64,000 bases of DNA from Brachycybe producta (Eukaryota; Arthropoda; Diplopoda; Playtdesmida; Andrognathidae). The stretch's first letter is position 1, and the number at the start of each line of letters is the position of its first letter. This document shows, in pieces, positions 1-64,000 of the stretch. A program made the position numbers and the translations under genes. Location of the stretch: the NCBI GenBank assembly GCA_036925085.1, contig JAUPFP010000026.1:3193058-3257057 (forward strand), given 5' to 3'. Under the pieces are notes generated by a model, which saw nothing but the letters and a program-made list of their open reading frames with translations, ran no database searches and was not told the DNA's origin.

Positions 1-30
1 TGACAACTATCATCGTGAAAACGGGGCTTA
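1..30. mobile_element. End fragment of the CTATCG inverted-repeat MITE
   Basis: The first 30 bases (ACAACTATCATCGTGAAAAC...) match the terminus of the element seen at 5459, 11029 and 49784. The element continues to the left of the window. Confidence 0.6.
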
Positions 31-495
31 ACGTTGATTATACTTGACAATTGGCACTTGGGCCATAAATTGAGAAACATTTGCTGGATATTGCGTAGAA
101 ATCCTAAACCCTATTGATGATATATTGCTTTCAGTTTGCAAGTATTGTTTGTTCTGTCACTTGCTTCTGGTTTCACCTCTGTTTAGCTTACAACCTTTAT
201 ACAAACATCCTCTTAATGGACGGACTCAGTGGACTTGTTGAGACTGACATTAAAAACAACACTACAGGTTTTTTTTGTAGATTTGTACTTCTCATTGCTT
301 CTTGTGTCAAGGAAAATTTCAGATTGCCTTGTCTGGTCAATTGTCAATAAGTTCGAATCAAAAACCAGTCGTTCGTGCTGTAATGTTAAACAACCCCCCC
401 CCCCCCCCCCCCCGCATACTGTATATCGTGCACCTCAGCTGGAAGAGTGGCACAACTCAAAAACCCGTTTTTTTGGGGGGGGGATCTTTGTCTAT

Positions 496-1135
496 GGTGG
501 CGCTGATCAAGCGCCAAATTGAACAAACGCCAAACTGAATAAAAGCCAAATGGAACAAACGCCAAACTGAATAAATGTCAAATGGAACAAACGCCAGACT
601 GAATAAGCGCCAAATGGAACAAACGCCAAACTGAACAAGCGCCAAACTGAATAACCGCCAAAATGTGATAAACACATGGTATGGTTAGGTTAGGTTAGGA
701 TTGGTTAGGTAAGGTTAGGATTGGTTAGGTTAGGTTTGGTTAGGTTTGGTTAGGTTAGGTTTGGTTAGGTTTGGTTAGGTTAGGTTTGGTTAGGTTAGGT
801 TTGGTTAGGTTAGGTTTGGTTAGGTTAGGTTTGGTTAGGTTAGGTTAGATTAGGTTTGGTTAGATTAGGTTTGGTTTGGTTAGGTTAGGATTGGTTAGAT
901 TAGGTTAGGTTAGCTGTAAATCTGCACAGTCTGACGTCTATAAAAGCTCACAATATTTGGACCATCACAATTTACAAAAAACCTGAATAACCGCCAAACT
1001 GAATAAACGCCAAATGGAACAAACGCCAAACTGAATAAGCGCCAAATGGAACAAACGCCAAACTGAATAAAAGCCAAAAATTTGGCGGTTATTCAGTTTG
1101 GCGTTTGTTCAATTTGGCGCTTATTCAGTCGCCCC
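496..1135. mobile_element. Foldback hAT-like element, copy 1, with TTAGG-type core
   Basis: It is flanked by an exact 8-bp TSD, TTGTCTAT (488-495 and 1136-1143). The ends are inverted (GGTGGCGCTGATCAAGCGCC left; reverse complement of the right end GGGGCGACTGAATAAGCGCC). The arms are 32-bp tandem units that alternate GCGCCAAATGGAACAAA and CGCCAAACTGAATAA. The core holds about 230 bp of TTAGG/TTTGG repeats and a unique stretch (about 914-985). An 8-bp TSD suggests the hAT superfamily. No transposase is present, so the element is non-autonomous. Confidence 0.8.
683..914 (+). repeat. Interstitial TTAGG/TTTGG telomere-like tract
   Basis: About 45 pentamers, mostly GGTTA mixed with GGTTT and a few GGATT, lie inside the foldback element. 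TTAGG is the common arthropod telomere motif. Its position between two arms of a TSD-flanked element shows that it moved with the element and is not a chromosome end. Confidence 0.9.
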
Positions 1136-1211
1136 TTGTCTATTGTAGGAGCGCCAAATAGATTATTGTGAATAGTCAAAATGGTTGTTGCGGTTTTGCT
1201 CAGCAAAGTAA

Positions 1212-2488
1212 TACCTTGTACACACATGAGTTAAATGAATTCAAATTAAATGTGTTTAGGGTGAATTATACGGAATCCAGTTAAGGACATGAACCAAATA
1301 AAAATTGACTTTATTATTAATATTTTAAATTGAAATACTAAATCAATATTTTGTCAATAGTTTATATTCTATTTAAGTATTAACTCAATATATTCAGATC
1401 ATTAACTGAATAAATTGAATTCGACATATTGTTTGTTTGCCCTTCACAGGGCTATTTTGTAGAACACGTTTATTATTTAAATGCATTTAAATTATCAGGT
1501 GACACCAATACCTAGTACACACCTGATAGTTTAAATGCATTTAAATAATAAACGTATTCTACAGAGCCCTCTGTGAAGGACAAACAATATGTCGAATTCA
1601 AGTTATTCAGTTAATAATCTGAAAATATTTAGTTAATACTTAAATAGAATATGTGAGCGTGAGGTGGCCAATTGACTTTTTCGAGCAATTCATTATGCTA
1701 TCTTTTCTGTAACTCGTCTCTTCTCTCGATCGTGCGGTGGCCGCACGGAGAAGATTCAAGCTACAGAGGTACTCGGATGGTGATGGATTGTAATCATCCT
1801 TCTGCGTAGCAGTGTAATCTAGCAGAAGGGTGGTGACCATCCATTTATGGCCGCCATTGTTGTCCATCTTCCTTTGTTAGGAAGATCTGCGGCTCCGTAT
1901 AGATCAGTATGTCTTCTTGCCCTATGGTGTCTCCGGCTTGTCTAGAGAAGGGTTAGTTTCAAAACAGTAGACAATGTATTTTCTTATTGTAAACACGTTT
2001 ATTCATTCTTGTCGAGAAACACGAACATTACAAGAATGAATAGTTATTAATCAAACGTGCGTCCATGGGCCCATGATGTGATACGGACGTGAGAATCTAC
2101 GTAGTACAAAAGTTGAGCGAAAGAGTGGACGAAGAACAAAGAGGAACATGGTCTTTTTATAGTACCTTGGACCTGTGTACACCTACGAGGTGTAACCAGC
2201 TCCAAGTGGCCATGGTCGTGAGAGTATCAATCCGCCACTTGAATATTAGAGAGGGAGGGAGGGAGGGAGGGACAAGTATGAGTTGTTTACCCCCAGGCTA
2301 TGGTTTTGGCGGGATCACAAGTTACTGGGTGTTACAAATATATAAACTATTGACAAAATATTGATTTCGTATTTCAATTTAAAATAATAAAGTCAATTTT
2401 TATTTGGTTCATGTCCTTAACTGGATTCCGTATAATTCACCTAAACACATTTAACTTGAATTCGTTTAACTCATGTGTGTACTAGGTA
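1212..2488. mobile_element. Inverted-repeat PIF/Harbinger-like element, interrupted by an LTR
   Basis: The left arm (TACCTTGTACACACATGAG...) and right arm (1-kb inverted copy ending at GGTA) match the complete element at 57024-57617. The arms include the sequence AATTATACGGAATCCAG in both orientations. A solo LTR (1652-2336) splits it. Confidence 0.75.
1652..2336. mobile_element. Solo LTR, 685 bp
   Basis: It starts TGTGAGCG and ends GTGTTACA (TG...CA) with a 4-bp TSD AATA (1648-1651 and 2337-2340). The related element at 57.4 kb has the same site uninterrupted (ACTTAAATATAATATATAAA), which confirms the insertion. No internal retroelement genes remain. Orientation is not determined. Confidence 0.75.
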
Positions 2489-5060
2489 GGCATATAAGTC
2501 ATGAATCTTCTCAACTCATTTTTCCCAAAAAAGTGTTTTTTTTAGTTCCCGTTGTTTTGTTGATCAACCTGTTGATGAGCAGACTGCGTGACCAAACTAT
2601 AAGGAAATTTCCAATATTTATTTTTATAGCTAAGTTAATAAAACAACACGTGTTAGGAGGTGATTTTATTGTGCTAATTGAGAGGCTATTATTTACTTTT
2701 TTGGGGGGGGGGACAAGTTGACATCAGATGGTTCTGAAAGTTTATCACGTCTAACTTTAGGGCAACTTATTAGTAACTAGTTTTTTGGGGGGTTGAAATT
2801 AATGATTAATTACTATTGAGATGATTAGTTGATGTGGTGTTGTTGTTGTTGTTGTTTTTGTTGTAGAAGGCAACATGTATTTTAAGAATAATTATTACAA
2901 ATTTCATATATTTCTAATATTATATTATACAGACTTAATAGTTGTATGAACAGTCGCCGCATTGAAACTTGAAGCTGGTGACATCCGAGGGAGTGACCTA
3001 TCGTTAGGTCTTTTTTGAAAATTTCAACTGATGAAAAATATAGCACACGTGGACTCCTCCTGCCCATTCACTATTATAAGCGGGAGCCATGTTTCTTCTA
3101 TTTTTCGCCAGTTGAAATATTCAAAAACTTGGCATTTTTCATCCCTGTGGGAGAAAACAAGGCATAAAATACGGATTTTTCTGTTTACCACTGCTTGTTT
3201 AAGGTTTTTTGTATTTTCATTTACTTTGTTACGGTAATGTTTAAGGGAGGGCGAGGAAATCATAACTAGGAATAAACTTTTTTTTGGTCTACTGCTGTAG
3301 CCTCCTTGTTCAACCCTTTGCATCTTGTTGTATGACTGCAGTGCTGCGTCTGGTGCTGTAATCCAAATAATTTGTTGAATCTTTATTCAGTGGTGGCCAC
3401 CCATTTTTTATAACCAGCACACGGAGGCTAGATTTTAGAGTAGAGGGTATTACACCAGGATGCTTTGTTGCAATACAGTGTTGCAGGTCTGAATCGTGTC
3501 AGCTCAGATTCATGTTTCTTGACTCCCGTCGAAATGGGAAACGTTTAAACAATGTTGCAAGACATTTCATAGTGTGGACGCTTTTTGAGACTCAAAGAGC
3601 TCAGTTTGTTATTAATTATTAAGAATAGGGTTTAAAATTACTGTTAAACTACTTGAGGATCTTCTGTGTAAATACACTACTAAATTGTGGTTTGGGGGAT
3701 TTCGAACTGCTGCCCCCATCTCCTAATTTGAGGGTGAACTGAATGTGTTCCTGGCTGAGAAAAGCTTGTGTTTCCAAGTGCCCACCACCGTTTCTGTTTT
3801 ACTGGCTCCTCTTGATCAGTGACAGTGTAAGCACATGTGGAAAGGGCGACTTCCGCAGGTGATAATGACATGGTGAAAGCCAGAAGGATGGAGAGAAGCT
3901 TGGGTATAGGTGTGGTGAACACGGAACAGTGTTGCGGGTCTGAATCGCATCAGTTGCGATTCTGCCCCGCGACATTGTATCGCAACAAAGAATCCTAGTG
4001 TGTACTATAGACTTAGGAGGTTTCTACATGAGACTAATTTTGCACACATATGAAAGGTTCACCTTACAAGCTATTTGCAGATTAAGCGCTCTAATTTCAG
4101 CTGATCATTCAAAGTCAATGAATAAAATTTTTTCATTAGAGAGAAGCTACCTATAGCTTTGCAAAAATGTGTTAAGAACATTCTTACCTTTTGACATTTT
4201 GAGTATTCTTGAATGTTTTTATATTAAGTGTATATGTAATGCGTGTTTATTTCCTATTTCGATTTTTTGGTAGTTTTCTTAGTATATTCTTAGATTAGTT
4301 CAAAGGGAGAATTGAGTGAGTGGTGGTGGCGATTCGAATAAAAGCCTCGAAGGTGGATGACTGACATGTGTTGTTGAGGCTCTCAATAGGAATAGATTTG
4401 TTAAGGTTTTTAGGTAACATATTTGAAATATGCATCTCCTTTTCCACCCTCTCATCACCACCACCATACCCCCCGAAATTTCTTTTGTAATAGGTAACAA
4501 AAAATTGATTGAGGAAAGCAGGAAATAATCTAAAGAAGTGGGGGTGTTAAGTTTATAGAAGTTTTTGACCTGTTGGCTCCTCCTACACAATCAGTTTGTT
4601 TAGATGTGTGTACTGTATTGTCTGACTTTGATAACTTGACAGATCTTTTTTTTTTGTACAATACTAAAAACAGAAAGTCAAAAAATTAGAATTTTTGAAT
4701 GTCATTGCCACTAGTGATTTCTTAAATAATGGTGTTTAAACAGTGTGGGCAAATATACTTCTCTCCAGAGGTGGGGGCAGCTACAGTAGATTTTGCTGAG
4801 AATTTCTATAGAAAATAGTTACAGGTAATATGGCTGACAAGAGTCCTCCTCAGGTAGTAGTAATGTTGGTGGACATGAAATACTATTTTCAATTCAGTAG
4901 ACCTGGCAAATCAGCTCAAGAGCCATGTGTCAGGGGGTGGGTAATATATTCCAATCATAATTAATTGTCACTTAGACAAGGTTTAGACATCATTATTGTC
5001 AAATTGAATTCGTACTAAAACGGAACTTATGTGCTGGAAGATAAACCACCACGCATCAAT
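2489..5060. other. Intergenic, no gene seen
   Basis: AT-rich sequence with short G runs. Small open frames occur on both strands over the same bases (for example 3024-3323) and lack family features. At 4900-5060 lies part of a repeat also found at 15.1-15.4, 16.48-16.68, 21.1-21.4 and 38.6-38.9 kb. Confidence 0.5.
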
Positions 5061-5070
5061 CAGTTCTAGC

Positions 5071-5804
5071 CAGGGTTTTCATTACCGGTTTTATCGTTAC
5101 CGGTATTACCGGTAAACCGGTATTACCGGTAAACCGGTATTACCGGTAAACCGGTATTACCGGTATTACCGGTCTTTAGTTACATCGTTATTACCGGTAA
5201 ATTAACCTTTCATTACCGGTTTTTCGGCACAAAAAAAGTTGTATTAATTTGGATAAAAGAATTGACCAATATTTAAGAATCACTGATTTTAAAATTAAAA
5301 TTTCACATGATAATTATGTGTAGAAACCAAGAATATTTTCAAAGACTGAAGTCAAAAAAATGGTATCCGTATGCACTTGTAACTCGTTTACGAAAGTCGC
5401 CGTAAGGTCCTAAAGTAAATGTTCGTACAGTTAAAATGATTTCCGTGCATTATACATACAGCCCCGTTTTCACGATGATAGTTGTCACGATAGTTGCTGT
5501 CATGACAGCAACAACTATCGCGAGAACTATCATCGTGAAAACCACATGATAGTCACTATCGCACTGTCGCGATAGCACTATCACACTATCTCGTTTGACT
5601 AGATATAGTTGATAGTACTGTCGCGATAGTATTAGTTGTTGTGTGACCGCTTTTAGGGAAATATCCACTTTGTAGGGAAATTTCGCTTCTGGAGGGAGGG
5701 AGGGAGAGAGAGAGAGAGAGAGGCACCGAAATTTACCAGTTTCGGTAACGCTGCATTACCGAAAAACCGGTACTGCTATAAAGTGACCGGTAATGGAAAC
5801 CCTA
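5071..5804. mobile_element. hAT-like element with ACCGGT-rich ends
   Basis: The termini CAGGGTTTTCATTACCGG and (reverse complement) TAGGGTTTCCATTACCGG are flanked by AGTTCTAGC (5062-5070 and 5805-5813), i.e. an 8-bp TSD plus one ambiguous base. The host repeat at 16.59 kb shows the empty site. The left end has repeated TTACCGGTAAACCGG units. A CTATCG MITE (5459-5665) and a short GA run are nested inside. Confidence 0.8.
5459..5665. mobile_element. CTATCG inverted-repeat MITE
   Basis: It begins AGCCCCGTTTTCACGATGAT and is packed with short palindromes (TGTCATGACA, CTATCGCGATAG). The same family is at 11029-11388 and 49484-49784. It is non-coding. Confidence 0.65.
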
Positions 5805-6112
5805 AGTTCTAGCTCTTATTTCTTTAATGAGCATTGTGGGTAGCCGTGTCTACTTATACTGGGGCTTCTAATAATAATTCGAACTAAAGATGCTCTGTTT
5901 TCTGATGCTAGCAAGTGTTCCAGAAGGGCAGGGATAAATTTGCTCAGCTCTGCGGTTTACTAGCGATTCTCTCTGAAGTTCATCTAGCATGAGGGGTTAC
6001 ACTGTCAGAATACATGTGTTTAGGGTTAACAAATCTTGCAGCCCTATGCTGTAGATTTCCTAATTTCGTGTATTAGATTTACTCGAAAAGGATTCAAACT
6101 CTTTTTAACAAT

Positions 6113-6203
6113 TTGAAATATTGTAAAGAAAATGTAAAAGCGGTCTGTCATTTATTAGAGTAAAATAACAAACCACTTTTTATTTTCTTTACAATATTTC
6201 AAA
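6113..6203. repeat. Inverted repeat (hairpin)
   Basis: TTTGAAATATTGTAAAGAAAA is repeated in inverted orientation at 6186-6203, with an intervening loop of about 45 nt. It is probably a degenerate MITE. Confidence 0.55.
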
Positions 6204-6849
6204 GTCTGGTTTCAAATAGTGGTAAAGAACCTTGAAAGGTTATGGCCCAAACGCCTTGGATGAAAGCTGCCGCCATTCCTTCTAGATAACCTGAGCAACT
6301 CTAGCTGCAATAGCTGGTTAGCTAATTTTTCTTCTATACATACATGCACATTTGATAGTATAGGGTTCATACATACTATTCAACTTTCCTCATTTTTTTT
6401 CTGTTTTTATGTGTGAACAACAAGAGATACAGAAAAAGAAAATGACTTTTTTTTTCCATTTCCTATTTTCTTTTTCCTTGGTGGAATTCCTCGTGTGTGT
6501 TCCAGGCTTTAAGGTCTTGCTAATGCTCAAGGAAAAGAACTCTGAAAAAATATTCCAAAAACATACAAAATGTCACAAAATGGAACTCAGAAAATAATTT
6601 GCAGCCTAATGAAGCCATAATGAAACCGTTGAAAACAAAAGCAATTGTGTAAATCTCTATGCTACTGTCTGCACATGGTCACCCTGACCATTGCAGTGTT
6701 GCATTTCCCTAGATTCTCTATTGTATTTCAGAGTACTCAGATTTTCCACTCTGAAACGGCAGTTTTCTGAAGAAAAAAACTTCTAAAAACTACCATTTCT
6801 GAGTGTTTCATTGAGATCTAGTAAGGCTTTTACACGAAGGATAATCAGT

Positions 6850-7370
6850 AAGTTACAAAGTAGAATAAAAAGACAGTGAAAGTGTATCGAAGTGTACAAC
6901 ACCGATGTATTTTTTGACATAATCCCCCCCCCCTCCCCTTCTATATTTAGGCATTTGTCTCATCACTATTAAACCCTGGAAGCCCGCAGCTATAGAAAGA
7001 TGTGGGTTAACGCTGTAACCATTGCCGGACAAAGTCCTGTACAGCTTTCATCTTGTGCAGAGTTGCCTTCCGCGAAGAGCTTCCTCGAGGGAGCCAAACA
7101 AATGAGTCACTCTTGCACATCTTTGGCTTGCACTGGATGATATGTTCTGATCATCCACAGGTTTTTCTATTCCATCTGTAATGGAGGAACGCTATGCTTG
7201 TTGCATCCAGTTGTACACAGTTTGGCATGAAAGACATACAACTTTTTCTTGCGCCCACAGAAATTGAACCACAGTAGCCATTCTTGCACATGTTGCACTA
7301 ACGGCACACAATCACAAAACCACCTGACGATTACCTATATCGCTTGTGTTGCAAGAAAGTAGCGCCACAT
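6850..7370 (-). pseudogene. Decayed mariner-like transposase, internally deleted
   Basis: Read on the minus strand with frameshifts, MATVVQ and an N-terminal HTH-like start are followed by THLFGSLEEALRGRQ, then VQDFVRQWLQ and GGDYVKK. These resemble the C-terminal HLFGPLKEALRGRRF, FVRQWL and GDYVEK segments of mariner-type transposases. Stops and a large internal deletion make it dead. The right flank (7310-7370, AATCACAAAACCACCTG) recurs at 48335-48385, probably as element terminus. Confidence 0.55.
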
Positions 7371-7399
7371 AAGTGTTTGATGGAGCATGCTTGACACAG

Positions 7400-8290
7400 G
7401 CCAACGCTGGAAAAGTATGGAATGCTTTCAGTGCATTCCATTGATAATGACCCAAGTCACCATTGGCAAACAGACAAGTGTTCGCTACTTATAGCTGACC
7501 TGCCTCGCTCTTCCCCAGTGTGGTTCCAAAAAAAAAACAACGACACCCCCTATGTAATCAATGGTCAGGCTAAAACGACACGGAGAGATACGTGTGCAGC
7601 GGACCAAATGATTTTGAATGCTTGTGGCGATTTTTGTGACAATCAAGGATTTGAGGCGCATATCCAAACAATGCCAATCGGCCCTAAATTGGCATTGCCG
7701 CTTAGCATTGTGGAATAGGGGTGGGGACATTCAGTCGGCATTGTCGATAGGGACGGTCGGCCACCTGCTGAATCGATACCGAACGATATCGGTCTCGTCA
7801 AAGGATGCCGAGCCGCGAACTGCATCGATCGTGTGGATGAGGTACCCCTTCTGCGCGGCTTCGTGTTGAGTCGTGGTCGCAATTGAAATTTTACATTTAC
7901 TGCCCGCCTGCAGTAATGTGGACGTTGAGGTATTTTCAACAAAACCACAATCGACTTTGACGAGCAGTAATGCCGATTTAAGCCGTTTGGAATAATGTGG
8001 ATGTAACTTTAAAATCTACGCTTGGCAAGCAAGAATGGATCGTCTGCACCCAGCATTAGCGAATCTGTTTACTTAGATTTAAGAGCCTATATTATACAGC
8101 GTTTAATTAAAAATTTCTCCGAATATAGGCGCTGTGATCGTTTTTGATTTAAAAAGGGTTTTTAACGTTTTTTTTTTTCTCCCGAGTGTTGAAGCCACAT
8201 AATAATTAATAGAGAACTAATTTCACTTGCTAAGCTTATAAAAAGGAAACATCGTGAAGCCAATACATTAATGCACCTGCTGATTATTTT
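7400..8290. other. Intergenic, no gene supported
   Basis: The block at 7700-7950 is GC-richer than its surroundings and is open on both strands (7618-7869 plus, 7643-7948 minus). No recognisable protein family appears in any frame. Confidence 0.4.
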
Positions 8291-8294
8291 GTTA

Positions 8295-8693
8295 CTAGTG
8301 GGGTAGCCCGTCATAAATGACGGGAGCAAAATTCACAGGCAATTGTGCGCATGCGCGTCGTTTTTTCCTTTTTTTACTCCTTTCATTTCAATTTCAGTCA
8401 CCCCCTCCCACTTTTCTCTCTCTCTCCACCCTTCTACATTTCCCAGCCTTTTCCTCTCACCCCCTCCCACTTTTCTCTCTCTCTCCCCCTTCTACACTTT
8501 CCAAACTTTTCCCCTCACCCCCCTCACACTTTTCTCTCTCCCCCCCTTTCTACACTTTCCAAAGGAAGAGTTCAACATATAGTTGACCTTGAGAAAAAAA
8601 AAAAACGGTTCATTTATTCAAATTTATATAAATTCCGACGTGCTTCAATGGTTTTGTTACTCCACACACACACACACACACACAGACCTGGGA
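8295..8693 (-). mobile_element. Helitron-like non-autonomous element
   Basis: On the minus strand it starts TCCCAGGTCTGTG, runs through (TG)n and a purine-rich tract, and ends with hairpin CCCGTCATTTATGACGGG followed by CTAG before T. A 5' TC, 3' hairpin plus CTRR and no TSD fit Helitrons. Sister copies end at 24512, 25251, 43221, 43638 and 43990. Confidence 0.65.
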
Positions 8694-9050
8694 TATTATA
8701 TATATAATTGTTCTAAGTCGTTTTAACGAGAGTTCTTCAAATGTTTGTGGGACAGTTTTTTACTCGTATAGATTTTCCATAGAGTTAAAAAAAACGTACG
8801 ATGTTGAACGTTATTTAAAAATAGGACCATTTCAAAATTGATATAATTAAAGCGAACATTTACTGAACAATACTTTTTATTGAATTTTTCGCTTTACTGT
8901 ATTTTCATTGATTAATCGATCGCGAGACTTTGCCTTTCAAATGACCCCACGGAAAGAAGCTTCGGGGGATGTTAAATCCTGTGACATGCTCTGACCACCA
9001 AGGCCAGTGCATGTCACCAAAACTCGTGATAAAATGTTTTGAATAAAAAT

Positions 9051-9478
9051 TAGAGTTGGGACGAATCCTAAATTTTCTCGAATCCGAATCCTAAATTTTC
9101 TCGAATCCGAATCCTAAAAGGTTCTCGAATCCTTAATAAAAGAATCCTCTTATTATTCATTAAGAAAATAGAAATAAATGAAATTATATTAAATTATTAG
9201 TAATAATTTAATAAAATACAATGTGGCACTCTCGGGGTCGCCACAAGGTGGTGATATTGGTGATCCGGGTTGCAACAATCGCCGGTTTTTTGTTTTGTTA
9301 GTGAACGCATCCGTTGGACGTCAATGGAGTTCAACCTAATTTTACCAAAGTTTTTAAGTTTTTTTTTTAGTTTAGGATTCGAAAAACGAAAAAATTGCGA
9401 AGATTCGAGTTTTCGAATCTCGAATATTTTTCAAGATTCGCAGGATTAGAGGATTCGAAGATTCGAATGGCCCATCTC
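9051..9478. mobile_element. GAATCC-family hAT-like MITE
   Basis: The termini are TAGAGTTGGGACGAATCC and (reverse complement) TAGAGATGGGCCATTCGAATC. The flanks give an imperfect 8-bp TSD. The family core includes GTGATATTGGTGATCCGGG. Related copies lie at 16081, 20194, 26493, 49043, 59303 and 61669. Confidence 0.7.
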
Positions 9479-9894
9479 TAGTATAAATAAACACAAAAGA
9501 CGATTTTTTTTTGTAAGCGGAAGTTTTGAATCGTCATGCAGTCAGTGAGCAACATTGAATTTTTCGTAAATGAAAGCGAAAAGTTGTATTGTACAATTGC
9601 TGCATTATTGCCTCGTTGATTTTTATTTCAAGAAATTTAATAAAAATATAACCTCTTACTCGAGCATGTCTTTAGTATGATTTTCACACAATGACAATCG
9701 GTACTACTTCTATTATTGTCAAGAACAACAAACTGGCCTTTCGAATCAAGAAGGAAGCCATCCAATTATTTTTTAAAGCTTATTTGTTTTGTTGTATTAA
9801 TTTTCTTCAAATGTCCTGGATGATGTTTTTGTGCTGTGGTTATAGTTCGATGGCCTTCTTTTGGACACTAAAAGCAATGGAGACCATTAATGTT

Positions 9895-9898
<4 letters not shown>

Positions 9899-9960
<62 letters not shown>
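9899..9960 (+). repeat. (TC)n microsatellite
   Basis: About 30 TC dinucleotides with one interruption. The open frame across it (9691-10020) is just the run read as SLSL. Confidence 0.95.
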
Positions 9961-9961
<1 letters not shown>

Positions 9962-10660
9962 TGTGTTTGCTATATAACAGGTGTAAATGCAATTATAGAT
10001 TGTTGGAAAACAGGAACTGATTAGATTTATTTTTATATTTTAATAAAAAAAAAATAAAGCTTGCCATTGTAAGAACTGCTGTGTTTGTGCTTTTGTTATT
10101 GTTGGTGATGCAGTTTCCGTTCGCTCTGATCGTTCCAGGTTGGTGGGTCTTTTGAAAAACTATGTTCAGGCCAGTGACATCAACTGATTGGCACCTGAAA
10201 AAGTCGGTGGGGATTTTTTTTTTTACGCTGAATATGTGTGTGTGTGTTTTCGGGGATGTTTCTTTCACTGTTGTGGGTGTTGTGTTTCTCTCTTCCTCTG
10301 TGTTTGTTTGTGTGTTTTTTTCTCTTCTCATTCCAGTTTTTTGTGTGTACTTGTGTGACAAGCCAGAAAAAAAAGCAACTTCCGCATGCTTTACCTTGAT
10401 GACTAATTAAATTTCATTAAGATATGAAGCATTTACCTTAATTAACAGAGTCGATTAAGTCAACAACCACATAATAATAATAATAATAATAAAAGTATCA
10501 CTAAAACGAATAATGATTTCTTTATCTTTTTTAAGTGTAATAAAGGGCAAGAAGAAGCTTAATGAATAATTACTAATCACAGTGACTGATGATTACAGTT
10601 GCCGCTTATGTTTTAATACGTTTGATTTTTGATTTTTAAATTTTTTTATTGTTTTCTTAG
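9961..10660. other. No gene seen upstream of the first TOX exon
   Basis: AT/GT-rich sequence with short microsatellites (TG at 10236, AAT at 10472). The TOX start exon was sought here and not recognised. Confidence 0.4.
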
Positions 10661-10729
10661 GATCTTGACGTGGGTCGGTCAATTGTAATGCAGCATCAGG
10701 TTCCAGGTGCTTACATGAATCCCGAACAG
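10661..10729 (+). CDS. Tox: TOX coding exon 1 of those visible
   Basis: This exon has 69 nt (23 codons, phase 0 at both ends). It lies between acceptor tttcttag and donor gtatgt. The peptide begins [10 protein letters not shown] and ends NPEQ. It joins the next exon in frame. It contains Met codons, but an AG acceptor precedes it directly, so it is probably not the start exon. It is assigned by position and splice phase, because the short peptide is weakly conserved. Confidence 0.72.
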
Positions 10730-13700
10730 GTATGTTTTATTTTCACGTATATTACCGTATATACAATTTGTTGAGTGTTTTTTAGGCTCGGTGGTGTCAC
10801 TGGGGTTGGTATCACTCAGTGCGGTAACTCATGGTGTCTCACTTCCCTCCCGACTTCCTCCATGGACCTCCTCCGAGTCCTCCTGTACAAGGCTAAACAG
10901 AATCCTTAGTAATATGGGTAAATGCGTAAACTTGGACCCTAAATTTACAAAAGGAAGGGACATAAGAATTAAACAATAGGTTGAAAATTTGATGGCGGAT
11001 GGGGAGTAATGTTAATTAACTAAAGCCTCGTTTTCACGAGAACTATCATCGTGAAGACCACATGATAGCCACTATTACAATAGCACTATCAGACTATCTC
11101 GTTTGACTAGATAGTTGATAGTACTGTTCGCGATAGTAATAGCTTTGTTGTGTGACCGCTTGTAGGGAAATATCCACTTTGTAGGGAAATTTAGCTTCTG
11201 GAGGGAGTGAGGCAACACTGTTGTTGACTCAATGATATCTGTGAAGTAGACGTCATACTGTCATGACAGAACTATCACGTTACTTCAAGACCTGTAGAAA
11301 GTTGCTATCGTGAGAGTGAACTGTCGCAACTTTCATGACAGCTACTTTCATGAAAAAACTATCGCCAACGTGAAAACGAGACTTTACAAAAAAAGAATTT
11401 TTTTTACATTAACTATTTCAACCATTTTAATTTGGTATGTCATGTCCTAAATAGGCTTCAAAGGAAGACGAAAGGCAGAAAATTGTCTCAAATAGACCCA
11501 TAGGCGCGCGGACTGCATGGGTGCATCTGCTCACCTTTTTGAATTTTTTTCAATTTTACTATTTTTTCTCTTGATTTTTAATATAAGCCCATCTGTATTT
11601 GCAGTAGATGCTAGGTAAATAAAAACTTAACATCAGGGCCCTGTTTCTCAAAAAAATACAAGTCTTTTAATACAAGAGAATTCTACAGAGCCCTGTAAAG
11701 GACCCACATCGCAAATTCAAAATTTGGCGTTACGAATTATTAATTCGTAATAACAAATTGTGGATTTTCGATACATGTCCTGATCCAGGGCTTCGTAGAA
11801 TTCACTTGTATTACAAGACTTGTATTTTTTTTTTAAGTAACAGTGCCCTGATGGTTCTACTTAATGTAGGCTACTCATCCGGATTCATACCGGTTGATAA
11901 TGTTTATAGCCGTAATGTGTTCGTTTTTTAAAACATTGTGTCCCGAAAAGTTTTCATTACTGTTTTTAAATGCCTTAGGTTTAGGAAACTTCTTTATAGT
12001 GTGGGAATTTGTTATACAGTAGAGTTCCGATTAATCGAGGTCCCGCGTTATCATAGCGCAAGATGAACGTAATCTTCCGCACATAGAGGTAGTAAGAAAA
12101 AAACCTTCCAAATTCGGGACCTATTACGACAGAAGACAATCGAGATTGGATGAATGAGGATGAGCAGTAGGAGTTGACCGCTGACATGATTATATATTTA
12201 AGAGGCTACATCGCAAAATTACTTCGAAAAATTTCCGCTAGCATCGTTTTTCTATTGAGCCCATAGACCCAATGTTAAAGAAAATGTTAACTTTTAAAAT
12301 ACACAGTCGCGGCAACATGTTTATTTTTCACATTTAAACTTGTCCAATTTTGGTGAAAGTGCAATCAATGTGCACCTTAAATATATGCTGATCGAGTGAT
12401 CGAATGACAAAAAATTGGTAAGTGCGGTTGGTTATTTTTTTAAAAACTGTTTCAAAATCGCAAATTTCTAACTCTTGTGTTAAACACCATTGAGTACGGC
12501 GCTCGTAAGAAAAAATTCATATATTAAAATGTTGGTAAAAAAATACCTAAAAAATAATTTAAAAAACGACAATTAAACCACAGTGTGAAGCCAACACATT
12601 GGCGCACGTGCTGATATTTTTTCTGGTTTTTTAAAATTATTTTTACGAGCATTTTAATGGATTTTTTGTTTGCTTACTCAATGGAGTTTAACATAAGTTA
12701 GAAATTCGCGATTTTTAAATATTTTTAAAAATATGACCGCACTTACCAATTTTTTGTCATTCTATAACTCGATCAGCGTATATTTAAGGCGCACTTTGAA
12801 ATCTTAATATTGGACAACTTAAAATATGAAAAATGAACATATTGCCGCCACTGTGTATATTTTAAAAATGAACATTTTTTCTTTAACATTGGGTCTATGG
12901 GCTGAATGGAAGGCTCGGAGATTTTTCGAAGTAATTTTGTGATGTAGCCTCTTAATGATAGAGAAACCAAGAGAGTGAAGACGAGGACCGTATCTGAGCT
13001 GTTTTTGGTCTACATTAGCTCGAATAATCGGGGACTCTGCTGTACTTGGATATTTTCACACGCAAACTGTTTGACATTGTTGTAATAATAATGCTATCGA
13101 TCCGTGTTTATTTGCAGACATTTCACACACCGAGCTTTGGAGATGAAGAATTCGATATTCCTCCATTAAGCCTTCCAAATTCTGGCACGTTGGCATCTGA
13201 AGGTCTTTCAGGAAACGTTGCCTACCATTCTCAGGTATTTACATTCGTTTTTTAATAACGAAACTGGTTACAGTGTATTGGATACAGGTTAGGTCCGTTA
13301 AAACGTTTTTTTGGGCAATTTTGGTCGTTGCTATTTGCAATTCAGTTCAATTGCGTACACGTAAAATCAGCTTTGAGAGCCATGTAGCTCGGGGATGACT
13401 AGTTAAAATAAAATAGTACTTAGGTGTAGTTAGTTGTAGAAATTAAAGTGGGCCCAACAAAGAACTATCTGCGGTGACTAGCGAGTCCTGTCACCCGAAG
13501 TGTCTGACGATGGGTCACAGTAGCACGATGCACCACTGCTATTTCGCCATTGTTGCAAGTTGTTTCTATGATGCTATAGCAAGTTTGTGAGCTATTGCTC
13601 CATGTTGCTCGCTGAATATTGCTGCATGTTGGATCCTGGGCTTCAGATAGATGACTTAAAATACACTACTTCTTTGCAATGTTAAAAAATACAGTAAATG

Positions 13701-16700
13701 AAACGCAGCCGAATTATCAAGTCTTTAGTGGGGTTTCTTGCAAAAAATACTGGGCCGACTTAAGTATCATGATGAAGTGATACTTAACCGGCAGTATTTT
13801 TTCTACCTCTTCTATACATGGTATTTAGGATGATGATTTTCCTGCGCACTGCAAAACGAAATGTTAGAAAATACATTAAAAATGCGATATATTCAAAATG
13901 ATTTTGTATTTTCAGTCTAATTTTACAAGTTTTGTGACGAAAGATTTCTTAGATTTCGGTACCACAAAAAAGTCGCGCATGCGTGTTTGTTGACATTTTG
14001 AGTAAAAAAAAAAAAAAAGCAGCCATTTTTTTGCCACTTCAAACGAACAATAGAATACTTTGATGAAATTAGTACATGTAATCACCAGGAAAGTATTGAA
14101 TTTGCTCAACAAAAAGCTGCAGATGTTAGGTTAAGGGTAGTTATGACTTATTTGTTTATTATGATTTTTTATTTGCTGTTTTTGCCATTTCCTCCATCCC
14201 TTGTTGCGGCCATCGTGATTTCTAGGTTTAGTAATGCACATATAGGTACTTTTTGTTTCAGGTTTTAATTGTAGTCAAAAATGTGGTTTTTCGTGTTTTA
14301 TTTTAATTTTTTTTTTCGTTTTGGCAGAATGCAAAACCATTTAACCATTTATTTAACGAAATTTAATTATGAAATAAAAAACAAAATTCATTTAAAATAT
14401 ATCGTTTTCATTTTATTTCGTGTATTTTTTGGACGAAAAATCGCAAAGCATCTATTATATTTCTTTCATGGAGATTGAAACTATGATATGCTCAGGAGAT
14501 TTATTGAAAATATTGCACGTTTTTGTGACAAAATGTTTTAGTAGTGTTGTAAATTAAAAAAACGTGTTCGTTTTTAAAAAAAAAACGCTAAAGAAAAAAT
14601 TAAAAAAAAAACGGCTGGAAAAGAAAAACGCAAAAAAGAAAGAAAATTGATTGGTTTTAAGTACACGTGTCCCCGAGATTACTGAATGATTCAGTTAGAA
14701 ATGTAAATTAAAATGTGTTCGTTTTTTTTTTTTAAAAACATTTTATTAAAAAAAAAACTGGGGGTGTGGGAGGAAGTGCAAAAAAAGCCTTTCTTAAGGT
14801 GGTGAATCCTGATTCCTGATTGTTTCAGTTCTACGATAGGGAAAAATACAAAGTTTTACATTAGCAGTGAAAAGCAAATTAATGAATATAAATTATGTCA
14901 GATTCGTGAATTAAGTCATTTAAACATTTTTTTAAAATTTTATTTTAAAAAATGTTTGACACAAAAAAAACGTTTTTTTAGAATAAAAAAAACGGTTTTT
15001 TTACAACACTAGTTTTTAGTTGATGCAAACAATAGTTATTTTAATGTGATTAAAAGAGACCATTACCCCTCCCCCAGGAATTTTTTTTTGTTGAAATGTT
15101 GTCAAGACCCAACGATTTGAAAAATTAATTTTTAAAATAAACTCATTAAAACCAATTAAAAAGGTTTTAAAATGTAGAGACTTTTCAAGTGTCATCAAAA
15201 ACAACATTATTTTCAATTTCCAAAAAAAAAAAAAAAAAGAGAACCCCTCAGCTGAGTGGCAAAGGTTGTTACCTCACATTTTCATAATTCCTTAATCAAA
15301 TACATATATTCCCCGATTCATGTTTAAACAATTCAACTCAGTACATCTTGTAATCAGCTCGAGAGCCACCTGGTAGGTGGGAGAAGTAATGTGAGGTGGC
15401 ATCGTCGGCATCTGAGTAGAGGATGGCGCTGATCAAGCGCCAAATTGAATAAGCGCCGATCTGAACTAACGTTAAACTGAATAAACGCCAAATGGAACAA
15501 ACGCCAAACTGAATAAAAGCCAAATGGAACAAACGCCAAACTGAATAAGCGCCAAATGGAACAAACGCCAAACTGAACAAGCGCCAAAATGTGATAAACA
15601 CATTGTTAGGTTAGGTTAGGTTTGGTTAGGTTAGGTTAGGTTAGGATTGGTTAGGTTAGGTTAGTTTATCATGTTTTGTTTGTAAATCTGCACAGTCTGA
15701 CGTCTATAAAAGCTCACAATATTTGGACCATCATAATTTACAAAAAACCTGAATAACCGCCAAACTGAATAAACGCCAAATGGAACAAACGCCAAACTGA
15801 ATAAGCGCCAAATGGAAGAAACGCCAAACTGAATAAGCGCCAAATGGAAGAAACGCCAAACTGAATAAGCGCCAAATGGAAGAAACGCCAAACTGAATAA
15901 AAGCCAAATAGAACAAACGCCAAATGGAAGAAACGCCAAACTGAATAAAAGCCAAAAATTTGGCGGTTATTCAGTTTGGCGTTTGTTCCATTTGGCGCTT
16001 ATTCAGTTTGGCGTTTGTTCAATTTGGCGCTTATTCAGTCGCCCCGAGTAGACGGGTAGACTTTTGGGGATGGTTTTTTAGAGGTGGGACGAATCCTAAA
16101 TTTTCTCGAATCCAAATCCTAAAAAGTTCTCGAATTCTTCATATAAGATTCCTAAATTATTCTTTAAGAAGATACAAATAAGTGAAATAATGTTAAATAT
16201 TAAATTATTAATAATAAAAAAAAAACAAGTGTGGCACTCAGGGTCGCTTCCACAAGGTGATGATATTGGTGATCCGGGTTCGACCACCGAAATGGCAACA
16301 AGCGCCGTTTTTTTGTTAGTGAACGCTGCGTCTATTGCACGTCAATGGAATTAGGATTAGGTTAGGATTCGAAAGTCGAAAAAAGCGCGAAGATTCGAGT
16401 TTTCGAATCTCGAATATTTTTCAATATTCGAGGGATTCGAGTCAATGATACGTAGTTGTAAATTTAATTTAGGCAAAGTTTAAGCATCATCGTCAGATAG
16501 AATTCGTCCTAAAACAGAACTATGTGCTGGAAGAAAATTCCGTAGTCTAAATACATTTGGAAGAAGAAAAAAATACCACGAATATGCATCAATCAGTTCT
16601 AGCTGGTATTTCTTCAATAAGCATTGGATGGCCATGTCTTCTTCTACGGGGGGGGGTTCTTGTAAGGGTGACATCTATGATATCGATGATATCATGAACC

Positions 16701-19700
16701 AGCAAAAGCGTTCATGAAGATTTAAAAATCACTTGGCAATCGCTGGGTAAACGAAGTCTTCACAATATTTTAACAAGAAATTTCTGGAGGTAATGTTCTT
16801 CTTAACACTCGCACATCCTGAGTTATTATTGTTATGGCGTACATTGTTCTCCGACACCCTATATAGGTTTTCGTGAAGTACAGTAGCAATGTTGAGTAGA
16901 TGCATGACACTGTTATTGGTTCTGCAATAAATGAAAATATTATGTTGCGTGTCAATTGTGTAACACTTATTTACTTCTGTGCCCTTGCTGTCTCTCATCT
17001 ATCATTTGCTCAAGGCATTTGAAAGCAAGAATGAAATAACGTAGTCAGAAGAAAGGTTCTCTGTGATTGGTTAATTCGAATTTATACGTCACTTAATACT
17101 TTCATTTCTTGTAAGAACTGTTGTCAGATTTTTTTTTTTCATTTAACTGTATATTTAAAATAAAATTCTAGAATACGGCACCTTCGCAAACTATACAACT
17201 TTCAGGACCACAGCAACAGCACATGATTTCGATCGCAATGCCCACATCTGGAAAAGAAATGGAAGGAGCAGATTATCACCACCACCAACAGCAACAACAA
17301 CAACAACAAACTATATACGTAAATGCTGAATCTGTGGATGGGCTAACTATGGGGTTAGTTAATTATTTCATTAAATTTTGATGTCGTGTTTTTGAAATAT
17401 TGAATGTTTTTTTCTTCTTCCCACAATTCAACGTGTATGGATTTGTGATATGGATATGGTTTGATAGAATAAGAGCAATTACAGCAAAGTTTCTATCAAA
17501 TTTTAGAATTTTTTTTTGTTAAATGGTACTGTAGCAACGACGTTCTTTTGACTCTTTTTTATCAGAACTTCAACTTATACTATTCCTGTCGCCAGTTGTC
17601 CAACCGTGTATCTTACGAATGACCATCAACAACAAATGGGGATTTCTACAGCAGGTCCTACTAGTCTACTGTCCACTATCAGCCAATCACAGTTGTCGTC
17701 GCAGTTACGGTTGCAATTTAACATGAGGAATCAAACAAGTGGATCTCCACCGTGTTCAAATCAGACTTCGCCTGGTCTAGAGACGAGCGAGGATAGTGAT
17801 GATAGTGCAACTTTGGGACAAGTATGTATTTTAGCATATGTATCATGTGTTGAATATGTTGATCGGATGTACGGATTGTTTTCAGTAGTTGCAGAACGAG
17901 TTCGTTTAAATTTTTCTAGTGTTGATTTGAGGGAGAAAATAAATATAAAATTTCTCGTAATAATATATCAAGATTCAAAATTTACGCAACTAAAGGGCCG
18001 GGCTCACTATAAGATCAAAGCATGGTCGTGTCTCGGTTCTGGACACTTTATGTCGTCCACACTTCTCGGTCATTCGATAATTTACTCGCAGTATTTTGTA
18101 GCTTTGGTGGTGTGGTGAGCTGTTGCCTGCGTTATTAATGGGCATTTGTTTCATTTTTCAACGGAAAATGCTGTCCTTTTGCGCTTCATAATGCAACTTT
18201 GAGCCGAACTAAAGTGCTTTGCATTAAAGCTCTCCGCATACCATCAGAACCAAGAACCAAGCATGTTCTTTTCAAATCATTTTATGGGGAAACGTGACCT
18301 GGGCTGGTAATTGTAACACAAAGAGTAAAGAATCATGGCGATATGGTGAGAGGCGATTGGCAATAGTTGAGGAAGGGGGTGGAGTTTCAACTACCCGCTA
18401 GTGCCACTACTAGCCATGAACGGTTCACGCTAGCTGGTGGCATGCTGGTAGTAGCGAGAAGACGGACACATGACTGGCTGGTAGCTGCTAAAGTTGGACA
18501 TGTTCAACTTCATCAGCTGCTGTTAAAATCGCTAGCCAACTGGTGAAAGCAGTTGCTGGTAGCAGTTCACACTATGCTGCTAGCTGGCTACAACCAGCAA
18601 ACATCAACCAGCAGCTGGTTGGCTTCCTTCTCGCTACTACCAGCATGTCGCCAGCTAGTGTGAACCCTCCATGGCTAGTAGTGGCACTGGTGGGTAGTTG
18701 AAACCCCATCCTCAACTATTGCCAATCGCCTCTCACCATATCGCCATGATTATTTTCTGTTTGTGCTACAAATATCAGCAGTAACTATACAAGTGTGAAC
18801 CCAAAGCAGTCGATGTTTGCTGTTGCTGCTAATAGCCAGCAGCAACAGCATGCAGTGTCTGCTTTGGGTTCAAACTTATCCAGCCACTGCTGGTATTAGC
18901 AGCGCAAGTCATCCAAATCACCGTCTTACAAAAACAAAAAATCTAACAACCAACCAATCGAAGCAGTGGAGTTTCAATTACCCACTAGTGCCACTACTAG
19001 CGACAAAGGGTTTACACTAGGTGGTAGCAGCAGGAAGGGAGTCACATGACCAGCTGGTAGCTGCTAGAGTTGGACATGTTCAACTTCACCAGCCGCTGTT
19101 AAAATCACTAGCCTGCTGGAGAAAGCAGCTGTTGGTAGCAGTTCACACTATGCTGCTAGAGGCCTACAACCAGCCAGCAGCAACCAGCAGATGGTAAACC
19201 AGCCTAGTGTGAATGTGCCATAACTGTTTCATTAACCAAAATACGGTATGAAAATGAAATCACCATTGAAACTTTTCAGTCAGTAATGAAATTGACGTTA
19301 TTACTGACTTTTTCGGTGTCTGGTAACACTTATTTGTCGGGAAATTTGATTGATACAGCTTAACATGTTTATCGGCTTTTAACAATAATAAATTTTGTTG
19401 TTTTCAGACAATGGGTCTTGCAATGAAAAGACCATCACCAGATTTAATTCCTGGCGCCGCTGTGGGAAAGGCGGCTACTAACAAGAAAGTGAAGCTTCCT
19501 AAAAAGAAGAAGAAGCGAGATCCAAACGAACCACAGAAGTAATTAGCATAGAAATGTTTGGCCTTACTATAGAAAAAAAATCATAAAATAGTGACGATCA
19601 TAGCTTATGATTGTACATATGTCATATAAATATGATACATATATGACGGGATTTGTCATACCATTAATGACGTTTTGTAATTTTCTTTTGTGACTGTTAC

Positions 19701-22700
19701 AATATTATTATTTATTATGTTATGACAATTTACTGTCATATTGCATTTCTTTAATGTCTCCCCATTTCATTTTTTTGTCATTATTGGATTCAGACGTTAT
19801 TTTTGTTTGGCTTTTAGGCCTGTTAGTGCTTACGCATTGTTTTTTCGTGACACGCAAGCGGCCATTAAAGGGCAGAATCCAAATGCAAGTTTCGGCGAGG
19901 TCTCGAAGATTGTTGCTTCCATGTGGGATAGTTTGGACGAAGACCACAAGAATGTGTACAAAAAGAGAACAGAGTCGGCAAAAAAAGATTACCTGAAGGC
20001 TTTGGCTGCCTACAGAGCGAGTCTCGTTTCAAAGGTATTGTATTTTACAGTTTGCATGTTATGTTTAAGAACTAGCAAGTTTTTTTTTTTCACCATTTAA
20101 AAATATAGCATATGCTTGTATTTAACATAGTCATCTTTAGCAGCTATAAGGATAAATAGAAAGCCTCTTAACAATTAAGATACTAATAAGTAGAGGTGGG
20201 ACGATTCCTAAATTTTCTCGAATCCGAATCCTTAAGGGTCCTCCAATTTCTCGAATTCCTATATTATTCATTAAGAAGATACAAATAAATGAAATAATAT
20301 TAAATATTAAATTATTAATAATAAAAAACAAGTGTGGCACTTATGGTCGCCACAAGGGGTGATATTGGTGATCCGGGCACCACCGAAATTGCAACAATCG
20401 CCGTTTATTCAATGGAGTTAAAATAAATTTACCAAAGTTTATAGCAGTTTTTTTAAGATTAGGATTCGAAAGATTTGAAAGACGAAAAAAGCGCAAAGAT
20501 TCCAGTTTTCGAATCTCGAATATTTTTCAAGATTCGAGGAATTGAATGTCCCATCCCTAGTTATTTTAAACATACCTAATGTGTGACACATTACAAACAC
20601 TGAACTTGACTTTAATTATTGAATCAGTCAATAGTTATAAATTTAAAACATTATTATTAATATAATTTTTAAACATTTTTTTTTTTCCAAAGGGCTGTGA
20701 AACTTCCGATCTGTCATATGGAAACTCGTCTCCTATCGGTATGCCGCCTTCGTTTTCAACGCACGGAAGCTCTTCTCAAATTATTATGCCGTCTTCCTAT
20801 TATAATACGTCTTCTTCAGCGATTGGTGCAACCGCTCAAGAACTTTCACCACTACAAAAGAAATCTCCACTTTTAACCTCGTTGATGGAGAACTCTGCAT
20901 CTTCTACGTCGAGTCCGGCTGAGCGTGAAGTGACTCATATTCAACCAATGCAGACGACGCACGTAAGATTTTTGAACAGATTATAAATGTTAACAAAAAA
21001 AAGTTATAATTATCCACGTATGCATATATGTTTATGCTTGATTTCACTGTAAGAAAACTGGTTGAATAATCTAAAGGTTTTGCCTGTTTAATAGCAGTTC
21101 TATTACCCCAAGGAATTTTTTCGTTGAGATATTCTCAAGACTTACCCAGCGATTACCAAAATGATTTTTAAAATTAAAAATAAGTCAGTAAAATCATAAA
21201 AAACTTAATTAACTTAAAACTTAAAAATAAAGTGACTTTTCATAAGTCACCAAACGACGCCATTTTAAATTTCTAAAAACCGAAGCCGGCCCTTCCATTT
21301 AGTGGCAAATGTTGTCACCTGACATTTCCATAATTCATTAATCAAGTACATGTATTCTCTAGTCGTATTAAACTCAATACAACTTTCCAATCAACTCAAG
21401 AGCCACGTGACAGGTTGTGATTTATTAAAATTATTTTAGGTATTTTTTACGAGCATTTTAATGGATGTTTTTTTTTTCTTATTTGGGCGTACTCAATGGA
21501 GTTTAACATAAGAGTTAGAAATTCGCGATTTTGAAATAGTTTTTTTAAAAATAGAAAAACACTTCTCAATTTTTTGTCATTCTATCACTCGATCAGCATA
21601 TATTTAAGGTGCACATTGCACTTTGAACCATCAAAATTGGACAACTTTAAATATGAAAAAAAACATATTGCGGCAACTGTGTATTTTAAAAATTAACATT
21701 TTTTCTTCAACATTGGGTCTATGGGCCGAATAGATAAAACGGTGCTAGTGCTCTTTGCGGAGATTTTTCGAAGTAATTTAGTGATGTTAGCCTCTTAATT
21801 AAAACCTTTCAGTGTACTCATCAACTTAGTATATGATTGAAAGCGAAATTCGAAATTATGTTAAAAGTAGATCGTAGCTGAAACCAGTCAATAATATATA
21901 TCCATATTATTATAACCTTGACAAGATGTATTTCACCTTACAGTCTGTTAAAAATGTATTGAACCTAAAAAAAATTTGTTTTTATAGATTTTGAGCGGTG
22001 CGTCATCACTTATGCAAACTTCAAATGCACCTCAACAGCAGCAACTTGTATTAGCTGTGGCAAATAATCAATTCCACACACCAGCAACTGGAAAACCACG
22101 TCAGATGTCTCAAATGCAATTTAACCTTCAGCAGTCTCAACCTGAAGCCCCATCACACACTTATACCACGTTGATGGCACCTTCAAACTCTGTACAAACT
22201 GGTACTCAAGAAATGGCTAGTGGTCAGCAGCATGCCATGTCAATGGAGCAGCATGGAACGTGTCTTCGAAATGGATGTCCCAATCCGGCCATTGAGAGTC
22301 CAGAGTGGGACAATGAATACTGCAGTAATGACTGCGTGGTGAGTCATTGCAGGTGGGTGGTGGTATTAAGATTGTTAGCGATTGTTATGCAATTTAAACC
22401 TTTGTGGACGTTGTCTTCGAAAGTTGTTCGGTGTGGATGTCAGGTCAGACATCAGTTTAGAAGTCTAGTTAAATAAATAGAAAAAATTAAAAGCATTTTA
22501 GAAACTGCAGTAAGTAGTAACTGAATGGGGGTATATACTGTATATATGTGGTAGAAATCTTTGCAGCCCAGATTAATCTGCTGTCACAGCAGTATATTCT
22601 AGAGCATGCTGCGGCAGCAATCTCCTCCGACTATCCTGCAGCCAGTCTCTTTCCTATTTTAATAAGGAAGTGTTAGAATGAAAGGAAAGAAAGTTGGGAG

Positions 22701-25700
22701 AGGGGAGGAAAAACACTTTTCCCGGTAACTTAACCTAACTGATCCGAACCTAACCTAACCCAAACGTATTCTAACTTACTTTCAAAGAGAATAAGTGTTT
22801 TCCCTTCTCCTTACCAACTTTCTTTCCTTTCTTGCTAACACCATTTCTATATTATATATATATAGTGCATTTCAGATATATAGACGCACCCCAAAAGTGG
22901 GTTATATCTCAAGTGAAACTTGATGGATTCGCCTGAAATTTTCACCAGAAACACAGTTCATCTTTTATTACAAACTTTCTGCTAAACAGAATTTTTTTTC
23001 TTAAAAAGGTAAAAATTAGAAAAATTAAAAACTGGAAAATGGCCGTTTCATAATTATAGACGCACTAATGAACTTTTCACTTTAATTAATTATTGTGACA
23101 AAATAACATTCGGAACACAACAGTAACATTAAAATTTATAAAGTATATGACTGTCCTGATGTTTTAGACCTTAAAACATTGTTTTCTACATACTTTAAAC
23201 TAGATTTATGAACACATTTACAGAAATTCTGTCCCGAAGCAGCTAAAATGGCACTTTTCAGCTTTGATATTGCAGTAAAATCATGGCAATCTGCTTAATA
23301 ATCACGTAGGATGATGTCCCAAAAGTTTTCTACAAGATTTAAGTCCGGGGGACACGCCGGCCATTCGAGAGTGGTGATATTTTGGTTCCATAACTATTCC
23401 CTCATTAGGTTATTTGAGGAAACTGGGGCATTTTCTTGCTGGAATACTAAGCTATTGCTATGGAATCGATGTTTTATAAAAGTACATACTCTCGTAACAA
23501 TGTCTGATAATCGCTGATATTTCTTTTGGATGAAATAAAGGCTGAGCCTGCTTTTCAAAAACTAAGCTGCTCGTACCAAAGGCACTAAATCTTCCCCATA
23601 TTATTAGGCCAAAATTTTGTTTAGAAAAATATTGTGGTTTTTTCCTCACATCCTTCTAATATGAAGAAAATAATAAAAACCATCAGAATCATCTTGGATG
23701 AATTTTTTCCAATGATGGTGGGAGCCTGACAATATGCAAAGTGTTTAGCACCTTTGGAATGAGGAGCTTTGCCTTTATTTCAACCAAAAGAAATATCAGC
23801 GATTATCAGACATTGTTATTAGAGTATGTACTGCCATAAAACATTGATTCCATAGCATTAGCTTAGTGTTCCAGCAAGAAAATGCCCCAATTTCCTCCAA
23901 TAACCTAATGAAGGAATGGTTATGGAACCAAAATATCACCACTCTCGAATGGCCAGCGTATCTCCCAGACTTAAATCTTGTAGAAAACTTTTGGGACATC
24001 ATTCTACGTGATTATTAAGCAGATTGCCATGATTATACTGCAATATCAAAGCTGAACCGCTTTTTTTTCTCAAGGTCAAGATTACGTTGCGCTCTTCCCA
24101 TCCAAGAATCCCATAATATTAAATTGGAGAGGGGGAAAAGGTTGGAAAATGTAGGGGAGGGTGGGGAGAGAGAAACGTGGAATGAAAAAAGGGGGAGGGG
24201 GAAACAGAATTTGAAATGAAAGAAGTAAAAAAAGGAACGAACAACGTGCATATGCACACCAGAGAAAATGAAAAGCTCATTTTCTCTTCAAATATATAAA
24301 GGGGAGGTGAGAATAGTAGCAAAATTAAACTAGAATTTATCACGGGCAACTATGCCCAGCATTAGAATTTCTTTTGCTCAGCCCTTTTATGAACGTCATC
24401 AATTTCTGCTTGGTCTGACGTCATAAAAGGGCGGAGGAAAATAAATTCTAATGCTGGGCACAATTGCCTGTGAATTTTGCTCCCGTCATTTATGACGGGG
24501 TTACCCTACTAGTGCATTAATAAAAGGACTACCACCGGACTTTATTTTATAAATATAGAGAAACATGCCGGGAACTGTTTTATTTTTATTGTATAATTTA
24601 AATGATTAAATAAATGTGAATTTGTTTTTTTTTAAAAAACATTTTATTTATTTAAAAAAATCATTTTATTTATTTAAATCAATGTGATTTAAATCACTGC
24701 CATCCTGGAATTTATATAAATTTAAATGAACAGCTTTTTTTTTCTCAAGGTCAACATTATGTTGCACTCTCCCCATCCAAGAACCCCATGATATTAAATT
24801 GGAGAGGGAAAAGGTTGGAAAGTGTAGAGAGGGGGGAGATAGAGGTAAACGTGGAGGGGGAAAAAAGGGGGAGGGGGAAACTGAAATTGAAATGAAAGGA
24901 GTAAAAAAAGGAACAAACGACATGCATGCACACACCAGAGAAAATGAAAATCTCATTTTCTCTTTCAAATATAAAAAAGGGGAGGGATAATAGTAGCAAA
25001 ATTAAACTAAAATTTATCGCAGGCGATTGTGCCCAGCATTAGAATTTCTTTTTCTCCGCCCTTTTATGAACGTCTTCAATTTCTAATTGGTTTGTTACTG
25101 GATCTGATGTCAGATGCCCCATCCTTTTTATTTCTAATTGGTAGATATTTGGTCTGACGCTCATAAAAGGGCGGAGGAAAAGAAATTCTAATGCTGGGCA
25201 CAATTGAGTGTGAATTTGGCTCCCGTCATTTATGACGGGTTACCCCACTAGTTGTCCCACTAGTTGTTTAAAATAGGGGAGAGACTGACTGCTGGATACT
25301 CAGATGAGATTGCTGCTGCTGCGGCTGCAGATTGCTCTGCGCTGCTCAGATTTCTACCACATATTAATTATATCTTCAAAGTAACCTTTTTATGAAGTTG
25401 GAAAAGTCAAGGTTGAGGAGAATTGATATTGAAAAAAAAATATCAGCTTGAAATTATTTTGAATCTAATTTCTAAATCGTATTACTCGTTTAATTTCTGA
25501 AATACACGAAAATCTGAAGTCTGTAAAATAAGGATACACCTTTAGTAATTATAAATTAACTAGAATAAAGCCCGGGCAAAGTGCGGAAATCTAACAATAT
25601 ATAAACCAAGGTAATTGATAATTAAGTCTAAAACCTTGAATTTATTTTCGCTACCACGCATATGACGTATTCAGCCTATCACAGTGTTAGCTATAATGTT

Positions 25701-26254
25701 ATGGCCGGATCAACCAAATTATTTATTAGATTAATTATAAATTAATTAATTCCTTAAATAATTTCTATAATAATAATAATTCCTAAGATAATTTTATACA
25801 GGTAAAGCAACTTTAATGTTAGGAAAATTGTCAACCATAGTCCAGCCACTTGTTGTCGTTTTTGACCACGTATCGTAGTTGAACTTGATCACTCGAACGT
25901 TGCTTGTGTGTAAACGCCCATGTATGCCATGTAAGTCGTGGGATTTTTTTTATAAAAATGTTGAGAAAGAATTGAGAAGTCCAGTAATGTAATTTATAAT
26001 TCGTTTTTCTTCAGTTTCTTAAAGTGGAAACTTAGCTAGGTAGTTTAAAAAAAAGTACCGGGTACTATTAGGTGGTGTTGGGACCCAATTATAATTCCCT
26101 GCTAATTAATTTAGGAGGCACCAGACTTGGGTTCGTGACCTATTTCAAATATTGAACGTGTTTTAAAAGACTTTTTGTTTTCTTTACTAGGGACGTGTTT
26201 ACGGCATGGGTAGCTTCTCGACAGACAGCCAACAGTTTTCCTTCAGTCAAATGA
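10661..26254 (+). CDS. Tox: TOX-family HMG-box transcription factor (nine exons, 5' end missing)
   Basis: Joined exons: 10661-10729, 13118-13234, 17172-17353, 17566-17821, 19408-19538, 19818-20034, 20693-20962, 21988-22352 and 26191-26254 (1671 nt, 556 residues plus stop). Every intron is GT-AG and every phase matches. Residues 24-45 match the conserved TOX N-terminal block ([10 protein letters not shown]). Residues about 150-165 match the SQLSxQL block. A lysine-rich nuclear signal ([12 protein letters not shown], about 234-245) precedes a single HMG box (about 248-318) that is near-identical to vertebrate TOX proteins. The C-terminus has the Cys-rich tail of TOX2/TOX4 ([21 protein letters not shown]). 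TOX proteins are nuclear HMG-box DNA-binding regulators; the specific role here is unknown. No initiating exon was recognised, so the start probably lies upstream. Introns are loaded with DNA transposons, while the coding frame is intact. Confidence 0.94.
10785..10940. mobile_element. Fragment of the 29.5-kb hAT-like MITE
   Basis: It is an inverted copy of the right part of 29475-29740 (CTCATGGTGTCTCAC, CTCCTGTACAAGGCTAAACA). It lies in a TOX intron. Confidence 0.65.
11029..11388. mobile_element. CTATCG inverted-repeat MITE, complete copy
   Basis: The left end TAAAGCCTCGTTTTCACG is mirrored at the right end by CGTGAAAACGAGACTTTA. The interior is made of CTATCG/TGTCATGACA palindromes. It is in a TOX intron. 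Confidence 0.75.
11634..11850. mobile_element. Foldback hAT-like MITE
   Basis: The termini CAGGGCCCTGTTTCTC and (reverse complement) CAGGGCACTGTTACTT continue inward as matching arms (AATACAAGTCTT; GAATTCTACAGAGCCCTG). No clear TSD was seen. Confidence 0.65.
12017..13042. mobile_element. Tigger/pogo-like element
   Basis: The termini CAGTAGAGTTCCGATTAATC and (reverse complement) CAGCAGAGTCCCCGATTATT are flanked by TA (12015-12016, 13043-13044). This fits the pogo/Tigger group of Tc1/mariner. It is non-autonomous, and most of the interior is a later piggyBac-like insertion. Confidence 0.75.
12198..12955. mobile_element. piggyBac-like MITE with long inverted arms
   Basis: TTAA borders both ends, with inverted termini GAGGCTACATCGC and (reverse complement) GAGGCTACATCAC. 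The long arms contain TACTTCGAAAAAT and GAGCCCATAGACCCAATGTT. The TTAA target is diagnostic of piggyBac-type insertion. Related copies lie near 21.4, 27.3, 41.1 and 44.2 kb. Confidence 0.75.
13118..13234 (+). CDS. Tox: TOX coding exon with conserved acidic/PP block
   Basis: This exon has 117 nt (39 codons, phase 0/0), acceptor tttgcag and donor gtattt. It encodes [20 protein letters not shown], which matches the FHTPS-GDEEF-IPP block near the N-terminus of vertebrate TOX proteins. This block places the gene in the TOX family independently of the HMG box. Confidence 0.92.
15422..16045. mobile_element. Foldback hAT-like element, copy 2, with TTAGG-type core
   Basis: Same family as 496-1135. 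The TSD is GAGTAGAG (15414-15421) versus GAGTAGAC (16046-16053), 7 of 8 identical. The arms are 32-bp CGCCAAACTGAATAA / GCGCCAAATGGAA units. The telomere-like core is shorter (15605-15664), but the unique stretch AATCTGCACAGTCTGACGTC is shared. The arm sequence inverts at about 15955 to give a terminal hairpin. Confidence 0.8.
16081..16450. mobile_element. GAATCC-family hAT-like MITE, truncated
   Basis: It begins TAGAGGTGGGACGAATCC and includes GATATTGGTGATCCGGGTTC. The right terminus is missing. Confidence 0.65.
16480..16680. repeat. Dispersed repeat holding the empty site for the 5071 element
   Basis: It matches 4985-5070 plus 5805-5870 joined without the hAT insertion (GCATCAATCAGTTCTAGC then TATTTCTTCAATAAGCATTG). 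A third, inverted piece is at 48725-48780. Confidence 0.7.
17172..17353 (+). CDS. Tox: TOX coding exon with His/Gln run
   Basis: This exon has 182 nt and ends in a split Gly codon (GG|A). The acceptor is attctag and the donor gttagt. It encodes a low-complexity, Gln-rich linker with HHH followed by about seven Gln. An AG at 17204-17205 would be out of frame, which supports the chosen acceptor. Confidence 0.85.
17566..17821 (+). CDS. Tox: TOX coding exon with SQSQLSSQL motif
   Basis: This exon has 256 nt (1 + 255). The acceptor is ttatcag and the donor gtatgt. It contains [15 protein letters not shown], which corresponds to the LTTINQSQLSAQLGL block of vertebrate TOX. A Ser/Asp-rich stretch ([10 protein letters not shown]) follows. 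Reading continues open for about 300 nt past the donor, but that part shows no TOX similarity. Confidence 0.92.
17995..19222. mobile_element. Nested foldback elements in a TOX intron
   Basis: Arms at 18303-18430 and 18645-18780 are inverted copies (ATCATGGCGATATGGTGAGA; CTAGTGCCACTACTAGCCATG shortened). A second unit (18791-18876, AACCCAAAGCAG...CTGCTTTGGGTT) and a partial third repeat of the arm (18960-19222) follow. They are rich in CAGCTGCTGGT-like words. The outer limits are approximate. Confidence 0.6.
19408..19538 (+). CDS. Tox: TOX coding exon with nuclear localisation signal
   Basis: This exon has 131 nt, acceptor ttttcag and a donor after AA (gtaatt) that splits the Lys codon. It encodes the basic stretch [18 protein letters not shown], which leads straight into the HMG box, as in vertebrate TOX (PKKKKKKDPNEPQK). 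Confidence 0.95.
19818..20034 (+). CDS. Tox: TOX HMG-box exon
   Basis: This exon has 217 nt (1 + 216), acceptor cttttag and donor gtattg. It encodes most of the HMG box: [19 protein letters not shown], then [15 protein letters not shown], then [15 protein letters not shown]. This is near-identical to vertebrate TOX/TOX3, including the YRASLVSK end. The L-shaped three-helix fold of this family bends DNA. The 279-bp intron before it is the shortest but one in the gene. Confidence 0.97.
20192..20562. mobile_element. GAATCC-family hAT-like MITE
   Basis: It begins TAGAGGTGGGACGATTCC and ends CCCATCCCTA. The core GATATTGGTGATCCGGG is present. It lies in the TOX intron after the HMG-box exon. Confidence 0.65.
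20693..20962 (+). CDS. Tox: TOX coding exon, Ser-rich linker
   Basis: This exon has 270 nt (90 codons, phase 0/0), acceptor ttccaaag and donor gtaaga. It starts [10 protein letters not shown]. It encodes a Ser/Thr/Pro-rich region after the HMG box (for example [20 protein letters not shown]), which is typical of the variable activation region of TOX proteins. Confidence 0.9.
21422..21798. mobile_element. piggyBac-like MITE, left-truncated
   Basis: The right arm is related to 12198-12955 and ends GTTAGCCTCTTAA (TTAA 21795-21798). The left TTAA end is absent. Confidence 0.65.
21988..22352 (+). CDS. Tox: TOX coding exon with C-terminal Cys motif
   Basis: This exon has 365 nt, acceptor tttatag and a donor after AG (gtgggt at 22353) that splits an Arg codon. 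A Gln-rich linker is followed by [12 protein letters not shown] and [15 protein letters not shown], the TOX2/TOX4-type tail. A second strong donor (GTGAGT at 22339) lies 14 nt upstream and would switch the last exon to another frame. Confidence 0.93.
22870..24060. pseudogene. Tc1-like transposase remnants in inverted arrangement
   Basis: The plus strand at 23870-24015 reads [16 protein letters not shown], then [12 protein letters not shown], then [13 protein letters not shown]. This is the C-terminal catalytic block of Tc1 transposases (QDNAPxH, WPAxSPDLNPIENxW). The minus strand at 23311-23517 carries a near-identical second copy. N-terminal and central regions are missing and the catalytic Asp of QDNAP is Glu, so it is inactive. 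Its left end begins AGACGCACCCCAAAAGT. Confidence 0.7.
24055..24512 (+). mobile_element. Helitron-like element, 3' portion
   Basis: A purine-rich tract and GCCCAGCATTAGAATTTC are followed by hairpin 24482-24499 (CCCGTCATTTATGACGGG) and end CTAG at 24512. Confidence 0.6.
24725..25251 (+). mobile_element. Helitron-like element, 3' portion
   Basis: Same organisation as 24055-24512. The hairpin is at 25222-25239 and the end CTAG at 25251. A CTAG-like duplicate (CCCACTAGTTG) follows. Confidence 0.6.
26191..26254 (+). CDS. Tox: TOX terminal coding exon
   Basis: The acceptor is tttactag. Joined to the AG of the previous exon, it reads [16 protein letters not shown] and ends at TGA 26252-26254. Vertebrate TOX4 has RDVFLAWVASRNSNT here, so the frame is secure. 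No convincing polyadenylation signal could be assigned; the T-rich sequence to about 31 kb may include the 3' untranslated region. Confidence 0.92.
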
Positions 26255-26345
26255 ACGATTACCGTTCTTCCGTGTACACTGCACTATGGTAGTTATGTAA
26301 TGGTACAGTGTTTCGAGGAACCAAACGTACAAACTGTGCCTCTCT

Positions 26346-26372
26346 CTCTGTATATATATATATATATATATC
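26346..26372. repeat. (TA)n microsatellite
   Basis: A short TA run just downstream of the TOX stop codon. Confidence 0.9.
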
Positions 26373-26492
26373 TCTCTCTTTCTTTTAAGATTAATAATTG
26401 TTCTTTGTTTTTACTTTCTATACATCGCACCTCAGCTGGAAGCGTGGCACAACTAAAAAAAAAAACACTTTTGGGGGAAATGAGTTTAAATT

Positions 26493-26933
26493 AGAGTTGG
26501 GACGAATCCAAAGTTTTCTCGAAACCGAACCCGAATCCTAAAAGGTTCTCGAATCTCTCGAATTTCTAATATTATTCATTAAGAAGATACAAATAAATGA
26601 AATAATATTAAATATTAAATTATTAAAAATAAAAAAAAAACAGTGTGGCACTCAGGGTCAGGCCACAAGGTGGTATTGGTGATCTGGGTCCGACCACCGA
26701 AATTGCAACAATCGCCGGTTTTTGTCAGTGAACGCTTCTATTGGACATCAATGGAGTTAAAACCAGTTTTACCAAAGTTTTTAACAGTTTTTTTTTAGGT
26801 TAGGATTCGAAAGACGAAAAAAGCGCTAAGATTCGAGTTTTTGAATCTCAAATATTTTCAAGATTCGAAAGGCCCAGTTTTCGAATCTCGAATATTTTTT
26901 CAAAATTGGAGGATTCGAATGGCCCATTCCTAG
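26493..26933. mobile_element. GAATCC-family hAT-like MITE
   Basis: It begins TAGAGTTGGGACGAATCC and ends CCCATTCCTA. The flanks GTTTAAAT/GTTTAGAG give a 6/8 imperfect TSD. It is 240 bp past the TOX stop, so it may lie in the 3' untranslated region. Confidence 0.65.
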
Positions 26934-27307
26934 TTTAGAGTTAAGAGAAGATTTATGGCTTACTTTGCTGAGCTTTTTTCAAGTGCAAAAAACGTTTTAA
27001 CTATTCACAATATCAGTTTATTTGGCTCTCCTACAATAGATTCAGATAGAAAAATTACAACTTTAATCTCATTTTCCCCCAAAAAAAGTGTTTTTTTAGT
27101 TGTGCCACTCTTCTCGGCCGAGGTGCGACATGTATGGTTGGTTATTCATGATCTCCCTGCAACTGTGAATTGTGATTACAACTAATGTAAATCTTAAATG
27201 TCGAAGGCAACTAAATTTCATCGAGCTTCTAATTACTTGTTACCCTGTCTTCTTTTTCCATAATGTAGACATGTTTCTTTTTGCCGTTGTTATTGTTACA
27301 GTTTCAT

Positions 27308-27875
27308 AAGCTAGAAATGGAGTGATAGAACGACAAAAAAATTGCTAAGTGCGGTTCTATTTTTAAAAACTGTTTCAAAATCGCGAATTTCTAACTCTTA
27401 TGTTTAAACTCCATTGAGTGCACCCTCGCAAACAGAAAACTATCCGTTAAAATGCTCGTAAAAATACGTAAAGATGAGGTTTAATTGTGTGTGTTTTTTT
27501 AAAATTATCTTTACGTATTTTACGAGCATTTTAACGGATGGTTTTCTGTTTACAAGCGTGTACTCAATGGAGTTTAAACATAAGAGTTAGAAATTCGCGA
27601 TTTTGAAATAGTTTTTAAAAATAGAATTGCACTTACCAATTTTTTGTCATTCTATCACTCGATCAGCATATATTTAAGGTGCACACAATGCACTTTGAAA
27701 ACTTAATATTGGACAACTTTAAATATGAAAAATAAACATATTGCAGCCGCGACTGTGTGTATTTTAAAAAATTAACATTTTTTCTTTAACATTGGGTTTA
27801 TGGGCTCAATAGAAAAACGATGCTAGCGCTATTTGCGGAGATTTTTCGAAGTAATTTTGCTATGTAGCCTCTTAA
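27308..27875. mobile_element. piggyBac-like MITE, left-truncated
   Basis: It has inverted internal arms (AATCGCGAATTTCTAACTCTTATG in both orientations, allowing gaps) and the right end TATGTAGCCTCTTAA. No left TTAA terminus. Confidence 0.65.
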
Positions 27876-29466
27876 AAGTTTGTTTAAAAGTTGTCATCTT
27901 TTAATTAGATCTGTTGTTTTTGCCATGTTTACTAATGGTCGCCACACTATTATGTGAGCGTTGATCATTTTTCGCACCTTTCTTAACTCTACGATTCGCC
28001 CGTCAGTTAAACGATAACGTTTGGAGTATGTCCGATTGCTCTTTAATGGAGCAAGTGTCATTATTGCTGACATAGACAAAAATTGTATTTGATAAATGCA
28101 TCTCATTTTTATTTATGCCAACGTGTCTGAACACGCCTTTGATGTTTTAATGCAAGGAGGTCATGAATGCCTAATCTTGTAATTCGTGACATTTTTAAAC
28201 TTATTGAAACGTACATTTTCGTTCCTGAATAATATTTCAAGAGTGATTTTTCGTTCTCTATGGAATTTGATAATATTTAGATTTAATGATCCTATGGAGA
28301 GTTTCTTCTCGTATTAGGATTTTTTCTTATCATATTTGGAAAAGTACCTTCTTCTTTCTCGTGTGAAAGGCACTAAGAAGAAATTTTTTCCAGTTCCCAT
28401 CGAAAAATGGCAAGTCGTCATCCATGTTGAGTTTGCCATGTTTGTACTTCCAAAGGAATTATCATGATCATTGATCACATACCTTTCGTATGCACTATTT
28501 TTTCACGATGCTGCTGTTAATGACAATACCACCAGTTCGAGAAAGCACGAATTAATATTTTTGCGTCATATTGTTAATGTGTGCACTGTAAGAGCAGTTC
28601 ACAGGTTGTTTGAATTTGTTTATCATAGTTTTTTTTTTCATGCATGGTTTTTTTTTTAAAGGGTGTAAATTTATTGCTTCCAACTTGTTGATTTTTTGGC
28701 TACCCGTTTGTTCTGTAATTAGTGTCATATCTGTGGTATTTGGGGGTAATGTACAATAATTTTTTTTTGATATGTTGTGAAATGGAAGGTTTTTTAATAT
28801 ACCATATTCGAGTCAGTGCAGTTGAACATCCTTTCAGCAATGAGGTTGTTGTCATGCTTTATGGGCATGCCATAGTTATCAAACTATGGGTGCAATTTGA
28901 TACTTTGGTGTTACCCTGGAGTTTTCAGGTAATACGAGCAACATTATATAAATAGGAAGTGTTTCGCAACAATTAACAATTTCCGATATAACCGACACTG
29001 TGGTCTAATATGAGGCACACGGAATGTGCCCCAATACTGGCTCAAGTAGCCTTGAGCTAGTGCATGGAGAGCTAGTGCTTGCAGACTACTTGACTACTTA
29101 TCTAGTGGTCCACCATTGGAAAAAGTTTGAGAAACACGAGTCTAGCAACTAGTAGACTTATGTTGCAAAAAAAAAATACCATGACCGTTTACAACAATAT
29201 TTCTACTGACACAATTTTATCAACATGCAATTGTTTATTACAGGTACCGCTCAAAACTTTAGCTGTTGGTTTAGAGACATGATTATTTATTTTTTAAAGA
29301 AGAAAAGTGTTTCAATTTGCCAGTTTTGAAATGACTATACATGTACATGTATGTACTATAAGTTACATGTCTAGTCGGCCTCCTACTAGCGGTGTATTTG
29401 GCAAATAATGAGTACCAGTACAACTGGCAAAGAAGAAGAAAAGCTTTTATTGCTCTTTGATCACCA
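27876..29466. other. Downstream of TOX, no gene seen
   Basis: T-rich single-copy-looking sequence without convincing coding frames. It could be distal 3' untranslated sequence of TOX, but no poly(A) signal could be tied to it. Confidence 0.4.
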
Positions 29467-29474
29467 ATGTGAGT

Positions 29475-29740
29475 CAGTGGCGGCGCTAGGGAGGGGGGTA
29501 CACACACAGTTCTCATGCATACTTGTAAAATTGTTGTTTAATAATTTTTGTATTTAATATATTTTATGCTATAATAGAATGTAAATTTAGGGCCTACATT
29601 TACCCATTTATCCGAATTACTAAGGATTCTGCTTGGCCTGGTACAGGAGGACTTGGAGGAGGTCGGTGGAGGAAGTCGATCGGAAGGTGTGACACCATGA
29701 GTAACCGCACTGGGTGACACCAAACCTGTTGATGCCACTG
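29475..29740. mobile_element. hAT-like MITE with 8-bp TSD
   Basis: The ends CAGTGGCGGCGC and GATGCCACTG are flanked by ATGTGAGT (29467-29474) and ATGCGAGT (29741-29748), 7 of 8 identical. A fragment of the same family is at 10785-10940. Confidence 0.7.
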
Positions 29741-29748
29741 ATGCGAGT

Positions 29749-31061
29749 AGCCAACAAGTGACTCAGAATACAAATCAATACAATTGTACATTTTAAATGA
29801 GAAAATTACAATAGAAATGGTGATGGGGTAAAAAAAGGTTGTGCCTATCGTAAAAAAAAAACAATCATGAGGGAGATAACAGATAAACACAGCTCACTAG
29901 ATAAAGCAGCTTCTGGTTTAAGCTTGAAGATAGGACTATGCTATGATGGTGATTTCGAACTACAAGAACTAATGGTTTTGGCAGTTTAAACCTGATATGG
30001 AAGTTTTCAAAGAGTCTGAGAATGGTGTACCCGGAGCCCCTTCCATAAGAGCTAGAATTTCCATCTTGTCGGGTTCATATTTTTTCCAGGAAAGGGGTGG
30101 GATTGTGTTTTCGTAATGCTCCACCTTTTCATTGTGCATTCGTGGTTGGTCTGCATTGTGTTCTGTTCGAAATGTTGGGTCCACCATGTACCCTTATGTC
30201 TGCTCCCTGGTTGCTGCCATCAAGTGCTTGGCCATGCACCTCTTCATCAAAATCTGGAATCTGTCAGCACAAAGAGCTGATGCGTTTGGAGATGCTGATG
30301 CTGTTATGTAGCATGTTGCAAAGGAGGTAGACATTGTCTCATTTGCCTATTACATGTGCAATGGTTTTTGTCACCTCTTTTACGTGTAAAGTCAACTGTT
30401 TAGAAAAAAATTGCCAAATACACTGCTCAGGTGAGAGGCAGGCTTGAATGTTATGTATTTCAATATCCATTTTTAAGTGTTTGTTAATGTTTTAAGTTTG
30501 CTGCATTTGTTTATATTCAATGTTTCTCAATATTCTGCTCGGAAGAATACAATGTTTAATTAAAAGCTCATTTTAAGCTTGATTAAATGTAATATTTGTT
30601 ACTGTGAAGTCTTCATTGTAACATGAATTTAGAATTTTGCCATGTTAGTGATTTTTTTTTACTTTCAACTTACGGAACGTTTTTTTTTACATCCAAGTTA
30701 CATGTTTATACTGTATTTTGTTTGTTTATAATGGAAAAAAAAGTCTACCAAAAATATGGTATTCTGCACTTTAATTTTTCTGTAAAGGGCAATTAAACTT
30801 TAAATATTATGAGGTTTTATTTTTTGCACATTAACCTGTATGTTTACTTCAATGATAACTAGTATGTCATTTTTTGGGCATTTTTATGTATTAGTATCTT
30901 TGTTTAAATTTATTTAGTAAAAAAACAGGTTGCTATAAATGTTTCATATAAGGTAATATTGGCAGCATTAATTTTTTTTTGTTCAATGATTAGTTTTAGT
31001 ATTTCAATGTTGTTTAGAGCCTACAGTGAAAAAAAACTTACAAAAATCTTCGCAAATAAGG
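29749..31061. other. No gene supported
   Basis: The minus-strand frame at 29969-30187 is open for 72 codons but overlaps a plus frame and matches no family I know. The remainder is AT-rich. Confidence 0.4.
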
Positions 31062-31069
31062 CGCTTCTG

Positions 31070-31348
31070 CAGGGCCGTCATTTCAGTTTTTTCCAGGGGG
31101 GGTTGGGGCAAAACTTGACCGACTTGCTAATTTTTGTATATGTGCAGGCCAGTGCTGCAAGATGTGTGCGTATTGCCACTTAATATAAATTAGGTTTTGA
31201 TGGATTTATTTATATTTGCAAGAAATTTGAAAAAAATATGCACAAACTCTAGTTATAACATATGTGTATACTGATTGTATTAACACAATTGTTTTTCGGG
31301 GGGGGGCAGATTCCCCCCCCCCCTTGCACCCTCCAAATGACGTCCCTG
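31070..31348. mobile_element. hAT-like MITE with exact 8-bp TSD
   Basis: The ends CAGGGCCGTCATTTC and (reverse complement) CAGGGACGTCATTTG are flanked by CGCTTCTG on both sides (31062-31069, 31349-31356). Long G and C runs lie inside. Confidence 0.8.
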
Positions 31349-31486
31349 CGCTTCTGTAGCTGTGACGTCCTGTCATACCGCTAGTTTATTGATAACTTTC
31401 GTAAGTACTAAATTACATTGCAACACTTCTCGGCCTTAATTTTAAGATTAAAAAAAAGCTTTTATGAATTTAACTTTGACTTTAGT

Positions 31487-32840
31487 GTAACGAACCACCT
31501 TCCAGGGGGAATAGAATCAGCTCAGGGGGGCTCAGGGTTCGGTCTTTTGGACGAACTGAAGGTGGTTGGCTAGGCCACTTATTTCTACTCGGGTTCGGAA
31601 GGAAGGGAACCAACTAGTCCCTTGTATTTCCTCGCGAGTTCCTCTGTGATGAACTTTTAAAGCTTTAAGGATTTTTAGCTGTCTATTACTCCTTATGCTT
31701 GCACCTGATTAAAAGCCGTTAGATCGTGTTGTTTTCCTTTGTTCCAGCTTAGAGAGTTGCATCCAGGTTTGCACCTGGATCAGAGTTTCTTTAAGTGGAA
31801 AAAAACGTAGAAGTTCAACATTTAACTTGAAAAATAAAATAAAAACTTTGGCAACTTTTTGAACATAGTGTAACATCCTGTAGTTTGCCTTTCTGTCCTT
31901 TCCATAGCATGGGGATCTAAGGGACGTATTTCCGTCCCTTCCCTCCCTCTTGAAGACCCCAAAGCTGTGAGACACATCCTGGTTCCGGTATCGGTGGATG
32001 GATACCCGTCGAAGCATGGTCCCTAGGGCATGAGTACACCTGGAAAAGGTGTACACAGGCCCTGGGTGTAAAAGACCATGTTTTCATATATTCTGGATCC
32101 ATTCTCTGATATCGAAAACATGAAGTTATAACTCATTCAGTGGTCCAGTGGCGAAAGCACGCCAGACTGAAACTATTTTCTGATTTGATGTCTTACATGA
32201 TTGTGAACATTAAATTATGTACTCCGACAATCTGCATTCGTCTCGCCTGTAATTCATTTCTCTTCCAGCATCGACGATACAACAAAATATCTTGGAGAAC
32301 GACCCCGGCACCTATTGGACTCAGCTAGTATATCACAAAGTCTCTTAGTGAAAAGCGGTATCTGCTCGAGCTAAGAGATTCTACAACCTGAGCCCCGTAA
32401 CAAGAGCTCTACATTGTTACAATAGTAACACTTTATTGTCTAGTTCAACAACTTCTTTTGTACAGAACTACACAGACTTATATACCCAAGAAGAGGACTT
32501 TCTCAGAATCCTGTAATTGGCCACTTACAAAAACTCAGACCAACTGGACCAATCAATTGATTGAATAGTGGTCACCAAAAAATATTAGGTATTATTCATT
32601 TCAATTTAAAACGATAAACAAAAGAAAACTTTGACTTAGTGTTGCTGCTTATCAGGGAGATCTCTTTATCTTAAGGGGTGGGACTGAGAAGAAAGGGCCA
32701 GGCCCTGGAGAGGTGCGAACTAAATAAGGATGTTTACGTCCTGTACCACTAACAAAAGAGAAATCAGCTGTATGGAACTGGGTCAACCTTCTGTATGACG
32801 GTTCAAAGGGTCACAAAGTTCCACACCACTCTTCAAGAAA
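31487..32840. mobile_element. LTR-like repeat block, unclassified
   Basis: It starts TGTAACGAACCACCTTCC. GAAGGTGGTTGGCTAGGCCAC and TTTGCACCTGG recur in the same order at 46118-46370. Non-coding and LTR-like (TGT start), but the right border and TSD were not resolved. Confidence 0.4.
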
Positions 32841-33315
32841 CCGCGCCAGGATCGTTCCTGCAACGATTGTTTCATTGGATATTCCACTTTATGCTTGCTC
32901 CTGATTTGCTATAAGCCTTCCAACGCTGCCTTTCATTTTGCTGGACTGCGATCTGACTTATTGCATGAATCAACAGCGTTGTAACCAACAACTTCGATCG
33001 TTTATGACCGAATAAAAAACTGTTGCTTGCAGCATCTGACATAGCCAACAAAATTAGGACCTGCTCTACTTCAGTCCAGCAAAATACAGTGTTGGAAAGC
33101 TTATAGCCAGTTAATCAGAAGCAATTACAAATTAGATGCATTGTTGGATGTACAATTGTACATGTATGCTCATGTACAGTATGTGGACATGTTGAACCCG
33201 TCTTGATTTTTTTTTTGGGGGGGGGGGTTTCGACACTGTTGATTCCAATAAATCGGTTCGTGTATGACCACCTTAAGTCTTTTGAAATAGGAATATTTCA
33301 GAATTGTGTTGGGAG

Positions 33316-33552
33316 CAGTGCCGGATTAAGGTGGGTGCTATTGATGCTGTAGCATTAGGCCGATTCCTGAAATAGGCCCAGATGAAAGGTTGACTGGTTG
33401 GTGACTGGTTGCGTCGCAAGCAATTAAGGCTCCTTGGTCAGTCTGAGTGCGCATGTACGGTGAGTGTCGAATGCACATGCACCAATGCCGAAAATAAGTA
33501 GGCCTTTTTTGCGCTGCAGCATCAGGCCCAATTTCGTCTTAATCCGGCCCTG
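33316..33552. mobile_element. hAT-like MITE with 8-bp TSD
   Basis: The ends CAGTGCCGGATTAAG and (reverse complement) CAGGGCCGGATTAAG are flanked by GTTGGGAG (33308-33315) and GCTGGGAG (33553-33560). Confidence 0.78.
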
Positions 33553-33746
33553 GCTGGGAGCGTTTTTAGTGCATATGTACTCGCTCAGTGCATGAACTAA
33601 TATTTTATGGAGACAAAAAAAACAAACGAATAAAGTAGGCCTATACTTCTTTATTCATACATACATACATAAATGTATTACACGTTTTCAGCTTAATGAA
33701 ACAGTAATATGATCAACTTGTTTACGCAGAAAATATTCTTGTAAAG

Positions 33747-34220
33747 CAAGCATGTCAAACTCGTGTGCCGCATGCGGCCCACAACGAATATCTTTGCAGC
33801 CCAGCCAATAGAACGGTTTGTAACAAAAGTATTTGGCAATTTTACATTGACATTTTGTGCATCAGTGCAGGGCTTAGTGCAATAAGGAGATATCAATTCG
33901 AATTCTTTATGAAAGGAATTATGTCTCCTGTCCGATCCAGTATTACTGACATTCACCTTGGATCAGTTTTGAAAGTAATCCCTGCGAACAAGATTTCCTC
34001 CCGAAGTAGGAAAGATTGTAGCAGAGAAGAGATGCCACAGGTGTCACAGGAAGAAAACATTAATTTTACCGTTGTCCTTGTTCTTTTTTTTATACTGGAA
34101 CTTTTCGAAATAAACCGATGTTTCTATAAAAATTGAAGTTTTTTTTTTTTTTTTGCGGCCCACATAAACTTAAGACCATGTTTATTTGGCCCGTGTTAGC
34201 TTTTGAGTTGGACATGCTTG
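33747..34220. mobile_element. hAT-like MITE with exact 8-bp TSD
   Basis: The ends CAAGCATGTCAAACTC and (reverse complement) CAAGCATGTCCAACTC are flanked by TTGTAAAG on both sides (33739-33746, 34221-34228). GCGGCCCAC recurs near both ends. Confidence 0.8.
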
Positions 34221-34565
34221 TTGTAAAGTATATCGTGCGAACAATGTAATTCATAAATGATGCAATTTCTTTTAAATGGCCCAAACGCACGTCAGAATAA
34301 TATAAATTTAATACTATATATTTCTAATTACAGTGTATTTAATACTATCAGCTTAGGGGCACGCATTCAATTATTCTTTGTGCAACAGTTTCATCTGACA
34401 GTGGCTAAACCGTGCTCACATATATGCAACTAAACCATCACACGATGAGCTGTAAGCACACAGGCAACTAATTGCTCTGTTTAAAACATGGATTTCTAAG
34501 AGTTATAAGCTGTGTTGTCTGCTTTTGAGCTGAGAGGAAGGATTAAAACGAGAGTAATTACGAAG

Positions 34566-35072
34566 GGGTCAGGATAAAAAGATGAACGAATGAACGGGAT
34601 GAACATTGGGGTAACTCTAAAACCCGACACAGAATGCATATAGAATAAGATGAACACTATATCATGGATGAACACACATTTTAAAGGGTTGAACAGAGAA
34701 ATAAAAGGATGAACATGGTTTTAAGGGGGATGAACATGGTTTTAGTTTAGGTTGGGTTAGGTTAGGTAACCGAACCTAACCTAACCGCATAAAACCATGT
34801 TCATCCCTTTAAAGTATGTTCATCCTTTTATTTCTCTCTGTTCATTCGTTTAAAATGTGTGTTCATTAATTAAAATATACAATGTAGTGTTCATCTAATT
34901 CTATATGCATTCTGTGTTGGGTTTTAGAGTTACCCCAATGTTCATCCCTTTATTTCTCTCTGTTCATCCCTTTAAAATGTGTGTTCATCTAATTCTAAAT
35001 GCATTCTGTGTCGGGTTTTAGAGTTGCCCCAATGTTCATCCCGTTCATTCGTTCATCTTTTTATCCTGGCCC
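34566..35072. mobile_element. Foldback hAT-like MITE with GGTTAGG core
   Basis: An exact 8-bp TSD TTACGAAG (34558-34565, 35073-35080). The arms are built from GATGAACA-type units and AACTCTAAAACCCGACACAG in both orientations. The centre holds GGTTAGGTTAGG followed by its inverse CCTAACCTAACC (about 34748-34786). A related copy is at 63205-63566. Confidence 0.78.
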
Positions 35073-36200
35073 TTACGAAGCGATATTTGGTATAACCTTA
35101 ATCACGGCACAACGTTTCGTGAAAGGGCAGTTCCATAATCTGTATAAATATTTACGAGCCCAATACTTTGCTGATCCCGGGGACATACTGGACTGGTGCG
35201 GGTGGCAAGGCGGCAAATGCCACCTGTGCCAGTCTTTACAGGCGCCGGTGCGTCAAACATGTACCACACTGTCGAATGGTGCACGTAGTATGTGTTTAGA
35301 TACGTATTTCAAAAAGTATAACCACCTACTTTTTTGTAATTTAAGCTAATTGTTAACAGTACGTTAAAATATACAATTCTAACTATACTGTATTACTTGA
35401 AAATTTAAAAGTAACATGGATAAACAACCCAACAGGAGCCTAACAAAATTGTGAAGGCGTCGGGATGCCGGTTCTTGAAACTGCGTCGAGGCATCCAAAA
35501 AAAAAACCTCTCGAAACTAGAAGGCCGACCATTGGGAGCCTCACAAACAGCTAAGAAGCCTCCCTAAGCATATAGAAATCGTGAAGCCCTCGGGGGAAAC
35601 TTCTCAAAATTGGATGGATGGATGGACTTCGAGAGCCTCTTTCGTAACTGTGAAATATAAATTTACGTTTACCAAAATTTAAAAACTACTTCGAATTTCA
35701 TACGTGTTGACATGTATGGTGCTATATTGAAAAAAAAAAATGTTGCTGAATTTTGTTTTTTGGCTCGCTTTGCTAGCAACTAAAAAATACATAATAGAAG
35801 GGAGACGAAGTCCCTATATGGCGGATATTTTGCCGACCTAGAATTTTGTAGCCAGTATACGCACGTCCCTGGCTGATCGAACTGTTTGGTTCCATATGTG
35901 ATCTCGGATGACACAAACCAGTTGCGTAATTGATGCGTTTGTGTCAAAATACGAGCTTTTTTAGTTGACGAAATGTATAGTTGAATATCATTTGCAATTG
36001 TGCGTGCTGTCATTTGAACCCTTATAGTAGTGAGTGACTCACGCAACCAAACCAATTGCCGCAACTGGTGATGATTGCATGTCAGCGCCTATAGCCTTAA
36101 ATACACTCTCATTATTTGATTATTTATTGATGTTTTTGTTTTTTGTTGCAGATTGGCCATGATTTATAAATTATAAGCTGAAAATGTCAGCTGTTATTAG

Positions 36201-36524
36201 CACGGCTCGAATTTTTATGCAATAACAAGAAAATGTTTCTCAATCTGTGGCCCAAGGGCCAATTGTGAAGTAATCTTCTTTATCATTTAGAGAAACTTCA
36301 AAAGTCTGGCAATTATGCTTTTTTAATCAAAAAGGCTGGTTAGAGGCTAGATGTCTAATTACTATCAATTGTCAACTATAGTTCTAGCCTCTAACCAGTG
36401 TTTGTGATTGAAAATACCATAATTGTTAGTTGATCTCTAAACGGGAGATTGTTATTTCACAATTGGCTCTTGGGCCACAGATTGAGAAACATATGCTTGA
36501 TAGTGCATAAAAATCCGAGCCCTG
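36201..36524. mobile_element. hAT-like MITE just upstream of the gustatory receptor
   Basis: The ends CACGGCTCGAATTTTTATGC and (reverse complement) CAGGGCTCGGATTTTTATGC are flanked by exact GTTATTAG (36193-36200, 36525-36532). The arms continue as TTTCTCAATCTGTGGCCCAA. The element ends 95 bp before the receptor start codon. A fragment of the family is at 43-110. Confidence 0.82.
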
Positions 36525-36619
36525 GTTATTAGTAATTAACGAGCATATTAGAAACTTTTAACTATAAAAAAGAAGGACAAGTCGATGAAACTGACATTAC
36601 AATTTGAACAAAACCAACG

Positions 36620-37681
36620 ATGGATGTTGAGTGGTCCACGATTCATCCGGTAAAATCGGTAAAAGCAAACAATAACAATAATTCGGACGTAGATTTGTCA
36701 TTGGGAAGAGATGAATTTGGCGTTTGTTCCTTTATGAAGCGAAGACAATCTCTTCAATGTTCGATACACGACGAGGTTTACTTGGCTCTTGGACGTTTCG
36801 GACGATTGTTACGATTTGCCGGTTTGTTACCCATCGTAGAAGGTTACGACGACCAAACCACAAACAAAAGTATCGTAGACGGATTGAGGTATTCTTGCGT
36901 GTCGTTATGGGCCATTTACAGTTTCGTTCCTTTTTTGGCCATTGGTTGTCTCTTTTATTTCGGCCTCTGTCGTTACGCTTTTACCATTGGTAACTCTTCG
37001 GAAAAAATTCTCATGTCGTGTTTTCTCTTCTTTTACTGCCTTACCGCATTTGCGAATTGGTGCAATTGCATATGCATTCCTTCGCAATTGATTTTGTTTT
37101 TCCGTCGATCGAAACTGATCGATTCTTTTTTGGGAATTCATTTCGATTGCGAATTGCGATCTTACGGCAATTTCTTGTTCAACGTTTTTTCGGCCACTTT
37201 TCTGGTTATTCTTCTTGGAATCATTCTGTTTGCGTTGGCGGCCCTCTTTTTTCCAATCGCCGATCTCACCGTATTTGTTGTCGTCTTGTGTTTTTTCACT
37301 TATACTTTCGCTTGTCATTTGCTTCCCGAGGCTTTTTTCACCTATCTTTGCGTATCTATTAATATTCGGTTACGTCATTCGTCTCACCTACTGACAACTT
37401 CATTGAATGACGAAAATTGCGATATTTTGTATACCGTCGAAAATCTGCGTATCGCTTACCAGTTGTTAATTGACAGTATTGAACACATCAACTACATGCT
37501 CGGACCGATTTTGGTGTTTTTTTGCATTTTTAACATATATTCACTTTGCCTTTGCATGTATTTTTTTCTTCAGCAATCAGTTTCTGTTTTAGGAATAAGT
37601 CCTTTCAGAGAAATACTCCTTATCATCAGCATTTTGCGAATTGTCCCAGGATGTTTGTTATCGAGCACAATACAGGAAAAG
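36620..37681 (+). CDS. Gustatory receptor exon 1
   Basis: It has 354 codons from ATG to donor AAG|gtatgt and encodes the N-terminus and six membrane segments. Reading past the donor gives 13 unrelated codons before a stop, so splicing is expected. The opposite-strand frame at 36905-37318 is a shadow. Confidence 0.92.
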
Positions 37682-40600
37682 GTATGTTTTCGCTTTTTTT
37701 TTTGTAATAAAACTGTTTTGTAATACAGTGGACTCTTCGAACTTCGAACACAAATCCATTCCAGGCGTCGACGGTTAGACTTTCAAGTTATTCGACTTTG
37801 AAGTTGTTCGACTTTCGAGTTGTTCGACTTTCGAGTTGTTCGACTTTGAAGTTGTTCGACTTTCGAGTTGTTCAACTTTGAAGTTGTTCGACTTTCGAGT
37901 TGTTCAACTTTGAAGTTGTTCGACTTTCGAGTTGTTCGACTTTCGAGTTTTTCGACTTTCGAGTTGTTTGACTTTGGAGTTGTTCGACTTTCGAGTTGTT
38001 CGACTTTCGAGTTGTTCGACTTTGGAGTTGTTCGGCTTTCGAGTTGTTCGACTTTCGAGTTGTTCGACTTTCGAGTTGTTCGACTTTGGAGTTGTTCGAC
38101 TTTCGAGTTGTTCGACTTTGGAGTTGTTCGGCTTTCGAGTTGTTCGACTTTCGAGTTGTTCGACTTTCGAGTTATTCGACTTTGGAGTTGTTCAACTTTG
38201 AAGTTGTTCGACTTTGAAGTTGTTCGACTTTCGAGTTTTTCGACTTTCGAGTTGTTCAACTTTGAAGTTGTTCGACTTTGAAGTTGTTCGACTTTGAAGT
38301 TGTTCGACTTTGAAGTTGTTCGACTTTGAAGTTGTTCGACTTTGAAGTTGTTCGACTTTCGAGTTGTTCGACTTTGAAGTTGTTCGACTTTCGAATTGTT
38401 GAACTTCCAAGTTAAATTTCCGCGTAAGAGGTAATGTAAATTGAATTAATTCGTTCCAGACTCTCAAAATTTACTCAATATGAGACATTTTAAGGAGGCC
38501 ATTATAATGGCCTCCTTAAAATGTCTCATGTCGCTCCCGAAGTTTCTTGGCAAAATATTGTCAAGAGGGACCCAACGATTGCCAATTTAAAAAATTAAAT
38601 ATTAATTAGCTTCAAATTAATGGACTTTATTAGATACGTGCACCACCATACAGGAAACATTGGCAATATAAAACTCCAAAGTATACTCCTCTACTCGAAT
38701 TTTGATGTTGTCACCTTACGTTACTTTTAATTCCCTATTCAAATACATATACTCCCTATTCCTATCAAAGTACTATGGGCTTTGATTTTTGAATTATCCC
38801 ACCTGCCACGTGACTCTGGATTTCATTGGAAAGTTGTATTGAGTTTAATACGACTAGGGAATACATGTATTTGATCAAGAAATTATGGAAATCTGAGGTG
38901 AAAACCTTTGACAGGCAATTGTGCCCAGCATTAAAATTTTATTGGTCCCGCCCTATTACGAGCGTCAGACCAAATATCAACCAATTAGAAATTGAAAAGG
39001 GTGGGACATGTGACATCAGACCAAGTAACAAACCAATTAGAAATTGATGACCTTCATAAATAGACGGGGCCAATAAAATTCTAATGCTGGGCCCAATTGC
39101 CTGTACAACCTTTGCCACTAACTTGAGGGGGGTAGATTTTTGTACAGGCAAGTGTGCCCAGCACTAGTTTTTCGTTTGCTCCGCCCATTGATGAGCGTCA
39201 TCAATTTCTAATTGGTTTGTTACTTGGTTTGATGTCACATGCTCAGCCCTTTTCAATTTCTAATTGGTTTGTTACTTGGTCTGACGTCATAAAAAGGCGG
39301 AGGAAAAGAAATTCTAATGCTGGGCATGACTGCCTGTAATAAAAAATTCTAGTGCTGGGAATAACTGCCTGTAATAAAAATCCTATCGAAACATACAATA
39401 GTGTGCGAAAAACAAGTTGTGCGGAAACTAGCATTTGGCGGCTTGGAGTCGGCTTCATACACTTTGCAGCGCCATCTATTGTGTAACCTAACAAACTTAA
39501 CCTAAAGACTTATCAGCATAAAGATGACTCAAAGTCGGACGCTCCAAGCATAGCCACCTATACTAGGTGGCTATGCTCCAAGTTTCCTGATGCAACTGTG
39601 CGGCGCGGGTAAGGGGAAAACTTTATTTAATCGCAGTGTAAACTTTTTGCTACGAAACTAATTTTCTTCGTTTCGTTTCGCTTTTCGCTGCTCTTTCGCT
39701 AACCTTTATAAACCAAACTTTTAAGTCTTGCGAGAGTATTAATCACATTGACAAATGCAATTATTTCAAGGACACATTCTTGCAAATCTTGCATTAAATA
39801 TTGCCATTTTGATCGCCGCAAACTGTTTTAATTGCAAGTAATATTGAATCAATGAATTTTCTTTGTTTTTCAGAAACTTTCAAATATAATTTACAATATA
39901 AAGTCGTCACAATATTCAAGAGACTGCAATGAAGAGGTTATTATAATAGTTTACGAGTTCGTTGGACATTTGAATGTTTAATGTATGTGTTATTTGTCGA
40001 TGTGATTGTATACGGAGCCCTGCAGAGGACTTCTACAAAAAAATTTTAATCTCAACTTGTCGACTTTTTATAAAACTCGACATGCCAACTTTTAATCTCG
40101 ACATGCCGCCCTTTAATCTCTACATATCGCCCTTGAATCTCAACATGTCGCCTTTCAATCTTTTATTCTGTTTAATTCTTTTTAATCTTTAATTTAGCCA
40201 TGTTCATTATGGCATGTTGCATGCACCATACTCTAATTATTAGAGTATGGCCAAATAAAGGAGATTAAAAGTCGACATGTCGAGATTGAGAGGCGACATG
40301 TCGAGATTGAGAGGCGACATGTCGAGATTGAGAGGCGACATGTCGAGATTGAGAGGCGACATGTCGAGATTGAGAGGCGACATGTCGAGATTGAGAGGCG
40401 ACATGTCGAGATTGAGAGGCGACATGTCGAGATTGAGAGGCGACATGTCGAGATTGAGAGGCGACATGTCGAGATTGAGAGGCGACATGTCGAGATTGAG
40501 AGGCGACATGTCGAGATTGAGGGGCGACATGTCGAGATTGAGGGGCGACATGTCGAGATTGAGAGGCGACATGTCGAGATTGAGGGGCGACATGTCGAGA

Positions 40601-43600
40601 TTGAGGGGCGACATGTCGAGATTGAAGGGCGACATGTCGAGATTGAGGGGCGACATGTCGAGATTGAAGGGCCACAAGTCGAGAATGAACGTCGATACGT
40701 CGACTTTAGTGTCCACTTGTCGAGATTAAAAAAATTTTTTTCAGAAGTCCTCTGCAGGGCTCCGTACTTATAGGATATACATGTAACAATGTGAGCAACA
40801 TTTTTCAAATGATTTTAAGTTGGTTTATAGACAGCTGATCTTCGAACTCTGAATTATTGAGTTTCATTTTGTCTTTCAGTAACAAAATTGATAAAAACTA
40901 GAAAGTGTTTTAGAAACTAGAATGGTAGTTTAAGCAAGGGTATTTTCATGTTGATATCTTTCAAAATAAACGTTTTACAGATTAAAAAAATTAAAAATAA
41001 TCACCTGCTAAGCGTCTTCTGCTTAAAGTGGGGGGTCATTATCATTTTTTCAAACTCATATAAAAAGCTTATTTTGAAAGATATCAAACATGAAAATATC
41101 ATTAGAAGACTACATCTCAAAATTATTTCGAAAAATCTCCGCAATGAACGCTAGCATCGTTTTTCTATTGAGCCCATAGACCCAATATTCCATTGCTCTT
41201 TAGAGCAATGGAGGTATATAGGATCATGCAAGAAAAGGGACAAAAAAGGATGTCTGTATGTCTGAATTCCTGAGTTTGTGTGTCGAACAACTGAAGAACT
41301 TAATGAGATAAAGACATGCAGTAATTTTTATTTGATTTAGTGGGTCAATATGAGGCTCCTGACGTAAAATCAGAAAATTTTACCCAGGGGTTATTTTATT
41401 ATGAATTTTTTAGAAACAAATTTTGAGTTTTTTTTTTTCATAATTTTTTGTGGGTTTCGATTTACATATTCTGACGATGAATCTGGAAAATTGTTATTTT
41501 AGAGTGATCTGATATATGAAATTTCGATTTTTTCAAAACGTAAATGTTTTTTTAAAAAATTCCTGATTCTTCCTCTTTCCAGTTTCTTCCTCTTTCAAGG
41601 GGGTTAGGAGGGGTGTTCCTTTCTATGTTCTGTTATTATTTTTGTACTAGTGGGGTAACCCGTCATACAATGACGTGGGTAAAAGTGTCCGTGATGTACG
41701 ACGGGACATTCTTGTTTAACTATTTTATTCAAATTATGAAGGTCACTCAATGAAGGACGTTTCCTTCTCCCCTCTCCCCCACCGCCCTCACGTGTGTTTG
41801 CTTAAAGGTTTTTATCCTTGTTCTTACAGCATTACATATAGACAGACAGCTTAATTATTTTATATATAATATCCCAGATCTGTGTATGTATGTGTGTGTG
41901 TGGACTAATGCTGTGTCGGAATTTATATAAATTTAAATAAATGAACCTCTTTTTTTCTCAAGGTCAACTATATGTTGCACACTCCTCATCCAATAACCCC
42001 ATGATATTAAAATGGAGAGGGGGAAAGGTTGGAAAGTGTAGAGGAGGGAGAGAGAGAGAGAGAGAAATGTGGAGGGGGGAAAAAGTGGGAGGGGGTGACT
42101 GAAATTGGAGAGTGGAAAAGGTTAGAAAGTGTAGAGGGGGGAGAGAAAAACGTGGAGGGAGAACAAAGTGGGAGGGGGTGACTGAAATTGAATTGAAATG
42201 AAAGGAGTAAAAACAAGGGATTCAAGGAACCCTATAGACCTCCATTGCTTTAATATATGCTTTCATATATCAAATAACCAACTTTTTTTTCATTGTTACA
42301 TGTGTGCGCATGAGTACGCACATGAACACACGTGCGTGCATGAGTACGCACATGTACACACGTGTGCGCATGTGTACGCACATGTACACACGTGTGCGCA
42401 TGTGTACGCACATGTACACACTTGTGCGCATGTGTACGCACATGTACACACTTGTGCGCATGTGTACGCACATGTACACTTGTGCGCATGTGTATATAGA
42501 TAAACACATGTATGTATTCAAGTACATGACATAGTTACATGTGATGCGCATGCGTCATTCATTTGTAATAATATGGTTTAGAATGAATATACGTCACATG
42601 TATTCTAATATACAAAAATAATAACAGAACATAGAAAGGAACACCCCTCCTAAATAATAGAAAAGTCCCCCTTTCGAATGCTACAACTGGAAAGAGGAAG
42701 AATCGAGATTTTTTTTAAAAAAAATTACGTTTTTAAAAAATCGAAATTTTATATATCGAATCGCTCTAAAATTCCAATTTTTTTCCAGTTTCATTGTCAG
42801 AATGTTTACATCATTTTAGGTCTGATGACATTTTATTGTAGGTGGCCCCGTTTACGAGTTGTTCGACCCACTAAAAATTATGACCAAAAACTCAAAATTT
42901 GTTTCTAAAAAATTCATAAAAAAATAACCCCTGGGTAAAATTTTCTAATTTTTTGTCAGGAGCTTCATATTGACCCACGGAATCAAATAAAAAATACTGC
43001 ATGTCTTTATCTCATTCCGTTCTTGAGTTGTTCGAGGAACTAAATCGGGTTCCGGACACACACACACAGACATCCTTTTTTTCCCCTTTTCTTGCATGAT
43101 CCTATATACCTCCATTGCTCTTTAGAGCAATGGAGGTCAAAAAGGAAAAAAAAAACGACGCACATGCACACAATTGCCGGTGAATTTTGCTCCTGTCATT
43201 TATGATGGGTTACCCCACTAGTATATATATATTAAGCCAGGTCTGTGATTCTGTGAGTAACGCTATCCCCATCCAAGAACCCCATGATATTAAATTGGAG
43301 AGGGGAAAAGGTTGGAAAGTGTAGAGGGGGAGAGAGGGAAACGTATAGGGAAAAAAAGGGGAGGGGGAAACTGAAATTGAAATGAAAGGAGTAAAAAAGG
43401 AACAAACGACACGCATGCGCACACCAGAGAAAATGAAAATCTCATTTTCTCTCTCAAATATAAAAAAGGGGAGGGGATAGAATTTCTTTTTCTCCACCCT
43501 TTTATGAACGTCATTAATTTCCAATTGGTTTGTTACTTGGTCTGAAGTCATAAAAGGGCGGAGAAAAAGAAATTCTAATGCTGGGCACAATTGCCTGTGA

Positions 43601-46600
43601 ATTTTGCTCCCGTCATTTATGACGGGTTACCCCACTGGTTATATATATAATATCCCAGGTCTGTGTGTGTGTGTGTGGAGTAACAAAAACCATTGAAGCA
43701 CGTCGGAATTTATATAAATTTGAATAAATGAACCGTTTTTTTTCTCAAGGTCAACTATAAGTTGAACTCTTCTTTTGGAAAGTGTAGAAGGGGGGAGAGA
43801 GAGAGAGAGAGAGAAAAGTGGGAGGGAGTGAGGGGAAAAGGTTGGAAAGTGTAGAAGGGGAGAGAGAGAGAAAAGTGGGAGGGGTGACTGAAATTGAAAT
43901 GAAAGGAGTAAAAAAAGGAAAAAACGACGCGCATGCGCACAATTGCCTGTGAATTTTGCTCCCGTCGTTTATGACGGGTTACCCCACTAGTATATATATA
44001 ATATTAAAATACGGTTGGGGGTTACTACAGCTACCAAGGCTCACAAGAGCTACTAGGGGGAGAATACATACACATGCGCGCATGTATGGATGTGTGCGTA
44101 CACATGTAACAATGAAAGAAAGTTGGTTATATGATATATGAAAGCATATATTACAGCAATGGAGGTCTATAGGGTTCCTTGAATCACTTGTTTAAAAGTA
44201 TTTTTTACGTATTTTTACGAGCATTTTAATGGATGTTTTTGTTTACGAGCGCGTACTCAATGGAGTTTTAAATTGGCGATTTTGTCATTCTATCACTCGA
44301 TCAGCATATATTTAAGGTGCACATTGCACTTTGAAAACTTAATATTGGACAACTTTAAATATGAAAAATAAACATATTGCCGCAACTGCATTTTTTAACA
44401 TTGGTAAGTGCGGTTCTATTTTTAAAAAGTATTTCAAAATCGCGAATTTCTAACTCTTATGTTAAACTCCATTGAGTACGCGCTCGTAAGCAAAAACATC
44501 CATTAAAATGCTCGTAAAAATACGTAAAAAGTTTTTAAAAAACCATAATTAAACCACAGTGAAGCCAACAAATTGGCGCACGTGGTGTTTTTTTTTCTGG
44601 TTTTTTGAAAATTATTTTTACGTGTTTTTACGAGTATTAACTCAATCGAGTTTAACATAAGAGTTAGAAATTTGCGATTTTGAAATAGTTTTTAAAAATC
44701 TAACCGCACTTACCAATTTTTTTGTCATTCTATCACTCGATCAGCATATATATTTAAGGTGCACGTTGCATTTTGAAAACTTAATATTGGACAACTTTAA
44801 ATACGAAAAATAAACATATTGCTGCCGCGACTGTGTGTATTTTAAAAATTAACATTTTTTCTTTAACATTGGGTCTATTGTGCTTTGATAAGTTATTGAT
44901 TTTTGCTTTTAATTTCATCTTTTTTCAGGTGATGTTTTTCTTTATAACTGCAAAAAAGGTGTTACCCTGTGTGTCTGCTTGGGATTTTTGGGATGTGGAC
45001 AGAGGTTTCTTAACTACGGTAGGCATATATGTTATTTATGTTAAAACCTATGAGCAATCACAAACGTGTATAGATCATGTTGTTAAATTCTAATTGCTTT
45101 GTTTAACAGCTGATCAGTTAGTTGCATTTAAATGAATTCTGCATTTAAAACATGTTCTACAGAGCCTTGTTAAAAACATAACAAAATACAGTGTGTCCCA
45201 AAAAATGTATATACACAGTTTGGTTGCAAAATAGCTGCCATGTTTGTTTTTGAAAATTTGAAGTGCAAGATATGAAATCATTACGAGTTTTGTTGTGTTT
45301 AAATCATGCATTATGTCTCAAGTGTACAAAATGTCCTCTTATTTTCATTGTGGCATTGAGCTAGTTATGAGAATTTACTGTCATATCATATGACAGTCTT
45401 ATTCCATTTCTGTAAGGAGGCCCCAGGCTTCTTAAGGATGGTCGAGGCAATAGTATTTAATGTGTTTCCCATCATAGAATTGGTTGTTTCCATCTGGGAT
45501 GATTTTTTTTGGGACGATTCTATCAAGGTCGATACCGAGGATTGTAGGTGGGGACTAGCAAAAAAAACCGACTCAGCAAACCACAGAAGCGGAACGGAGT
45601 GCCAAAAAGAAAAGAATTTACAAATGGAGTGTTCAGATGAAAGACGAAGGATGCTTAGGTGTGCATTCCACCACAGCCAACTGTCCCGAAAATAAACCGC
45701 CCCAGATGGAACAGTTAGACACCATATAATTACAAGGTCATGATGAAAACAGGCATACAAAATAAAAGTGACAAATGACGCGTGGCCATTGACCAGGAGC
45801 CCGGCCTGGCCTCCAGGCATACTGCCCAGAACATTGGCCGACTTGGCCATTATATTCATCAGGCAACTCCACTTGGGGGAGGACAGTGACATCATCTGAC
45901 CTCTCACTCATTGATTTCAATGTTGAGAAGTTCTGCTGGTACCAATATAGCTACTATAGCAGCCTAGCAGACAACTATCATTAGTTTTAGTCTGCTCCTA
46001 CAAATACATGAAAAGAGCCAGACTTTGTCGTTACAATAGCCTTTGCAGCATTTTCTTGTGCCCATAGAAAGTTTGTAGCACACTAGCAATCGTTGAGACG
46101 GCTGCTATTGTGACGGATCCTTCCTTGTTGGGTACAGTGCGAGTTTTGCACTCGTGCTGAAGGTGGTTAGTTAGGCCACCTATCTCACCTGAGAACTAGG
46201 CCAATATAATATCTTTATAATGTTCTCACTACCCCTTAAAAGGGATTTCACAGCTTCGAGGATCTTTCGTAATCTGTTTTCCTTCAGGCTTTCGCCTGAT
46301 AAATCGCTCTTAAAAATCGTGCTGACTGCTTTCCTTCTGGTCTACTGAAATTAGTTTGCACCTGGTCGTCGTTCCTTGGAATGATGGCTAGATGAAAAGC
46401 TGAAATCGATGTGATTGTTGCAAACAGCAAAAATATTGAAGATTGCCAAATTAGGCATAAATTCCCGCTTCCAAAGTGCTTCACAAATTACTTCAAAATG
46501 TTAAAAAAAATGAATTTCATATATAAAGGGTCCGGCAGTAGGTATTGACAGTTTTATCGTGTGATTGTCAGCTTAATAATTGAAACACAGAGATTAAAAC

Positions 46601-48661
46601 GGAACATATTTATTCTATACATAATGCAGTTTTCAAATATGCTTATTTTTTAAAAATTATGTTAGACAAATGTCTAACACGGTGCAATACATTTGGGCCG
46701 ATCGCTCTAATTTCGTTGGTTATGATGTTTCTCAACTCCTGTAATGTGTGGGGCCTGTCAACAAACACTTTGGACTTCAGATATCCCCATAAGAAAAAAT
46801 CGCAGCAAGTCAAATCCGGAGATCTTGCCGGCCAATTAACATCACCATTTCGAGATACGAGTCGTCCAGGAAACATTCGTCTTAAAAGTGTCATAAACCT
46901 CGATTATGCTTCCCGTTCGAATGAACACCGTAACACAAAATAATCGTTGCTGCACAGGTCAAGAATTCATGGCTACTGAAACTGCATAACATTAAATTTA
47001 TTGCGCAATATACTGCCCCCCACTCAGTGTCTGTCTTCCCACCACAGTGCTCACAAATGCGTCAGTATCTATTGCCGGACCCTGTATATAAAGGAGAAAA
47101 TAAAACCATTTAAATATATATGTATGAAGACTCTTGACTGTAGAATAATATCAAATAAAAATTTTTCTTTCAAAACAGTCTGTAATCCAGATTCCAAAAA
47201 AGGAAAAAATAGAATCAGGGAGAAGCCATTTTTATTATAACAATAATAAAAATTCATCATCATTTCCTGTACCTTATCCCGCAAGCAGCAGGGTCGGCCT
47301 TGCTGGTTCTAAGTCTCCACTCGTTCCGATTTTGCACCAAGCCCCCAGTGACCCCACATGCCACCATATCCCGTTTTAAGACCTCCTTGTTGTTGATGCT
47401 GGACTCGCTTCTTTAGCCCCACCCGTCCACTGTGGGGTAGCCCTTGCCAATTTGTCACAGCCACCGGGCGTTGCAGCTGCGCGTCGCTTATGGCGGGGGA
47501 CGCCCTAGCCATATTCGGAAAACTATTTCGAACCAACATCATATGTTTTGGCAAATCTTTACAACCGGCTGCCAACCTGACATCGACCCTCCACTTTTGC
47601 ACCCGGGCTGGGGGACCGGCAATGGCGTGGTTTGGTTTTGGTCTGCCCTGAGTATTTTATGCCCTCAGTACCCTCCATATCTGGCGGGCATTCCCCTATC
47701 CGCCACCTGGGGAGGCACTCGATAGGGGACCAACTACCCCCACGGGAATAATAAAAATTAAAAATTAAAAATTGCAATGGCTGACGTTTCGAATACAATT
47801 GTATTCATCTTCAGAGTCTAAACAAAGAGATAAATAGGCAAACAACAAACAGATTTATACAACATCCAGAAAAAGAAAAGAAAAAATAACAATAACCATA
47901 CCGTGAATTTGATTTGAAGTAGTTTCATTTAGGCAGACACTAATATACAGTATATCAATATCAATGGAAATTGTAAATGCATATTATGAAATTGGATAAA
48001 AATAAAAATCTTCTTAAAAAAAAAACGCTGCTCCTTATATACCCATAATAACAATACACCTATCAAAGGATGGGTCCATCTGTCTCAAAATCGTGACGTC
48101 ATTGTTTTCACACCTAAAGTGTGACAACTTTAGATTAAAAATAGGGTACATGAAATCATCTTGAGTATGAATTGATACATCAGTGAAATTGGGTCCAACG
48201 GCACAACCGGTACCGGGTGACAGAAAAGCTACACATTTAGAGGGCTAAAAGAAAGCGAAAATAATGCTAAAGCGGCAAAAAAAAAAACGCTCTGAAAGCA
48301 TGGGACGTCTCAATCTTAACGACACACTGCCGCGCAATCACAAAACCACCTGTCGGTAGTTACCTGTGTCGCTTGTGCTGCTACCAAAACGGTGAAAACA
48401 GAACATGATTACTAAACATTATTAAGTAGCACTATTAGTTTTTTAACTTACTTACTGAATATCTATCCCTCGTATTTTGATTCTCATTGTTTTGTATATT
48501 TTTTTTAATTTAATCAGGTATGTGGAATTCTACTGACTTACGTTATAACTGCACTTCAATTTGCAGAGGATATGAATCTATCATTAGAAACTGACAACTA
48601 TAATTACACAAACTTTAATATTACTCCAACAACATTTGTTTTAAACTCATCATTCACTTAA
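36620..48661 (+). CDS. Gustatory receptor family chemoreceptor (four exons, complete)
   Basis: Joined exons: 36620-37681, 39874-39936, 44929-45018 and 48518-48661 (1359 nt, 452 residues plus TAA); all junctions are phase 0. Seven hydrophobic segments lie at about residues 92-116, 130-152, 187-211, 215-239, 293-316, 329-349 and 401-421. The C-terminus reads AWDFWDVDRGFLTT then GILLTYVITALQF. This contains the arthropod Gr signature TY-x5-QF (residues 412-420), preceded by the usual (G/A)FFxxDRxLL-like block. N-terminal FGRLLRFAGLLPIV resembles the Gr N-terminal region. The first Met (ACGATGG) heads an otherwise unbroken 354-codon exon. Arthropod Grs are membrane ligand-gated cation channels for contact chemicals; the ligand here is unknown. 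The large first exon with short C-terminal exons, all phase 0, is the common Gr layout. Confidence 0.92.
37726..37775. mobile_element. Tigger/pogo-like terminus
   Basis: CAGTGGACTCTTCGAACTTC preceded by TA resembles the CAGTrG-type pogo/Tigger end. It borders the 16-bp array, and CCATTCCAG is echoed by CGTTCCAG at 38451. The right terminus is not clear. Confidence 0.5.
37783..38405. repeat. 16-bp minisatellite in gustatory receptor intron 1
   Basis: About 38 units of TTGTTCGACTTTCGAG, with two main variants (CGAG and GAAG endings). It starts about 100 bp after the exon 1 donor. Peptide-like frames over it are artefacts of three-unit (48-bp) periodicity. Confidence 0.95.
38480..38529. repeat. 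Perfect 50-bp palindrome
   Basis: ATGAGACATTTTAAGGAGGC and its exact inverse meet at a central ATTATAAT. Confidence 0.9.
39547..39577. repeat. Short perfect hairpin
   Basis: AGCATAGCCACCTA, loop TAC, TAGGTGGCTATGCT. Confidence 0.85.
39874..39936 (+). CDS. Gustatory receptor exon 2
   Basis: It has 21 codons (KLSNIIYNIKSSQ...CNEE). The acceptor tttttcag is good. The donor GAG|gttatt is weak, and a slightly later donor in the same phase (39945) cannot be excluded. It ends just before the conserved EV pair formed with exon 3. Confidence 0.75.
40011..40766. mobile_element. Foldback element with 21-bp repeat arms
   Basis: Inverted termini CGGAGCCCTGCAGAGGACTT are flanked by TA on both sides. The left arm (40060-40165) has about five degenerate units reading AATCTCGACATGCCGCC. 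The right arm (40268-40700) has about 20 nearly identical inverted units. It lies in gustatory receptor intron 2. Confidence 0.8.
40268..40700. repeat. 21-bp minisatellite, about 20 units
   Basis: The unit is GACATGTCGAGATTGAGAGGC with the palindrome CGACATGTCG in each copy. Variation is confined mostly to the last few units (GGGGC, AAGGGC). All six frames can be open because 21 is a multiple of three; this is not a gene. Confidence 0.95.
41099..41185. mobile_element. piggyBac-like MITE fragment
   Basis: AGACTACATCTCAAAATTAT through GAGCCCATAGACCCAATAT matches the 12198 family end and then stops abruptly at the next element. Confidence 0.6.
41186..41640 (-). mobile_element. CCTCCATTGC-family element, minus copy
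   Basis: It starts with hairpin CCATTGCTCTTTAGAGCAATGG and is an inverted copy of 42600-43135 (for example GCAGTAATTTTTATTTGATT). A Helitron-like end interrupts it at 41646. Confidence 0.6.
41646..42220. mobile_element. Helitron-like segments
   Basis: The left border CTAGTGGGGTAACCCGTCAT is a minus-strand 3' end. A plus-strand 5' end (TCCCAGATCTGTG) is at 41872, followed by a purine-rich tract. This looks like two truncated copies head to head. Confidence 0.5.
42241..43135 (+). mobile_element. CCTCCATTGC-family element carrying a 30-bp array
   Basis: The left end GACCTCCATTGCTTT is mirrored by the right end AGAGCAATGGAGGTC with a terminal hairpin. The interior has a 30-bp minisatellite (42301-42490) then a conserved body (TCGAATGCTACAACTGGAAA, AATAACCCCTGGGTAAAA). 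It is shared with 53.5-55.09 kb. No coding capacity. Class uncertain. Confidence 0.65.
42301..42490. repeat. 30-bp minisatellite, about 6 units
   Basis: Units of GTGCGCATGTGTACGCACAT plus GTACACACxT. Same unit type as the 53.5-kb array. Confidence 0.9.
43222..43638 (+). mobile_element. Helitron-like element
   Basis: It begins near CCAGGTCTGTG and ends with hairpin 43609-43626 and CTGG (CTRR) at 43638. It abuts another 3' end at 43221 (hairpin TCCTGTCATTTATGATGGG). Confidence 0.6.
43653..43990 (+). mobile_element. Helitron-like element, complete copy
   Basis: It begins TCCCAGGTCTGTGTGTG, has a GGGGGAGAGAGAG purine tract, and ends with hairpin CCCGTCGTTTATGACGGG then CTAG before T. It is the best-preserved copy here (338 bp). 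Confidence 0.7.
44085..44175 (-). mobile_element. CCTCCATTGC-family left-end fragment
   Basis: Inverted copy of 42228-42310 (ATATGAAAGCATATATTAC, GCAATGGAGGTCTATAGGG). Confidence 0.6.
44185..44876. mobile_element. piggyBac-like MITE, partial and rearranged
   Basis: It contains the family arms in both orientations (GATCAGCATATATTTAAGGT twice) but lacks TTAA ends. The insertion ends about 50 bp before receptor exon 3. Confidence 0.6.
44929..45018 (+). CDS. Gustatory receptor exon 3
   Basis: It has 30 codons, acceptor tttttcag and donor gtaggc. It encodes VMFFFITAKK and AWDFWDVDRGFLTT, which correspond to the conserved block immediately before membrane segment 7 in Grs. Confidence 0.9.
46118..46500. 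mobile_element. LTR-like repeat, second copy (partial)
   Basis: It matches 31487-31790 in order (GAAGGTGGTTAGTTAGGCCAC, TTTGCACCTGG). It is truncated. Confidence 0.4.
46526..47084 (-). mobile_element. Mariner-like deletion derivative
   Basis: Inverted ends AGGGTCCGGCAGTAGGTAT and AGGGTCCGGCAATAGATAC are flanked by TATA-type TA targets. The interior keeps only the C-terminal part of the transposase. Confidence 0.72.
46643..46894 (-). pseudogene. Mariner-like transposase C-terminal fragment
   Basis: 83 codons with NWPARSPDLTCCDFFLWGYL and PHTLQELRNIITNEI. This is the WPxRSPDLxxxDFFLWGYLK block that carries the third catalytic Asp in mariner-type transposases. The N-terminal DNA-binding domain and first two catalytic residues are absent, so it cannot be active. 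Confidence 0.8.
47260..48060 (-). mobile_element. Probable Penelope-like retroelement remnant
   Basis: It is GC-richer than its surroundings. At 47771-47822 the minus strand reads CTGAAGATGAATACAATTG then TATTCGAAACGTC, the terminal motif common in Penelope-like elements. No reverse-transcriptase segment was recognised, so the assignment rests on this motif. Confidence 0.4.
48518..48661 (+). CDS. Gustatory receptor exon 4 with TY-x5-QF motif
   Basis: It has 47 codons plus TAA, acceptor taatcag. VCGILLTYVITALQF completes membrane segment 7. It is followed by an unusually long Asn/Thr-rich tail of about 32 residues with several N-x-T/S sites (NYT, NIT, NSS). Most Grs end soon after QF. No poly(A) signal was confidently placed. 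Confidence 0.92.
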   Translation, partial: VCGILLTYVITALQFAEDMNLSLETDNYNYTNFNITPTTFVLNSSFT

Positions 48662-49042
48662 GTGTGCTTTAATGGATGCCATATTTGTGGTCTTTCTTTC
48701 CAAATGTATAATTTAGACTATGGAAGACTCTCCCAGCACATAGTTCTGTTTTTAAGACGAGTTCAATTTGACGATGATGTCTCGAAGCCTCGTCTCAGTG
48801 ACAACCATTTGTGATTAGGAATTGTCCCCCCCCCCCTTTCTTGCCACATGGCTCTCGACTCTCGAGCTGCTTGCAGGTGTACTTGATTGAATTGAATTAA
48901 CAGCGCACTGAGTACATGCTTATGGTGGCCAATTAGTTTGCCGTTTTTTTTACTATAAGTGAACACACACACACAAAACTACATTCCACAATTCTAGTTA
49001 TTAGCCGACATTGCAGACCATTAGCTAACAATTAGTCTTTAT

Positions 49043-49450
49043 TAAGGATGGGACGTTCAAATCCCGCAAATCTTGAAAAATATTCGAGATTCGAAGACGC
49101 GAAACGTTTTCCGTCTATCGAATCTTTCAAATCCTAACCTTTAAAAAAACTGTTAAAAACTTTGGTAAAATTAGTTTTAACTCCATTGACGTCCAATAGA
49201 AGCGTTAACTAATCAAAAAAAAAAACCGGCGAATATTGCAATTACGGTGGTACCCGGATCACCCTGACTTGAGTGCCATACTTGTTTTTTTATTAAACAT
49301 TAATAATTTAATATTTCGTTTATTTGTATCTTCTTAATGAATAATATAGGATTTTTATATGAAAGATTCGGGAGATTCAAGGGATTCGAGAATCTTTTAG
49401 GATTCGGATTGAGATTCGAGAAAATTTAGGATTCGATCGTCCCACTTCTA
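49043..49450. mobile_element. GAATCC-family hAT-like MITE
   Basis: Minus orientation relative to 9051. The TSD is GTCTTTAT (49035-49042) versus GTATTTAT (49451-49458), 7 of 8 identical. Confidence 0.75.
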
Positions 49451-49483
49451 GTATTTATAAATGTGGCCTAAGTAAAGCTAAAT

Positions 49484-49784
49484 AAATGTGACGATAGTTC
49501 TATCGTGAGAGTAGCTGTCATGAAAGTTGCGATAGTTCACTCTCATGATAGCAACTGTCTACACATCTTGAAGTATAGTTCCCTACAAAGGTGGATATTT
49601 CCCTACAAGCGATCACACAACAACTATTACTATCGCGACAATACTATCAACTATCTAATCAAACGAGATATTTGTGATAGTGCTATCGCGACAGTGCGAT
49701 AGTGACTATCATGTGGTTTTCACAAAGATAGTTCTCGCGATCGCTGCTGTCATGACAGCAACTATCGTGAAAACTGGGCTTAAA
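49484..49784. mobile_element. CTATCG inverted-repeat MITE
   Basis: It contains GATAGTTCTATCGTGAGAG and TGCTGTCATGACAGCAACTATC, and ends GTGAAAACTGGGCTT. Same family as 11029-11388. Confidence 0.65.
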
Positions 49785-52700
49785 TGTGGGTCTTAGGTGA
49801 TACATGCTTAGTTCATACAAAGATGTAGGCCTTACATAATTGCAATGCAATTAAGATGGCTGTATACATGCAGCACCTATGCAGAATGCAGTCACCAAAG
49901 TATCATTCTAATTCGGTTGGTGCACTTTAACAATACTCAACATTGCACGTGCACAATGGAGAGAGAAAGCGACCCTGCGTTAGGTTGTTCTCTTATTTAA
50001 ATGGAAAGACCAACGATCAGAGGCTCAGAGCCGCCGCGTGTGGTTGTGCACCGCACAACCTCACCTGATGAAATTTGGCGTTAAGTTAAAAAAAATTCCT
50101 ACAAAAAAAATTGTGCCCTACAATAACGTGTTTAGCTAATGGAAATGAGTGCTATATTGCATGACTTTTCCTTCTTCGTTTTTTTTTTCTAAAGGATGCT
50201 TCTTTTACTCACTACTAGAATGTTAGTATGGGGCGCCTTGGAGGGGCGATTCGGGTCATTTATTATTTTTATGTGCCCAAAAAATTATATATATACTGTA
50301 TATGAACATTTTATATGACCTGATTGGCGCCCCAGGGATTGGAAAAGCACAAGGATTCAAGAATTTTTAAAATTCGAAAAAATGGATCCAAAAGCCAAGG
50401 TTTTTGGCTTTCTTTCAAAAAACGGCCAAAAGTCGAAAAATAATTAAATGCTCTAAAGGCTCGACAAATGTCTCAGGAGCAACTCAACTGGCCTCAGGAG
50501 TCCCAAAAAGCTTGGAAAAGTACAAGGATTCAACATTTTTTAAGTTTCTAAAAAATGGGTGAAAATCCAAGTCTTTGGCTTTTTTGAAAAAATGGCCAAA
50601 AGTCGAAAAATAATTCATTGCTCTAAAGGCTCGAAAAATGCCTCAGGAGCACTCAGCTGGTCTCAGAAATTCCAAAAAGCTTGGAAAAGCACAAATATTC
50701 AAGAATATTTTTTTTAAATTCGAAAATATGGTTCAAAATAACTAAAATAACCTGTAAAAATAACACGCAAAATTGTACAATATAAGCAATTATCTTAACA
50801 CTAAATGGAAGAAAATAATAATTATTTATCAAAAAAAAATTAACAAATGGCATTGTTTTTTTTTTGGTGTCAAAACTAATTGGTAGTAAAAAAGAAAAAA
50901 AACTATAATGCATTATGTGTGCAGTCTTTCGATTTTATGAGAACTTGAAAGTTGAACAGGTGTAATTTTTTTATGGATGCCTCGCCTACCACAACTCCCA
51001 CCTCCTCCCTTTGGCCTACACCAATCCCACATCCACCCATCTATATGCTAAGTATAAAGCGTAACTTCCTATCTCTTTGTTTGAGAATAACACCTGATGT
51101 GTACAGTATATAGTTGACCAATATGTTTCCCCAAAAAAAATAAAAAAAAAGCTGAACAGGCTTGGCCCTTATACCCTTCTAAGAGACCTTAACGTTTGGG
51201 AGTAGGCCTGCAGTGCTCCATAGACCCTTGTATAGGCTAGGCCCAGACATAGGGCGGCAACAAACAATAACAAACAAAAAAAAAAGTTCTACCTTGTCTG
51301 GCAATTGTGAGTGTAAATCATGAGCATGCTCACAAAGGCGCACCCCTGTTTAGCTTAGCTCACCTGCTGCATGCATTTGAATGATCACTGTATATACATT
51401 ATAATATGATTGTGTGATGTGGGGTGGAAAAAAGGGGAGAATGGGTGGTGAGGAAACAACAAAAAAGGGGAGTTGTCTGTGATTGCCACGCGCCAGACGT
51501 ACGCTCAGTTCGGATGGATGATGACAGCAGCTGCTGCTGTTGCTCCTTCCATCAGTGTAGACGAGGCATGAATGCGCACGCGCGCTAACCTTTAACTAAA
51601 AGCGTGTTTTTTTTTTCTACCTTTGGGGTGGGGGGGGGGATTTTTTTTTTATCTCATGCCACCTGAAATGCAGAGTGAATGCTCACCTGCCGGACGTCAC
51701 TTATCTTCACTTATTATAACTGATGCAGAAAGTGACTTCAGGGTGTATAAACCTATATATGCCTTAAAATAACTAATATAGTGAATATGGTTATAAACTG
51801 GGGGGCCCCTCCAGGGCCTCCACCTTCTCAAAAGTCTTACAATCAGAAACTTATTTAAATTGTTTAATTGATTTTTATAACATTTTAGGTTCTTTATTTA
51901 AATTTTGTTTTTTGACAAACCACTATAATAAAGCCCGTTATTCACCATCAATTATGTCTTCAATAAATGTATAAATTATTTTATAAATGTGACATTGCAC
52001 GCGTATAACGACGTGAATGTTAAATTATTTGTTCAAAGTTGCATTAATTTAGAAGATGTTCTATTTTACTTAAATGATCACCTATCTATTTCACCTATCA
52101 CTTGAGCGCTTTCTCAGGATCAGCGTCGTTCTTATGTAATTTACAAAGCTAGATACGATGCGCTCTGCAACCTATTTAGCACACCTCTCCCCCAATTCTC
52201 TTGTCTAGAAGGTCACAAGGTCACCAGATATACGATAAACTGTCACTCTACGCACTGTTCTGCGTACATTTTGTAGGTAAAAAATGTTCAAATAATTTTA
52301 CAAGTGTAATAACTGCCGATTGATATTTGTAAATTAATTTATACATTTTATGTACCAAATCATTCACAAAATCATTTATCAATTAACTGACACAAAGATG
52401 ACCAGCAATTAGAAATCGGGACAAACAGAAGTTGGTTCCGCCCTTTTTTATGACGACCAGCAACTTCTAATTGGTTGGTTATGTAGTCTGACGTCACATA
52501 TGCTCCGCCCTTTTCAACGTCGAACCACACAACAAACCAATTAGAAGTTGCCGGTCATCATAACAAGGGCGTAGCCAACTGAAGTTGTCCCCGATTTCTA
52601 ACTGCCTGTCAAAGATGCAAGTAAAAATTGTAGGTGGTGTATAACCGGTCTTAACAATCGCATACTAATTAATAATATAGGCTATTACTATTATAGCCAA

Positions 52701-53265
52701 AGGAAATAGTTTATAGTTTGCAGCCTGGTTTTGATAAAAAACAAAATAAGCTGATTGAGAGAATTCAAGTTCAAAACCAAACAGGTGCTGATCTAAACAA
52801 CAACAACAACAACAACAACTATAACTTGAAGTAATACAAATATATGCAAGAAGAAAAAAAAAAGGATCAATCCTGATTGGACTGAACAAATAATCAAAAC
52901 AACTAGAAAATTCTTAGAAATGAAATAATTCTTAATTTAAAGACGAGGTCGCACTGTACTCGACAAGTTGTTATAAAATGCAGTAGAATGTCATACAAAA
53001 CACCCCTTGCAACACAATGCCATATATGTTGTTGCTAATTGTTTAATTAATTTTTTTAAAACTTTTATTAAAAAAAAATGGTGACGCAGATATATAGTTG
53101 TCAATTTAACTTTTAAGAATAAAAGCCGAAAACTACTTTTTCTATTGTTGCGGAAGGGAGAGCGGACGTGTTAAGGGCGTAGCTAGGGAAACGCAAGACC
53201 CGCAATTGCGGAGGGGGGCGGCGCAGGAGGATTGGGGGCGCAAAAAACGAAATGAAAGTCGATGT
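49785..53265. other. Intergenic, no gene seen
   Basis: AT-rich. It contains a 170-bp tandem duplication (50341-50700), a small repeat with CCAATTAGAAGTTG in both orientations (52385-52612), and ACA trinucleotide runs (52798). Short open frames have no family features. Confidence 0.5.
50341..50700. repeat. Tandem duplication of about 170 bp, 2.1 copies
   Basis: GGAAAAG(C/T)ACAAGGATTCAA starts at 50341, 50514 and 50683. CGGCCAAAAGTCGAAAAATA and CTCTAAAGGCTCGA repeat with the same spacing. The copies differ by about 10%. Confidence 0.85.
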
Positions 53266-53342
53266 ATTTTCAAAAGTAATTGAATAAATTAAGCAAGTGA
53301 TTCCGAATCACTTGCGTAATTTATTCAGTTAATTTCGAAAAT
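53266..53342. repeat. Near-perfect inverted repeat
   Basis: TTTTCAAAAGTAATTGAATA and an inverted counterpart flank GCAAGTGATTCCGAATCACT. Confidence 0.8.
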
Positions 53343-53548
53343 GGACTCCAGGTTCTGATCCCATGATGACGGGATCAACGTCAGATTTGGACTGACAGTT
53401 CAGATCCCGTGAATGGGCCACCTTAACACTTCTCCAAATGCACCAATGTGTTCAGGCATGTACTGCATGCTACAAAATCCTAGGTTGGCAATATGTGGCA
53501 TAGATGCTTCACTCACACCACCCAAAATTATTTTTTCTAGCAGCGAGC

Positions 53549-54470
53549 ACGTACACACTTGTGCGCCTGTGTACGCACACGTACACACTTGTGCGCCTGT
53601 GTACGCACACGTACACACTTGTGCGCCTGTGTACGCACACGTACACACTTGTGCGCCTGTGTACGCACACGTACACACTTGTGCGCCTGTGTACGCACAC
53701 GTACACACTTGTGCGCCTGTGTACGCACACGTACACACTTGTGCGCCTGTGTACGCACACGTACACACTTGTGCGCCTGTGTACGCACACGTACACACTT
53801 GTGCGCCTGTGTACGCACACGTACACACTTGTGCGCCTGTGTACGCACACGTACACACTTGTGCGCATGTGTACGCACACGTACACACTTGTGCGCATGT
53901 GTACGCACACGTACACACTTGTGCGCCTGTGTACGCACACGTACACACTTGTGCGCCTGTGTACGGACACGTACACACTTGTGCGCCTGTGTACGCACAC
54001 GTACACACTTGTGCGCATGTGTACGCACACGTACACACTTGTGCGCATGTGTACGCACACGTACACACTTGTGCGCCTGTGTACGCACACGTACACACTT
54101 GTGCGCCTGTGTACGCACACGTACACACTTGTGCGCATGTGTACGCACACGTACACACTTGTGCGCATGTGTACGCACACGTACACACTTGTGCGCATGT
54201 GTACGCACACGTACACACTTGTGCGCATGAGTAAGCACACGTACACTTGTGCGCATGTGTATGCAGGTGTACGCACACGTACACTTGTGCGCAGGTGTAT
54301 GCTGGTGTATGCACACGTACACACTTGTGCGCATGTGTATGCACACGTATACAATTGTGCGCATGTGTACGCACATGTACACACTTGTGCGCATGTGTAC
54401 GCACATGTACACACTTGTGCGCATGTGTTCGCACATGTACACACGTGTGCGCATGTGTATATAAACACAC
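53549..54470. repeat. 30-bp minisatellite, about 23 regular plus degenerate units
   Basis: The unit is GTACACACTTGTGCGCCTGT followed by GTACGCACAC. Units differ mainly at one site (CCTGT or CATGT), and the order of the two variants is patchy. It degrades after 54240. Open frames of 220-366 codons in several frames are artefacts of the 30-bp period. Confidence 0.97.
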
Positions 54471-55090
54471 ATGTATGTACTCATGTAGAGTACATGACAT
54501 AGGGGTATGGGTTTAAAATGAAAATACGTCGCATGTATTCTAATATACAAAAATAATAACAGCACATAAAAAGGAACACCCTAATAATCCTAATCCTAAA
54601 TAATAGAAAAGTCCCACCCTTTCGAATGCTACAACTGGAAAGAGGAAGAATCTCGATTTTTTGAAAAAAAAATTACGATTTTGAAAAATCGAAATTTTAT
54701 ATATCCAATCGCTCTAAAATTTCAATTTTCCAGTTTCATCGTCAGAATGTGTACATCATTTTAGGTCTGATGACATTTTATAGTAGGTGGCCCCGTTTTC
54801 GAGTTGTTCGACCCACAAACAATTATGACCAAAAACTCAAAAATTGTTTCTAAAAAATTCATAAAAAAATAACCCCTGGGTAAAAGTTTCTAATTTTTTG
54901 TCAGGAGCATCATATTGACCCACGGAATCAAATAAAAAATACTGCATGTCTTTACCTCATGCCGTTCTTGAGTTGTTCGACCCACTAAATCGGGTTCCGG
55001 ACACACACACACACACACACACACAGACATCCTTTTTTGCCCCTTTTCTTGCATGATCCATTGCTCTAAAGAGCAATGGAGGTCAAAAAG
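54471..55090 (+). mobile_element. CCTCCATTGC-family element body and 3' end
   Basis: It follows the minisatellite and matches 42500-43135 (ACATAGxxACATG..., TCGAATGCTACAACTGGAAA, TTCTTGCATGATC). It ends with hairpin CCATTGCTCTAAAGAGCAATGG at 55059-55080. Includes (CA)n at 55001-55024. Confidence 0.65.
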
Positions 55091-56655
55091 GCGTGTTTCA
55101 TGTATCACTCGGCTGTGCATAAAAGTGAACGTTTGGCTTGCTGGCAACTATAGCTAGGACTGGCATCTAGCTGGAAGAACCGGTGCAAGCGGTATTTGCC
55201 GGGTTGCCGAACGGGCCATGGAGTATGAGCCTGGAAATATCCTATAATGTCAAATAAAATCACCTCCTATTTTCCTCCGGAGTCCGGTACATAAAGCAAA
55301 AAAAAAATCCCCCACATGCTTAAATGAAGGATAACTATTCATAACTTCTCTCTATCTTCCAAAGACTAGCCATTTTCTGTACGTGCAACAGTCAGCCCAG
55401 GCTCTAGGGGTCATGGCGTCCCTAGCAGCAAAGTTAAATTTAGCGCCATAATATGGGCATGCAAAATGCAACAAATACACGCCTACTGCTATCACGGTAA
55501 CGTGTCACATTATGACAGGCCTTGTAGCTTCATCAATAGCCGCCATTTTCTGATATCAAAATTTTTTATTTCATGGCACCCCAGGCCCCATACAGAGCAG
55601 CGCTCCGATGCTTTGCATCGTGCCGGCCCTGGCAACAGTTGCTGTATAAAAACTGAGCCTCTTTTTTTGAACAGACTTATTATTTTTAAAGCAACTGACT
55701 AAATTCGGCACATTTTTACTGTCGAAAAAGCGTCGACCGATCCCGGTCGGTTAGGACCCGGCAAAGTGCGTCGGCAACCCGGGCCCACTTTTGGCCTAAC
55801 GTGGCCGAAAGTGGGCTGATTATGGTCAAAACTGGTCACGGTAGCCATACGTTGAGAACGGGTAACCCCCCCCCCCCCCCGGACACAATTATGACTTATT
55901 TGCTCCACTTTATTGATGAAGAAAATTCGAAAACAGAATAAATGTTTAGGAAGTTCAGCTACTGAAGCAATCCTCTGGCCTCACAATCTGACTTAGAACA
56001 TGAGTATGCTAGGTCGTATTACTCTTGTTTTTATCCATGCATTGTTAGAACTGTTTTTATAAAAATTACTGAATTACCAATAGTAACGCATTGTTACAAA
56101 CTTGCGTACCACTTATGCAAACTGTTAATTGTTATGAAATGTTTGGGCTATATTGGATTCCCTTCCACAATTCGGCTGAAATAAAAGTGTCATATGTAAG
56201 ACCGATTAAAAGTAACAAAACTGTATTCACTTGAATTAAGGTATATATTTGCGGATCTGGTATTTTTATACAAAAATATAAGGATAGATGCGTATTGTTG
56301 TACATGAATTACATTTGTATATTCAATATTTCCCTTCAATAACTAAATATAGAAATCATGATTGAAGATCGCATTTGCTTGGAAGGAGAAAAAAGAACTT
56401 GTAGAAAATATTGCTTCTTGAATCGGACTATTCCTATATGTGGAAATCACTCTCTCAGAATGTAGTGGATTCTTTATCGGTTGAGTTTTTTGGAAATTGC
56501 TTGTATAAATTGAATTTTTCTAATTATATAAATGGACGTGCTTTTGCTGTAGGCTAGTATAATTGTTTGACGTTATGTACTTTTTACATTTTGTTTGTTA
56601 TTTGGATGCACATAAGTTGTTTTAACTTCTTTGTATATCATTTCATATGTGAATG
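55091..56655. other. No gene seen; tail resembles a 3' untranslated region
   Basis: The block at 55700-55900 is GC-rich with a C16 run. From 55910 to 56655 the sequence is unique-looking and AT-rich, and ends at AATAAA (56658-56663) before the TTA array. No coding exon was found to go with it. Confidence 0.4.
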
Positions 56656-56663
56656 TGAATAAA

Positions 56664-56701
56664 ATATATTATTATTATTGTGATTATTATTATGATTATT
56701 G

Positions 56702-56776
<75 letters not shown>

Positions 56777-56794
56777 ATTATTATTATTATTATA

Positions 56795-56869
<75 letters not shown>

Positions 56870-56870
56870 A
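56664..56870. repeat. (TTA)n microsatellite, about 200 bp
   Basis: Near-pure ATT/TTA trinucleotides with a few TAATTA interruptions. Poly-Ile/poly-Tyr frames over it are not genes. Confidence 0.98.
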
Positions 56871-57023
56871 AATTAAAATAAAGTCTAGCGTCCATGTTTG
56901 CTACTTATCTATTTTCTATTTGTTGTTTGTATATTAAATTAAAGCTTACTATATACTGGTTTTTAAACCATTTTAAGCATTTAGATTGACTAATGTTATT
57001 ACTAACAATGCTAACTACCCTTA

Positions 57024-57617
57024 TACCTTGTACACACATGAGTTAAATGAATTCAAATTAAATGTGTTTAGGTGAATTATATGGAATCCAGTTAAAGACA
57101 GGAAATACTAAATCAATATTTAGTCAATATTTTATATATTATATTTAAGAATTAACTCAATATTTTGAGATTATTAACTGAATAAATTGAATTCGACATA
57201 TTGTTTGTTTGCCCTTCACAGGGGGCTCTGTAGAACACATTTATTATTTAAATGCATTTAAATTATCAGGTGTGTACTAGATATTAACTAAGTTTGCAAT
57301 CGACATTCCTAGAAAAAACTAACAGTTATATACACACCTGATAATTTAAATGCATTTGAATAATAAACGTGTTCTACAGAGCCCTCTGGGAAGGGAAAAC
57401 AAACAATATGTCGTCGAATTCAATTTATTTAGTTAATAATCTCAAAATATTGAGTTAATACTTAAATATAATATATAAACTATTGACAAAATATTAATTT
57501 TTGAAAATATTAATAATAAAGTCAATTTTTATTTGTTTCATGTCCTTAACTGGATTCCGTATAATTCACCTAAACACATTTAATTTGAATTCATTTAACT
57601 CAGGTGTGTAGAAGGTA
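57024..57617. mobile_element. PIF/Harbinger-like MITE, complete
   Basis: Long inverted ends TACCTTGTACACACATGAG and (reverse complement) TACCTTCTACACACCTGAG are flanked by TTA (57021-57023, 57618-57620). A 3-bp TWA duplication suits PIF/Harbinger. Relatives lie at 1212-2488, 60970-61272 and 63880-64000. Confidence 0.72.
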
Positions 57618-57929
57618 TTAGTTAGCAATTAGAATTTTAAAAGCTGGCCGTCAATATTCTAATGATTTAGCTAGTTTTCAACGAGTTATTATTAAGCAAA
57701 TTCGATTTTGACGTATTTTCGCGGTTTAAAATTAGTGTTTTCTTATATTTTTTCTAATTTTGTGATGAAAATAAAATAACATTTTGTCGTTATCTGATTT
57801 TAAATGTCCTAAATTTATTTGTTAACGAATTTTTCTTTTATATATTTTGTTTTGCATTTCTGCAAAATATGATTAAGCATGAGATGGTGGGAGGGGGGGG
57901 GGAATTCTGACAAAATGTGGCGACATTTG

Positions 57930-58329
57930 TGCGTTTAATATATTTTAGGCTAAAAAGATTGACACTGCTTATAGACATTTATTTCATATTTATTTTTATG
58001 GCGACCCCCCCTAGTTCATTGTGTAGGCTTTGGTTTAAATTTGACCCAACCTCCCCCTTGCTCCCTCCCCCCAAACTGTTTTATTTTTTTTTTTTTTTCA
58101 AGATTTGGCTGCAAGCCGCTTGCATCTGTATAGGCTAGGCTCTGAATTCTTAATTAAACAGAACCCAACCATAAAAGAAACATTGGGGGGAACGCGCGTG
58201 CGGTACTTTTAAGAGATGTTGGAGGGTTATTTAGCCCAGTGTAGACTGCCCTTCACAATAAAACGCGACAAGGCATATTTGGACTCCATGAAAAGTCTGC
58301 ACCTGCTTTTATGCCATACAAAGTGCATA

Positions 58330-58360
<31 letters not shown>

Positions 58361-59300
58361 TAAGCCTACACTTTCGAGTCTGAATTGCGCGGCACGTGCG
58401 GCTAACATTTTGCCACCCTCACCCTATACCCTCTCCCTTTCCCACCCGCTTTCCTCCCCCCTCCTAAAAACTTCCCTCAAACGTTCCTCATAACTGCTAT
58501 ATTGGTATTCCCACCCGTTGCACATGCAGGGAGCATTAACCAACCCTCATCTATATAGGCTAAGCATATAGAAAGGCCCCAAACCCTGTTTTTTTTTTCT
58601 TGCCCCACCGAGCAAGTCTGAACTTCTGTGTATGTGTTAGACGACAGGTGATGGTCGATTTGGACGACTGATTACCACCCTCCTGTATATCTCCTGAAGC
58701 AATTTACGCCACCCACCCCCTCCATCCAAAAACAACCCCACTCCCTTATTTCTTTGTGTCCATCAAAATGTAAAAGACTCGTATTGAGAGGAGGGGAAAA
58801 GGGAGGACGAGGGAGGAAGCCCTGGGTTTGCATTGCAGCTTCGACGTTCAAAATTTCTTTGTTGGAGGTTTTTTTTTTGCCATCCATAGTCTGATGGGCT
58901 TGGCAAATGTTGCACACAAACACCACAGATGGAACGAGCTCAACTACAAGACTCAACAAAGAGGAGGAGGGGGGACTCCTCCAATGCAAGCGTATCAGCC
59001 GGCCCTCTTAGCTCCTTAATATAGATTCATGCATAGGAACTTTTGATGTCATTTAATCCCCCCTTTTTCGATAATAATGACAACGGCTTTTTTTTTGAAC
59101 ATTTTTGAATATCTAATTTAAGTGATGGGAAATTTCATAAAATTTATTTTGTTGAAATATTTCATGAAATTTATTTTGTTGAATATTTCATGAAATTTAT
59201 GAAAAGTTGTGAAATATATTGAAATGTTGTAAAATTAGATTCTCATATCATCTTAAATCCATGAAATAAAATTAAATTCTAATTAAAATTCATGAAATAA
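57930..59300. other. Intergenic, no gene seen
   Basis: C-rich and T-rich patches, a short TA run (58337), and repeated ATTTCATGAAATTTAT words (59130-59200). No supported gene. Confidence 0.4.
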
Positions 59301-59302
59301 AA

Positions 59303-59845
59303 TTAGAGTTGGAGGAATCCTAAATTTTCTCGAATCCTTCATATAAGAATCCTAAATTATTCATTAAGAAGATACAAATAAATGAATTAATATTAAATAT
59401 GAAATTATTAATAATAAAAAAACAAGTGTGGCACTCAGGGTCGCCACAAGGTGATATTGGTGATCCGGGTACCACACCGAAATTTGCAACAATCACCGTT
59501 TTTTGTTTCTGAACGCTTCTATACTTTCGAAACCTAACCTTAAAAAACCTGTTAAAACTTTGGTAAAATTAGTTTTAACTCCAATGACGTTCAATAGAAG
59601 CGTTCACTAACAAAAGAAACCAGCGATTGTTGCAATCTGGATCACCAATATCAACCTTGTGGCGACCCTTGAGTGCTACACTTGTTTTTTTATTATTAAT
59701 AATTTAATATTTAATATTATTTCATTTATTTGTATCTTCTTAATGAATAATATAGGATTCTTATTATATGAAGGATTCGAGGGATTCGGAAAATTCGAGG
59801 GATTCGAGAACCTTTTAGGATTTGGATTCGATAAAATTTATGAAT
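59303..59845. mobile_element. Two GAATCC-family MITEs joined tail to tail
   Basis: 59303-59520 is the left half in plus orientation. 59521-59845 is a copy in minus orientation (TTAGTTTTAACTCCAATGAC, ATGAATAATATAGGATTC). Confidence 0.6.
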
Positions 59846-60126
59846 TTATTTACTGAACTGATCATCAAACTAAGTGGCCCATTGGGGAAAATGCCCCATT
59901 TCCAGATAAAGGAGACACAACATTATAATGACACATTATTTTTATTTTCATTGAGTGTTACTTCTATAGGACCTCAAAGGCTCAACGTTAACGCAGAAAT
60001 CATTGCGAGGTTTAAATGGAACAAAAAAGAACAATTGGAATACTTTTAAAATATCAGATTATTTTGCATAACAATCGCATTTCAACACATTTGTCCAAGT
60101 CAGAATTTTGTCTATAGATTTGGTTG

Positions 60127-60207
60127 TTACACCGGCCAGCTATAGAGGGACTATATTAATTCAGCTTGACAAGCTGAATTAATATAGTCCCTAGCTGGCC
60201 GGTGTAA
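60127..60207. repeat. Near-perfect 80-bp palindrome
   Basis: TTACACCGGCCAGCTA ... TTAATTCAGCTT mirrored with a single 4-nt difference (TAGA). Confidence 0.88.
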
Positions 60208-60969
60208 TCCTTGTTTATTGACAGACAAAGCAGAACGTACATGTATACTGCCAGATACGTTCATTCCATTGATATCAGTTTTTTTTGTTTTTGTTTTCGT
60301 TTTTGTTTTTGAATAGCATGTGGACAGAACCTATTTTTGGCATTTATACAATAACTATAACGCCATGGTCACAGAGGTTCAATCTTCCTCTTGTTAATTC
60401 AAAAACTGATCATGTGAAGTGATGGATTTCATTCAGTTAATCCAAGTTTTATTTCATTTCATCAATCTTAGCTTTAATTTTAATTTTAATTTTTTTTTTA
60501 TATATTTAGAAATCCACTTCAATATTTTCGAAGAGATTTTAGGAAAATTTAATGCTTTATACATGAGTTATTATTTAAAAATGACCAAAAAAACAAGCAA
60601 ACTGCTTACATATACAGTTTCAAAAGAAAACTAAACAAATCCCAACAAAAAAAGGATTGAACATCTGGGATGTCGACACTGTAAAACAGTCCAGGTTTGA
60701 CAAGCCAGAATATAGTCGATTTGAGATTGAATGTTTGTGGGTAACCTAACCTAACCTTATTTATGTGTTAATTTTCTCTTCTACTAATGAGTAAGAATCT
60801 TGTTTATTAAAAAAATCTAAAAACTTGGACACTTATTAAACTTTGGAGAAAAGGGATTAGAAAAAAATTGTGGTACAGTCATAGTTTAGGGGCCCCTTGC
60901 CACCCAAAACGTGCAAAAATTAGCATTTACATAAAGGTCTATGGCATTTTAAAAGTATTTATAGGTACC

Positions 60970-61272
60970 TATAATACCTAGTACGCACCTGATAATTTAA
61001 GTGCGTTTAAATAATAAACGTGTTCTACAGAGCCCTGTGAAAAGGGCAAACAACAATATGTCGAATTCAATTTATTCAGTTAATAATCTGAAAATATTGA
61101 GTTAATACTTAAATATAATACATAAACTATTGACACAAACTATTGATTTAGTATTTCAATTTAAAATATTAATAATAAAGTCAATTTTTAATTGATGTTC
61201 ATGTCCTTAACTGGATTCCGTATAATTCACCTAAACACATTTAATTTGAATTCATTTAATTTATGTCTGTAC
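60970..61272. mobile_element. PIF/Harbinger-like MITE, half copy
   Basis: It corresponds to the right half of 57024-57617 (GTGTTCTACAGAGCCCTGTG, TTAACTGGATTCCGTATAAT). Confidence 0.65.
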
Positions 61273-61668
61273 ACGTTATATGGGGTTAGTTTGCTTAAGC
61301 TAAGTTTGGTTAAGTTAAGGTATAGGCTTGTTGAAAAAAGGTCTGCGGTTTTGCGTAGACTCAAACTCAAGCTTGCCAAGATCTTTCCAGCGAGCTAGAT
61401 TTTTATTTAAATTGGCCATGGGTAGGTATACACTAGGATTTTGAAAAATTTATAACAATAACAAAAATTATTTCTCAACAAAAACCTCGACTTAACACGA
61501 AAACATAGTCAGTGCTCAAGAGCAAAGTAAAATCCAGGACATTTAGCATGTACCAATATTAATTTGTCAGGACACAGGGACAGATTTCTGAAAACCGGGT
61601 TGGTTTTAATGGCAAGATTATGTTGATTGGTGTATACAGGTAGGTCTTATGGTAGACTATGTTTTAAC

Positions 61669-62098
61669 TAGGGATGGGACATTAGAATCCTCGAATCCCG
61701 CAAATCTTGAAAAATATTCGAGATTCGAAAACTGGAATCTGCTCCTTTTTTTTTTTTTTCGAATCTTTCGAATTCTAACCTAAAAAAAAACTGTTAAAAA
61801 CTGGGGTAAAATTAGTTTCAACTCCATTGACGTCCAATAGAAGCGTTCACTAACAAAAAAACGGTGATTGTTGCAAATTTCGGTGTTGTACCCGGATCAC
61901 CACTATCACCTTGTGGCAACCCTGAGTGCCACACTTGTTTTTTATTATTAATAATTTAATATTTAATATTATTTCATTTATTTGTATCTTCTTAATGAAT
62001 AATATAGGATTCTTATATGAATTATTCGAGAGATTCGAGGGATTCAAGAACCTTTTAGGATTCGGATTCGAGAATATTTACGATTTGTCCCACCTCTA
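61669..62098. mobile_element. GAATCC-family hAT-like MITE with exact 8-bp TSD
   Basis: It begins TAGGGATGGGACATTAGAAT and ends CCCACCTCTA. GTTTTAAC flanks both sides (61661-61668, 62099-62106). This copy defines the family ends. Confidence 0.82.
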
Positions 62099-62179
62099 GT
62101 TTTAACCTTATCTGTTTTTTTTAAACTAAAAAAATTATAGAATCTATGGAAATATTTTTTTTTGCAAGAGTTTGATGAC

Positions 62180-62183
<4 letters not shown>

Positions 62184-62265
<82 letters not shown>
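62184..62265. repeat. (GA)n microsatellite
   Basis: About 40 GA dinucleotides, 790-870 bp upstream of the SNAG start codon. Confidence 0.97.
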
Positions 62266-62268
<3 letters not shown>

Positions 62269-62972
62269 AGGGTTGAGTTTGTCATGTTACAGAATTCAAT
62301 ATACTACAATATTTTTTATTTAAAAAAAGTAAATGTTTGAAGGGGGAAAGGACAGAGGCTTGGTCGTGCCATAGCATTAAATGGATTGAACAATGATTTC
62401 ATTGCAAAGGCAGTAGTTTTCAATATCCCATAGATACAGTGGGAGAGAGGATGGAATAAGAAGAGGAAGAGGAGGAGATGGTGGTGGGTTAGGAGTCTTT
62501 TCAATGTTGAGGGGGTTTTGAAAGAGAGGGGGGGGGGGAGAGAAGTTATGAATTGGTCTTTGAAAAAAGAGGGAGAGAAGAAGGGGGGTGTGGGGGCTTA
62601 GAATATTTAAGGGGTGCTGTTATGAAAGTGAAGCTCAATTGAAGCATGAATCCACGTGCTTTAACTGAAGCATAGACCCGCATAAAAATTGCACGCTTGC
62701 ACCTGTCCTCAACCAAGAAAGACTTCTGATTGGTTGATAACAAAGCTAAAGTGGTGACCGCATATATGAGAACACTTGAGCTACAAAACTCCTTCTGATT
62801 GCTAACGGTCTCTCATTTTCTAGTCTACACTGTCACTGAGAACATACTTACTACAACAACTTGGAAAAACCGTGATTTTCGAATTTAGAGCTGTCAGTTA
62901 ATTTTTTTTTATCGCCTCAGTTGTTTAACTTTTCGACAAGAGGATTGTGGTCATCATCATCATCATCATCGC

Positions 62973-62980
62973 TATATAAA
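62973..62980 (+). promoter_or_regulatory. Candidate TATA box of the SNAG gene
   Basis: TATATAAA lies 70-77 bp before the ATG at 63050, so transcription would start near 63003-63010 with a 5' leader of about 45 nt. There is no experimental support; AT-rich DNA gives such matches by chance. Confidence 0.4.
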
Positions 62981-63049
62981 TAATATTTTTTGTGCAAAAC
63001 AAGCAAAGAGAAAAATCACACTTCTGATTTTTACTTGGAATTATTCATC

Positions 63050-63131
63050 ATGCCACGAGCATTTCTTATTAAGAAACATTCAACGACAAAACGGAAAATT
63101 AATGTGGTTGATGAGGACTTTTCTGTTCATG
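63050..63131 (+). CDS. First coding exon of a SNAG-domain zinc-finger gene (Snail/Ovo type)
   Basis: ATG opens MPRAFLIKKHSTTKRKIN, 27 codons plus one base, then donor CATG|gtacat; without splicing a stop follows two codons later. MPR-x-FL-(V/I)-KK is the SNAG repressor motif found at the extreme N-terminus of Snail/Slug, Scratch, Gfi1 and Ovol proteins, where it recruits LSD1-type corepressors. Ovol1 begins MPRAFLVKK and Slug MPRSFLVKKH, so both families fit. A short first coding exon of about 27 codons matches vertebrate Snail genes. The zinc fingers lie beyond the window. Confidence 0.7.
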
Positions 63132-63204
63132 GTACATAACTTTTTTTTTTAAAAAAAGAAATCTATATTTTTTTATCTATTTTTTCGTTTAGGTCTTGTT
63201 GTCA

Positions 63205-63566
63205 TTGGGAGGTGAAAATTGGGACGGATTAAAAGGATGAACAGGATGAACATTCGGAGAGTAACTCTTAAAACCCAAAAGTGAATACTTGTAGAATTGG
63301 ATGAACACTATACTTTTTTACGTTAAATTGAGTTTGTTGCAGGGGGGGGGGGGGGTCTGGGCGATGGGTGGGGGGCACTGTTCCTCCAGATTGTAAAAAA
63401 ATTGATTTAAAACATGAATTTGTGTGTTCATCTTTTGGTTCTTCCCCAAGGTTTTTGTGTTCATCCATTGATATAGGCATTCTCTTTCAGGTTTTACGAT
63501 TATACAAATGATTTTTCATCCGTTCATATCCCGTTCATCGGTTCATCCTTTTATCCTTACCCCTTG
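63205..63566. mobile_element. Foldback MITE related to 34566-35072
   Basis: AAAAGGATGAACAGGATGAACAT at the left is mirrored by ATGAACGGG-type words at the right (CCCGTTCATCGGTTCATCC). A G-run (63341-63356) replaces the GGTTAGG centre. It lies in the first intron of the SNAG gene. Confidence 0.55.
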
Positions 63567-63768
63567 AAAATTTAAGCTTTTATTTTTGGCAGATTTCAAC
63601 TGGTTCAATTTTTCACCAGTTTGAAATAATCAAAAAGTTCAAAAAAAAAAATTTGTTTTGCTCCAATGGAAACAAGGCCAAAAGATGTAATGTTAAATTG
63701 TATTTAGCATGCAATCAATCTGCCTATATACCAAGCATATAGAGCGTTTTAGATCTTTATACAAAATA

Positions 63769-63844
63769 TTTTTTCACTCAACTGTTGTCTTAATTGTGGT
63801 ATATATAACCACAATTAAGACGACAACAGTTGAGTGAGAAAAAA
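63769..63844. repeat. Near-perfect palindrome
   Basis: TTTTTTCACTCAACTGTTGTC and TTAATTGTGGT are mirrored around ATATAT, with one 3-nt offset. Confidence 0.85.
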
Positions 63845-63879
63845 GATTTATTTAGTACTAAACTCACCAACTTTAGATG

Positions 63880-64000
63880 ACATTTTTAGGTGAATTATAC
63901 ACGGAATCCAGTTAAGGACATGAACCCAAATAAAAATTGACTTTAATTATTAATATTTTAAATTGAAATACTAAATCAATATTTTGTGTCAATAGTTTCT
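63880..64000. mobile_element. PIF/Harbinger-like MITE, running off the window
   Basis: AGGTGAATTATACACGGAATCC and GACATGAACCCAAATAAAA match the left arm of 57024-57617; the rest lies beyond the end. Confidence 0.65.

Follow-up and report, generated by a model that had tools for sequence, protein, structure and literature searches.

A dispersed foldback family with TTAGG-type tracts in the genome of the millipede Brachycybe producta

Internal telomere repeats are often taken, from sequence and from probe hybridization, as scars of chromosome fusion or as marks of repair. The foldback elements FB/NOF and Galileo of Drosophila and TU of the sea urchin have long, internally repetitive inverted arms, and none of these is known to carry telomere repeats. 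Arms of the same kind characterize the family studied here, two members of which lie in a 64,000-nucleotide stretch of Brachycybe producta DNA (the window) and contain telomere-like TTAGG tracts. Tm1 of root-knot nematodes (Mutator/Foldback, Phantom) resembles this family in its composite terminal repeats with variable numbers of short tandem units (13 to 15 bp in Tm1), asymmetric terminal motifs, similar target duplications (8 to 10 bp in 45 of 53), and MITE-like copies beside longer ones (PMC3169594). An element with a putative transposase is known for Tm1, for which no counterpart is known in the window family, and the main text mentions no telomere-type tract (the stem "telomer" occurs 0 times) (PMC3169594). 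Tetris of Drosophila virilis is likewise a foldback element with internal tandem repeats and no encoding copy found; it has 8- to 9-bp target duplications and only three structurally complete copies, and its repeats, unlike those in the window, are TIR-220 units that founded a satellite (PMC4079207). Short internal telomere-type tracts are also known from breaks, where telomeric repeats become inserted at single loci in the course of repair, whereas the window tract is part of a transposon that has arms and is bordered by duplications (PMC7215372, PMC8537989). One review, which credits Azzalin 2001, Nergadze 2004, and Bolzan 2017, states the proposal that telomeric repeats reach internal sites inside transposable elements (PMC9693754); the idea is the same here, observed in individual copies that have target duplications and one defined anatomy. 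Among the matches listed in our literature searches, judged from the listings, we found no paper on TTAGG tracts inside foldback elements.

The two window elements (Table 1) have the shared ends, the arms of 16/32-bp units, the common inner stretch, and the 8-bp duplications (TTGTCTAT on both sides of element 1, GAGTAGAG/GAGTAGAC around element 2) that the earlier note had described. Inverted arms of short tandem units, by which Foldback elements are recognized, are therefore present in this family, whose ends are GGTGGCGCTGATC/GTCGCCCC, reading GGTGGCG...GTCGCCCC. The hairpin axis falls at about position 1079 in element 1 and 15957 in element 2. The arms that adjoin it pair over 49 nt at 94% and over 78 nt at 85%, respectively, and the best other arm pairing covers 82 nt at 95%. 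The TTAGG cassette lies within the left-hand arm and is followed rightward by further forward units and then by inverted units. It opens with a short hairpin, which most family copies contain with no more than 2 changes. Tracts of about 230 and 60 bp had been reported to lie between the arms; the lengths stand, but the tract is off the axis and not at the center of the palindrome, and we rejected the idea that it forms the loop of the family's hairpin because it is located in the left-arm cassette.

Table 1. Positions in the window of the two family members and of an element from a second foldback family
Feature	Position	Strand	Basis
Target-site duplication TTGTCTAT, left copy, element 1	488..495	.	
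Element 1 left end GGTGGCGCTGATCAAGCGCC and forward arm, 16/32-bp CGCCAAACTGAATAAA units	496..662	+	
Element 1 short hairpin ATGTGATAAACACAT, opens cassette	663..677	+	sequence
Element 1 TTAGG/TTTGG/ATTGG tract, about 230 bp	684..913	+	
Element 1 unique inner stretch, with AATCTGCACAGTCTGACGTC (919-938) and TATAAAAG	914..982	+	
Element 1 forward arm units, right-hand side of cassette	983..1078	+	
Element 1 inverted arm units and right end GGCGCTTATTCAGTCGCCCC	1081..1135	-	
Target-site duplication TTGTCTAT, right copy, element 1	1136..1143	.	
Target-site duplication GAGTAGAG, left copy, element 2	15414..15421	.	
Element 2 left end and forward arm	15422..15588	+	
Element 2 short hairpin ATGTGATAAACACAT, opens cassette	15589..15603	+	sequence
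Element 2 TTAGG tract, about 60 bp	15604..15664	+	
Element 2 unique inner stretch, 20-mer at 15685-15704	15665..15748	+	
Element 2 forward arm units, right-hand side of cassette	15749..15956	+	
Element 2 inverted arm units and right end	15959..16045	-	
Target-site duplication GAGTAGAC, right copy, element 2	16046..16053	.	
Second foldback family, different ends and arms: terminal GGGTCAGGATAAAAAGATGAA, arm unit near GATGAACATGGTTTTA, head-to-head TTAGG/CCTAA loop	34566..35072	.	
Duplications TTACGAAG of the 34566-35072 element	34558-34565 and 35073-35080	.	
Loop of the 34566-35072 element: TTAGG at 34747, 34757, 34762; CCTAA at 34775, 34780	34747..34786	.	
Inverted arms of the loop, 34566-35072 element	34750-34767/34769-34786	.	

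In the 295-Mb genome, the inner 20-mer has 362 exact copies, the left end 574, and the right end 537. Because these counts run into the hundreds while the backwards control of each gives 0, the two window elements are not a product of chance. The copies that we read, which were taken from the window and from the contigs that head the listings, do not form a random sample; among the 75 with both ends, 8-bp target duplications were exact in 48 and had one mismatch in 11 (59 of 75 together), as against 0 exact and 11 one-mismatch cases in 5,548 mismatched flank pairs. Exact duplications of other lengths were 7 bp in 2 copies and 9 bp in 1. Copies without a target duplication, which the earlier note had named as a finding that would count against it, are a minority (16 of the 75 lack a clean 8-bp duplication). 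One or both recognizable ends are absent in 13 of 72 inner-bearing copies, and three copies (L009, the first in L029, and L059) have no left arm and end abruptly inside the tract. A junction-spanning match without the element was found for 9 of the 48 insertion sites tested, the match being good for L011, L013, and L065, weaker for L032, L041, L045, and L053, and within tandem repeats for L063 and L069. Among the matches listed, 47 left ends lack an exact inner 20-mer; in the 23 of these that were read, 11 elements are arms-only with both ends, and 9 of the 11 have at most one mismatch in the duplication. Mobility, as expected of a Foldback family, is evident in the duplications, the dispersed copies by the hundreds, and the uninterrupted homologues of some sites, and the claim that a transposon spread these repeats is supported.

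We consider it very probable that this is a non-autonomous, MULE-like foldback DNA transposon family that gained a TTAGG cassette once and was spread by a transposase acting in trans, with the tract changing in length from copy to copy. In a single uptake, a founder element would have acquired the cassette within one of its arms, the cassette consisting of a TTAGG-type tract and a short unique stretch. The transposase would cut and insert elements, producing the 8-bp target duplications, and every insertion of a cassette-bearing copy would bring TTAGG repeats to a further internal position.

A different origin would be that the tracts are scars, left by chromosome fusions or by breaks that were repaired independently from locus to locus, and some TTAGG sites (L133, L135, L140, L145, and L147) do have no recognized element around them. 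This is nevertheless extremely improbable for the window family, in which arms, inner stretch, and tract position are common to hundreds of copies and the duplications border the whole element, not the tract. A fusion would leave a single head-to-head array where two chromosomes once joined, and break repair would leave the tract alone at single loci; the window family shows neither pattern, although L147, elsewhere in the genome, does resemble the second. Chromosome fusion was also rejected on strand: the inner 20-mer is split 168 to 194 between strands (P = 0.19). A tract-specific 21-mer was followed at the 100 listed of its 343 places; exact family landmarks are close by at 94, and the remaining 6, once fetched, turned out to be copies of the family in which both the inner stretch and the arms are present. 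TTAGG tracts at the same loci without arms, the other contrary finding named beforehand, were thus not encountered at these places; TTAGG tracts lacking these particular arms exist, but at other loci and within other elements. The note's denial of fusion accordingly stands for the window family. As hundreds of copies carry TTAGG inside them, the data support the conclusion that many internal telomere-like repeats of this genome are products of transposition, which then grew or shrank, and not fusion scars.

Here, then, a transposon family plants internal telomere repeats copy by copy, and at least three other inverted-repeat families likewise carry them. The existing proposal of carriage by transposons becomes directly testable, and TTAGG counts in such genomes are unsafe for inferring fusions or telomere length. 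The several hundred tracts of one origin also form a natural series in which the growth and loss of a telomere-type repeat can be measured away from chromosome ends.

The tract has a fixed place and orientation. All 72 copies around the exact 20-mer have at least 2 TTAGG-type units within 70 bp to the left of the inner stretch, and no units in the opposite orientation were found in that interval in these copies. Lengths range from 13 to 1,173 bp (64 tracts), 53 of the 64 being in one phase of 5. Exact TTAGG accounts for 877 of 1,392 units read in fixed steps of five (63%, a lower bound because a few tracts slip phase), with TTTGG and ATTGG as common variants, and the TTAGG fraction does not vary with length (Spearman 0.03, P = 0.82, for tracts of at least 15 bp). 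Higher-order repeats private to each copy beat all 100 unit shuffles in 9 of the 19 tracts of at least 95 bp and do not beat them in the other 10. In a 13-copy subfamily with a common short deletion beside the tract, 8 copies retain identical last three units, and tracts range from 30 to 380 bp. The statement that tracts grew or shrank is borne out by these stepwise lengths, by the copy-private repeats, and by the subfamily with the same tract edge and different lengths. Since longer tracts are not purer and copy-private repeats occur in 9 of 19, local duplication explains growth better than telomerase does; lengthening by telomerase as the main process was rejected, pure TTAGG being flat with length and variant units being duplicated. 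Individual tracts would change in whole 5-bp units by slippage, unequal exchange, or gap repair, variant units being duplicated along with canonical ones. In a catch-all class of 15 copies for the other subfamily, the last three units are common to 8 of the 15 (L029 unread).

The tract might instead be kept in cassette copies for a function, for example as a binding site for the transposase, for telomere proteins, or for a promoter factor. Its presence in all 72 inner-bearing copies, the occurrence of TATAAAAG after it in most copies shown in full, and the recurrence of TTAGG tracts in other families would agree with such a role, which we judge improbable given lengths that span nearly two orders of magnitude. 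The arms-only copies also have duplications, and therefore the tract is not needed for insertion.

Besides the window family (family 1), at least three further inverted-repeat families contain TTAGG-type tracts toward the middle of the element, and one such copy lies in the window at 34566-35072 (Table 1). Head-to-head (TTAGG)n(CCTAA)m arrays occur in families 2 and 4 and, within family 3, in the single copy L155; the other family 3 copies have one orientation. In family 4 (L159 and L165), a MULE gene shares a locus with terminal repeat, arms, and loop motifs of the family: at L165, a 796-codon open frame matches Pfam MULE (3.9e-13), the left terminal stretch is 90% identical over 50 bp to that of family 4, and the arms of family 4 and TTAGG motifs are also present, the right end lying beyond the stretch fetched. 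No transposase gene was found between window-family ends. MULE has 21 matches genome-wide, and the 10 on C1, C2, and C5, for which exact positions of the ends were listed, are all at least about 47 kb from the nearest window-family end among the matches listed. As a possible partner we considered L166, a MULE with 3-kb arms, and rejected it: in the stretch read, window-family ends are absent at up to 4 mismatches, and there is no TTAGGTTAGG. The 8-bp duplication of the window family lies in the MULE range of about 8 to 11 bp, and the family is probably MULE-type. A duplication of 8 bp also fits hAT, P, and Merlin. The hAT superfamily has ends near CAGNG, which those of the window family do not resemble. 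P elements have a P-type transposase with a THAP domain, and Galileo belongs to this superfamily. Merlin has 8- to 9-bp duplications, ends that start with GG, and an IS1016-type transposase; the duplication length and GG end of the window family would fit it.

TTAGG may first have entered by telomere capture or by the birth of a microsatellite. That a microsatellite arose inside the element, with TTAGG a coincidence unrelated to telomeres, is quite possible: at least 63% of tract units are exact TTAGG and variants are common, whereas the telomeric stretches read are pure. Against coincidence, TTAGG is the unit of long, pure arrays at 2 of the 17 contig ends read, both of them contig starts, and at least four inverted-repeat families that differ in their ends contain it. 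Three-unit TTAGG runs after a non-G base, moreover, occur at 223 places, versus 5 for the pattern read backwards. The link to real telomeres, which the earlier note had called an inference, is still one, although pure TTAGG is present at the two contig starts; the tract may descend from telomeric DNA. In that case, telomerase or telomeric DNA would have given the first tract when a break in an arm or at the center of the palindrome was healed with TTAGG, rejoined, and then transposed. We regard this tentatively as possible. Head-to-head arrays in the middle of elements are what rejoined healed ends should leave, L147 resembles, by eye, a clean TTAGG insertion of about 15 bp inside a tandem repeat, and telomerase-linked insertion at breaks is described for vertebrates (PMC7215372, PMC8537989). 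The unique inner stretch might conceivably be a copy of telomerase RNA. Inverted duplication of a TTAGG-bearing arm, however, yields the identical head-to-head shape, the family 1 tract has a single orientation off the axis, and we identified no ancestral arm that is empty and shows the exact junctions. A broader and rather unlikely reading is that MULE-type foldbacks repeatedly gain telomere repeats at or near hairpin centers through breakage, telomerase healing, and rejoining and then seed TTAGG genome-wide, interstitial repeats being largely a transposon product. Breakage at the center would leave head-to-head loops, as in families 2 and 4 and the one family 3 copy, single orientations, as in family 1 and the remaining copies of family 3, and arms that contain TTAGG motifs next to a MULE gene with an open frame.

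Inverted repeats at TTAGG tracts were also scored, and flank scores of at least 36 occurred at 8 of 20 sampled sites versus 100 of 1,500 random window positions (6.7%), a comparison that is only partly informative because family members are not independent, family 1 and family 3 loci scoring low. The high score at L147, one of the 8, is probably due to a tandem repeat.

In family 1, the foldback transposon represented in the window by elements 1 and 2, the TTAGG-type tract sits in a cassette (short hairpin, tract and unique inner stretch) inside the forward arm. Re-reading of the sequence bore out the coordinates that the earlier note had assigned to both elements. The arms pair directly over the axis for 49 nt (94%) in element 1 and 78 nt (85%) in element 2, where the best partner of the inverted units is a set of forward units 112 nt away (82 nt at 95%). 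These pairing positions place the tract outside the loop, and the alternative that the tract forms the hairpin loop of family 1 is thereby ruled out.

Features of the window and layout of the four inverted-repeat families that carry TTAGG
Feature	Window position	Sequence or content
Element 1 (family 1)	496-1135	
Element 2 (family 1)	15422-16045	
Family 1, left end		G(G/A)TGGCGCTGATCAAGCGCC; first part of element
Family 1, forward arm		16/32-bp units; after left end
Family 1, short hairpin		ATGTGATAAACACAT; between forward arm and tract
Family 1, TTAGG-type tract		after short hairpin, before unique stretch
Family 1, unique stretch		contains AATCTGCACAGTCTGACGTC and TATAAAAG; right of tract
Family 1, right of unique stretch		further forward units, hairpin axis, inverted units, in that order
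Family 1, right end		...TTATTCAGTCGCCCC; after inverted units
Family 2		terminal GGGTCAGGATAAAAAGATGAA; loop TTTAGTTTAGG(TTAGG)nTAACCGAA(CCTAA)m, head to head
Family 2, window copy	34566-35072	target duplication TTACGAAG
Family 3		ends G(G/A)ACTGGCTCACTACAGC and GTGACCCCCAACC; tract of TTAGG/TTCGG/TTTCATTAGG
Family 4		arms near TATCTCAATATATTGACTTAG; loop (TTAGG)nTAACTATA(CCTAA)m
HMG-box exon	19726-20097	E 1.3e-17
Single open frame	36608-37720	weak 7tm_7 (chemosensory receptor family) match, E 7e-4, below curated cut-off; suggests an arthropod source
Long minisatellite	37774-38400	16 bp
Long minisatellite	40261-40688	21 bp
Long minisatellite	42298-42494	30 bp
Long minisatellite	53548-54459	30 bp

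The genome (295 Mb, 442 contigs) holds 362 exact places of the inner 20-mer, a marker in the unique stretch, together with 574 of the left end and 537 of the right end; the backwards control of each gave 0. Among the first 100 left ends listed, an exact inner 20-mer follows at most 3 kb downstream in 53 and is missing from that interval in 47. We read 23 of these 47 (L069, L070 and 20 more regions, one with two): eight retain a cassette whose inner stretch is altered (L093, L094, L101, L102, L104, L106, L110, L111), 11 are arms-only elements with both ends (144-496 bp), and the remainder are truncated or have no matching right end. Since the copies came from the contigs at the head of each listing and from the window, they form an ordered, non-random sample. 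The exact 20-mer marks 72 of the copies read, 59 with two recognisable ends and 13 without; L071 and L072, which duplicate L001 and L002, were left out of the 72. Three copies (L009, the first of L029, and L059) have no left arm and break off within the tract, which would suit a tract acting as a point of breakage or exchange. At L094 (C1:11836827-11837727), a second left end apparently falls within the beginning of another copy's tract, and the tract is rich in (TTAGG)3ATTGG repeats.

Family 1 behaves as a non-autonomous foldback transposon would, with the repeat as its passenger. Both ends are present in 75 elements. The 8-bp target duplication is exact in 48 of these, has one mismatch in 11 and two or more in 16; cassette copies (n=64) account for 41 exact and 9 one-mismatch duplications, and arms-only copies (n=11) for 7 and 2. 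Among 5,548 pairings of left flanks with the right flanks of other elements, none matched exactly and 11 came within one mismatch. Exact duplications of other lengths were few (one of 6 bp, two of 7 bp, one of 9 bp, none of 10 bp). By eye, the 16 failures include three with a duplication once one extra C is skipped (L028, L029, L052) and two with a 7-bp duplication (L031, L099). Matches spanning the empty junction were found at 9 of 48 insertion sites tested, namely L011 (89% over 123 bp, within the window itself), L065 (92% over 89 bp), L013, more weakly L032, L041, L045 and L053, and L063 and L069, whose matches fall within tandem repeats.

In each of the 72 inner-bearing copies that were fetched, the 70 bp on the left side of the inner stretch contain two or more TTAGG-type units; no copy has them in the opposite orientation. 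Among cassette copies retaining both ends (n=64), tracts measure 13-1,173 bp, and 53 keep one common phase of five. A fixed-step reading (n=1,392 units) gave 877 TTAGG, 193 TTTGG and 163 ATTGG. Growth of the tract by local duplication fits these data, because length is unrelated to TTAGG fraction in tracts of at least 15 bp (Spearman 0.03, p 0.82), because there are copy-private higher-order repeats of units, such as (TTAGG)3ATTGG in L104, and because the tract edge stays the same despite the differing lengths: the last three units are identical in 8 of 13 copies with a short deletion beside the tract, with tracts of 30-380 bp. In such higher-order repetition, nine of the 19 tracts of at least 95 bp exceeded all 100 unit shuffles and 10 did not. 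From telomerase one would expect additions of pure TTAGG. As to how TTAGG first came into the element, we tentatively entertain the birth of a microsatellite and, as only slightly less likely, capture via telomerase or telomeric DNA, with neither at even odds.

At the chromosome ends themselves, C1 opens with 5 kb of N, after which a (CCTAA)n array, sampled in parts, extends from 5001 to roughly 11330, and C3 begins with (CCTAA)n; both arrays are pure in the stretches read. Judged by sequence, these arrays identify TTAGG as the telomere unit of the genome, on two contigs. We read 17 contig ends, comprising both ends of each contig from C1 to C5 and the start of each from C6 to C12. The tip is N in two (C1, C9), the repeat in one (C3) and other sequence in 14, and telomere arrays were met among them at contig starts only. 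Perfect six-unit TTAGG runs number 499 on the + strand and 7,180 on the - strand.

Armless tracts were sought through the tract-specific 21-mer GGATTGGTTAGGTTAGGTTAG, which has 343 places in the genome. Among 100 listed, 94 have an exact family 1 landmark at most 1.5 kb away, and the other six fall in five loci that, once fetched, all carry the family 1 inner stretch and arms. Pure runs after a non-G base give a different picture. Those of five TTAGG units occur at 14 places: six in family 1, three in a second foldback family, one at the C1 telomere edge, one in a degenerate TTAGG stretch near the C50 start, and three others, including L128, which resembles family 3. Three-unit runs after a non-G base occur at 223 places, against 5 for the backwards pattern. 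From the first 29 of 100 such places listed we fetched 20 loci (22 places), skipping the C1 telomere, five family 1 places already read and one family 2 locus (L119). Three belong to family 2, four each to families 3 and 4, and nine to other settings, one of which (L146) lies 0.9 kb from a family 1 end and is itself without arms. L147 (C3:2641270-2641770), a candidate break-repair interstitial telomere, shows by eye a TTAGG repeat of about 15 bp inserted into an array of ~20-bp units.

By eye, the ends of families 1-4 look mutually unrelated. The family 2 loop has 62 exact genome places, and nine copies read with both ends, also compared by eye, show exact 8- or 9-bp duplications in four (the window copy, L124, L163, L164), one mismatch in L144 and L162, two in L119, and no clear duplication in L029 and L161; TTAGG is absent from the L029 copy among these nine. 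The tract-edge 17-mer of family 3 has 39 exact places; in four copies matched at both ends, an exact 9-bp duplication was read in L154, one with a single mismatch after a one-base slip in L152 and L134, and none clear in L153, while in L155 the right end differs and the tract is head to head. The family 4 loop has 38 exact places, some clustered, and the one copy with both ends (L159) has the duplication TTGAAAACA after one extra T.

The Pfam domain of the Mutator-like transposase (MULE) matched 21 genome places, 17 in open frames of at least 690 codons. One of these loci, L165, combines a 796-codon open frame (MULE 3.9e-13) with the family 4 left terminal stretch (90% identity over 50 bp), family 4 arm units and TTAGG/CCTAA motifs; the fetched stretch stops short of its right end. 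On this combination, the TTAGG-bearing foldbacks of the genome include a MULE with a coding gene, and family 1 is likely a MULE-type family with a coding gene as well. Tm1 is nearest to family 1 in anatomy (PMC3169594). Transposons have already been proposed as spreaders of telomere repeats, in PMC9693754, which credits earlier papers; the literature searched, judged from listings, gave no description of foldback or MULE elements with TTAGG tracts. A further locus, L166 (C2:4231950-4238250), has a MULE gene on each arm of a 3-kb inverted repeat (99.8%, spacer 233 bp) and may be a giant palindromic transposon, because paired MULE matches on C5 have the same spacing.
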